64,000 nucleotides of DNA from Atherix ibis. Lineage: Eukaryota; Arthropoda; Insecta; Diptera; Athericidae. Position 1 is the first letter of the stretch. Each line of letters opens with the position of its first letter. The translations under genes and the position numbers were made by a program. The DNA lies in the NCBI GenBank assembly GCA_958298945.1, contig OY282605.1, positions 22,236,811 to 22,300,810 on the forward strand, given 5' to 3'. Positions 1 to 64,000 of the stretch are shown in pieces. The notes below the pieces were generated by a model, which did no database searches, had not been told where the DNA came from, and saw nothing but the letters and a program-made list of their open reading frames with translations.

Positions 1-1084
1 TCTATAAAGCTATGGGACTTCCAACAGACATACGAATGTGTCAAAACAATGCACGGTCATGATCATAACGTCTCATCAGTGGCATTCGTACCGGCTGGTG
101 ATTTTGTATTGTCAGCGTCACGTGATAAAACAATCAAAATGTGGGAAGTTGCGACGGGGTAAGTTAAAAAAGAATTGATTTTTTTTTTTTGGATAACTTT
201 CTAAAATATCATCGTTTTTTTCAATGTTCAACAGTTATTGTGTAAAAACTTATACAGGCCATAGAGAATGGGTTAGAATGGTAAGAGTTAATATTGACGG
301 CGGTTTCTTTGCGTCGTGCTCAAATGACCACTCTATAAGAGTGTGGCTGATAAATTCAAAAGACTGCAAGGTAATTAAAACTAGTATTGGTGACAATAAT
401 TACTTTTAATTTAACTTATTTTATTATTAACATTTTTTTAACATCATTTATTATTTATAAGGTTGAATTAAGGGAACATGATCATACAGTTGAGTGCATC
501 GCTTGGGCTCCTGAATCCGCATCATCTGCTATAAACGAAGCTGCAGGCGCAGATAATAAAAAAGGAATACATCAAGGACCGTTCCTTGCTTCTGGATCAA
601 GGGATAAAACAATTCGTGTAAGTGAAATTTTGAAATGATACCATTACTTTGTTTTTATCGTAAAATAATTTAATAACTAACTAAAAAAAAAATCATCAAA
701 TTAGATATGGGATGTCAGTGCTGGCATTTGTCTATTTACGCTGACTGGACATGACAACTGGGTGAGGGGAATATCATTCCATCCGGGCGGAAAATATATG
801 GTATCAGCTAGTGATGATAAGACAATTCGTGTATGGGATTTGCGCAATAAACGATGCATGAAGACATTATATGCTCATCAACACTTTTGCACTTCTGTCG
901 GTAAGTAATATAAAGTAGTTTTGCAAATATTATATTTGGAAAAATCAAACTATAATTTTTACTTTTTAATCGATAATATTTTTAATGATATTATTAAACG
1001 TTTACTTTAGATTTCCATAAAACACATCCATATGTAATTTCTGGAAGCGTAGACCAAACTGTCAAAGTATGGGAATGCCGTTAA
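1..1084 (+). CDS. Lis-1: Lis-1 (PAFAH1B1/LIS1 homologue), C-terminal five exons, 5' part outside window
   Basis: LIS1 is a WD40 beta-propeller protein that regulates cytoplasmic dynein, needed for nuclear migration and spindle work. Exons read: 1-158 (cut by the window start), 235-370, 462-617, 705-900 and 1011-1084 (stop TAA 1082-1084), all with GT/AG borders and matching phases, giving 239 residues. The sequence shows the end of one WD repeat (SIKLWDF) and then five full repeats, each with the GH...(S/A)SxDxTI(R/K)xW pattern: [36 protein letters not shown] and SVDQTVKVW. The protein ends in WECR, as in animal LIS1. The third repeat has the LIS1-type loop insertion (around [14 protein letters not shown]). 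The N-terminal LisH and coiled coil lie upstream of the window. A poly(A) signal AATAAA is at 1164-1169. Confidence 0.97.
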
Positions 1085-4000
1085 ATATGAAGCTTTATTA
1101 AACAAGGGAAAATTATAATTAAAAGAAAACCTTGCCACCTTCTCTCAATTTATATTTTATTTAAATAAATATTTTGTAAGTGAAAAGACAAAGCAGAAAC
1201 CACGAAAATGAAAGAAAAATTTTATGAAGAATACTTTAGATAAATAATAATAATAATAATATAAAATTATAAGAAAAAGTCAAATAAATTTTGGTTTATA
1301 ACTTTTAATAAAAGTTATCATTTGAAACTAATTAAAATTTCAAATTAAAATTATCGAAAGTCAATGAAAAAAGGCAATATAATATTATCAGCAGTTTTTC
1401 TTCTTCTTTAAAAGGGTTATTCAATTAAAGCAAAGAATTTTTCGCAAAAATTTATTCCTATGAAAATATTTGAAAAGAATCAATTTTATTACAATCCAAG
1501 AAACAAAAAACAAAAACAAAATATAAATACAAAATTATTAAATAAGATCAAATCAAATTAAATACAATATAAATAGACCATCTATGGCAAAAATTTGTTT
1601 TTCTATATAAAAATAATTCCTTTGGTCATATTTCTTTTTTGAAAAAAATAATAAATAAATGAACAAGTCTGACATCAAGAGCATAAGTTTTGTAAGCGGA
1701 CAACGAGAAAACAATTTATTTTTCAATATTATTATTGTCATTAATGGTAATTTCGTGAGTTTGCAAATAGAAAAAGAATCCCCAAAAATGCTCTTCTGAA
1801 CATATAGTTTATAATATTTTGAGAAATGAATTAAAATGTGTTTAGAGAAAAAACGTTTTGTAAAAAAAATAAAGAATATAAGAAATGATAAACTTTAAAA
1901 GCATATACATATTTATATATTTTGTAATTTATTTTTTTTTTCAATTTAATATTATTACTATTATTATTATAAAGCGTAATTATTATATTATATTTTTAAG
2001 AAAATCTATATTACAAATATTATAATTTATTTTTTGTTGTTCATATTTTTATTGAATAACAATTGAATATATAAAATCTGAGTTTTAATATAATTTAGCC
2101 CTTAATTTGAATTTTTGATATATATATATATATTTAATGTAAAAGAAAAAAAATAATTATAAAATGATTGCAATGTAAATGTGTATCACACCAATCACGG
2201 TAAACACATCCACCAATACCATCATTGCTGCTATTAAGATTATCAATATCATCTCTACAAATATCACCATCATTGTTGGTGGTGAATTATTCACAAAAAG
2301 AAAATGAAAATAAATATAGTATTATAATTCTGAATCTAGAAAATTTTACTCACTCATATATAGGTGCAGTAAAAACATGTTCAAGTTAATATACAAATAC
2401 TAAAATGGAGTGAATAAGCAAAAGCAAATTGTGAATGCATTACCTGCTTTTACGGGATATTTTTAAAATTTTGATTTATAAAAATAGTTTTAAAAAAATA
2501 ATAATATAATATATATATATATATAATATAGTAACACATCATTTTTGATTAAATCAAATTTGAATTGTAATTTGTACTCAATTAAATTATGTATTATTAT
2601 TTATGATACTTTAGTAATACGTCCGCTTTTATAAATGTTTAGTAGAGAAGAAGAGCAAGAAAACGAAAGAAAATGGATACCGTTTCCAGTTTGTTTAAAA
2701 ATATACAAAACTATTTAATATTAGTTTGTTTTTATTTATTAACTGGACGGTATTATGCCTAAAGTACTATTATTAGGAGAAATTTTTAATTCGCATATAT
2801 ATTTCTCACAATTATTATTTGTGCAAAATAATTATTGTTTTTACTTTCAAACAACAACATTATATATAATTGAATAGGAAATTGCTAACAGTTCAAAATG
2901 GAAAAAAGTTCGAGAGTTATTTTATAAAATAATTTCATAAGTACTTTTTATGCAATAATCTCGATCAAAAAATGTTTTCAACGAAAAATATAAAATTTCT
3001 TAACTTTTGGTTAAGAAAATAAATTTATTATTTTTCCAATATTCAAAAAAAAAAAAAAAAAATTTTTTTTAAATAGAAATTTATACGAGTTAATTGCACA
3101 TAAAAATACATTAATTAAATTTATATTGAAATAAATTTTAAAGTTCAAATTTGCAAATATTAGATATCGTAATAATTTATTTAGTAATTGCTTTGTAAAA
3201 TCAATAAGAATTTAATAGTAGAATTTTTGAGAAACAAGCAAACAGATAACAAACAGAAATAAGAAAATGAATTGGAAATAAATAAAAGAAAAAAAACTGA
3301 TTTTTTGTTCGTTTTATTTTTCAGATTTTTATTTTGCAGGAAGCTTTTTTAGACTAAATTTTTATTTTTTATTTGTGATTTTACTAATATAATTTTGTTT
3401 TAATTAAAACAAATTAATAGTTATAATATTTCAAACACAAGTTAAGGTGAATTTTTAAATCAAAATTAGAAGAAATCGATAATAAAAGAGAGAAAACTTT
3501 ATTAAGAACAACTGAAAGTACATTTTGTTCGAAATAAGAAAATTCACTGACTCAACTTAATAAGTCTACCAATTTTATAAAGTTAAAACTGCTGAGAATT
3601 TCTAAAGTCCTTTTTTATTTTCAATAAATAGCGTTTAATGCAGCACAGAATTTCAAATTTTCTTATATTTTCCTTTAACGTTAAACCGTTTAATATTGTT
3701 TTATGGGTTTTATAATACCAAAAAAAAAATCTTTTAATTAAATGAAAAAAAAAAATATTTTCTTTTAGTTTTGTTTTATTTGCTTAATAATATTTTTGAC
3801 TTTGTAAAAATATCGTTTTTTCTATACAAAAAAAACACAACACTCCTTAAAACTGATTCTTGTACGCAGTTAATTTGTATACACCAAAAAAATAATGCAT
3901 AACTTTATTCAAAGTAGAATCATTTCGAGAAAAAAAAGGAAAATTAAAAAGTAAAATAATATAAATTATAAAAAATATTTAATTGTTTGTTAGTTCGTCC

Positions 4001-6183
4001 AGTTAATACAGATATTAAAAAATTATTAAATATTAATTCATTTAAAAGGTAGATTAGAAGTAATTTACAAATAAAAACTATCTATTTATATTCTATTAAC
4101 GTTCGTTGCTTTAAAGTTAATAATAATTTGATAGCAATGAAAATAACAATAAATAAAAAACAAAAATAAAAATTATAGTACTTAAAAATGTATAATATAT
4201 TTAGTTAATAATCTTCTTTGAATATAAATAATAACAGAAGTTTATAGAATAATATTAATTGAAAATATTTGAAAAATACTCGTGTGTAAACTCTAAATTA
4301 TTTGATGCAATAAAATATAGCAAAACTTATTGAAAATAAACTGAAAGAAACTTATTCGAACAGCACGTTGATCTAATTGATAATAACAAAATGTATAGTT
4401 TTACTAAATAATTTCTTTTACAATTAAGTAAATTTATTTGATATATAATAAATTTTTTGTACCCTTATGGAGGAAGAAGTCTTTTTCCAGTTATAAAAAT
4501 ATTTTTTTAAACTAAAATTTAATTTTGAAACAATTTAAAATCAAATCTTTAAAACTGCCTAAAGTTGAGAAAATATCCTCAACGTGATTAAAATCAAATT
4601 TTTAAAATACCTTCATCATATAACTTTGATCTGAAAAAAAAAATTTCCTAATTATTTACTCATATGAAATTGGAGCTTAAAAAAATTGTAAACATTTTGG
4701 ATGTTTTTCAAAAACAAAAACAACAACTTGTAAATTGTAGAATTTGTTGCAAACTCAATAGTTGACAAAAAAATTATCTAAGCTTATTCGTATACATTGA
4801 AAATATAATATTATTAAAAAGAAATTAACACAATAAAAAAATTATTTTTGTATACAAATACCAAACAAAAAAAAAGTGTATCTTTTCCATATAAAATACC
4901 AACAAATTTAAAGATATTCCTCAAAAATATTGAAAAAAATTTCTTGTTCAATTAAATTACATATTCAAATTGCATAAATTATTTATATTATGTGTATAAT
5001 TTTGTTTTTAGTTAGAATCTTATCTTATATATAGTTATAATTAGAGAAAGGAAAAAAAACTTAATAGTAAAAATAATAATATGACATAGTAAATCTGAGC
5101 GCAATTATATTGGAAAATTTTATAAAACAAAAATGAATGAAAAACGAATCTTAAAAGAGTAATTGTAACACAAATTTAGTGTATACCATAAACTAAACTA
5201 TTTGTAAATGAAGATTCTAACATTTTAACGTAAAATGTAATATAAAAAAATAAGTAAAATCATAACATAACATATGGTATTTTGCTCGATGTTGCTTTAT
5301 TAATTAATGCACATAAATAAATAAATATACATACATATTTAAATGGTCTGTATTATTATTACTGATTATTATAATTATTATTATATTAAATAGCTTTGAA
5401 AATAAACATACTTTATAATAAGAAATAATGCATAATAAATCATAAAATAATTGCAATTAAATTTAATTAACGAATTGAATTCAAATTGTATCCATATATA
5501 CTACAATATTATAATAAATAACATTGAAAAGAACTTTATTTAACGATACATTATAAAATTAAATAATAAATAATTATTATACATACCATATAAATATCAT
5601 CAAATATTTAAAAATGAACGATATTTTTTAAATATTCTATCATTTATTCATAAACTTAAATATGTTATTGAAATTTAAGCAAATAATTTATTCCGAAATA
5701 AAATAAATAAGTATTGATAATAAAAAACAAAAGCGAAATAAGTATTAACAAAATCTGATAATTAAATTGCCTTTAAAGTTCAGGCAGGCTACTACTATAC
5801 TATACATTAAACATATTAAATTAATTATAGAATTGCAGCTTCAACTTAATTTTCTTTTGTTTTACATACAATATAATAAAATATTTTACATTTATTTTAT
5901 TTAAAATAAATATGTATTCTATCTTAAGAATTGTGTTGTTTTATTAATTATTTTTTATATTTTTAAAATTTTTATTTTCTTCTACTCATATGTTTACCAT
6001 ATTATATTGGGTCTTGCAAATTTTGGAAGCGAACACATTAAATGAAAACAAAATATCCATTTGTAAAATAAAATAAAAAAAAAAAAAACAATTATTCGGT
6101 AATTAAACTATATATTTAGTTAATTTTTTTGTTGTGACAATAGTACAAAACAAATTAAGCGTTATTTAAAATTTCAAATCACT
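1085..6183. other. AT-rich non-coding DNA (Lis-1 3' UTR, then intergenic)
   Basis: No credible coding region on either strand. The start holds the Lis-1 3' UTR. The rest is very AT-rich with short simple repeats, for example an (ATA)n run near 1238-1260 and (TA)n tracts near 2118-2134 and 2509-2525, and many homopolymer A or T runs. I recognise no transposon ends or RNA genes. Because Lis-1 (+) and the next gene (-) converge, both 3' UTRs must end within this stretch. Confidence 0.7.
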
Positions 6184-7165
6184 TCAGCTATCTTGTTCTT
6201 TCTCTTGATTGATGGTATCTTGATCTTGTGTAGCTTCAATTTCTGTACTTTTGGTCTCTTCAGAATTTGATTCGGTTGTAGATGGTGAAAGTTCATTTAA
6301 ATCACTATTTTCATCTTTATTGTTTAGTTTTGTTTCTTTTTCAGGGATATTGTCTGTTTCAGCGTCTTGCTTATTATATTGAATTTCTGTATTATTAATA
6401 TCTGAATTTATATCTTCGACTAAATCGGTTGCTTGTTTGAGATTAGAAGATTGTTGTTCTTCTACTGTATTCATTTCACAGTCTTTTTCATCTTGTTTAT
6501 CTGCATTACCATCTTCAGTTTCCGAATCTTTATCTTTTTCATTTTCAGATCCATCATCACTTTCGCTATTATTATCTGGTTCAGATTCCTGTTTTGAATT
6601 ATCGATTTTAGGTTTTTTACCTAGCTGTTTCATTTTTTGTTTCCGTTTTAATCGTTTCGCTCGTTTTTTGGCAGTTTTTGATTCAGCTAGTAGACGATTT
6701 TTTTCTATTTTATTTTGATAATCTTCATTTAATTGTTCACGAATACTTTTAGCTTGTATGAATTTTTGTCGAGCATATTCTTTTCGTCTTAAATGACGAT
6801 ATACGTGAAATTCTCCAGATCCAGCACCAGCACTTGAACCCATTACATTCCTTACAAATGTTGGGACAGATTGCATAAAATCCTTTTCTTTATGCTGTTG
6901 TGGTATTATTATTGGTTTATCCTTAAAAATAAATTAATATTATATTTTTTTTTCTTTCTTTAAATATTTTTTTTTGTGATTTCATTTAAATAGAATTTAC
7001 AGGATTTTTCATCAATTTCTCCAATTTCCATCTTTGCATATCTAGCGGTGTTTTAATTGCAGGTTTTTTCTTATATTCCTCTTTATGTTTACTGCCGCCG
7101 CCTTCTTTCTCAGTATTTGGTTCAACGATAAATTCTTCAACATCTTCCATTCGCATTTTTGACAT
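6184..7165 (-). CDS. PRKRIP1-family nuclear/spliceosomal protein
   Basis: Homologue of vertebrate PRKRIP1 (C114), a nuclear dsRNA-binding protein seen in catalytic spliceosomes, where its long helix contacts the U2/U6 region. Two exons: 7165-7001 (starts at the ATG at 7165; ends at a GTAAAT donor in phase 0) and 6921-6184 (acceptor TTAAG, stop TGA), 300 residues in all. Family signatures are WKLEKLMKNP in exon 1 and the near-invariant VRNVMGSSAGAGSGEFHVYR followed by HLRRKEYARQ in exon 2. After these comes a long basic helix (KNRLLAESKTAKKRAKRLKRKQK) that looks like a coiled coil and nuclear localisation signal. The last ~150 residues are a low-complexity Asp/Glu/Ser/Asn tail, longer than in the 184-residue human protein. 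It is convergent with Lis-1 and head-to-head with clu. It is probably the Drosophila gene between Lis-1 and clu. Confidence 0.93.
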
Positions 7166-8222
7166 TTTTATGTGTTAAATTGATTATTTTCTAGGCTATA
7201 ATTGTTTTATAATCAAATGACAATCCTAAACACACAAAAACCTTTTCGATAGCCTTTTCTACTGATCAAAGCTTAAATGTCAAAACAATATTTTTGTACT
7301 TTGGCAAAAAAAAGTACTGCCCTATAAGTATTGATTTAAAAGTATGGATTTTTTTTCTTTCTTTAATATAAATTCAAAATAAACACATGTTAAATTTATA
7401 ATAATAATTATATTTTCATTGAGGAATTATTTTGCGCTCAAAAATTTCTTAATGCATATCAAATTTGCATAATATACATTTTATATTTTCTATTTGGATA
7501 AATTTTCGAAATTATATATTTAAATAAATGACGTAATGTATGGTGAAATTTACTATTTAATATTCAAATAACTTTTTTTTGAATTTTTTTCAATTTTCTT
7601 TTCTGAATATTTAATCACGTAACAAAATACTTATGAGTTTTTTTTTTTGCTAAATTAAAAATATCATTTTAAAAACACAGTATGCAAACAAAATGGAAAA
7701 TTTTTATATAAAAATTAATTAAATTTTTGTCATATTAAAAATTTTATTAATTACTATATTTTAATGTATATTCAATGTCTTGTCGAATATTTGGTCGAAT
7801 TAAAAATCATCCGTATTTATCCGAATGAATGATGAAAGTTTCGGACAATTCTGTTATGTAGTATTGCCAGATTAGGTGGATTTGTTAAAACTGCGACGTT
7901 GCTGGGCTGATTCAATGTGTTTGGGTGCATGGTGACAGAATTGAATGGTTCAGTCATCGTTCTGTTCTCGACAAAATATAGAAGAGATCTATTCGTGCGA
8001 GTATTGAAGTATCCGAATGTGTTCAACGGGACGGTATTGCTTTAAGGATTCGATTTTAAATTGATTTGTATTGTGTGAATAGGAAATAGTAAATTCTTAA
8101 TATTATAATAATTTACTATAAAATTTAATCATATCTAAATTAATTGTGAATATTTAACATTAGTTATTGAAGTTTAAAAACGAAACAATAAATTTGAGCT
8201 GCTGGAATTTTTTTTATATGAA
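7166..8222. promoter_or_regulatory. Shared upstream region of the PRKRIP1 homologue (-) and clu (+)
   Basis: About 1.06 kb separates the two divergent start codons. The part nearest clu (about 7800-8060) is less AT-rich than its surroundings, as expected for a core promoter or 5' UTR. I cannot place a TATA box or initiator with confidence. Just before the clu start there is a second ATG (8218-8220) opening a four-codon reading frame that ends at 8232 and overlaps the clu start codon. Confidence 0.5.
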
Positions 8223-8340
8223 ATGGCATTAGAATTAGAGGAAAATGTGCAACTATCAGTAGAAATTTCAGAAAAAAAAGAAGACTCCGGTGGAAAATTA
8301 ATATCAGATGTTGCTAATATAATAGCCGATAAAAAGAAAG
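8223..8340 (+). other. clu: Probable first coding exon of clu (MALE... start)
   Basis: 118 nt: ATG at 8223 in a good context (GAAATGG), 39 codons plus one base, ending exactly at a GTCAGA donor. The translation starts [20 protein letters not shown]. The phase-1 end fits the phase of the clu exon at 41561, and that exon otherwise lacks a convincing start. From memory Drosophila Clu also begins MALE, which supports the assignment. The exon is separated from exon 2 by transposons and the satellite array, so only a spliced transcript can prove the link. Without it, this could be the start of an unidentified gene. Confidence 0.75.
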
Positions 8341-11300
8341 GTCAGAATTATTTATAATATTAGTGCATAATGATGAGTGTGTTCATAAAAATTGCCGTAT
8401 TATTATCACTTAATCTATAGAATATATTTGTCTGAGCAAAGTCATATAACATGTTACGTAACGATTTGGACTTTTAATTTGACGTTGGGGGTTAGTTTTT
8501 TTTTTTTTGTAAATCTTATTGAATTGGAATTGGTATTTTGTGTATAAATAACTATTATTCATAAAAAGGACTTAGAGGGCCATCAAGGAGCTTAGAGATT
8601 GTATTATGATTGACATATTCGGCTGATTGGACCCCCGCATGGCTCTCGGCAATTCGATCTGATAGAGACAAAAAACTTGTGTTACAACAAAAAGTGCACA
8701 GTGAACGAACCATGTGATCACACGGAATCCGGACTAAAACCCGATTCGGAACTAATCGGCTTCGGTTAAAGTCGGCCGGCAATTTTCCAACAGACCGACC
8801 GAATAGAATCCAATTGGTTTGGATTTTCCTCGTGGTATTGCCGCTTCAATATCGGCGGAAACATTCCATGCATTTTACGAAATTCATTTTGTTGCATGCA
8901 CTCTTTATATTGTTCCATTTTAAGTGATGTTAATTCGGCTCAGTTCAATATATAATATTCGGTTATTCTCTTTTAAGAAATGTGCTCAATCTAGGAAAAT
9001 GCGCTCAATCTAATTGGATAATCTCAATTTACGCTCATTTTCACACTTAATTGCTGATGTAACCAGTAAAATTCTCTTCAATTAAATGTGGAACTTATCA
9101 ACAATTTACAATTTGAGTTCTACTAATTTTTGTATAATTTTTTTAAATTTTATTACAATAAAAAAATATTAAAACAATTCACCGTGTAAAATAATATTTT
9201 GATAAAAACTAAAGTGATTTAATACTATAAAAAAATCAAGAAATTTGATGATTAAAAAAATTAATATATTCATTTATTTTTATTAATATTGCTGTGAAAA
9301 GTCATTATCTACTAAAAATGAAATTATTATAAGAAAAAATTGAAACTTTTAGCATTTTTTTAAATAATTCATCTTATTTAGAACCTTAAGATAACGGAAT
9401 TAATTTGTTGCTTACTCACCCATTAAAAATATTTTTCCACTGTTCAGAATAATTTGTTTCTAAAATTTAAGTACAAAAATGTAATTAGGTTATAATAAAA
9501 TAGATAATAAGATAAAAAAATGTATTACAATAAAATGTGGGGCTTTTTAATAGGGAGACTCGATCTTTGATGACAGCCTGTTACTTTTGGACAGCGGTGT
9601 CACTTTTTTATACGTTTGTGTTTTGCTATAATTACCATTTAATCATGCAGGGAGTTTTTTTTTTGCATTCCCATAAGATTGTGAAGGTTTTAAAATTTTG
9701 ACAGCAGGGAAACTGCATGCAGTTTTCAGTTTCAGTCGGAAATGTGTTCCTACCCCTTAGATTATAAAGGAAATAAAAACCTGTGAGTCTTACTAAAGGG
9801 GTTTTTCCATTTTTGTGAGCCAAAACCTGTGTAGCCTTACTAAAGGGTTTTTCAAAAAGAGTGATATGATTTCTTTAAAAAAAACAACACACTAATTGTT
9901 AAGGAAATTCAAATGTCTTTTATTTAATGTAAAGTACAATCGATACAATTAAGTTCTGAATAAAACGTCATTCAAATTGCCTCCACAACTTCTTTTGCAG
10001 GAACGAATTCGATAAACCCAATTTTCGACCACTTTTTCCACTAAATCAAGTCGTATGTCATAAACAGCGCATTCAATATTGACTATTATAAAACTTGAAG
10101 AGAGTTTGGTTTATTGCTAAAGACCAATGACTTCAAATAACCTCACAAGAAATAGTCTAATGGTGTTAAATCACAACTTCTTGGAGGCCATTCAATGTCA
10201 AAATTTCTTGGAATATTCGAATATCCAAACTTTTCTCGCAATAATTCGGTTGTTGCACGTGCTGTGTGGCACGTAGCCCCATCTTGTTGGAACCAGATGT
10301 TGTCAAAAACAACTTCTTCCAATTTCGGCCATAAAAAGTTAGTTATCATCGATCTATACCGCTCTCCACTGACAGTAACGGTGGTGCCAGCTTCATTTCG
10401 AAATAAGTACGGACCGATGATTCCACCAGACCAAAAACCACACCAAACTGTCAATTTAGGTGAATATTAATGGGTGTTCATGAATAATTTGTGGATTTTC
10501 TTGGCACCAGAATCGACAGTTTTGTTTATTTACCGCACCACTCAGATGAAAGTGAGCCTAATCGGAGAAGATGATTTTCTTTAAAAAAATCGTTATTGTT
10601 TTCAAGTTGTTCCAAGGCAAAATCAGCAAATTCACGACGTTTACGGTGGTCCAATGACTTCAGTTCTTGAGTGATAACAATTTTATATGGATGCAAGCCC
10701 AAATCCTTTCTCAAAATCCGCCAGGTTGTAGTTTGAGGCAGTCCCAATTCTTGAGAATATCTTGGAATCGACAAATTGCTGTTTTCAGCAACACTTGCCT
10801 GAACGGCAGCAATATTTTCATTACTTCGAGCGGTTCTTTGTCTTATTCTCACTTGAACATTATGTAAAGAAAATGTACGCTCGACATTTTTAACAATTCG
10901 ATGAATAGCGAGCACAGTTGGACGATTATTACGACCATACACATAAAATGGCAAAAGCGCACGAAAAGTTGCAATTGGAGGACGATTATTTTGATAATAC
11001 CATAAAATTGAATAATTTGTAAATGTTGTTCTTGCGTATATCTCTCCATGATGAAATTGTAAACATTACTGAATACAATGAAGAAAAAAATGACAGATCA
11101 TGACATATTACAAATAGCCGAAACGTCACTTAGAAATTATATCACTCTTATTGGAAAACCCTGGATAAGCCTCTACACAAAAATTTTGGCACAATTTTGT
11201 TGGCAATGCATTTGTTGAACGCACGCACATGCAAAATAACAGAAACGGCGTAAATCATTGGGGGGCCAATTTTAAACTTCAGTATGCGATTGAAGCGGTT

Positions 11301-14300
11301 CTTTTAAAACCATTTTTCATATGTGATGTCATTTATACGAAAAACAAATAGATTTTTTAATATTGCTGATTTTATTGTTTGCTAGAATTAGTTTTGGCAA
11401 ATTTGCAATAAAACACAGTATTCTATTTTAAAATATTATTTATTAAAACCGAATTTTTTATGTGGAGAAGAGTATATAAAAATATAAATTGCAAGTTATT
11501 TGATTATATGAAAACAATTATGTGCACAAATAAAAATCCATTCCAAAAATGCAAAATGAATTAAATCAGAGAATGTGATATTATGTTTATGTTGAAATAA
11601 AACCACAACGCAACTTAATAAATATAAATTTTAATGTTAAACAAGCATAAGTAGATCCAAAAAGTTTCATTATAATATAAATGTGTGTTTGTGAATGGAA
11701 ATGGTAATTTAAATAGGTATTGTGCATTTAAATTAAATCAAAGAAGAAAGCATTAATTGCATAAAACATTACATCAAATTCTTTATAATATAGAAGTTTA
11801 TCGTATACAACATTATAGCAAAATGCTTTAAAACAAAATTACAAGATGAAAAATTTAATGTACTTAAATAATTAATAACTAATATTCCCTTAAATTTTCG
11901 TTTCGTTAAACTTTCTTACACACACTTTACGTACACCGGCACTGAACTATTTTCTGGTAAACATTGAACTGTCAACATCACATTTGTTTACATTTATTGA
12001 ATGCCGAAATTTTCACTTTTTAACCACTTTTTGGATCAAATAAATCATTAAAAGCCATTTAGGCAGTTCAGAAACTACATTTTTGTTATTTTGTTTAATA
12101 AAAATGAAGATGTACAACTTACCGAAAGAAAGATATTCCCGGCTTCCTCATTTTATTGTATGAGAAACAATTCTTCATAAAAACACTTCTTTTTCTGAAA
12201 TCGAAACTTCGTATTAAATATTTTATTAATAATATAACTATTTGTATAAATACTTACTTTTTCGTAAATACTTCTAAATAGATGAAAAAAAAACACTTTT
12301 AATTGCACTTTTTGATAATTGTCAAAATAACAACTTTAAAAACAACAAAAGTATGCAAGCACTTCGGTATGGTACCACTTTCATGGAGAATGGCGTGTTT
12401 TTAAACTCTCCGAAAGTCTACAAAATTGAGGCACTTTATATTTGATTGACACACCGAACTTTTTGGATATAGAATAAAATACACATTACCATATTATCTT
12501 TGAAAGTTATTGTTTATGCAAAATAGGTTCCATTAGACTCAATACAACGTTTGGGACGACCAACCAGCGCATGCATAGATTTTTTTATGTCATTTATAGG
12601 AATGTTCTTCAGCACCTCGGTTACGGCTGCTTGAATGGCTGGGATATCATCATAAAATGCTCCTTTCATCTTGGTTTTCAGTTTTGGAAATAGAAAATAT
12701 GTGTAGTCACATGGTGATAGATCAGGCCAATACGGGGAGGGTGGTTGATGAGAGAAATCCGTTTTTTCATCAAAAATTCGTTCACTTTTTTGGGCTTGTG
12801 AGGTGGTGCATTATCGTGAGGTGCTGGATATTCAGGTCTAACACGACCAACTCTTTTCCACAAACGATCTAAAACGCTTAAATAGTATTCTCCATTAACA
12901 GTTTGACCTTCTGTCTTGATTCGAGACTTCTGAAAACGTATTTTTTTTTGCTCGTCTTGGCTCGCCTTTGGACTTCCTTTTACGCCTTTGGAGGTTTTGG
13001 CTCGCCTTTGGACTTCCATTCAGCAGATTGACGCTTAGTTTTCAGGGTCATATTTAAAGCACCATGACTCATCACCAGTTATGATCGAATCAAGAAAATC
13101 TGGATCGTTTTCAGCAGTTTCAACGATATCTTTGCAATGGTCCACACGAGCGATTTTTTGGTCTTCATTTAATTCATGTGGAACAAAACGCGCACAGAGC
13201 TTTCTTTTACCCAAATCTTCAGTTAAAATTCTCCAAATAGTGTTTTTAACTCGTATTTAATTCCTCATCCAACATTATCGTAGTAAAGTTTGCATCGATA
13301 CCAATGATTTCATGGACTTTTTCCACCAATTCAGCACGATTACTAGCTTGTGGACGACCTGGCCTTAGGTCGTCATTTTAAAAAATCTTCACGACCATTT
13401 TTAAATCGTGTAAACCACGTATAAACTTGAGTACGACTCATACAATCTCACCATAAACTTTTTCCATCAATTCGTATATCTCAGCGAATTTTTTTTCAAG
13501 TTTAACACAAAATTTTATAGTTGCTCTTTGTTCCATTTTTGTTTTGTAACATTAGCACACTTTTTCTTTCACATCTGTTATCCGATTTACATGAATTTAG
13601 GTGCGTTTGAAAGAGGATGAATGTACAATATATTTTTAATGCTGCAAATTTTCAATAGATGGCGCTGAATGTTGTATGATTTAAATATAAAGTTCGGTTA
13701 TTTTTGGGAAACACTGTGAATATTTACGAAAATTTAATAATAAACCTACTTGTAAAATAGAATTCCATTTCGTATCAAAAGATTGTACAAAAAATAAAAA
13801 TTGCCTATTGTTGTGTTTAAATTGTATTTTTGTTTCCAATAATTGAATTAAAATGAATATGATATAAATTATGCTTTTGCAATTCAATAAATTTCTATTA
13901 CGAAAACTAGATGGTAGTGGGTGTTATGTCTACACAAAAAAAAATCTACACAAAAATATATAATATATAATTGCCATTTCTCGCCGCTTCGCAATAATTA
14001 TACCACAAAATTGTGTATACAGATACGGTACGGGCCTATCCAGGTATTCTTTAATCTAAGGTTCCTACCCATTATGGTTTAATAAACGTCAACGGAGAGC
14101 ACAATTCAACATCTAATCAGGAAATTCGAGGAAACCGGTTCAGCTGGTAATGTGAAATGCTCAATAAAATGAAAATATTATGAATTCCGCGTTGTTCACA
14201 AGAATTTGACCTTTCTGCGGCTTAAACTTTGTGAATATTAAGAAAAGATTTTCGTCTACATCTATACAAGATTCAATTGACTCAATAACTAAAAGCCATA

Positions 14301-17300
14301 AGATCAGGCGAAGGATTTTAAGTCATCTCCTATTAGTTAAATAATTTTGCCTATATTTAAAATCTTTCTTTTTGCAATGAAAATTGAAACAACTACAAAA
14401 AATTGCTAAGAAAATTTCAATTAACGTCTTCTCATTATATTGTTTTAATGTTTTGAAAATTTCATTTGCCACTAAATTTTTTTTTCAACTATATTCTTTC
14501 ACAAATATTTTATCTGCGTACTAAAATATATATAAAATTTTATTTATGCTTGTACATCCTCCTTTTGACACAAAACTCAAATAATATGTGCTTTAAAAAT
14601 ATATCTCCTTAAAGGGTTAAGTTAAATTTCTTTGTCAAAACAGAATTTTTCTGTCACATCCGATAATCGTTTCCAATCATAGTCAATGAATTATGTATAA
14701 AAAAAATAATTCTAATTCGTTACGACAAGTTGCCAAATGCGTATGGAATAGATAATAATATTGCGGAAAAAACTGCACTTTTTCAATGAAACATTAATTC
14801 TTTATTTATAATAACGACGATGGAAGACATAATATTATTTTGAAATTAAAATCCATCTAAAGAAGAAATTCAATATGTTTTTGTTATTTTTTTATATATT
14901 CAAATATTTAATTATTAATATATGTGCGCGAAAAAATTAATTATTCAATTTCAATTTAGACGTAAAGAAAAAATAAACATTTAAAAAATTATACCATTTC
15001 AATGTGTGCGAATGTATTTCCTTGAAATATTTCCTTCAATTTAATCTTGTTTTATACCTGGCATTATCAAAATCGAAATGGATTTTATTTTATTTTATAT
15101 GAAATTAATTATTGTATTTTGATAAGACAACAAAAGATAAATTTATTATATGATAGGTTATAAAATTAAATAAATAAATATATTTTTCCCGATAGTGCAC
15201 TATAAGAATTGTATGTGACAATTATTCATTTTGTTAGCTTGAAAAATTACTGACGGATTTAGAAATGTTACTTATTTCATTTAACAGCTTTCAAATATAT
15301 ATGCCATCTATGGTCAAATTTATTTAGAATAGATTTTGCCATTTTACAATTAAAATAAGTTTTTTTTAAACAAACTTTACATTAAATTTGTAAAAACTTT
15401 TGTTAAAATTTGTGATTGTGCCCTAGTCACGTTTCGTATTTATTGACTTTATTGTGTGAAAATTTCCAAGATCAAGTAATTTCGACATTTTATAATCGTG
15501 CGATTTGACGCCATTCGATTTTTTCTTGTGGAGGTCTAAAAAAATTCGGTTTTTTTAAAAAATTTGATTGAACAGTTTTTTTACGTATAATTATTTTTAG
15601 TCCCCATAAATTCATAAATTTCGATTTTATTTTAAAATTTTCATTTCAGAAATTAAAAAAATATATTTATTTTTGAAAATTATTTTACGAAATACTATTT
15701 TTTATTTTTAGAATAAAATCATTAAAATATAAAAAATAATTTGAATTTTATTTTATTTTACAAGAAAATAGATTTTTCTTCACATTAAATAGTTACTTTT
15801 TGCGCTTCGAGTAGATTTTTTTTTTACCGATGAGGTTCATTTCTGGTACGGCGGATAAATTAAAATAATCGAAATTTTCGCATATGGGGCTCTGAAGATC
15901 CATAAGTTATTCGTAAAAAATGACTATGTGGTGTGAATTTTGTCTGACATGGACTTTATTGTGCGAAAATTTCCAAGATCAAGTAATTTCCAAATTTTGT
16001 GATCGTGCGATTTGACACCATTCAATTTTTTCTTGTAGAACTAAAAAAAACTCGGTTTTTAAAAAAAATTCGATTGAACAGTTTTTTTACGTCTAATTAT
16101 TTTAAGTCCCCATAAATTCATGAATTTCGATTTTATTTTAAAATATTTATTTCAGAAATTAAAAAAAAATATTGTTTTTGAAAATTATTTTACCAAATAC
16201 TATTTTTAATTTTTAGAATAAATCATTAAAATATAAAAAATAATTTGAATTTTATTTTATTTTACAAGAAAATAGATTTTTCTTCACACCACAGATAGTC
16301 ACTTTTTGCGGTTGTAGTAGATTTTTTTTATTGATGAGGTTCATTTCTGGTTCGGCGGATAAATTAAAATAATCAAAATTTTCGCATATGGGGCTCTGAA
16401 AATCCATAAGTTATTCGTAAAAAATGACCATCTGGTGTGAATTTTGGTCTGACATGGACTTTATTGTGCGAAAATTTCCAAGATCAAGTAATTCCCAAAT
16501 TTTGTGATCGTGCAATTCGATTTTTTCTTGTGGAGGTCTAAAAAAAAATTCGGTTTTTTTTAAAAATTTGATTGAACAGTTTTTTTACGTCTAATTATTT
16601 TAAGTCCCCATAAATTCATAAATTTCGATTTTATTTTAAAATTTTCATTTCAGAAATTAAAAAAAAATATTTTTTTTGAAAATTATTTTACGAAATACTA
16701 TTTTTTATTTTTAGAATAAAATCATTAAAATATAAAAAATAATTTGAATTTTATTTTATTTTACAAGAAAATAGATTTTTCTTCACATTAAATAGTTACT
16801 TTTTGCGCTTCGAGTAGATTTTTTTTTTACCGATGAGGTTCATTTCTGGTACGGCGGATAAATTAAAATAATCGAAATTTTCGCATATGGGGCTCTGAAG
16901 ATCCATAAGTTATTCGTAAAAAATGACTATGTGGTGTGAATTTTGTCTGACATGGACTTTATTGTGCGAAAATTTCCAAGATCAAGTAATTTCCAAATTT
17001 TGTGATCGTGCGATTTGACACCATTCAATTTTTTCTTGTAGAACTAAAAAAAACTCGGTTTTTAAAAAAAATTCGATTGAACAGTTTTTTTACGTCTAAT
17101 TATTTTAAGTCCCCATAAATTCATGAATTTCGATTTTATTTTAAAATATTTATTTCAGAAATTAAAAAAAAATATTGTTTTTGAAAATTATTTTACCAAA
17201 TACTATTTTTAATTTTTAGAATAAATCATTAAAATATAAAAAATAATTTGAATTTTATTTTATTTTACAAGAAAATAGATTTTTCTTCACACCAGATAGT

Positions 17301-20300
17301 TACTTTTTGCGCTTCGAGTAGATTTTTTTTTTACCGATGAGTTTCATTTCTGGTACGGCGGATAAATTAAAATAATCAAAATGTCGTATGTGGGGCTCTG
17401 AAAATCCATAAGTTACTCGCAAAAAGTGACTATCTGTTGTCATTGACCCGTATTTATTGACTTTATTGTGAGAAAATTTCCAAGATCAAGTAATTTCGAC
17501 ATTTTATGATCGTGTGATTTGAAGCCATTCGATTTTTTCTTGTTGAGGTCTAAAAAAATTCGGTTTTTTAAAAAAAATTTGATTGAACAGTTTTTTTACG
17601 TCTAATTATTTTTAGTCCCCATAAATTCATGAATTTCGATTTTATTTTAAAATTTTTATTTCAGAAATTAAAAAAAAATATTTTTTTTTAAATTATTTTA
17701 CGAAATACTATTTTTAATTTTTAGAATAAAATCATTAAAATATAAAAAATAATTTGAATTTTATTTTATTTTACAAGAAAATAGATTTTTCTTCACATTA
17801 AATAGTTACTTTTTGCGCTTCGAGTAGATTTTTTTTTACCGATGAGTTTCATTTCTGGTACGGCGGATAAATTAAAATAATCAAAATTTTCGCATATGGG
17901 GCTCTGAAGATCCATAAGTTATTCGTAAAAAATGACTATGTGGTGTGAATTTTGTCTGACATGTACTTTATTGTGCGAAAATTTCCAAGATCAAGTAATT
18001 TCCAAATTTTGTGATCGTGCGATTTGACACCATTCAATTTTTTCTTGTGGAAGTCTAAAAAAAACTCGGTTTTTAAAAAAAATTCGATTGAACAGTTTTT
18101 TACGTCTAATTATTTTAAGTCCCCATAAATTCATGAATTTCAATTTTATTTTAATATTTTCATTTCAGAAATTAAAAAAAAATATTGTTTTTGAAAATTA
18201 TTTTACCAAATACTATTTTTAATTTTTAGAATAAATCATTAAAATATAAAAAATAATTTGAATTTTATTTTATTTTACAAGAAAATAGATTTTTCTTCAC
18301 ACCAGATAGTTACTTTTTGCGCTTCGAGTAGATTTTTTTTTTTACCGATGAGTTTCATTTCTGGTACGGCGGATAAATTAAAATAATCAAAATGTCGTAT
18401 GTGGGGCTCTGAAAATCCATAAGTTACTCGCAAAAAGTGACTATCTGTTGTCATTGACCCGTATTTATTGACTTTATTGTGAGAAAATTTCCAAGATCAA
18501 GTAATTTCGACATTTTATGATCGTGTGATTTGAAGCCATTCGATTTTTTCTTGTTGAGGTCTAAAAAAATTCGGTTTTTTAAAAAAAATTTGATTGAACA
18601 GTTTTTTTACGTCTAATTATTTTTAGTCCCCATAAATTCATGAATTTCGATTTTATTTTAAAATTTTTATTTCAGAAATTAAAAAAAAATATTTTTTTTG
18701 AAAATTATTTTACGAAATACTATTTTTAATTTTTAGAATAAAATCATTAAAATATAAAAAATAATTTGAATTTTATTTTATTTTACAAGAAAATAGATTT
18801 TTCTTCACATTAAATAGTTACTTTTTGCGCTTCGAGTAGATTTTTTTTTACCGATGAGTTTCATTTCTGGTACGGCGGATAAATTAAAATAATCAAAATT
18901 TTCGCATATGGGGCTCTGAAGATCCATAAGTTATTCGTAAAAAATGACTATGTGGTGTGAATTTTGTCTGACATGGACTTTATTGTGCGAAAATTTCCAA
19001 GATCAAGTAATTTCCAAATTTTGTGATCGTGCGATTTGACACCATTCAATTTTTTCTTGTGGAAGTCTAAAAAAAACTCGGTTTTTAAAAAAAATTCGAT
19101 TGAACAGTTTTTTACGTCTAATTATTTTAAGTCCCCATAAATTCATGAATTTCAATTTTATTTTAATATTTTCATTTCAGAAATTAAAAAAAAATATTGT
19201 TTTTGAAAATTATTTTACCAAATACTATTTTTAATTTTTAGAATAAATCATTAAAATATAAAAAATAATTTGAATTTTATTTTATTTTACAAGAAAATAG
19301 ATTTTTCTTCACACCAGATAGTTACTTTTTGCGCTTCGAGTAGATTTTTTTTTTTACCGATGAGTTTCATTTCTGGTACGGCGGATAAATTAAAATAATC
19401 AAAATGTCGTATGTGGGGCTCTGAAAATCCATAAGTTACTCGCAAAAAGTGACTATCTGTTGTCATTGACCCGTATTTATTGACTTTATTGTGTGAAAAT
19501 TTCCAAGATCAAGTAATTTCGACATTTTATGATCGTGCGATTTGACGCCATTCGATTTTTTCTTGTGGAGGTCTAAAAAAAATTCGTTTTTTTAAAAAAA
19601 TTTGATTGAACAGTTTTTTTACGTCTAATTATTTTAAGTCCCCATAAATTCATGAATTTCGATTTTATTTTAAAATTTTTATTTCAGAAATAAAAAAAAA
19701 TATTTTTTTTGGAAAATTATTTTACGAAATACTATTTTTTATTTTTAGAATAAAATCATTAAAATATAAAAAATAATTTGAATTTTATTTTATTTTACAA
19801 GAAAATAGATTTTTCTTCACACCACAGATAGTCACTTTTTGCGGTTGTAGTAGATTTTTTTTATTGATGAGGTTCATTTTTGGTTCGGCGGATAAATTAA
19901 AATAATCAAAATTTTCGCATATGGGGCTCTGAAAATCCATAAGTTATTCGTAAAAAATGACCATCTGGTGTGAATTTTGGTCTGACATGGACTTTATTGT
20001 GCGAAAATTTCCAAGATCAAGTAATTCCCAAATTTTGTGATCGTGCAATTTAACGCCATTCGATTTTTTCTTGTGGAGGTCTAAAAAAAATTCGGTTTTT
20101 TTTAAAAATTTGATTGAACAGTTTTTTTACGTCTAATTATTTTAAGTCCCCATAAATTCATAAATTTCGATTTTATTTTAAAATTTTCATTTCAGAAATT
20201 AAAAAAAAATATTTTTTTTGAAAATTATTTTACGAAATACTATTTTTTATTTTTAGAATAAAATCATTAAAATATAAAAAATAATTTGAATTTTATTTTA

Positions 20301-23300
20301 TTTTACAAGAAAATAGATTTTTCTTCACATTAAATAGTTACTTTTTGCGCTTCGAGTAGATTTTTTTTTACCGATGAGGTTCATTTCGATTTTTTCTTGT
20401 GGAGGTCTAAAAAAAATTCGGTTTTTTTTAAAAATTTGATTGAACAGTTTTTTTACGTCTAATTATTTTAAGTCCCCATAAATTCATAAATTTCGATTTT
20501 ATTTTAAAATTTTCATTTCAGAAATTAAAAAAAAATATTTTTTTTGAAAATTATTTTACGAAATACTATTTTTTATTTTTAGAATAAAATCATTAAAATA
20601 TAAAAAATAATTTGAATTTTATTTTATTTTACAAGAAAATAGATTTTTCTTCACATTAAATAGTTACTTTTTGCGCTTCGAGTAGATTTTTTTTTACCGA
20701 TGAGGTTCATTTCTGGTACGGCGGATAAATTAAAATAATCAAAATTTTCGCATATGGGGCTCTGAAGATCCATAAGTTATTCGTAAAAAATGACTATGTG
20801 GTGTGAATTTTGTCTGACATGTACTTTATTGTGCGAAAATTTCCAAGATCAAGTAATTTCCAAATTTTGTGATCGTGCGATTTGACACCATTCAATTTTT
20901 TCTTGTGGAAGTCTAAAAAAAACTCGGTTTTTAAAAAAAATTCGATTGAACAGTTTTTTACGTCTAATTATTTTAAGTCCCCATAAATTCATGAATTTCA
21001 ATTTTATTTTAATATTTTCATTTCAGAAATTAAAAAAAAATATTGTTTTTGAAAATTATTTTACCAAATACTATTTTTAATTTTTAGAATAAATCATTAA
21101 AATATAAAAAATAATTTGAATTTTATTTTATTTTACAAGAAAATAGATTTTTCTTCACACCAGATAGTTACTTTTTGCGCTTCGAGTAGATTTTTTTTTT
21201 TACCGATGAGTTTCATTTCTGGTACGGCGGATAAATTAAAATAATCAAAATGTCGTATGTGGGGCTCTGAAAATCCATAAGTTACTCGCAAAAAGTGACT
21301 ATCTGTTGTCATTGACCCGTATTTATTGACTTTATTGTGAGAAAATTTCCAAGATCAAGTAATTTCGACATTTTATGATCGTGTGATTTGAAGCCATTCG
21401 ATTTTTTCTTGTTGAGGTCTAAAAAAATTCGGTTTTTTAAAAAAAATTTGATTGAACAGTTTTTTTACGTCTAATTATTTTTAGTCCCCATAAATTCATG
21501 AATTTCGATTTTATTTTAAAATTTTTATTTCAGAAATTAAAAAAAAATATTTTTTTTTAAATTATTTTACGAATACTATTTTTAATTTTTAGAATAAAAT
21601 CATTAAAATATAAAAAATAATTTGAATTTTATTTTATTTTACAAGAAAATAGATTTTTCTTCACATTAAATAGTTACTTTTTGCGCTTCGAGTAGATTTT
21701 TTTTTACCGATGAGTTTCATTTCTGGTACGGCGGATAAATTAAAATAATCAAAATTTTCGCATATGGGGCTCTGAAGATCCATAAGTTATTCGTAAAAAA
21801 TGACTATGTGGTGTGAATTTTGTCTGACATGGACTTTATTGTGCGAAAATTTCCAAGATCAAGTAATTTCCAAATTTTGTGATCGTGCGATTTGACACCA
21901 TTCAATTTTTTCTTGTGGAAGTCTAAAAAAAACTCGGTTTTTAAAAAAAATTCGATTGAACAGTTTTTTACGTCTAATTATTTTAAGTCCCCATAAATTC
22001 ATGAATTTCAATTTTATTTTAATATTTTCATTTCAGAAATTAAAAAAAAATATTGTTTTTGAAAATTATTTTACCAAATACTATTTTTAATTTTTAGAAT
22101 AAATCATTAAAATATAAAAAATAATTTGAATTTTATTTTATTTTACAAGAAAATAGATTTTTCTTCACACCAGATAGTTACTTTTTGCGCTTCGAGTAGA
22201 TTTTTTTTTTTACCGATGAGTTTCATTTCTGGTACGGCGGATAAATTAAAATAATCAAAATGTCGTATGTGGGGCTCTGAAAATCCATAAGTTACTCGCA
22301 AAAAGTGACTATCTGTTGTCATTGACCCGTATTTATTGACTTTATTGTGTGAAAATTTCCAAGATCAAGTAATTTCGACATTTTATGATCGTGCGATTTG
22401 ACGCCATTCGATTTTTTCTTGTGGAGGTCTAAAAAAAATTCGTTTTTTTAAAAAAATTTGATTGAACAGTTTTTTTACGTCTAATTATTTTAAGTCCCCA
22501 TAAATTCATGAATTTCGATTTTATTTTAAAATTTTTATTTCAGAAATAAAAAAAAATATTTTTTTTGGAAAATTATTTTACGAAATACTATTTTTTATTT
22601 TTAGAATAAAATCATTAAAATATAAAAAATAATTTGAATTTTATTTTATTTTACAAGAAAATAGATTTTTCTTCACACCACAGATAGTCACTTTTTGCGG
22701 TTGTAGTAGATTTTTTTTATTGATGAGGTTCATTTTTGGTTCGGCGGATAAATTAAAATAATCAAAATTTTCGCATATGGGGCTCTGAAAATCCATAAGT
22801 TATTCGTAAAAAATGACCATCTGGTGTGAATTTTGGTCTGACATGGACTTTATTGTGCGAAAATTTCCAAGATCAAGTAATTCCCAAATTTTGTGATCGT
22901 GCAATTCGATTTTTTCTTGTGGAGGTCTAAAAAAAATTCGGTTTTTTTTAAAAATTTGATTGAACAGTTTTTTTACGTCTAATTATTTTAAGTCCCCATA
23001 AATTCATAAATTTCGATTTTATTTTAAAATTTTCATTTCAGAAATTAAAAAAAAATATTTTTTTTGAAAATTATTTTACGAAATACTATTTTTTATTTTT
23101 AGAATAAAATCATTAAAATATAAAAAATAATTTGAATTTTATTTTATTTTACAAGAAAATAGATTTTTCTTCACATTAAATAGTTACTTTTTGCGCTTCG
23201 AGTAGATTTTTTTTTACCGATGAGGTTCATTTCGATTTTTTCTTGTGGAGGTCTAAAAAAAATTCGGTTTTTTTTAAAAATTTGATTGAACAGTTTTTTT

Positions 23301-26300
23301 ACGTCTAATTATTTTAAGTCCCCATAAATTCATAAATTTCGATTTTATTTTAAAATTTTCATTTCAGAAATTAAAAAAAAATATTTTTTTTGAAAATTAT
23401 TTTACGAAATACTATTTTTTATTTTTAGAATAAAATCATTAAAATATAAAAAATAATTTGAATTTTATTTTATTTTACAAGAAAATAGATTTTTCTTCAC
23501 ATTAAATAGTTACTTTTTGCGCTTCGAGTAGATTTTTTTTTACCGATGAGGTTCATTTCTGGTACGGCGGATAAATTAAAATAATCAAAATTTTCGCATA
23601 TGGGGCTCTGAAGATCCATAAGTTATTCGTAAAAAATGACTATGTGGTGTGAATTTTGTCTGACATGTACTTTATTGTGCGAAAATTTCCAAGATCAAGT
23701 AATTTCCAAATTTTGTGATCGTGCGATTTGACACCATTCAATTTTTTCTTGTGGAAGTCTAAAAAAAACTCGGTTTTTAAAAAAAATTCGATTGAACAGT
23801 TTTTTACGTCTAATTATTTTAAGTCCCCATAAATTCATGAATTTCAATTTTATTTTAATATTTTCATTTCAGAAATTAAAAAAAAATATTGTTTTTGAAA
23901 ATTATTTTACCAAATACTATTTTTAATTTTTAGAATAAATCATTAAAATATAAAAAATAATTTGAATTTTATTTTATTTTACAAGAAAATAGATTTTTCT
24001 TCACACCAGATAGTTACTTTTTGCGCTTCGAGTAGATTTTTTTTTTTACCGATGAGTTTCATTTCTGGTACGGCGGATAAATTAAAATAATCAAAATGTC
24101 GTATGTGGGGCTCTGAAAATCCATAAGTTACTCGCAAAAAGTGACTATCTGTTGTCATTGACCCGTATTTATTGACTTTATTGTGAGAAAATTTCCAAGA
24201 TCAAGTAATTTCGACATTTTATGATCGTGTGATTTGAAGCCATTCGATTTTTTCTTGTTGAGGTCTAAAAAAATTCGGTTTTTTAAAAAAAATTTGATTG
24301 AACAGTTTTTTTACGTCTAATTATTTTTAGTCCCCATAAATTCATGAATTTCGATTTTATTTTAAAATTTTTATTTCAGAAATTAAAAAAAAATATTTTT
24401 TTTTAAATTATTTTACGAATACTATTTTTAATTTTTAGAATAAAATCATTAAAATATAAAAAATAATTTGAATTTTATTTTATTTTACAAGAAAATAGAT
24501 TTTTCTTCACATTAAATAGTTACTTTTTGCGCTTCGAGTAGATTTTTTTTTACCGATGAGTTTCATTTCTGGTACGGCGGATAAATTAAAATAATCAAAA
24601 TTTTCGCATATGGGGCTCTGAAGATCCATAAGTTATTCGTAAAAAATGACTATGTGGTGTGAATTTTGTCTGACATGGACTTTATTGTGCGAAAATTTCC
24701 AAGATCAAGTAATTTCCAAATTTTGTGATCGTGCGATTTGACACCATTCAATTTTTTCTTGTGGAAGTCTAAAAAAAACTCGGTTTTTAAAAAAAATTCG
24801 ATTGAACAGTTTTTTACGTCTAATTATTTTAAGTCCCCATAAATTCATGAATTTCAATTTTATTTTAATATTTTCATTTCAGAAATTAAAAAAAAATATT
24901 GTTTTTGAAAATTATTTTACCAAATACTATTTTTAATTTTTAGAATAAATCATTAAAATATAAAAAATAATTTGAATTTTATTTTATTTTACAAGAAAAT
25001 AGATTTTTCTTCACACCAGATAGTTACTTTTTGCGCTTCGAGTAGATTTTTTTTTTTACCGATGAGTTTCATTTCTGGTACGGCGGATAAATTAAAATAA
25101 TCAAAATGTCGTATGTGGGGCTCTGAAAATCCATAAGTTACTCGCAAAAAGTGACTATCTGTTGTCATTGACCCGTATTTATTGACTTTATTGTGAGAAA
25201 ATTTCCAAGATCAAGTAATTTCGACATTTTATGATCGTGTGATTTGAAGCCATTCGATTTTTTCTTGTTGAGGTCTAAAAAAAATTCGGTTTTTTTAAAA
25301 AATTTGATTGAACAGTTTTTTTACGTCTAATTATTTTAAGTCCCCATAAATTCATGAATTTCGATTTTATTTTAAAATTTTTATTTCAGAAATAAAAAAA
25401 AATATTTTTTTTGGAAAATTATTTTACGAAATACTATTTTTTATTTTTAGAATAAAATCATTAAAATATAAAAAATAATTTGAATTTTATTTTATTTTAC
25501 AAGAAAATAGATTTTTCTTCACACCACAGATAGTCACTTTTTGCGGTTGTAGTAGATTTTTTTTATTGATGAGGTTCATTTCTGGTTCGGCGGATAAATT
25601 AAAATAATCAAAATTTTCGCATATGGGGCTCTGAAAATCCATAAGTTATTCGTAAAAAATGACCATCTGGTGTGAATTTTGGTCTGACATGGACTTTATT
25701 GTGCGAAAATGTCCAAGATCAAGTAATTCCCAAATTTTGTGATCGTGCGATTTGACACCATTCAATTTTTTCTTGTGGAAGTCTAAAAAAAACTCGGTTT
25801 TTAAAAAAAATTCGATTGAACAGTTTTTTACGTCTAATTATTTTAAGTCCCCATAAATTCATGAATTTCAATTTTATTTTAATATTTTCATTTCAGAAAT
25901 TAAAAAAAAATATTGTTTTTGAAAATTATTTTACCAAATACTATTTTTAATTTTTAGAATAAATCATTAAAATATAAAAAATAATTTGAATTTTATTTTA
26001 TTTTACAAGAAAATAGATTTTTCTTCACACCAGATAGTTACTTTTTGCGCTTCGAGTAGATTTTTTTTTTTACCGATGAGTTTCATTTCTGGTACGGCGG
26101 ATAAATTAAAATAATCAAAATGTCGTATGTGGGGCTCTGAAAATCCATAAGTTACTCGCAAAAAGTGACTATCTGTTGTCATTGACCCGTATTTATTGAC
26201 TTTATTGTGAGAAAATTTCCAAGATCAAGTAATTTCGACATTTTATGATCGTGTGATTTGAAGCCATTCGATTTTTTCTTGTTGAGGTCTAAAAAAAATT

Positions 26301-29300
26301 CGGTTTTTTTAAAAAATTTGATTGAACAGTTTTTTTACGTCTAATTATTTTAAGTCCCCATAAATTCATGAATTTCGATTTTATTTTAAAATTTTTATTT
26401 CAGAAATAAAAAAAAATATTTTTTTTGGAAAATTATTTTACGAAATACTATTTTTTATTTTTAGAATAAAATCATTAAAATATAAAAAATAATTTGAATT
26501 TTATTTTATTTTACAAGAAAATAGATTTTTCTTCACACCACAGATAGTCACTTTTTGCGGTTGTAGTAGATTTTTTTTATTGATGAGGTTCATTTCTGGT
26601 TCGGCGGATAAATTAAAATAATCAAAATTTTCGCATATGGGGCTCTGAAAATCCATAAGTTATTCGTAAAAAATGACCATCTGGTGTGAATTTTGGTCTG
26701 ACATGGACTTTATTGTGCGAAAATGTCCAAGATCAAGTAATTTCCAAATTTTGTGATCGTGCGATTTGACACCATTCAATTTTTTCTTGTGGAAGTCTAA
26801 AAAAAAACTCGGTTTTTAAAAAAAATTCGATTGAACAGTTTTTTACGTCTAATTATTTTAAGTCCCCATAAATTCATGAATTTCAATTTTATTTTAATAT
26901 TTTCATTTCAGAAATTAAAAAAAAATATTGTTTTTGAAAATTATTTTACCAAATACTATTTTTAATTTTTAGAATAAATCATTAAAATATAAAAAATAAT
27001 TTGAATTTTATTTTATTTTACAAGAAAATAGATTTTTCTTCACACCAGATAGTTACTTTTTGCGCTTCGAGTAGATTTTTTTTTTTACCGATGAGTTTCA
27101 TTTCTGGTACGGCGGATAAATTAAAATAATCAAAATGTCGTATGTGGGGCTCTGAAAATCCATAAGTTACTCGCAAAAAGTGACTATCTGTTGTCATTGA
27201 CCCGTATTTATTGACTTTATTGTGAGAAAATTTCCAAGATCAAGTAATTTCGACATTTTATGATCGTGTGATTTGAAGCCATTCGATTTTTTCTTGTTGA
27301 GGTCTAAAAAAATTCGGTTTTTTAAAAAAAATTTGATTGAACAGTTTTTTTACGTCTAATTATTTTTAGTCCCCATAAATTCATGAATTTCGATTTTATT
27401 TTAAAATTTTTATTTCAGAAATTAAAAAAAAATATTTTTTTTTAAATTATTTTACGAATACTATTTTTAATTTTTAGAATAAAATCATTAAAATATAAAA
27501 AATAATTTGAATTTTATTTTATTTTACAAGAAAATAGATTTTTCTTCACATTAAATAGTTACTTTTTGCGCTTCGAGTAGATTTTTTTTTACCGATGAGT
27601 TTCATTTCTGGTACGGCGGATAAATTAAAATAATCAAAATTTTCGCATATGGGGCTCTGAAGATCCATAAGTTATTCGTAAAAAATGACTATGTGGTGTG
27701 AATTTTGTCTGACATGGACTTTATTGTGCGAAAATTTCCAAGATCAAGTAATTTCCAAATTTTGTGATCGTGCGATTTGACACCATTCAATTTTTTCTTG
27801 TGGAAGTCTAAAAAAAACTCGGTTTTTAAAAAAAATTCGATTGAACAGTTTTTTACGTCTAATTATTTTAAGTCCCCATAAATTCATGAATTTCAATTTT
27901 ATTTTAATATTTTCATTTCAGAAATTAAAAAAAAATATTGTTTTTGAAAATTATTTTACCAAATACTATTTTTAATTTTTAGAATAAATCATTAAAATAT
28001 AAAAAATAATTTGAATTTTATTTTATTTTACAAGAAAATAGATTTTTCTTCACACCAGATAGTTACTTTTTGCGCTTCGAGTAGATTTTTTTTTTTACCG
28101 ATGAGTTTCATTTCTGGTACGGCGGATAAATTAAAATAATCAAAATGTCGTATGTGGGGCTCTGAAAATCCATAAGTTACTCGCAAAAAGTGACTATCTG
28201 TTGTCATTGACCCGTATTTATTGACTTTATTGTGAGAAAATTTCCAAGATCAAGTAATTTCGACATTTTATGATCGTGTGATTTGAAGCCATTCGATTTT
28301 TTCTTGTTGAGGTCTAAAAAAAATTCGGTTTTTTTAAAAAATTTGATTGAACAGTTTTTTTACGTCTAATTATTTTAAGTCCCCATAAATTCATGAATTT
28401 CGATTTTATTTTAAAATTTTTATTTCAGAAATAAAAAAAAATATTTTTTTTGGAAAATTATTTTACGAAATACTATTTTTTATTTTTAGAATAAAATCAT
28501 TAAAATATAAAAAATAATTTGAATTTTATTTTATTTTACAAGAAAATAGATTTTTCTTCACACCACAGATAGTCACTTTTTGCGGTTGTAGTAGATTTTT
28601 TTTATTGATGAGGTTCATTTCTGGTTCGGCGGATAAATTAAAATAATCAAAATTTTCGCATATGGGGCTCTGAAAATCCATAAGTTATTCGTAAAAAATG
28701 ACCATCTGGTGTGAATTTTGGTCTGACATGGACTTTATTGTGCGAAAATGTCCAAGATCAAGTAATTCCCAAATTTTGTGATCGTGCAATTCGATTTTTT
28801 CTTGTGGAGGTCTAAAAAAAATTCGGTTTTTTTTAAAAATTTGATTGAACAGTTTTTTTACGTCTAATTATTTTAAGTCCCCATAAATTCATAAATTTCG
28901 ATTTTATTTTAAAATTTTCATTTCAGAAATTAAAAAAAAATATTTTTTTTGAAAATTATTTTACGAAATACTATTTTTTATTTTTAGAATAAAATCATTA
29001 TAATATAAAAAATAATTTGAATTTTATTTTATTTTACAAGAAAATAGATTTTTCTTCACATTAAATAGTTACTTTTTGCGCTTCGAGTAGATTTTTTTTT
29101 TACCGATGAGGTTCATTTCTGGTACGGCGGATAAATTAAAATAATCAAAATTTTCGCATATGGGGCTCTGAAGATTCATAAGTTATTCGTAAAAAATGAC
29201 TATGTGGTGTGAATTTTGGTCTGACATGGACTTTATTGTGCGAAAATTTCCAAGATCAAGTAATTTCCAAATTTTGTGATCGTGCGATTTGACACCATTC

Positions 29301-32300
29301 AATTTTTTCTTGTGGAAGTCTAAAAAAAACTCGGTTTTAAAAAAAAATTCGATTGACAGTTTTTTACGTCTAATTATTTTAAGTCCCCATAAATTCATGA
29401 ATTTCGATTTTATTTTAAAATTTTTATTTCAGAAATTAAAAAAAAATATTTTTTTTGAAAATTATTTTACGAAATACTATTTTTAATTTTTAGAATAAAT
29501 CATTAAAATATAAAAAATAATTTGAATTTTATTTTATTTTACAAGAAAATAGATTTTTCTTCACACCACAGATAGTCACTTTTTGCAGTTGTAGTAGATT
29601 TTTTTTATTGATGAGGTTCATTTCTGGTTCGGCGGATAAATTAAAATAATCAAAATTTTCGCATATGGGGCTCTGAAAATCCATAAGTTATTCGTAAAAA
29701 ATGACCATCTGGTGTGAATTTTGGTCTGACATGGACTTTATTGTGCGAAAATTTCCAAGATCAAGTAATTCCCAAATTTTGTGATCGTGCAATTTAACGC
29801 CATTCGATTTTTTCTTGTGGAGGTCTAAAAAAAATTCGGTTTTTTTTAAAAATTTGATTGAACAGTTTTTTTACGTCTAATTATTTTAAGTCCCCATAAA
29901 TTCATAAATTTCGATTTTATTTTAAAATTTTCATTTCAGAAATTAAAAAAAAATATTTTTTTTGAAAATTATTTTACGAAATACTATTTTTTAATTTTAG
30001 AATAAAATCATTAAAATATAAAAAATAATTTGAATTTTATTTTATTTTACAAGAAAATAGATTTTTCTTCACATTAAATAGTTACTTTTTGCGCTTCGAG
30101 TAGATTTTTTTTTTACCGATGAGGTTCATTTCTGGTACGGCGGATAAATTAAAATAATCAAAATTTTCGCATATGGGGCTCTGAAGATCCATAAGTTATT
30201 CGTAAAAAATGACTATGTGGTGTGAATTTTGGTCTGACATGGACTTTATTGTGCGAAAATTTCCAAGATCAAGTAATTTCCAAATTTTGTGATCGTGCGA
30301 TTTGACACCATTCAATTTTTTCTTGTGGAAGTCTAAAAAAAACTCGGTTTTAAAAAAAAATTCGATTGAACAGTTTTTTACGTCTAATTATTTTAAGTCC
30401 CCATAAATTCATGAATTTCAATTTTATTTTAATATTTTCATTTCAGAAATTAAAAAAAAATATTGTTTTTGAAAATTATTTTACCAAATACTATTTTTAA
30501 TTTTTAGAATAAATCATTAAAATATAAAAAACAATTTGAATTTTATTTTATTTTACAAGAAAATAAATTTTTTTTCACACCAGATAGTTACTTTTTGCGC
30601 TTCGAGTAGATTTTTTTTTTACCGATGAGTTTCATTTCTGGTACGGCGGATAAATTAAAATAATCAAAATGTCGTATGTGGGGCTCTGAAAATCCATAAG
30701 TTACTCGCAAAAAGTGACTATCTGTTGTCATTGACCCGTATTTATTGACTTTATTGTGTGAAAATTTCCAAGATCAAGTAATTTCGACATTTTATGATCG
30801 TGCGATTTGACGCCATTCGATTTTTTCTTGTGGAGGTCTAAAAAAAATTCGTTTTTTAAAAAAAATTTGATTGAACAGTTTTTTTACGTCTAATTATTTT
30901 AAGTCCCCATAAATTCATAAATTTCGATTTTATTTTAAAATTTTCATTTCAGAAATTAAAAAAAAATATTTTTTTTGAAAATTATTTTACGAAATACTAT
31001 TTTTTATTTTTAGAATAAAATCATTAAAATATAAAAAATAATTTGAATTTTATTTTATTTTACAAGAAAATAGATTTTTCTTCACATTAAATAGTTACTT
31101 TTTGCGCTTCGAGTAGATTTTTTTTTTACCGATGAGGTTCATTTCTGGTACGGCGGATAAATTAAAATAATCAAAATGTCGTATGTGGGGCTCTGAAAAT
31201 CCATAAGTTACTCGCAAAAAGTGACTATGTGGTGTGAATTTTGTCTGACATGGACTTTATTGTGCGAAAATTTCCAAGATCAAGTAATTTCCAAATTTTG
31301 TGATCGTGCGATTTGACACCATTCAATTTTTTCTTGTGGAAGTCTAAAAAACTCGGTTTTTAAAAAAAATTCGATTGAACAGTTTTTTACGTCTAATTAT
31401 TTTAAGTCCCCATAAATTCATGAATTTCAATTTTATTTTAATATTTTCATTTCAGAAATTAAAAAAAAATATTGTTTTTGAAAATTATTTTACCAAATAC
31501 TATTTTTAATTTTTAGAATAAATCATTAAAATATAAAAAATAATTTGAATTTTATTTTATTTTACAAGAAAATAGATTTTTCTTCACACCAGATAGTTAC
31601 TTTTTGCGCTTCGAGTAGATTTTTTTTTTACCGATGAGTTTCATTTCTGGTACGGCGGATAAATTAAAATAATCAAAATGTCGTATGTGGGGCTCTGAAA
31701 ATCCATAAGTTACTCGCAAAAAGTGACTATCTGTTGTCATTGACCCGTATTTATTGACTTTATTGTGTGAAAATTTCCAAGATCAAGTAATTTCCAAATT
31801 TTGTGATCGTGCGATTTGACACCATTCAATTTTTTCTTGTGGAAGTCTAAAAAAAACTCGGTTTTTAAAAAAAATTCGATTGAACAGTTTTTTACGTCTA
31901 ATTATTTTAAGTCCCCATAAATTCATGAATTTCAATTTTATTTTAATATTTTCATTTCAGAAATTAAAAAAAAATATTGTTTTTGAAAATTATTTTACCA
32001 AATACTATTTTTAATTTTTAGAATAAATCATTAAAATATAAAAAATAATTTGAATTTTATTTTATTTTACAAGAAAATAGATTTTTCTTCACACCAGATA
32101 GTTACTTTTTGCGCTTCGAGTAGATTTTTTTTTTTACCGATGAGTTTCATTTCTGGTACGGCGGATAAATTAAAATAATCAAAATGTCGTATGTGGGGCT
32201 CTGAAAATCCATAAGTTACTCGCAAAAAGTGACTATCTGTTGTCATTGACCCGTATTTATTGACTTTATTGTGAGAAAATTTCCAAGATCAAGTAATTTC

Positions 32301-35300
32301 GACATTTTATGATCGTGTGATTTGAAGCCATTCGATTTTTTCTTGTTGAGGTCTAAAAAAATTCGGTTTTTTAAAAAAAATTTGATTGAACAGTTTTTTT
32401 ACGTCTAATTATTTTAAGTCCCCATAAATTCATAAATTTCGATTTTATTTTAAAATTTTCATTTCAGAAATTAAAAAAAAATATTTTTTTTGAAAATTAT
32501 TTTACGAAATACTATTTTTTATTTTTAGAATAAAATCATTAAAATATAAAAAATAATTTGAATTTTATTTTATTTTACAAGAAAATAGATTTTTCTTCAC
32601 ACCACAGATAGTCACTTTTTGCGGTTCTAGTAGATTGTTTTTATTGATGAGGTTCATTTCTTGTTCGGCGGATAAATTAAAATAATCAAAATTTTCGCAT
32701 ATGGGGCTCTGAAAATCCATAAGTTATTCGTAAAAAATGACCATCTGGTGTGAATTTTGGTCTGACATGGACTTTATTGTGCGAAAATTTCCAAGATCAA
32801 GTAATTCCCAAATTTTGTGATCGTGCAATTTAACGCCATTCGATTTTTTCTTGTGGAGGTCTAAAAAAAATCGGTTTTTTTTAAAAATTTGATTGAACAG
32901 TTTTTTTACGTCTAATTATTTTAAGTCCCCATAAATTCATGAATTTCAATTTTATTTTAATATTTTCATTTCAGAAATTAAAAAAAATATTGTTTTTGAA
33001 AATTATTTTACGAAATACTATTTTTTATTTTTAGAATAAATCATTAAAATATAAAAAACAATTTGAATTTTATTTTATTTTACATTAAAATAAATTTTTC
33101 TTCACACCAGATAGTTACTTTTTGCGCTTCGAGTAGATTTTTTTTTTACCGGTGAGGTTCATTTCTGGTACGGCGGATAAATTAAAATAATCAAAATTTT
33201 CGCATATGGGGCTCTGAAGATCCATAAGTTATTCGTAAAAAATGACTATGTGGTGTGAATTTTGTCTGACATGGACTTTATTGTGCGAAAATTTCCAAGA
33301 TCAAGTAATTTCCAAATTTTGTGATCGTGCGATTTGACACCATTCAATTTTTTCTTGTGGAAGTCTAAAAAAAACTCGGTTTTTAAAAAAAATTCGATTA
33401 AACAGTTTTTTACGTCTAATTATTTTAAGTCCCCATAAATTCATGAATTTCAATTTTATTTTAATATTTTCATTTCAGAAATTAAAAAAAAATATTGTTT
33501 TTGAAAATTATTTTACCAAATACTATTTTTAATTTTTAGAATAAATCATTAAAATATAAAAAATAATTTGAATTTTATTTTATTTTACAAGAAAATAGAT
33601 TTTTCTTCACACCAGATAGTTACTTTTTGCGCTTCGAGTAGATTTTTTTTTTTTACCGATGAGTTTCATTTCTGGTACGGCGGATAAATTAAAATAATCA
33701 AAATGTCGTATGTGGGGCTCTGAAAATCCATAAGTTACTCGCAAAAAGTGACTATCTGTTGTCATTGACCCGTATTTATTGACTTTATTGTGTGAAAATT
33801 TCCAAGATCAAGTAATTTCGACATTTTATGATCGTGCGATTTGACGCCATTCGATTTTTTCTTGTGGAGGTCTAAAAAAAATTCGTTTTTTTAAAAAAAT
33901 TTGATTGAACAGTTTTTTTACGTCTAATTATTTTAAGTCCCCATAAATTCATAAATTTCGATTTTATTTTAAAATTTTCATTTCAGAAATTAAAAAAAAA
34001 TATTTTTTTTGAAAATTATTTTACGAAATACTATTTTTTAATTTTAGAATAAAATCATTAAAATATAAAAAATAATTTGAATTTTATTTTATTTTACAAG
34101 AAAATAGATTTTTCTTCACATTAAATAGTTACTTTTTGCGCTTCGAGTAGATTTTTTTTTTACCGATGAGGTTCATTTCTGGTACGGCGGATAAATTAAA
34201 ATAATCAAAATTTTCGCATATGGGGCTCTGAAGATCCATAAGTTATTCGTAAAAAATGACTATGTGGTGTGAATTTTGGTCTGACATGGACTTTATTGTG
34301 CGAAAATTTCCAAGATCAAGTAATTTCCAAATTTTGTGATCGTGCGATTTGACACCATTCAATTTTTTCTTGTGGAAGTCTAAAAAAAACTCGGTTTTAA
34401 AAAAAAATTCAATTGAACAGTTTTTTACGTCTAATTATTTTAAGTCCCCATAAATTCATGAATCTCAATTTTATTTTAATATTTTCATTTCAGAAATTAA
34501 AAAAAAATATTGTTTTTGAAAATTATTTTACCAAACACTATTTTTAATTTTTAGAATAAATCATTAAAATATAAAAAACAATTTGAATTTTATTTTATTT
34601 TACATTAAAATAAATTTTTTTTCACACCAGATAGTTACTTTTTGCGCTTCGAGTAGATTTTTTTTTTTACCGATGAGTTTCATTTCTGGTACGGCGGATA
34701 AATTAAAATAATCAAAATGTCGTATGTGGGGCTCTGAAAATCCATAAGTTACTCGCAAAAAGTGACTATCTGTTGTCATTGACCCGTATTTATTGACTTT
34801 ATTGTGAGAAAATTTCCAAGATCAAGTAATTTCGACATTTTATGATCGTGTGATTTGAACCCATTCGATTTTTTCTTATTGAGGTCTAAAAAAAATTCGG
34901 TTTTTTTAAAAAATTTGATTGAACAGTTTTTTTACGTCTAATTATTTTAAGTCCCCATAAATTCATGAATTTCGATTTTATTTTAAAATTTTTATTTCAG
35001 AAATAAAAAAAAATATTTTTTTTGGAAAATTATTTTACGAAATACTATTTTTTATTTTTAGAATAAAATCATTAAAATATAAAAAATAATTTGAATTTTA
35101 TTTTATTTTACAAGAAAATAGATTTTTCTTCACACCACAGATAGTCACTTTTTGCGGTTGTAGTAGATTTTTTTTATTGATGAGGTTCATTTCTGGTACG
35201 GCGGATAAATTAAAATAATCAAAATGTCGTATGTGGGGCTCTGAAAATCCATAAGTTACTCGCAAAAAGTGACTATCTGTTGTCATTGACCCGTATTTAT

Positions 35301-38300
35301 TGACTTTATTGTGTGAAAATTTCCAAGATCAAGTAATTTCGACATTTTATGATCGTGCGATTTGACGCCATTCGATTTTTTCTTGTGGAGGTCTAAAAAA
35401 AATTCGGTTTCTTAAAAAAATTTGATTGAACAGTTTTTTTACGTCTAATTATTTTTAGTCCCCATAAATTCATGAATTTCGATTTTATTTTAAAATTTTC
35501 ATTTCAGAAATTAAAAAAAAATATTTTTTTTGAAAATTATTTTACGAAATACTATTTTTTATTTTTAGAATAAAATCATTAAAATATAAAAAATAATTTG
35601 AATTTTATTTTATTTTACAAGAAAATAGATTTTTCTTCACATTAAATAGTTACTTTTTGCGCTTCGAGTAGATTTTTTTTTTACCGGTGAGGTTCATTTC
35701 TGGTACGGCGGATAAATTAAAATAATCAAAATTTTCGCATATGGGGCTCTGAAGATCCATAAGTTATTCGTAAAAAATGACTATGTGGTGTGAATTTTGT
35801 CTGACATGGACTTTATTGTGCGAAAATTTCCAAGATCAAGTAATTTCCAAATTTTGTGATCGTGCGATTTGACACCATTCAATTTTTTCTTGTGGAAGTC
35901 TAAAAAAAACTCGGTTTTTAAAAAAAAATCGATTGAACAGTTTTTTACGTCTAATTATTTTAAGTCCCCATAAATTCATGAATTTCAATTTTATTTTAAT
36001 ATTTTCATTTCAGAAATTAAAAAAAAATATTGTTTTTGAAAATTATTTTACCAAATACTATTTTTAATTTTTAGAATAAATCATTAAAATATAAAAAATA
36101 ATTTGAATTTTATTTTATTTTACAAGAAAATAGATTTTTCTTCACACCAGATAGTTACTTTTTGCGCTTCGAGTAGATTTTTTTTTTTACCGATGAGTTT
36201 CATTTCTGGTACGGCGGATAAATTAAAATAATCAAAATGTCGTATGTGGGGCTCTGAAAATCCATAAGTTACTCGCAAAAAGTGACTATCTGTTGTCATT
36301 GACCCGTATTTATTGACTTTATTGTGTGAAAATTTCCAAGATCAAGTAATTTCGACATTTTATGATCGTGCGATTTGACGCCATTCGATTTTTTCTTGTG
36401 GAGGTCTAAAAAAAATTCGTTTTTTTAAAAAAATTTGAGTGAACAGTTTTTTTACGTCTAATTATTTTAAGTCCCCATAAATTCATAAATTTCGATTTTA
36501 TTTTAAAATTTTCATTTCAGAAATTAAAAAAAAATATTTTTTTTGAAAATTATTTTACGAAATACTATTTTTTATTTTTAGAATAAAATCATTAAAATAT
36601 AAAAAATAATTTGAATTTTATTTTATTTTACAAGAAAATAAATTTTTCTTCACACCAGATAGTTACTTTTTGCGCTTCGAGTAGATTTTTTTTTTACCGG
36701 TGAGGTTCATTTCTGGTACGGCGGATAAATTAAAATAATCAAAATTTTCGCATACACGTATGGGGCTCTGAAGATCCATAAGTTATTCGTAAAAAATGAC
36801 TATGTGGTGTGAATTTTGGTCTGACATGGACTTTATTGTGCGAAAATTTCCAAGATCAAGTAATTTCCAAATTTTGTGATCGTGCGATTTGACACCATTC
36901 AATTTTTTCTTGTGGAAGTCTAAAAAAAACTCGGTTTTAAAAAAAAATTCGATTGAACAGTTTTTTACGTCTAATTATTTTAAGTCCCCATAAATTCATG
37001 AATTTCAATTTTATTTTAATATTTTCATTTCAGAAATTAAAAAAAAATATTGTTTTTGAAAATTATTTTACCAAATACTATTTTTAATTTTTAGAATAAA
37101 TCATTAAAATATAAAAAACAATTTGAATTTTATTTTATTTTACATTAAAATAAATTTTTTTTCACACCAGATAGTTACTTTTTGCGCTTCGAGTAGATTT
37201 TTTTTTTACCGATGAGTTTCATTTCTGGTACGGCGGATAAATTAAAATAATCGAAATGTCGTATGTGGGGCTCTGAAAATCCATAAGTTACTCGCAAAAA
37301 GTGACTATCTGTTGTCATTGACCCGTATTTATTGACTTTATTGTGTGAAAATTTCCAAGATCAAGTAATTTCGACATTTTATGATCGTGCGATTTGACGC
37401 CATTCGATTTTTTCTTGTGGAGGTCTAAAAAAAATTCGTTTTTTTAAAAAAATTTGATTGAACAGTTTTTTTACGTCTAATTATTTTAAGTCCCCATAAA
37501 TTCATAAATTTCAATTTTATTTTAAAATTTTCATTTCAGAAATTAAAAAAAAATATTTTTTTTGAAAATTATTTTACGAAATACTATTTTTTATTTTTAG
37601 AATAAAATCATTAAAATATAAAAAATAATTTGAATTTTATTTTATTTTACAAGAAAATAAATTTTTCTTCACACCAGATAGTTACTTTTTGCGCTTCGAG
37701 TAGATTTTTTTTTTACCGGTGAGGTTCATTTCTGGTACGGCGGATAAATTAAAATAATCAAAATTTTCGCATATGGGGCTCTGAAGATCCATAAGTTATT
37801 CGTAAAAAATGACTATGTGGTGTGAATTTTGGTCTGACATGGACTTTATTGTGCGAAAATTTCCAAGATCAAGTAATTTCCAAATTTTGTGATCGTGCGA
37901 TTTGACACCATTCAATTTTTTCTTGTGGAAGTCTAAAAAAAACTCGGTTTTAAAAAAAAATTCGATTGAACAGTTTTTTACGTCTAATTATTTTAAGTCC
38001 CCATAAATTCATGAATTTCAATTTTATTTTAATATTTTCATTTCAGAAATTAAAAAAAAATATTGTTTTTGAAAATTATTTTACCAAATACTATTTTTAA
38101 TTTTTAGAATAAATCATTAAAATATAAAAAACAATTTGAATTTTATTTTATTTTACATTAAAATAAATTTTTTTTCACACCAGATAGTTACTTTTTGCGC
38201 TTCGAGTAGATTTTTTTTTTACCGATGAGTTTCATTTCTGGTACGGCGGATAAATTAAAATAATCAAAATGTCGTATGTGGGGCTCTGAAAATCCATAAG

Positions 38301-41300
38301 TTACTCGCAAAAAGTGACTATCTGTTGTCATTGACCCGTATTTATTGACTTTATTGTGTGAAAATTTCCAAGATCAAGTAATTTCGACATTTTATGATCG
38401 TGCGATTTGACGCCATTCGATTTTTTCTTGTGGAGGTCTAAAAAAAATTCGGTTTCTTAAAAAAATTTGATTGAACAGTTTTTTTACGTCTAATTATTTT
38501 TAGTCCCCATAAATTCATGAATTTCGATTTTATTTTAAAATTTTCATTTCAGAAATTAAAAAAAAATATTTTTTTTGAAAATTATTTTACGAAATACTAT
38601 TTTTTATTTTTAGAATAAAATCATTAAAATATAAAAAATAATTTGAATTTTATTTTATTTTACAAGAAAATAGATTTTTCTTCACATTAAATAGTTACTT
38701 TTTGCGCTTCGAGTAGATTTTTTTTTTACCGATGAGGTTCATTTCTGGTACGGCGGATAAATTAAAATAATCAAAATTTTCGCATATGGGGCTCTGAAGA
38801 TCCATAAGTTATTCGTAAAAAATGACTATGTGGTGTGAATTTTGTCTGACATGGACTTTATTGTGCGAAAATTTCCAAGATCAAGTAATTTCCAAATTTT
38901 GTGATCGTGCGATTTGACACCATTCAATTTTTTCTTGTGGAAGTCTAAAAAAAACTCGGTTTTAAAAAAAAATTCGATTGAACAGTTTTTTACGTCTAAT
39001 TATTTTAAGTCCCCATAAATTCATGAATTTCAATTTTATTTTAATATTTTCATTTCAGAAATTAAAAAAAAATATTGTTTTTGAAAATTATTTTACCAAA
39101 TACTATTTTTAATTTTTAGAATAAATCATTAAAATATAAAAAACAATTTGAATTTTATTTTATTTTACATTAAAATAAATTTTTCTTCACACCAGATAGT
39201 TACTTTTTGCGCTTCGAGTAGATTTTTTTTTTACCGATGAGTTTCATTTCTGGTACGGCGGATAAATTAAAATAATCAAAATGTCGTATGTGGGGCTCTG
39301 AAAATCCATAAGTTACTCGCAAAAAGTGACTATCTGTTGTCATTGACCCGTATTTATTGACTTTATTGTGAGAAAATTTCCAAGATCAAGTAATTTCGAC
39401 ATTTTATGATCGTGTGATTTGAACCCATTCGATTTTTTCTTATTGAGGTCTAAAAAAAATTCGGTTTTTTTAAAAAATTTGATTGAACAGTTTTTTTACG
39501 TCTAATTATTTTAAGTCCCCATAAATTCATGAATTTCGATTTTATTTTAAAATTTTTATTTCAGAAATTAAAAAAAAATATTTTTTTTCAAAATTATTTT
39601 ACGAAATACTATTTTTAATTTTTAGAATAAAATCATTAAAATATAAAAAATAATTTGAATTTTATTTTATTTTACAAGAAAATAGATTTTTCTTCACATT
39701 AAATAGTTACTTTTTGCGCTTCGAGTAGATTTTTTTTTTACCGATGAGGTTCATTTCTGGTACGGCGGATAAATTAAAATAATCAAAATGTCGTATGTGG
39801 GGCTCTGAAAATCCATAAGTTACTCGCAAAAAGTGACTATCTGTTGTCATTGACTCGTATTTATTGACTTCATTGTGTGAAAATTTCCGAGATCAAGTAA
39901 TTTCGACATTTTATGATCGTGCGATTTGACGCCGATCGATTTTTGCTTCTGGGGGGCTATACAAAAGATCGTTCGTGTTTTTAAAAACAATCCGATTCAA
40001 CAGTTTTTTTACGTCTAATTTTTTTTAAGTCCTCATAGATATGATTTTTTTTGAAAATTATTTTACGAAATACTATTTTTTATTTTTAGAATAAAATCAT
40101 TAAAATATGAAAAATAATTTGAATTTTATTTTAATTTACAAGAAAATAGATTTTTCTTCATACCCAGATAGTCAGTTTTTGCGATTAAAAAACAAATTCT
40201 ACTCGAAAAAAAACGAAATGATCGTGCGATTTGAAGCCATTCGATTTTTTCTTGTGGATGTCTAAAAAAATTCGGTTTTAAAAAAAAATTTGATTGAACA
40301 GTTTTTTACGTCTAATTATTTTTAGTCCCCATAAATTCATGAATTTCGATTTTATTTTAAAATTTTCATTTCAGAAATTAAAAAAAATATTTTTTTTGAA
40401 AATAATTTTACGAAATACTATTTTTTATTTTTAGAATAAAATCATTAAAATATAAAAAATAATTTGAATTTTATTTTATTTTACAAGAAAATAGATTTTT
40501 CTTCACATTAAATAGTTACTTTTTGCGCTTCTAGTAGGTTTTTTTTATTGACGAGGTTCATTTCTGGGTCGGCGGATAAATTAAAATAAGCAAAATTTTC
40601 ACATATGGGGCTCTGAAGATCCATAGGAAGTCTAAAAAAAATTCGGTTTTAAAAAAAAATTCGATTGAACAGTTTTTTACGTCTAATTATTTTTAGTCCC
40701 CATAAATTCATGAATTTCGATTTTATTTTAAAATTTTCATTTCAGAAATTAAAAAAAAAAAATTTTTTTGAAAATTATTTTACGAAATACTATTTTTTAT
40801 TTTTAGAATAAAGTCATTAAAATATAAAAAATAATTTGAATTTTATTTTAATTTACATGAAAACCCTAAATATTATCTGATTGTGCAGAATAAGCATTAA
40901 CTAAAAATCCTATAAAATTGAATTAAAAATAAAATTACCTTTTCAGTTTTTATCAGCTATTATCACCAGTTTAAGAATCAGTTAAAAATTTAAAAAAAAA
41001 TGTTTAAATGGTAAATTCATAAATAAATATTTATTTTACTCATAAAAATAAAGGTAACATTTTATACAGAAAATCTTTGTTGAATAATCTTGTCTAAATT
41101 TTTTTTTAAATTCATAAGAAATAACTTGAAAAAAATAAGTAGTCGTCTTTCGTGTTTTATTCGAAGCTATATCGAATATCAAAACTCGTTTCTAGAATAG
41201 TAAAACTATGCTCCGAACATGATTAGGCCTAAATGTCGGTTGTACAAACGTTCCATGGGGCTTATCATAATACTCCTCGGTAAGTGTGAATTGTGATAAT

Positions 41301-44300
41301 TGCACTGAATTCTGTACTGAGCTGAGCGTCTGTTGCTGTTTGCTTGGGACCGAGTTCAAATTCAAAATTCGTTTGCCATCGATTTGCGATAACCTTTGTC
41401 AAGTTTGTTTTTTTATGTTTGCTATTTACTCAAACTGACGTTATTCAAAATATGAGAGTTTGTACATTTTCCGCTTGTAAATGATTATATTTATTTTGAT
41501 TAGATATGAATATGCTTTGTAGAAATTTATTGTTTATTTCGTTTTTTTTGTTTGTGTTAGGTAATGATAAAGGAGAGGCTTCGAAGGCAAATGCTAATGA
41601 AAATGCATCAGAGAAGATGATGAACGGTCATGGTGATTCTACAACCAGCGAGAAGCAGCAGGACGATAATGAGAATGATGTTAAATACCGTACGGCGATT
41701 AAAGAGAACGCTGCAGATTCTGACGATACAGGAACTAATTCCAAAAAAGATGAAAAAGATAAATCGGACGCTGAATCGTTAGACATAATACAGGATTCTG
41801 GAATAACGGTGCACATCCAAAGTCCTGGAACAGAATTGCTTTCGATTCAAGTGTCTAGTATGGAATTGGTGCAGGAGATTCATCAGCTGCTGATGGATCG
41901 TGAAGACACTTGCCATAGAACATGCTTTTCATTGCAGTTAGATGGGTCTACGTTGGATAATTTTGCTGAATTGAAGAATATCGATGGCCTCAAGGATGGT
42001 TCAGTTATTCGTGTTGTTGAGGAACCATACACAATGCGAGAGGCCAGAATACACGTCCGGCATGTTCGTGATCTCCTTAAATCGATGGACCCAGCTGACG
42101 CTTATAATGGCGTCGATTGCAATTCGCTTACTTTCTTGCATACAATTACACAAGGAGACCTTTTGGAAAAGAAGAAAGCCCGACCCGATAGCGTAGACTG
42201 TACACCACCCGATTATATTATGCCGGGATCAAAAGATCGCCCCTTATTGCCACTTCAGCCTGGCGCGAAAAATCCAAAGGGTCCTCAGGCATTGAAAGTG
42301 TTGACCACATCTGCTTGGAACCCACCGCCAGGACCACGAAAATTACATGGCGATCTCATGTACTTGTATGTGGTAACAATGGAAGATAAACGCTTCCATA
42401 TTTCGGCATGTCCGAAAGGATTTTATATCAATCAATCGACGGACGAAGTGTTCAATCCAAAACCGGACAATCCTAGTCATTTGTGTCATTCGTTAATTGA
42501 TTTGTTGTCACAGATCTCGCCAACATTCAAACGGTGTTTTACGCAAATGCAGAAGAAGCGTACATTGCGACATGCATTTGAGAGAGTTGCAACACCGTAT
42601 CAAATATATACGTGGTCAGCTCCGCAACTGGAACACACACTTGATGCAATCCGTGCCGAAGATGCTTTCTCTTCAAAGTTGGGATATGAAGAGCACATTC
42701 CTGGACAAACAAGAGACTGGAATGAAGAGTTGCAGACAACACGCGAACTACCACGCAAAACTCTTCCAGAGCGGCTGCTTCGTGAGCGTGCAATTTTCAA
42801 GGTACACAGCGATTTCGTAATTGCTGCTACTCGTGGTGCTATGGCTGTAATTGATGGCAATGTTCTAGCCATCAATCCTGGCGAGGATGCGAAAATGCAA
42901 ATGTTTATCTGGAATAACATATTTTTTTCATTGGGATTTGATGTACGGGACCATTATAAGGGGTTAGGAGGTGATGTTGCTGCATTCGTGGCACCTCGAA
43001 ATGATCTGCACGGTGTTCGTGTTTATAGTGCTGTGGACGTCGAAGGTTTATATACACTAGGAACAGTTGTTATAGATTATCGGGGATATCGCGTTACGGC
43101 ACAATCAATTATTCCCGGAATATTAGAACGCGAACAAGAACAGTCTGTTGTTTATGGATCAATAGATTTCGGAAAGACCGTTCTTAGTCATCCCAAATAT
43201 CTAGAATTGTTGACACAAGCTGGTCAACATTTGAAAATTCTTTCACATTCAGTGCTAAATGAAAAGGACGAAGAAGTGGAATTGTGTTCATCAGTCGAGT
43301 GTAAAGGAATCATAGGCAATGATGGTCGTCATTATATTTTAGATTTGTTGCGTACTTTCCCGCCAGATGTTAATTTTCTTAAATTACCCGATGAGGAACT
43401 TAGCCAGGACGTCAAGAATTTAGGTTTCCCAATTGAACAAAAACATAAATTAAGTTGTTTGCGACAAGAGTTACTCGAAGCATTCGTTGAGGATCGTTAC
43501 GTTATGTTCATAAAGTATGCTGCACATCACCTTCAACAACTTAATATTCTTAAAAAACAAAAACCTTCAAACGATGAATCGATAACTGACAAGATCAAAG
43601 AAGGTGACAAAAAAGCTCTGCCAGAAATCGAAAACAACAATATAGAAAAGTCAGAAGCTATTGAGAAAATCTGTGAATCTACTGACGATAAAGTAAATAC
43701 AGAAGAAGCCAAAAAACTAACTGAGACAATTAATGAAAAGAATGCACACGATGAGAAACAAGCGGCCGATGTTGTAAAACGGGCATGTTCTGCAGTTGGT
43801 TCGCTAAAGGAGTATGAATTTGATTTTCGTTTTAATCCGGACGTCTTTTCACCAGGCATCCGACATGTAGATAAGGTTGATTCGCCGTGCTCATTAAAGA
43901 AACAGAAAAAACTAGTCAAAGATGCTGCTGAGTTTCTTGTAACACGGCAAATTCCCAGTTTTGTGCATGACTATTTGGATCATTCGTCTGTGCCGATGGA
44001 CGGTGTTACATTGACAGAAGCTTTGCATAGCAAGGGCATCAATATGAGGTATATTTATATATTTTATAATAAATTAAATGTCATTTATTTTAAAGAAATT
44101 TTTTTTTATAGATACTTGGGAAGAGTTGTTCAATTGTTAGCCCAAGTAAAATCTTTTGAATATTTATACCAAATAGCAGTTCAAGAGCTTATTTTACGTG
44201 CCACCAAACATATTTACTATGCATATATGCAAAATACAGAAATGATGAGCTTGTCAGCTGCAATTAGTCATTTTCTAAATTGTTTCTTAACATCGGGACC

Positions 44301-46063
44301 GATTTCAACACCATCTTTAGGCTCCGATGAACTTCAGAAAACGAATAAACGACGTAACAAACGGAAACCGGGCAAAAACAATCTTCTTGGTAATGACAAT
44401 AATGAATGGACACTACTCACACAGAAATCTCTCTGGCAACATATTAAAAAGGAGATCAAAAGTTATTGGGACTACGATTTGGGTTGTGATAGTATCGAAT
44501 CCGTAATTGAAACTTATAAATTGCAGAGACTTAGTATACTACGTGCCTTCTGCCTTAAAGTTGGTATTCAAATTTTATTACGTGAATATAATTTCGAATC
44601 GAAAAACAAATCAACATTCAGTGACGAAGATATCGCTAATGTCTTTCCTATTGTAAAACATATAAATCCACGGGCATCAGACGCCTATAATTTCTATACA
44701 ACTGGCCAAACGAAAATTCAACAAGGCTGTTTCAAGGAAGGTTATGAGCTAATTAGCGAAGCTCTTAATTTGCTTAATAATGTATTCGGTGCTATGCACC
44801 CAGAAAATGCACAATGTCTTCGAATGCTGGCACGTCTTAGCTATATCATGGGTGATCCACAAGAAGCTCTTGCGATACAGCAACGTGCCGTTCTAATGAG
44901 CGAACGTGTCAATGGTATCGATCATCCGTATACAATTTTAGAATATGTAAGTTATAACCGATATAATATTTTGCATTATTTTTATAAATTTTTAATTTTC
45001 AGTCACATCTAGCATTATATTGTTTTGCAAATGGCCAAATAAGTACATCGTTGAAATTACTTTATAGGGCAAGATATTTGGCATTGCTTATTTGTGGAGA
45101 AAATCATCCAGACATTGCACTCTTAGATGTGAGTAAATATATTCTAATCAAACAAAAGAATAATTTGCAATTTTTCATCTCTTACTATCGTATTTTGAAA
45201 TTGGTTTCTTTTTAGAGCAATATCAGTTTAATACTGCATGCTGTTGGGGAATATGAGTTATCGTTACGCTTCCTTGAACATGCATTGGCTTTGAATATAA
45301 AATATTTCGGTAAAAAATCATTAAAAGTTGCGGTTAGCTATCATTTAGTAGCACGAACACAAAGCTGTATGGGTGATTTCCGATCTGCGTTAAATAATGA
45401 GAAGGAAACTTATACAATATACAAACAACAGGTTAGTAATTTTTTTTATTACAAAAATTCCTATTTAAGCTTAAAAAAATATTCTAATTACTTTCAGTTT
45501 GGAGAAACACATGAAAAAACACAGGAATCATCACAATGCCTGCGTTTGCTAACACAGCAAGCTGTCTATTTACAGAAGAAAATGAACGATATCTATTCGA
45601 ATGGAAAATTAACAACTAGCCTGCCACCTATACACATCCAACCACCTACAATGGGTTCTGTACTTGATATGCTAAATGTAATTAATGGAATTTTATTCGT
45701 TCAAATTAGGTAAAGTTGTAGTATTATTTTTCCATGATTAAGAAAATTTTTCCTATAATAATGCTTATTTTTATTATAATTTTTTAAAGCCCTACGGATA
45801 TAGCTAAACTGAGAAATGAAATTGTTAAACACCAGAAAGAGAGTGATAATCTAGAAGAGAATCCAGAAGAAACAATGAAACATTTTCTTGTCTCATCAAA
45901 AACTGAAGAAATAGATATAAATGGCCATATTGACGGAAATAAAGAAACAACAAATAACACCGAAGTTAATGGTAGTAGCAATAATGTTGAAATAACAAGT
46001 TCCTTAAAAACTGCTGAACAAACTGCTGAAAGTTCAAATGAAATAGTTACTGTAACAAGTTGA
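8223..46063 (+). CDS. clu: clueless (CLUH family), complete, with ~33 kb first intron
   Basis: Clu/CLUH is a cytoplasmic protein that binds mRNAs for mitochondrial proteins and controls mitochondrial distribution. Exons: 8223-8340, 41561-44048, 44112-44946, 45003-45128, 45216-45431, 45498-45709 and 45790-46063. These total 4269 nt, or 1422 residues plus TGA, close to the fly protein length. The N-terminal ubiquitin-like CLU-N region lies at about residues 120-200 ([17 protein letters not shown]), the Clu domain at about 420-660 ([36 protein letters not shown]) and TPR repeats at about 1060-1330 ([43 protein letters not shown]). Exon 1 and exon 2 join in phase (GAAAG + GTAATG gives Lys-Gly-Asn). 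An ATG at 41506 runs in frame into exon 2, but it lies in the polypyrimidine tract before the acceptor at 41559-41560 and is probably intronic. Intron 2 (63 nt) has no in-frame stop. Poly(A) signal at 46150-46155. The first exon is the least certain part. Confidence 0.93.
8341..9842. other. clu intron 1, first part, with a less AT-rich patch
   Basis: No coding region is recognised. A patch at about 8560-8980 is clearly richer in G+C than its surroundings and contains several short CCGA/TCGG-type words. It could be an old transposon remnant or a regulatory element, and I cannot identify it. At 9775-9807 and 9824-9855 a ~32-bp sequence (core CTTACTAAAGGG) occurs twice in direct orientation. The second copy runs into the left end of the mariner at 9843. 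Confidence 0.55.
9843..11162 (-). mobile_element. DD41D (rosa-type) mariner, decayed copy 1
   Basis: Element of about 1.32 kb with imperfect terminal inverted repeats of about 32 bp: the left end reads AGGGTTTTTCAAAAAGAGTG and the right end, reversed, AGGGTTTTCCAATAAGAGTG. The inner body encodes a mariner transposase on the minus strand. The expected TA target duplication is not clean at either edge, so the outermost few bases are uncertain. It lies in clu intron 1, in the opposite orientation to clu. Confidence 0.85.
9949..11049 (-). pseudogene. Broken DD41D mariner transposase
   Basis: Conceptual transposase starting [16 protein letters not shown] and ending [11 protein letters not shown] before TAA. 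It is interrupted by at least two frameshifts (one near the N-terminus, one near 10450) and by in-frame stops, one replacing the Glu after the first catalytic Asp. Recognisable pieces are a helix-turn-helix part ([20 protein letters not shown]), [17 protein letters not shown], the second catalytic Asp in [12 protein letters not shown] and the third in [12 protein letters not shown] count 41 residues between the second and third Asp, the spacing of the DD41D/rosa group rather than DD34D. It cannot make an active protein. Confidence 0.88.
11163..12451. other. clu intron 1, unassigned stretch between two mariners
   Basis: AT-rich with no recognised gene. On the minus strand around 12125-12155 there is a short ATG-opened stretch ([10 protein letters not shown]) ending at a perfect GTAAGT donor, with moderately G+C-richer DNA at about 11920-12000. 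I could not find matching downstream exons, so I do not call a gene. Confidence 0.4.
12452..13699 (-). mobile_element. DD34D mariner, decayed
   Basis: About 1.25 kb, bounded by short inverted ends around ACCGAACTTT: left at 12452-12462, right at about 13690-13699 on the opposite strand. The body carries a minus-strand mariner transposase. The repeats are eroded and I see no clear TA duplication, so the edges are approximate. It lies inside clu intron 1. Confidence 0.75.
12514..13536 (-). pseudogene. Broken DD34D mariner transposase (SETMAR-like)
   Basis: The conceptual protein starts [17 protein letters not shown] at 13536 and ends [10 protein letters not shown] before TAA (12514-12516). Visible motifs are [19 protein letters not shown], the second catalytic Asp in [11 protein letters not shown], and then [16 protein letters not shown] leading into the region of the third Asp. 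Several stops and frameshifts lie between these blocks, so it is inactive. The motif set is that of classical DD34D mariners of the type related to the human SETMAR transposase. Confidence 0.85.
13700..15430. other. clu intron 1, unassigned AT-rich DNA before the satellite
   Basis: No coding region, RNA gene or recognisable transposon end. A short stretch around 13980-14160 is somewhat less AT-rich but has no readable product. The satellite begins without a visible flanking element. Confidence 0.5.
15431..40857 (+). repeat. Tandem satellite, ~505-bp monomer derived from a DD41D mariner, about 50 copies
   Basis: About 25.4 kb of head-to-tail repeats. The landmark GATGAG(G/T)TTCATT recurs about every 498-509 bp. 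Part of each monomer reads, on the plus strand, as broken DD41D transposase. One block is FTDEVHFW (e.g. 16826-16849). The next is RIWGSEDP (e.g. 16882-16905), followed by [11 protein letters not shown] (e.g. 16424-16456). A third is [11 protein letters not shown] (e.g. from 16461), and a fourth is [13 protein letters not shown] (e.g. 15499-15537). The rest is A/T-rich filler. Monomers fall into at least three classes by the words after CTTCACA: TTAAATAGTTAC, CCAGATAGTTAC and CCACAGATAGTCAC. It has no open reading frame and lies wholly within clu intron 1. The right-hand units after about 39880 are diverged and truncated. Confidence 0.95.
20371..26064 (+). repeat. Two copies of a ~2.85-kb higher-order repeat within the satellite
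   Basis: A shortened monomer of about 327 bp, in which GATGAGGTTCATTTC joins directly to GATTTTTTCTTGTGG, occurs at 20371-20698 and again at 23217-23544, 2846 bp apart. After each come monomers in the same class order (TTAAATA, CCAGATA, TTAAATA, CCAGATA, then CCACAGATA) with the same single-base markers. This shows that multi-monomer blocks were copied as units. The end of the second copy is approximate. Confidence 0.8.
40858..41159. other. clu intron 1 after the satellite
   Basis: AT-rich DNA with no repeat units and nothing recognisable. Confidence 0.5.
41160..41279 (+). promoter_or_regulatory. clu: Possible alternative promoter/first exon of clu
   Basis: The stretch 41160-41420 is less AT-rich than the flanking intron. 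At 41255 an ATG opens eight codons (MGLIIILL) plus one base and ends at a perfect GTAAGT donor (41280). Its phase-1 end joins the clu exon at 41561 in frame, leaving a 281-nt intron. This would let clu be transcribed from the near side of the satellite. It is an inference from phase and splice consensus only. Confidence 0.35.
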
Positions 46064-47528
46064 ATAGTCGCTGTTGGCCTATGTTCGCAACGGAAAAAAA
46101 ATTTTCATACACATGTAGTATAGTTTAAGCAGCGTTCATCTTTTAACGGAATAAATATCCTTTAATTACAATACATTTATCTATCAGTCATTTAGTTTGT
46201 TAGAATTTTTTTTATTAAAATTATTTTTTCTTTATTATTATTCTTATATGAATAATTTTTTTTTCTCTAAATATAATATCTTAGTTTACCTTAAAGTTAA
46301 AATCTAAGAAAAGAAAAAAAAATCAAATGTAAAAAACATCAGAACAATAACGAACATTTTTCTAGTATAAAATAATTATACATACAATAATTGGTAGTGT
46401 CTTATTTTCCTAAACTATTCAAGTGCTATAATATATTGAAATTAACACTATAATTTTAATGTAGTTAACAATTAGTTTTTGTTAATATTTCTTTTTTTTC
46501 TAAACTTATAGTAGTAAGTATATAGAAAACAAAATTGTGCAAATTTGAACTGAGTTTAAGCGTTAAATATTTATGAAAATATTTGTTATTGTTATTATTA
46601 TTATTATTATTTGAGTCATTTATAAAAAAAAAAACAGTTATAAGAAAAGTTTTTTGTCATACACTTTTCTTTTGTTAACTAAAGAATTTTGCATCTTGGA
46701 TAAAATATTGTATATTGAATCGTTTCATTAAAATAATAGCACAAGCTTGTTTAATGAATTCGTAATAAAAGAGAAGGGAGAAAAATATATAATGAAAGAC
46801 TTTACGTTAACGCTTGTGTAAAAAAACTAATAAATTCAAATTTTTTTCCATATTCTTAATAACCAAAAATTGTTAAATACAACAATAACAAAAATACTAA
46901 AAACTAAAAATGCATATTAAAAAATGATTAAAATTGAAAACGTAACCGAATTTATTGAGAAATTTTTAATGAAAATAAAAGATTTTTTTTCTTTTTTTTT
47001 TGTTAATTCTAAGAAATCAAAAATTAAGTATAGATATAAATAAATAAAAGACTTAAACATATTTATTCGTTAATATATATCAAAGTCAATATTATTATTA
47101 TTATTAATCAAATATGAAAACAATTTAATAAATAAAGTTACAAATCATAGTAATAATAATAATGAGTATGAAAATAAACAGAAGAAAAAAAAGGAAATTA
47201 AATATAATTTGGGAGCTTTTGAAAATAATACACTATTAGGCTCTTTTTTTGTCTATAATTTAAACCAGATGCATAATAAAAAATTAAAAGTGTTAAAAAG
47301 GAATTATAATAAATTGAATAAAACGTGCTATGCAGTTGGTAATAATAATAATAATCATAATGACGAAAGTGCCATTACAACAAAAAAAAAGAAGAAAAAG
47401 AAACGAAATAATAACTCATAGTAATATGAAAAAAAAACATGTAACGCTATATAGTATAGTAAAAAACCAAATCATTAAATACGTTTAAAACCAAACATCA
47501 CGTAAATTGTTCTGTACTATTTATAAGA

Positions 47529-47563
<35 letters not shown>

Positions 47564-48040
47564 ATATTGGCTCTGTTCATATTTTAGGCTTTTGTTATTA
47601 TACTAAACTTGATAAAAAAAAACAAGTTAAGTATTATTTGTTAGTGATTTTTAATTTTAGAATTGAAATAATGAAAAAGAGAATAGGATTTACACAATAA
47701 AAATTATTTGAAAAAAAAATGTTTATTTAACTTGTTCTTGTTTGTAATAAAGTTTTCCTCTCGATATTGCCACCTATTATTATCTAATAAATTGGTTTGT
47801 ATCAAAATATTTCGAAGGAACAGAATTAGGTTTTCATTGAGCACAAAAACATAGTGTACGGGATAGTGAAGATCAGAATTTCTTTTTTTTTTTTTTCAAT
47901 AAAAATTGTATATAAATTCATTGAAAATAAACAAGCAAATATACCTTTAAAAATGATAATAACTTAAAGAATATTTTGTTTGAATTTATAATTAATAATA
48001 CAATTTTTTATTTAAAAATTATTACTTTTACAATAGAATT
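46064..48040. other. Convergent 3' region between clu and caly
   Basis: No credible gene. It holds the clu 3' UTR (AATAAA at 46150-46155) and the caly 3' end (AATAAA on the minus strand at 48012-48007). The rest is AT-rich with simple repeats: (TTA)n near 46587-46612, short ATA/AAT runs near 47090-47160, and a pure (TA)n tract at 47532-47560. An Asn/Lys-rich open stretch at 47209-47421 is simple sequence. Confidence 0.7.
47532..47560. repeat. (TA)n microsatellite
   Basis: Uninterrupted TA dinucleotide run of about 14 units in the clu/caly intergenic DNA. Confidence 0.9.
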
Positions 48041-49684
48041 TCATTTTCTTTTTCGACATTTATTCCGACCCTTTCGCCTTCGACCAGCTGGTTTTGGAGA
48101 TTTTCCATTCTTTTTACTAGGACGACCAATTCTGTTCGAATTTTGGCCGGAAAGTTTTCGTGATGGCAACAAATGCTGTGAAACTAATTCTCCTAAAACT
48201 CCTTGATGGGCTAACATTGAAAGGAATGTACAAATAAATTCGTCATAGTTATGTGTACGCCGACAATCATCCACCTAAAGGTTAATAATAGCTATTAAAG
48301 TTTTTTTTTTTTAATTTTAAACTTGAATTAACCTTAAACATATAACGCTTATCGTTTTCATCATTTAAATGTTGTTCATTCACAGCTATTTCTGATTCTA
48401 AATTTTTAAGAAGTGATTGCAGATCTCTTGCAGTAAATGCATTAGGCTCCAAAAGAGTTGTGGGCGATGTGTTGTTCTCTTCAGTTTCGCTACTTTTATT
48501 ATCTAGATTTTCATTTGATTCATTTTTAACCTACATAATTATGTGGAAAGAAATTTTTAGATCACAATTTTCGCAATTATTAGAGTTAATGAAAATACTT
48601 ACATCTTTTGAGTTTTGTCCTGGAATCGGATTTTCTTGTACACTATTTGTATTTGTATTTGGTGTATTTTCCGTGTTAGTTTTGACTTCCTAAAAGAAAG
48701 CAAAAAAATCGAATTTTTTGTTGTTGCATAGCTTATAGTAAGAGTTTTCTTAAATTTTACCGGTTTTACTTCTTTATGTTTTCCGTCGTGAATTTTATCT
48801 GATTTCAACAATTTCTGTAAAGTATCCGAGACGATAGCTTGATTTGTACGCAACATTTTCAGTTTATGTGTGATTGCAATTCGACGATCTGGTACTACTG
48901 CCATTAAATTAAATCTAAAATTTAAAAATTATTATAAATATTAACCAATAATTACAAAGAAATTAATTAATAAAGAATCATACCTAATATCTTGTTCGCC
49001 AGTAGATATGCCTAATCGATCTGCCATTACCCTTCGGAATTTGTCCGTCCAATCTTCGTTTTCGTCCCATGGACCATGATCCATTGGAAAAGGCTTAAGT
49101 CCATCTAATTCAAATAAGTGCCCATTAATTGGCACAAAACTCACAAAATGAAATGCTTCGCCAGTGAATCGGCCAGTACTGACACCACTGCTCTTGTCTA
49201 GTCGTAGCCTCGCTTCGGGCATTGCATGAGAATTATGGGCACAGGCCAACTCTGGAGTATTACCAATGGCCCAGCCTTTATTTTCAGGGCACATTCCTTT
49301 TGTATGTAATTTCAATCGACTTAATGTATCACCAAGATGTATCGCTGAACAATTTAATAATACCGATAGAAGAGCGTGCGTAGCACAACTATTCGGAACA
49401 ACTTGCTGAGCAAAAAATATGCTATTAACAGCTTCCTCATCTTTAACAAATATTTCTGTTGTCTCAACTATTTTTCTCCTTGCACGACGTTCTTCAATCC
49501 ATCGGAACAAAAATATAAATCCATAAACAGGACCTTCTAAAGGTTTTTGTAAATCATAAATTTCCTCAACTTGCACCCCTTTTACACCAAAGTCTTCCAA
49601 AAGCAACGTGAATAGACCAGGATCACTTTCTAATTCCAACCATCCTTCGGTCAAACGGTTAATGTCTACCGGCATTTTAGTCAT
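48041..49684 (-). CDS. caly: calypso, BAP1-type ubiquitin C-terminal hydrolase of the PR-DUB complex
   Basis: Calypso is the catalytic subunit of the Polycomb repressive deubiquitinase. With Asx it removes monoubiquitin from histone H2A in the nucleus. Five exons: 49684-48984, 48914-48761, 48689-48603, 48530-48333 and 48274-48041, totalling 457 residues plus stop. The UCH domain covers residues 1-230, with oxyanion Gln94 (FFAQQ), nucleophile Cys100 (VVPNSCATH), His179 (GEAFHFVSF) and Asp194 (FELDGLKP), so the active site is intact. The exon B start ([19 protein letters not shown]) continues the BAP1 coiled region. The last exon carries the ULD-like helix ([20 protein letters not shown]) and a very basic tail ([14 protein letters not shown]) as in the fly protein. 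A three-codon upstream reading frame (ATG at 49688) overlaps the start. Convergent with clu and head-to-head with pcm. Confidence 0.96.
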
Positions 49685-50381
49685 TCATAATATTTTTATT
49701 GAAAATTTACTAAGCACAATTTTTACTCGTAATTTTTATTGTACAATGACAGCAGTATGTGAACTGTATACAAAAAGTACCTGCTATGAAGTTAGTCTTT
49801 CATACTAAACATATGCTACACTGCTTACTTAAAGAGGCATTCACATTGAAATTGAGTAATGGAATACTTGAAATGACATAATAACAATCAACAAATATAA
49901 AAAATAATTTCACTTTATTTATATTTATATTATATTATTTAAAATATGATTATTATAACATTTAATTATAAAATAACCCTAAATATGATATATAATTAAA
50001 TAGTTTTTAATAAAATAATGAAATTTTTGCCGTTAGTTATAACTTTAAATTTTGCATTCTTTTTTATTTTTTTTTATTATTAATACCTATAATTAGTTAT
50101 AATATTTCAAATAAATAAAAACTTCTTGTTGATTTATATATTTTTCAGCCATTATTTACGAATCTAAATGTACACACATCTTTGTTTGTAAACATAAACT
50201 CTCTTCGTTATAGAGTGATAAAAACTACTCACATTCATCCATGCGTTCTCATTCAGCATGACAATCTCTTGCTGAAAATATAGCGAAAAGTTCCCGTTTG
50301 CTTCTATTACGGCTTATATTAAATTTGTATCTCGATTGATTGTGTATTTAATTGTTGAATTATAAGTGAATTTCTTTAAAA
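49685..50381. promoter_or_regulatory. Divergent upstream region of caly (-) and pcm (+)
   Basis: About 700 bp between start codons, mostly AT-rich. The stretch 50160-50300, nearer pcm, is less AT-rich and probably holds the pcm core promoter and 5' UTR. The pcm start codon context is AAAATGGGGG. No specific motif can be assigned safely. Confidence 0.5.
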
Positions 50382-53300
50382 ATGGGGGTCCCAAAGTTCT
50401 TTAGATATATGAGTGAAAGATATCCTTGCCTAAGCGAATTGATACGAGCAGATATGGTATGTGGAAAAATTTTACCGATACAATTGGTGATGGGTGATGC
50501 TTTATAGCAAATGAACGAAAAATTCCGATATTTGTCATTTGTCATTGTTTGTACTATATTTGTACCGAGAGATTAATTTCATCATCTGGCAAATTTTGAC
50601 GAGTAATAAAATATTTTATTTTAAAAAAAATAAGTGTCTGAAGAAGGCAATGTTGTAATTTGCATTTTCAATGTATTTAAATTATGATAATCCGAATAGC
50701 ATTAATATGCTATGCGGTGAATGGAATTCAATTTGACGCTATGTCAACAAATTGTTTTGCCTTGCTCTTTAAATTATTATTCCTAAAAACGACATATTTT
50801 ACAGTACATCAACTGAAGTCTTTTTATGATCTATTTTCAAATTCCCATAATTCATCTGTTTTATTATAAAAACTAATAAGAATTCTATTAGCATAAACAT
50901 ATGCTGCTGTTTATTTCGTAACTTACATATAAAATTATGTAACTTAATTTTATAATTATTTAGTATTGTAAGAAAAAAATACATTGAATCTACGATCTTT
51001 TTATTACAGATACCAGAGTTTGACAATCTTTATTTAGATATGAATGGAATAATTCACAATTGTTCACATCCTGATGATTCAGATGTTCATTTTCGTATAT
51101 CTGAAGATCAAATATTTATTAACATATTCAAGTATATTGATAAATTGTTCCTTTTAATTCAACCACAAAAACTATTTTTTATGGCTGTTGATGGTGTTGC
51201 ACCAAGAGCTAAAATGAATCAGCAACGGGGTCGAAGGTAAAATGATTAATACTAAATTTAACATATGTTATAATATTGTATAAATATTTTAGATTCCGTA
51301 GTGCAAAAGAGGGTGAAGTATTACAGAAACGAGCAGAGAGTCGTGGAGAAGTTCTTCCAACCGAGAAACGTTTTGATAGTAATTGTATAACGCCAGGTAC
51401 TGAATTTATGTGCAGGCTTCAAACTGCATTAAAATATTATGTTAAATCAAAAATCAGCACCAACAAATATTGGCAACGTTGTCGTGTTATTCTCAGTGGG
51501 CATGAGGTAAATTTTATATTTACTCAATTTTTTAAGTCTCTTCTAATATTTTTAAATTATTATAGACACCTGGCGAAGGTGAACATAAAATTATGGAATA
51601 TATACGATATATGAAAGCTCAACCGAATTACGATAAAAACACCAGACATTGTTTGTATGGTCTTGATGCTGATCTTATGATTCTAGGTCTTTGTACTCAT
51701 GAAATTCATTTTTCATTGTTACGAGAAGAGGTAAAAATTTATTACCAAAAAAAAAAAAAAATTATCTTAATAAACATTATACATAATAGGTATTATTTGG
51801 TAGAAGTGCGAAAAAATTCGAATTTCTTGATACAAGATTTTTTTTACTTCATTTGGGATTATTTCGCGAATATTTGGAATTAGACTTTTATAATTTACTA
51901 AAAGTTGAGGAGCATAAAAAAAGATTCGATATTGACAATATTATTGACGATTGGGTACTTATGGGATTTTTTCTTGGAAATGACTTTATACCCCATTTAC
52001 CACATTTCCATATACATTCCAATGGATTCCCACTTTTATATAAAACTTATATGAATGTTTATCCAGAACTTGGAGGTATATTAATTAAAAATTTATAATT
52101 AAATTGGATATTATTAATTGTTATATTTTAGGAAATATAAATGAAAATGGTAAATTGAATTTGAAACGTTTGGAAATTTTATTTCGTGAGTTAAGCCAAA
52201 TTGATAAACAAATGTTTGATGAGACTAATGCCGATTTGAAATATATGAATGCGCAAACTTTTGATGTAAGTAAAATTTTTTTTCTATTTGGCTGACAAAT
52301 TTTCTTTCAATTTCTTTAAATAAATAACTAATTTTTATATTTTCTTCTAAAACAGGCTGATTTTTTATCGGAAGATGAAGTTTTTGACACAGAAGTAATG
52401 GACTCCCAATTAGCCGAATTGATTCAAAATAGTAAAAATGTATTTTGAAGAAGAAAAAAAAACCTGTTCAAAATTTATTCATAGTTACTAAAATTAGTTA
52501 TTGTTTTTTTTCTTATTCAAGGATGTTTCATATTATGATTTCATGCATGGTGACAATAATGATATAGATTCATTAGATTTAGAATTTGCTGCGCATAAGA
52601 GAAATTATTATATGGAGAAAATGAAATATAAAAAAGTCACTTCGTAAGTAAATTTGTTGTATTTCTTTTTTTTTCCAATTTCAATTATGTTTTTTTTGGT
52701 GCTAAAAAGAAAAATATTTCCACAGAGACACTTTAAAAGAGCAAACAATATGTTATATTGAGGCGTTACAATGGATATTATTTTATTATTATCGAGGAGT
52801 TTGTTCGTGGGAATGGTTTTATCCTCATCATTATGCACCATACATAAGTGATGTTAGGAATTTTAAAAATTATAAAATTAATTTTAATCTTGGAACACCA
52901 TTTCATCCATTCGAACAGGTTAGTTAAAGTTTTTTTTTCTTTTCTTAATTATGTTATTTGTGTGTTAAATAATAAATTTTTTTTCGTCAAAATTTACTTT
53001 TACTCAAGCTTTTGGCTGTTTTGCCAGCAGCAAGTAAAGATTTGTTGCCTGAGGCGCTTAGAGATTTGATGACTAGTAAGGAGAGTATGGTTATTGACTA
53101 TTATCCACTGGATTTTGAAACAGATCTTAATGGGAAGAAACAAGAATGGGAAGCAGTTGTTCTAATACCATTTATTGATGAGGTATTTTTTTCGATTTTT
53201 TTTTTTAGGTTAAATTTATTTGTTTAATAAATAATTTCTATTGTAATTATTTTGATATTATTTATATAATTGAATAGGATCGTCTTTTAGCTGCAATGAA

Positions 53301-56300
53301 ACCATGTTTAGCTAATTTAACGCCTGAAGAAGTAGAAAGAAACAAACATGGTCCTATGTTACAATATGATTTTAATAAAAATGTACAAAAAGTTACTGTA
53401 AATATAGGAAAAAGTTTTCCGGTTTTAAAGGAAATATATTGCAATGAAATTGGTATTTGGCGCGACGAGATAATCGTTAAAATTAGCGACAATCCAGAAG
53501 GAAAGATCACTGCAACTACGAAACTTCACCCAAAAATGCCGTGTCACGTTGGATTTCCATCGCTAAAATATTTAAAACATACTGTATGGACTATAATTAA
53601 TATATGTAAATGAAGATAATGCCTAATGGCTGATATGCAATATTTTTTTCTTATAATTTTAGGCTGAATTTCGTAAAAATAAAGTAAAAGTTTTCGATCA
53701 AAATAGTCGAAATGAGAGTTTAATATTGTTACCAGAATTAAAAATACCCCAAATAAATGTTGAAGTAGCTGCAAAGAAATATTTAAATAGAATTGTATGG
53801 ATTGGTTGGCCACATTTAATGAAAGTAAAAATAATTGCAGTTTCGGATCCATCAAATAAATTATATGCCGATGGTTATTCAAATTTTGAAATTGGATCTC
53901 ATATAGTTCGTGTATCGAGTGTAAATACACAGTAAGAAAATTATAGCTGCGAGTTTTTTTTTAAATATTAAGAAAAATACTTTTTTTCAGTTGTTCAGTT
54001 CGTATGGGTATAGATTTTCAAGAAATAAATGTTCTTGTGTATGGCCTTCCAGTGCGAGGCTTAACGTACACATATGATTCGTCCGGATATATGCGACCAA
54101 AATATTTGTTAGATCAGGCATGTGTTGCTTATCCCGTTCAGGTAATTTTAAAATGAAAAATTACTCAGTTTTACATTTTTATTAGTAATTTATATTGATT
54201 TATCTTAGGGGGTAGTATCACATATTGCAGTACATGAAACTGAAGGTAGTATGGAAAGAAAAGAGCTTGAAGATATATTTCCTGAACAAAGTACAGTATT
54301 TGTTCTTGAAAAATCACTTTTTGGTAGGGAAGGAAAAGTGTTGCGTGTTTTTAAACAATCTAAACGACTGAAAGGTTATTTAAAATAATTTATTATTAAC
54401 AAGAAGAAATTTATTGATTCGAATCAATAATTTAGTTCAGGTTAGTGTAAAAGATGAACCAAATTATGATATGGCACGAACAATTCAAGATAAAGACCAG
54501 AACAACTATTTCTCAACATATGAAGCGGCATATGAATTGAATATGGAACCAAATGTGCTTTCACGAATAACTGGAACCCTACTAATATCGTCTGATAGCA
54601 AACCTTCGCACAATAATACCGATAATTATTCTAAAACTAATATTGGTTTACAATTGAAATTTCCAAAACAGGTAGATCAAAAAGTGCATTTCATAGATAT
54701 TATTATAAAATATTTAATGGAAATGTTATTATTTTATATGCAGAATGAAGAACTTATTGGATATACGAAAAAAATCAATCGAAACTATTATTTTTCAACA
54801 AAAGCAATCGATCTAGTCAATGAATATAGAACAAAATTCCCAGAAGTATACCGTATGTTATCAAGTAACTGGAGAAGGGAACAATTTTTCGAAACAGATC
54901 TAATCAATAATAGAAAAGTAATTAATATTATTTTATATTTGTTTTAATTAATATACATAAAATAAATTGTGTGGCCATTGTAAATTACATTGCTTACTGA
55001 AATTTAATTAAAGTAAATTGATTTTAAAATAATTTTAAACCTAATAAAAAAATATTGAATTTTTTTTGATATTTATTTACATAAAAATAGGAGAGTCAAA
55101 TTCTGATTAAAAATATTACTGCATGGCTAAAAACAAAAGATCTAAACAACACACCCAGAGTTTACAATGGAACAAAAATTGTTGAAAAAGCTACGCTTAT
55201 TGCAATTTTAACTGAATTGGAACGCGTAAAAGTAATTATTTTATAATAAATCTTATTATATTTATTTATATTTATATATCTTTATACAATAAAATAGAAT
55301 ATATTACAATATAATACGGTTAAAATTGATGTAAAACCACATTTGCTATTGCCGGCTAACTCAAACATTCCGGAAGCATTTCAAACGAAAGACGATTTAG
55401 AATTATTTGATCGTGTTGTTATTGTTCGTGATCAATATAATGTAAGCGAAATAACAATATCATATATTGTATATATTATTATATGTTTTTTTTATTGTTA
55501 TTAGGCACCATTAGGTACACGTGGAACAATTGTTGGAATATATCCGTCGATGGATAGTAATCCTGTACGAATTGAATGTGCACAAAAAGTAGAAATACTC
55601 TATGATATTCTTACGGATAAACAGCTATTAGAGGGAAATAGTCTGTATGGTCTTGCCAATAATCACATAGTCCGTGTATCTGCTGCATCATTTTTGGTTG
55701 TGTCTTCTAGAAAATCGACAATATCAAATTCCAATCAAAATCAATTGAAAAAATCAGGTATGCATAAATATTTTAAAATTCACTGTAAATATTTTATAAT
55801 TTCTACTTAATAAATAAAAGTAAATTTAAGTTTACATATAATTTGAATTTCAGTTTATTATGAATTTTTACAATTGTCATAATAATTTTGTAAAATTTAA
55901 TTCTTAAAAAAAAAAACAGCTAATAAATTAATTCTTTTAGTAAATCTAGAAAATAAAGACGTTACTGAAAGGGAAAAATTTGTAAATAATTCGAAAAATA
56001 TTACAACTGAAAAAAAAGGAATGCAAATTTCAAAAATGGCTGAAAATCAATCTCAGTCAACTGTAACCAGAAAGGAAAAACTTCCCAAAGAAGTAGTTCC
56101 TATAAAAAAACAAGTATGCAAAAAAAAATTTTTTTTCGTGAAATCTTTGTTTAATTTGAATTAAAATATTTTTAGCCAACTCCCATTAATATTGTACAAA
56201 AACAATTTACTAATTCGGAAATTAGTAAAATTACAAAAACAAGTAATGATGAGAAGAGTTTTTCAAAAGAAACCCGGGTACTTTTATTAAATAAATTATA

Positions 56301-58482
56301 CATGGGTTGTGAGGGAAAGATTGTCAACAGTTTAGTGCCTACTAATAGTGAAACTCAACTCTGTAAAGGTCCGGAACTTATATAAAAAAGTGTTTTTTTT
56401 TCTAGATTGTAAATAATTTAGATTTGATTTTTTAGTGAGAATTTTCATCAAAGAAGAACCACAATTAATTGATGCAAAAAATGTACAAAATAAACTTGGT
56501 ATTTTTTATCCAATTAATCAGGCAGCATTATTGTGTGGTTTGAGCACTGACATATTCTGTCGTATAACTAGTGCCTTGCATGTGGTGCCCTCCGAACAAC
56601 AATATTTAAGATTAAATCAAATGACTCATATCAATATTGCTATTCCGATGGTTTATCCCGAGCAGGTTAATATTTGTTGTATAAAATTTCAATTTGATCA
56701 AAAAGATAAATTGATTTTTCTCTTTGGCTTTTAGGATTCTGAACTTTGTGGATATGCTCAAAAAAGTGGCAATGGATATTTGTTCTCTCAACAAGCCATC
56801 GATTTAGTAAAACAATACAAGGAAGCATTTCCGTATTTGTTCGATTCACTTGCCAAATTAACATATAGGCAATATTATTTCGAGTTTGAGATATTAAATA
56901 ATGTAACAAAAAAAAAAAATTTATTGAATGGGGTTAATTTTTTAAATTTATTTGATTTTTTTTAGGATAAATATCGACTGAGTAATATAACATCATGGCT
57001 GGCTGCTCGAGACTATCGTAATGCGATGAAAGTAAAGAATGGGACAATATCTATATCGAAAAGTGCTTTAATATCACTAATTCTGGCAGTGGATGAAGTA
57101 AAGGTAAAATTAATATATTTTTTCAGTATGACTACTACTGTTTAAAAATATATTGTCAGTATGAATTGAATATTTTCTTTAATAAAAACTTGAAATTTAG
57201 GATGCACCTTTGAAAACAATTGAAGTGGATGTTCCGTCAAATGAGCTTTTACGATTTGAAGAAACTTTACCATCTGAAGATTTATGTATGAGACCATTGG
57301 CAATTTTCGATCGTGTTGTTGTTAAAATAGGAAACGCTAAAGTAAAAATATATTATATATAATATTTTTGGTAGAATATATATTTATTTTTATTTCTTTT
57401 CATAACTTATAGGTAAATGCTGGTACAAGAGGTACTGTAATCAATATTTATCCAGCATTACCGAATGGAAAAATTGTTTGTGATATGTTGCTTGACGAAA
57501 TTGTACCAGCATTAAATGGTGAACTTTATGGTATTGCAAAGAATCGCATTTTCAAAGTGTTAAATACGTCGCTATTACATATACAATCACAGCCGGATTC
57601 AGCTACAAATTCATCTATTTTACAAGAGGAATTATCATCAACCTATATGCAATCTGCTGAAGGTGGCCGTTTAGTGCAAAGTATTAATAATAGTTTATAA
57701 AATGAAGAATTGGTAATTTTCTAGAGAAATCTTTATAAGTAGGTCCACAGTCGGCATTTAGACGCGTAAATGGAATTGGAACAACTCCAAAAAAACAAAT
57801 TAAAGTGACGGCGGAGACGCAAAAAATTTCCAATGTACCTAAAATTGCAATGACCCTGAGTAATATAAAACAAGAGAATGTAAACACGAATAACGAAAAG
57901 GTATTGTATATTATAATAATTGTTTGATGTTGTTATTAATTTAATTTAAATATATTTTCTAATTCAATTAAAAGGTGGTGAATCATAATTTGCAATATTG
58001 TACGGATAATTTAAAAATTCTATTGGGACTAGGAAGTATTGACGACAGTAGATCTCAAAATGCATCACAGAATTTATCTACGATGCAGACTAATATTTCA
58101 ATGGTAGAAAAAAACTCTTTTATTACAATAAAATAATAAGTTATTAAAATAAATTTGATTTTAAATTTAGCAACCAATATCTCCAAGTTCGTTGCCAATG
58201 CCGCCACGAAGATGGCAACTAGAGGCATCTATCAATAGCAACATTAATTATTATAATGCACGTTTCTTCAATCCAACAACTCCACCAATACTACCAACAG
58301 TAGCAGCTAATCTGAACATAAATCAACCGCATAATTTTAACAATTTTAATATGCCCCCAATGCATACTGACAACAATTTTTATCGTTTTAATAATGTTAA
58401 TTCTGGAGGCTACTCTAAGTGGAATTACCCTAAAAATAATAAACAAAATTGTCAAAATTCTCAGACACAACATTATCAATAA
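50382..58482 (+). CDS. pcm: pacman / XRN1 5'-3' exoribonuclease with duplicated C-terminal module
   Basis: Cytoplasmic exonuclease that degrades decapped mRNA. 29 exons: 50382-50456, 51010-51236, 51293-51506, 51566-51730, 51790-52075, 52132-52265, 52356-52439, 52522-52643, 52726-52918, 53009-53182, 53278-53583, 53663-53931, 53991-54141, 54209-54374, 54436-54671, 54744-54917, 55091-55231, 55298-55441, 55505-55757, 55941-56113, 56176-56368, 56436-56665, 56735-56902, 56966-57103, 57201-57341, 57413-57662, 57743-57900, 57975-58103 and 58171-58482. They total 1801 residues. The XRN N-domain starts [15 protein letters not shown], with catalytic Asp35 (LYLDMNG), then GHETPGEGEH and [13 protein letters not shown]/Tudor, KOW, winged-helix and SH3-like parts follow. 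Exons 22-26 repeat the winged-helix/SH3 module of exons 15-19. The Asn/Pro-rich C-terminus contains LPMPPRRW. The donor of exon 26 (57662) is the weakest junction. From memory the fly and human proteins are about 1613 and 1706 residues. Confidence 0.93.
54436..55757 (+). repeat. pcm: pcm exons 15-19: winged-helix/SH3-like module, copy 1 (canonical)
   Basis: Five exons of 236, 174, 141, 144 and 253 nt, entering and leaving in phase 1. This copy is the orthologous one. It begins [12 protein letters not shown] and contains [46 protein letters not shown] and [14 protein letters not shown], which align directly with the single module of other XRN1 proteins. The intron between exons 15 and 16 (54672-54743, 72 nt) has no in-frame stop. 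Confidence 0.88.
56436..57662 (+). repeat. pcm: pcm exons 22-26: diverged second copy of the winged-helix/SH3-like module
   Basis: Five exons of 230, 168, 138, 141 and 250 nt, again phase 1 to phase 1. Parallel motifs are [84 protein letters not shown] and [13 protein letters not shown]. Each exon aligns to its counterpart in copy 1 with the intron at the same place. It is more diverged from known XRN1 than copy 1, so it is the derived copy. No stops interrupt it. Confidence 0.87.
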
Positions 58483-58736
58483 CCAGTTATTAGAATAATT
58501 AATATAAGAGACTATTATTATATTGTGTTCTTATTTAAAAAAAGAAAAAAATGTAAAATAATAATTTATTTTATTTAGATTGTTTTGTGGAATTATTTTT
58601 ATTAGTGTGTTACAATTTTTTGATATTTTGTTAATTCTCCCAATATATTGTTTATTCCAGGAGATTTTTGAATCAAATATTCATTTAAAAATTATTAATC
58701 ATTGATATCTGTTCGAAATTTTAATTTTTTCTTATA
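58483..58736. other. pcm 3' UTR and downstream DNA
   Basis: AT-rich with no coding potential. I see no canonical AATAAA close to the stop codon. The TA target duplication of the next mariner is at 58735-58736. Confidence 0.5.
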
Positions 58737-59944
58737 TAGGGTGGTCCATCTGGCGGTTGCATTTGGAACCACTATTTATTTGAAGAACTTGTGAGTGTTA
58801 AATGTCATCACGAATTGACAGATTGTTAGTTGAAAGTCTGAATTTTACGAAATGGTAATCCATACGCTTGAAGAAAACTGGGAAATATTGAGAACTTACT
58901 TCCAAAGTGGTGAGTCTTCAACCCAAACTGTGAGAAATTTAAAAAAAAATGAGTAAAGATCGAATGCCATCACGTGAATTTGTGGACAAATTCGTGAAGA
59001 GAGTTTGCGAAACTGGTTTGTTGGTTGCCAAAGAATATTGCCGCCGTTGCTGAAAATGTCAGTGATCATCCATCAACATCAACTCGTCACCGTTCTCAGT
59101 AATTGAACATTTCTCGCACTTTTCTGTTGAGAAAGCTTACAAAGTTCAATTAGTCCAACAACTAAAGCCGCATGACTATCCGATACGTTTTCGGTTTGGC
59201 CAATGGGCTCAAGATCAATTGGCCGAACATGAGCATTTTTACCGAAAAATCAGCTTTTCGGATGAGGCCCATTCCCACCTCGATAGGTATGTCAACACAC
59301 AAAGTTGTCGCATCTGGGGCTCAGAAGATCCATACGTCACTATGGAAAAGCCGATGTCACGGTTTGGTGCGGATTTTGGACTGGAGGCATCATTGGCCCG
59401 TTTTTCTTCGAAAACTATGAAGGATCCGCCGTTACGGTCAATGGTGAGCGCTATCGTGGCATGCTCAACGAATTTTTGTTTCCAAAAGTTGAAGGGAATG
59501 GCATGGACGACATTTGGTTTCAACAGGATGAGGCCACTTGCCACACAGCCAGCGTAACAATCCAACTTTTGGGCACTGCTTTCGAAAACCGAATAATCAG
59601 CCGAAATTCTGATGTCAATTGGCCGCCTCGGAGCTGTGATTTGAGCCCGTTGGATTATTTTCTGTGAGGAGCCGTTAAGAATAAATGTTACGCAAGCCAT
59701 CCAGAGACAATTGAGGCCTTGAAACACGAAATCAAAGTTGCCATTGAAGAGATACAGGCCCGGAAAAATTGGGTCGAGCGAATGGGGTACTGTAAGGCCA
59801 GCCGTGGCAGTCATTTAAGTGATGTTGTGTTTCATTCTTGAATTTCAAAGTTCAATCTTCTTAATAAAACCGGAAATTTGAAAAAAACGAACTAGTTTTT
59901 TTTTATTTACTTTTTAAAATGTAACTTCTAAATGGTCCACCCTG
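58737..59944 (+). mobile_element. DD41D (rosa-type) mariner, decayed copy 2
   Basis: 1208 bp, flanked by TA (58735-58736 and 59945-59946). The inverted ends of about 28 bp read TAGGGTGGTCCATCTGGCGG on the left and, reversed, CAGGGTGGACCATTTAGAAG on the right, with several mismatches. The body encodes a plus-strand transposase. It lies ~250 bp downstream of pcm and only six bases from the next element. Confidence 0.88.
58852..59841 (+). pseudogene. Broken DD41D mariner transposase, copy 2
   Basis: Starts near ATG 58852 (MVIHTLEENWEILRTYFQSG) and ends HLSDVVFHS before TGA 59839-59841, a typical mariner C-terminus. Frameshifts and stops break the N-terminal half and the region near 59330, and the FLWG stretch is FL-stop. 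Visible pieces are FSDEAHSHLDRYV with the first Asp, [44 protein letters not shown] with the second Asp and SCDLSPLDYFL with the third. There are 41 residues between the second and third Asp. The wording RIWGSEDP is the same as in the satellite monomer, closer than that of copy 1. Confidence 0.9.
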
Positions 59945-59950
59945 TATATG

Positions 59951-60825
59951 CGAGGTCTGTTCAAACAGTATTCAAATTTTGAATTTCCGCAAGTTACGTA
60001 CATTCGATTTTAGATTTTTTTGTGGCATTATGTTGGTACTCATATCTCCCACTTATGCCAACAAGTTCGGCCATTTTGAATGTTCAGTTATTTTTTGACA
60101 ACTGCTTTGCTTTCACGTGTTTTGGCTCGTCTTCGAGTTTGGCCCATTCCAAGAAAGAATCTATTTCGGGAACAAGAAAAAGTGACAGGGGGCCAGATCT
60201 GGGGAATACGGTGGCTGCGGCATTATTAGTGTGTTGTTTTGGCAAAAAATTCGCGCACAAGCAACGATGCGTGAGCAGGGGCGTTATCATGGGGTAAAAG
60301 CAAATTTTTATTCTTTAACAAATCCGGGCGTTTTTGGCGGATTGCTTCGCTCAACTTGCACATAACTTGCAGGTAATATTCCTTATTGACCGTTCTACCC
60401 TGTGACAAGAACTCATGATACACCACGCTCCTTCAATCGAAGAAAACTGTAAGCAAAACCTTCACTTTCGACCGAATTTGGCGCGCTGGGAAGCTTCCAT
60501 TGGGATAATTGAGCTTTGGTTTCCACGTCATAACCATATCCCCATGATTCGTCACCAGTTATGACCCTCCGGAGCAAATTTGGGTCGTCGCGGACAGAGT
60601 TCAACAGATGCTGTTTTTGGTCAAAAATGGGCAAAAATCGAAGACGAGCCAAAACACGTGCAAGCAAAGCAGCTGTCAAAAATTAACTGAACATTAAAAA
60701 TGGCCGAACTTGTTGGCATAAGTGAGAGATATGAGTACCAACATAATGCCACAAAAAAAATCGAAAATCGAATATACGCAACTTGCGGAAATTCAAAATT
60801 CGTGATACTTTTTGAACAGACCTCG
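59951..60825 (-). mobile_element. Fold-back mariner with ~190-bp inverted arms
   Basis: Both ends read CGAGGTCTGTTCAAA inwards, and the match continues for about 190 bp: left arm 59951-60140, right arm about 60636-60825, with few mismatches. Ordinary mariners have ends of about 30 bp. Since the transposase is on the minus strand, the right arm is the true 5' end and the left arm is an inverted copy of it that replaces the normal 3' end. TA follows the right end, while the left flank is TATG. Confidence 0.85.
60150..60679 (-). pseudogene. Truncated mariner transposase inside the fold-back element
   Basis: Pieces in order on the minus strand are DPNLLRRVITGDESWGYGYD (first catalytic Asp), VYHEFLSQGRTVNKEYYLQV, RQKRPDLLKNKN, PHDNAPAHASLLVREF (second Asp), then PPYSPDLAPCHFFLFPK and a stop. 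The third catalytic Asp is His in this copy (PCHFF instead of PCDFF). At least two frameshifts separate the pieces. The C-terminal coding part is missing where the left arm begins. It is inactive and belongs to the DD34D mariners. Confidence 0.85.
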
Positions 60826-61260
60826 TATACGTATATGAAATCAGTTTTATATTTGAAGAGTAAATTTTGTTTACATATGGCCTGCTTTTATTGAAATCGT
60901 ACAGGAACTTCGGTTCTCGATTCGTTATATACTCGTATAAATGATGATTTACGTAATTTACAATTTTCTCGAATAAATGTGTGGGCAATTTTTTGGTGTA
61001 CTGCAATTTATTATTAAATTAAAATTGATTTTCTAGCTTGGTATCCAATTAAAATTTCGAAATTTTCCTATTTAAGCGTCATCTATGTTTTGCTAGCGTA
61101 GATCTTCTCATATCATAAAATGGTACATGAACTGTTATAGGAGCCGTTGGCTTTGAAAGGGGTATAATAAGTCGACTTTTTCATATATTGAAATATTTAA
61201 GGGTTTGCATTTCAATCCATATAAAAATATTGGCAAATGTTAACTGATTCGGGTTATGTT
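60826..61260. other. Unassigned DNA between transposons
   Basis: No coding region or clear element ends. Short TATACTCGTATA-like words recur here (around 60930) and again near 62516 and 62634. Confidence 0.4.
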
Positions 61261-62643
61261 TTAACAGTAGATTGCCGGACCGAGTCAATTTGACTCATTC
61301 ACGATTTTATTTCTATATCTATAGGTAGAAAAATTTAAATAATTTTTTTAAAAACATATGTTGGTTTTTAATAGATTTATAAAATGTATACAAACACTAA
61401 TTTCTTCCCCTCCACACTCCTTAGTTCCAAAAATCCATATATACTATACCTATAATGACGGTTTTAAGTCAAAATGACTCATTAAATATTTTTAAGGTCT
61501 CAGGGTCAACTTCCTATGCCAAAAGAAATATTATACTTAGTACTATAAAGAGTACTTTTAATTTGATAATCGACGAAAGTATAATGGAATATATAAAATC
61601 ATGCACTGAATTCGAAACTCGTAAAGTTTTGAAAAAAGACTGGACAGTAAATAAATCACAATGCTGCCAAAAGACCTCAATTTCATGCAAAAAAGAGACC
61701 GTGTTGACGTCGCAAAAGACATGATTTGCGAGGCTGAATCCGATTCCACATTCATCAAAAGGATCATTACTGGAGACGAGACGTGGGTTTATAAGTACGA
61801 CACGTAGTCCAGACATCAGGCAAGTGAATAGCGTTCACCAAATGAGCCGAGACCAAAAAAACCACGTCGTTTTCAGTCAAAAAAGAAGGAAATGCTCACG
61901 GTTTTCATGTATAACAACGGTGTAGTGCATCATGAATTTTTGCCAGAAGACCGGACAGTAAACGAAGAGAATTATTTGGTCGTTATGAAACGTTTGCGTG
62001 AAGCAATTCGCCGAAAGAGACCAGAAATGTGGGCAGAAAACTCGTAGATTTTGCACCATGATAACGCACCGCCGCATAGTAATTTTTTGAAGAAAAAATG
62101 CAATAATTTTTTGAAGAAAAATGCAACAAATACCATCCAACAACCACCGAATTCACCTGATTTGGCTCCCTGTGACTTCTTTCTGTTCAATCGAGTTAAA
62201 AAACCATTACGGGGAACGCGTTTCAACAGCCGAGAGGAAGTAATGGAAAAATCGCAGGAAGCACTGATGGACATACCGAAAACCGAATATAAAAAATGTT
62301 TCGAGGATTGGATCAAGCGCTGGCATAAGTGTGTTAAAGTCGATGGGGATTACTTTGAAGGGGACAATATATTGTAGATTTAGATGAATAAACTTGTATT
62401 TTTAATTTTTCTGAATAAATTCCTTTTTAATCAAGGTGGTAGTAATAAAAAAGTCTGTGCTAAATGTAATCAAAAAAAATCTACAGAAAATGTATTGTAT
62501 TTTAAAAACATAATATACTCGTATATGCAAAAACTGTTTTGAATAAAATGTCTTTCAAAAAAACATATTATTTTTTTTTAAAAAACTTCAATTTTTTGTT
62601 TGAGTCAAATTGACTTATTTCAGGCAAGATAGGTACGAGTATA
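61261..62643. mobile_element. Possible non-autonomous element with AGTCAATTTGACTC ends, carrying a mariner remnant
   Basis: Near 61272-61296 the DNA reads TTGCCGGACCGAGTCAATTT followed by GACTC. At 62601-62627, on the opposite strand, it reads TTGCCTGAAATAAGTCAATT followed by TGACTCA. These are inverted with respect to each other and about 1.33 kb apart. A related AGTCAAAATGACTCATT lies just inside the left end (61466-61482). A TTAA stands at 61261-61264, while the right flank is disturbed by the LTR at 62644. This resembles a piggyBac-like terminal arrangement, but no piggyBac transposase is present. A mariner remnant fills most of the interior. Confidence 0.4.
61661..62377 (+). pseudogene. 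Mariner transposase remnant (DD34D type)
   Basis: Reads LPKDLNFMQKRDRVDVAKDM, FIKRIITGDETWVYKYDT (first Asp), a broken middle, then MLTVFMYNNGVVHHEFLPED, LREAIRRKRPEMWAENS, LHHDNAPPHSNFLKKK (second Asp), NSPDLAPCDFFLFNRVKK (third Asp) and KCFEDWIKRWHKCVKVDGDY, ending at TAG 62375-62377. There are stops after YDT and after AENS and at least one frameshift. A ~22-nt tandem duplication between the second and third Asp gives the repeated reading NFLKKKCNNFLKKN. The N-terminal DNA-binding half is absent. No matching terminal repeats were found close by. Confidence 0.85.
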
Positions 62644-62950
62644 AGTTAATTTATGTTCCCACACAAAAATTCACGTCATCATATTCCACAAAAATTACTC
62701 CAAGATATTCTCTACATTCCTGCGATTCTCATATTACCGTAGAGAACTTAGAATTTACTCGGTTCACATGCTGACGCTGCGTCTGGTGCATGGTGCAGGT
62801 AGCTTTCATAACATTATAAAATTATTAAAAGGCAGTCTTCAAAAACTAGTTGTAGTTCATAGTCTTAAGTTCATAGTCTTAAGCTCATAGTCTTAAGCTC
62901 ATAGTCTTAAATCATAGTCTTAAGTTAAAAGATAATAAAGATATATTAAC
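62644..62950 (+). mobile_element. 5' LTR of a Ty3/gypsy-like retrotransposon (approximate ends)
   Basis: The end is set by the primer binding site that starts at 62951. The start is proposed at AGTTAAT (62644), the mirror of ATTAACT at 62945-62951. This gives about 307 bp, reasonable for insect LTRs. It contains AATAAA at 62934-62939 and five 14-bp tandem repeats. The 3' LTR is outside the window, so the boundaries cannot be checked here. Confidence 0.6.
62856..62924 (+). repeat. Five 14-bp tandem repeats in the LTR
   Basis: Unit TTCATAGTCTTAAG, five copies with single-base changes (the first base of the unit is T, T, C, C, A). They sit just before the poly(A) signal of the LTR. Confidence 0.9.
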
Positions 62951-62968
62951 TGGCGCCCGAGCAGGGAC
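62951..62968 (+). other. Retrotransposon primer binding site (tRNA-Lys type)
   Basis: TGGCGCCCGAGCAGGGAC, complementary to the 3' end of a tRNA and differing at one base from the well-known tRNA-Lys3 site TGGCGCCCGAACAGGGAC. It marks the end of the 5' LTR and fixes the element as a plus-strand LTR retrotransposon. Confidence 0.88.
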
Positions 62969-63911
62969 CACTCAAATTTAATTTAGTGAAAAAAATTAAT
63001 CCAGTAAAAAGTGACTTTTGAAAAACAAAAAATTAATAATCAAATTAATTTTTTTGTGTGTGTGAATAATTTCTATGTAACCAAGCATAAAATTATCATC
63101 GCGAACTCTAATATAATAAAGAGTTCAAAACACCAATTTCAAGTGTAAAATTTGGTGTAACCAATCATCAAGAAAAAAAAACACAATCACTTGCGTTCAC
63201 GAATTAAAGTGTGGCAATTAAAAGGGATAAAATCCTTTGAACTTCGTACAACGTTAAAGTCAGGAAAAGAGGCCCCGGAGTAAACCTTAACCAGGAGGAT
63301 AAAACGGAGTTGCAGATCAATCCAGTGGGAATAGTTCATCAACAGCCGCCTGATTTGTCGTCGAAAATACCACAAGTGGCCCCATCCCGAGAAAAGGAAT
63401 AAAATGGTTCTTTATCATTTTCTATTATTATTGTAAGTCATTTAATTAGTTTTAAAGTATTGTGAGATTTAAATAAAAACAAATAAAATTTAAAATTATT
63501 TGCATTAAATAAATAAATAAAGAAAAATAAAATTTTAAAACTAGAAATAAATAGAAAATAATATAATAAAAATTTAAAACTATCTTTAATAAATAAATTA
63601 ATAAAGTAGAGTAAAATAAAAATAAATACTTTTGAAAAAAATAAATAGATAAATAATAGATTTCCCTATCAATAATAATAATACTAGATTAGTCTAAAAG
63701 AATAAAATTTTTTGGTTTATTTTAAATTCAAAGTTTGTGTGTGTTAAGACACAATATTGAGAATAATATTTTTATGTTAATTAACCAATATTAACTAAAT
63801 CTAAAATTTTTTTGGTAAAATTTTGAAATTTTGAAATTTCGAATATTGAAATCTAGTTAGAATTTTTTTGTTTTTGATATCTTTCATTGTGATTTTATCT
63901 GACTTGTTAAT
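62969..63911 (+). other. Untranslated leader of the LTR retrotransposon
   Basis: About 940 nt between the primer binding site and the first long open frame. It is AT-rich except for a G+C-richer part at about 63190-63400. No product is recognised. Such leaders normally carry packaging signals. Confidence 0.6.
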
Positions 63912-64000
63912 ATGGAAGCCAATACTGGATTACTTCAGCCAGGCAAACTTTCAAATGATACTACTAAAGCTCGACCAAGCACAAGTTCCACAAATAATAA
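63912..64000 (+). CDS. Start of retrotransposon gag, cut by window end
   Basis: ATG at 63912 opens 29 codons (MEANTGLLQPGKLSNDTTKA...) still open at the window end. Its position downstream of LTR, PBS and leader suggests gag. There is too little sequence to identify a domain or decide the exact family, so the call rests on context. Confidence 0.55.
   Translation, partial: MEANTGLLQPGKLSNDTTKARPSTSSTNN

Follow-up and report, generated by a model that had tools for sequence, protein, structure and literature searches.

Satellites derived from transposons are a known kind of repeated DNA. In Chenopodium, the Tnp2 transposase region of the CACTA-like element Jozin gave rise to satellite CficCl-61-40, so that one satellite made from a transposase gene is already listed in the table of a review (PMC9659126). 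For the rosa DD41D elements of aphids, the family of the donor discussed below, MITEs generated by internal deletion were described, and the word "satellite" is absent from the main text of that paper (PMC5490172).

Analysis of 64,000 nucleotides of the Atherix ibis genome (contig OY282605.1; hereafter the window) revealed a head-to-tail array of 25,433 bp (15431..40863, plus strand) of 52 pieces, namely a left partial unit and 51 units of about 505 bp each in a single orientation. The matches obtained with blastn over the array spanned 15435-40863, showing that the extent of 15431..40857 given in an earlier note on this DNA was correct to within a few bases; TRF, with a longest period of 500, was silent on the 505-bp array. 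The left partial unit (15431..15770, plus strand, 340 bp) starts within the LTLLCENF part, 46 units measured 498-512 bp, two others 326 bp, and the three at the right edge 464, 345, and 370 bp. Mean pairwise identity of the 46 core units was 0.937, so that the array corresponds to satellite DNA in forming a long homogenised head-to-tail repeat. The left partial unit was hardly less similar (0.929), and the right-edge units showed identities of 0.888, 0.890, and 0.925. Among the latter, a diverged unit (39685..40148, plus strand) displayed a coding match that continues beyond the third catalytic Asp ([18 protein letters not shown]), followed by the two rearranged units of 345 and 370 bp (40149..40863, plus strand).

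Clustering led to a grouping into three types with 21 (including the left partial unit), 18, and 8 members, besides three deleted units and two singletons. Examples, all on the plus strand, are a unit of the 21-member type C4 (25002..25509) with identical copies at 26016 and 28041, a unit of the 18-member type C2 (24498..25001) with identical copies at 18796, 21652, and 27537, and a unit of the 8-member type C3 (19808..20315), which was among the best matches to DD41D (score of 159.2). Altogether, seven sets of identical non-neighbouring units were detected. One 326-bp unit (20316..20641, plus strand), in which the transposase part is cut (FTDEVHF to DFFLW), has an identical copy at 23162-23487 and opens a repeated block of 2,846 bp. 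Among the first 49 pieces, i.e., excluding the last three, only 2 of 48 neighbour pairs were of like type, compared to a mean of 15.9 and a minimum of 6 in 5000 shuffles.

Frameshift-tolerant comparison of the monomer consensus with a profile built from 163 DD41D-like transposases resulted in a score of 150.7 (200 shuffles: mean 34.4, sd 3.9, maximum 49.0), and 50 of the 52 pieces scored above 60. Five transposase blocks follow one another within the consensus, and the blocks named in the earlier note were present in the order given there, reading [18 protein letters not shown](I/M)[30 protein letters not shown]. Neither of the outcomes by which that note would have been rejected, a lack of significant translated matches to DD41D transposases or matches limited to a single short block, was observed. 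That note had also proposed a span from the first to the third catalytic Asp with a deleted middle around QQDGA. Both outer blocks are indeed kept, and the QQD block with the second Asp was found in 0 of 52 pieces. Since the second and third Asp are separated by 41 residues in DD41D proteins (158 of the 165 reference proteins in which the spacing was measurable, out of 210, and also both full-length mariners of the window), the third Asp has to be assigned to P.DFFL rather than to CDL. Among the pieces matching the search pattern, 22 carried GAT at this codon and 21 carried AAT (Asn). A stop after YGG was present in 48 of 52 pieces, and stops and frameshifts were common to all three unit types, indicating that the donor was dead before amplification. 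Thus, the monomer is confirmed as a fragment of a DD41D (rosa-type) transposase that has decayed and lost an internal part. The array encodes no transposase. Pfam searches with the stitched catalytic peptides of the satellite and of both mariners assigned 0 families each, no candidate emerged when the X-padded satellite peptide was compared with proteins, and pattern scans of viral contigs and genome contigs gave 0 matches.

The two decayed full-length DD41D mariners of the window, E1 (58737..59944, plus strand) and E2 (9843..11162, minus strand; closest protein found 86% identical, and no match of its peptide in a search of solved structures), had been linked to the monomer in the earlier note. 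Neither is the donor: the closest DNA belongs instead to an older, decayed DD41D subfamily (L001, L002, L006, L019, and L020). The few residues that the monomer lacks before CDLT are also absent from copy L001, which can be aligned with the monomer over 86 bp without gaps. An N-terminal DD41D fragment (14006..14314, plus strand; profile 19-134) is located 1.1 kb left of the array; its interpretation as the other half of the donor was not supported, as the scores of 163 relatives against this fragment and against the satellite were uncorrelated (Spearman 0.04).

A deletion junction fusing N-terminal codons to the catalytic part (FFSDEAH) is widespread in the genome, with 71 matches at 64 places (control 0), none of them in the array itself. 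Since the stretch just before FTDE resembles such fused copies, the 5' end of the monomer is probably not filler. Compared with L019, none of 500 shuffles was as good for any of the four consensuses, and the same applied to L004 for three of the four, with type C3 at chance; similarity to L006 was weak and that to L051 at chance level. Omitting columns 36-154 from the profile improved the score only slightly (157.6 vs 152.5) and worsened it for C3 (144.2 vs 148.0). The middle deletion (205-262) occurred in none of the other DD41D copies examined. The idea that the 5' end represents the KVTVWC segment in inverted form was abandoned and only the observed inverted repeat retained, because in copies of the old subfamily a similar stretch precedes FSDEAH in direct orientation. 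The donor was probably a non-autonomous deletion derivative of the old DD41D subfamily, and we infer that it belonged to the dispersed family with this junction.

For the A/T-rich filler, no source was found among 11 targets on both strands, which agrees with the unsourced origin given in the earlier note. The same comparison gave no support for an origin from the 3' region of the element. Two of 45 genome matches fell in the filler (C1:106794272 and C5:66510999), the latter adjoining a DD41D copy; its scores of 65 and 70 were within the shuffles (maxima 70 and 74). A palindrome of A/T in the monomer tail was likewise at chance level by shuffles.

Further decayed DD41D copies (L004, L008, L009, L010, L011, and L012) contained short tandem arrays of other periods. 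With the whole element as query, 5 of 40 places were tandem, compared to 0 of 40 each with the N-terminal and C-terminal queries. TRF revealed 11 arrays with a period of at least 80 in the first 20 loci, 9 of which were mostly DD41D, a count that gives no rate since the loci were picked for matching. The genome displays near-complete relatives, dispersed copies with internal deletions, others with two to about ten segments in tandem, and the homogenised 25-kb array, supporting a recurrent local birth of tandem arrays from DD41D copies. Tentatively, and with considerable doubt, the catalytic segment (approximately FSDEAHF to DFFLW) might be a hotspot of tandem amplification through features of its own sequence, in which case dead mariners would be a standing generator of independent satellites with the 505-bp array as the most advanced. 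Such a preference, if real, would suggest that the starting points of satellites are set by a mechanism driven by sequence.

Could the DD41D likeness have arisen by chance in A/T-rich DNA? Apart from the A/T-rich tail, which itself matches by chance, nothing was found in favour of this, and the ordered five blocks, the DNA matches of the monomer to genomic DD41D copies, and a profile score exceeding all shuffles (150.7 vs at most 49.0) refute it, leaving a practically negligible probability. With respect to distribution, a word of the filler had 51 matches in the 670-Mb assembly, all 51 within the array (none on the reverse strand and none for the control), so that within the assembled DNA, to which this search and the junction search apply, the array is restricted to a single locus and is not a dispersed satellite. 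The proposal that a rosa-type mariner gave rise to a tandem satellite is upheld as regards the decayed fragment, with the term "satellite" qualified: a high copy number over many loci or in heterochromatin was not found within the assembly. An outlying euchromatic block of a satellite abundant in heterochromatin would suit the alternating higher-order units typical of satellites, and such arrays are often missing from assemblies. Against this, all filler matches lie in one array among protein genes, in the interval between a DUF1168 gene and a CLU-family gene, and we regard it as quite improbable.

The confinement of the filler to the array also disfavours a spread of the unit as a MITE-like element carrying internal repeats, of which the array would be one insertion without its ends. 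Internal satellite repeats have been described in Tc1/mariner MITEs (miDNA4; PMC12628747, PMC9659126), DD41D deletion derivatives are dispersed in this genome, and some arrays lie within a copy continuing at one side, e.g., L010; nevertheless, apart from the units themselves, the 900-bp flanks tested showed no DD41D coding match, and this origin appears unlikely. Finally, only 643 bp separate the end of the array from the first ATG in a CLU reading frame (41506-45012), a distance that could suggest retention for service to this gene, e.g., as a regulatory or insulating block. We consider this very unlikely, as the units differ in length and bear deletions, and no Rfam match was obtained in the window.

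Instead, we find it probable that a dead, deleted DD41D copy was duplicated in place and then expanded. In this account, a copy of the old subfamily that was long dead, non-autonomous, and internally deleted, situated upstream of the CLU-family gene, would have undergone tandem duplication at its original site, with some 200 bp of A/T-rich sequence included in the duplicated segment. Later expansion to about fifty units may have proceeded by unequal exchange and conversion, which would have produced the alternation at about 1 kb and preserved the similarity of the core, and the right-edge units would have diverged or stayed nearer to the ancestor. Both the amplification in place and this recombination mechanism are inferred. 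Other decayed copies of the family would have been hit separately by the same local tandem amplification, giving shorter arrays with other periods.

Compared with known systems, the array and CficCl-61-40 (PMC9659126) are both tandem repeats that derive from a non-autonomous DNA transposon, namely from its transposase-coding part, but the latter belongs to another superfamily and kingdom. It is named in the title of a cited reference as its genus's major satellite, in contrast to one locus in Atherix ibis. miDNA4 of Xenopus tropicalis similarly represents tandem repeats related to Tc1/mariner in non-autonomous elements, though there the satellite is borne by a MITE and, in the relevant passages of the two sources, is not described as transposase-derived (PMC12628747, PMC9659126). 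Mboumar and the satellite DNA of Messor ants also combine a mariner with a satellite in an insect, with the mariner inside a 79-bp satellite, whereas here a transposase piece is itself the repeat unit (PMC2581405, PMC9659126). Within a single genome, satellites have also arisen repeatedly from one transposon family in the case of the Ogre elements of Lathyrus, which are, however, LTR retrotransposons giving rise to satellites near gag, and not from the catalytic region of a DNA transposon (PMC7004042, PMC9659126). Overall, the array illustrates how genomic fossils can give rise to repeated DNA, and with several stages within one genome, the birth of an array from the coding region of a DNA transposon can be ordered and tested.

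A single head-to-tail array of units of about 505 bp was found at positions 15431–40863 of the window (25,433 bp), in agreement with an earlier note, which had claimed a tandem array at 15431..40857. It was cut into 52 pieces, namely a 340-bp left partial, 46 units of 498–512 bp, two units of 326 bp (2,846 bp apart, from coordinates), and right-edge pieces of 464, 345, and 370 bp. Clustering revealed types of 21 (including the left partial), 18, and 8 members, three deleted units, and two singletons. Within pieces 1–49, only 2 of the 48 neighbouring pairs were of like type (5000 shuffles: mean 15.9, minimum 6), so that the units alternate in a pattern of roughly 1 kb, and seven sets of identical, non-neighbouring units were detected. 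Pairwise identity of the core units was 0.937 on average (minimum 0.877), compared to 0.929 for the left and 0.888, 0.890, and 0.925 for the right edge pieces. Unequal exchange leaves core units more alike than those at the edges, and these identities broadly fit such a process. No open transposase frame was present in the array among ORFs of at least 120 aa.

Related proteins numbered 6162 in one search and 2595 in a second; the 120 best of either search were taken (210 in total), and a DD41D transposase profile was built from the 163 of these that were 340–385 residues long. With a custom frameshift-tolerant local aligner, the monomer consensus reached a score of 150.7 against this profile (200 shuffles: mean 34.4, sd 3.9, maximum 49.0), matching blocks 156–186, 193–204, 263–279, and 286–298, and 50 of the 52 pieces scored above 60, the exceptions being the two 326-bp units (40.7). 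This translated comparison, suggested in the earlier note, thus supports the monomer as a decayed DD41D transposase fragment. Profile segments 187–192, 205–262, and 280–285 were absent from the consensus, and a simple pattern for the QQD block hit 0 of 52 pieces, as anticipated from the proposed deletion around QQDGA. Simple patterns revealed the first-Asp context in 45 of 52 pieces, the third-Asp position in 43 (as GAT in 22, as AAT in 21), and a stop after YGG in 48 of 52. A spacing of 41 from second to third Asp was shared by 158 of the 165 proteins in which it could be measured, as well as by E1 (58737–59944, plus strand) and E2 (9843–11162, minus strand), two decayed full-length DD41D mariners of the window; by this spacing, the third Asp is that of P.DFFL.

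The genome searched comprised 669.8 Mb in 144 contigs (window at C1:22236811–22300810). It yielded 45 scored matches to the monomer, with identities of 71–90% and mostly at query positions 51–143 and 188–270; the array itself is missing from these, because the search skips common words. Likeness to E1 and E2 had been put forward before, but at the nucleotide level blastn within the window gave one match outside the array, 38 bp in E1, and the best-matching genomic copies belonged to an old DD41D subfamily. Its member L002 is nearly complete (profile 1–359); GSENPQ and EKPLYP are read in decayed copies. Another locus, L001, aligned ungapped to monomer positions 185–270 (80%); the few residues missing from the satellite are therefore missing here too, but are kept in L002 and L015. 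The middle deletion (profile 205–262) was carried by none of the other copies displayed in the alignments. Lesions common to the units indicate that decay preceded amplification. DD41D elements are very abundant across the whole genome: with protein P0123 as query, a first look gave 56,990 candidates (113 scored), and with L002 it gave 10,628 (40 scored). Some of the scored matches to P0123 are long and free of inner stops.

Directly upstream of FTDE, the monomer consensus revealed TF.ALRVD, and loci L004 and L019 harbored N-terminal TFRALRGDY-like codons fused to FFSDEAH. Four consensuses were compared, one of all units (ALL) and those of the types with 18, 8, and 21 members (C2, C3, and C4). 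The monomer 5' end scored 38 against L019 (none of 500 shuffles did as well, whichever of the four was used) and 34 against L004 (0 of 500 for three, 106 of 500 for C3). L020 reached 22 (matched by 1–4 of 500), L006 was matched by 3 to 408 of 500, and L051 stayed at chance level (156–229 of 500). A 28-base junction pattern with up to 3 mismatches gave 71 matches at 64 places (reversed pattern 0), so that a deletion of about profile 35–154 is widespread, which a non-autonomous derivative would lead one to expect; none of the 71 lies in the array. Three places were tandem (contig positions C3:18366808, C5:9517691, and C6:17673133) and one was an inverted pair (C5:70727738, plus, and C5:70728012, minus, 274 bp apart). 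Within the unit, a 26-bp inverted repeat joins monomer positions 9–34 and 144–170 (e.g., 24506–24531 and 24641–24667), exceeding the shuffle maximum in ALL (37 vs. 32), C4 (36 vs. 28), and C3 (30 vs. 29); C2 gave 22, below its maximum of 28.

The A/T-rich filler described in the earlier note (monomer positions 289–507, 12.8% GC) gave no convincing match when compared with 11 3' regions of DD41D copies on both strands. The best of 22 comparisons by shuffles, with L053, was equalled in 6 of 2000 cases when the tail was shuffled and in 21 of 2000 when the target was. That the coding part once extended further is evident from the edge unit at 39685, which reads an 18-residue stretch and has DNA resembling L002. 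In the assembly, a 28-base filler word (up to 3 mismatches) gave 51 forward matches, all at C1:22252405–22277528 within the array, and none for the reverse strand or the control. The 505-bp repeat is thus a single-locus array in the assembled sequence; the term satellite holds for a long, homogenised head-to-tail array, but one confined, within the assembly, to this locus.

The array is flanked by a DUF1168 gene on the left (6184–6876, minus strand) and a CLU-family gene on the right (41506–45012, plus strand), beyond which a UCH-type and an XRN1-like coding piece follow. As 643 bp (40864–41506) separate its end from the first CLU ATG, it may adjoin the promoter of this gene. Both the neighbouring genes and the related DD41D elements point to an arthropod, probably an insect. 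At a distance of 1.1 kb to the left lies E3, an N-terminal DD41D fragment (14006–14314, plus strand; profile 19–134) scoring 168.7 (maximum of 60 shuffles 50.3). Weaker mariner-like matches at 12549–13263 (minus strand, 80.7) and 62144–62349 (plus strand, 74.5) revealed HDNAPPH or PDLAPCDFFLF-type motifs, of a kind that occurs in DD34D mariners.

Tandem DD41D segments were also identified at L004 (period 187 bp), L008 and L011 (141 bp each), L009 (113, 143, and 114 bp), L012 (128 and 168 bp), and L010 (136 bp; five copies of about profile 157–201, the last extending to 342), loci sampled for matching the monomer and hence biased towards its segment. Tandem duplication inside a dead DD41D copy, as illustrated by L010, would be a possible first step. 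L051–L055 also carry short tandem arrays or duplications of transposase segments. A less biased whole-element query (L002:900–2400) gave 66 matches at 40 places. At five of these, query ranges that overlap recur on a single strand, and a sixth shows an inverted pair. The repeated ranges lay within query 599–1027, about profile 154–297 by our own conversion, and profile alignment lengthened two of them to 118–302 and 168–318. Repeat distances at the five places (557, 557, 524, 163, and 141 bp) and the segments differ, which speaks for separate events. Equal N- and C-terminal queries each revealed such repeats within 2 kb at 0 of 40 places (two like C-terminal copies lay 7.1 kb apart), tandem fractions not being strictly comparable between queries, as each ranks its own best-conserved copies. 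A possible tandem-amplification hotspot in this DD41D segment is no more than suggested. Arrays without DD41D occur in the same neighbourhoods (L009:1471–2146 and L011:6795–7365), so that tandem duplication here is not restricted to this family.

In the open-licence literature searched, we found no satellite with a DD41D source, no paper joining satellite DNA, mariner, and DD41D, and none joining Crmar2 and satellite, in line with the earlier note, to which transposon-derived satellites were familiar but a DD41D-derived one was not. Table 1 of PMC9659126 names only Messor and Xenopus tropicalis for Tc1/mariner satellite sources and lists one satellite sourced from a transposase gene, in Chenopodium; TE-derived and even transposase-derived satellites are therefore already known.
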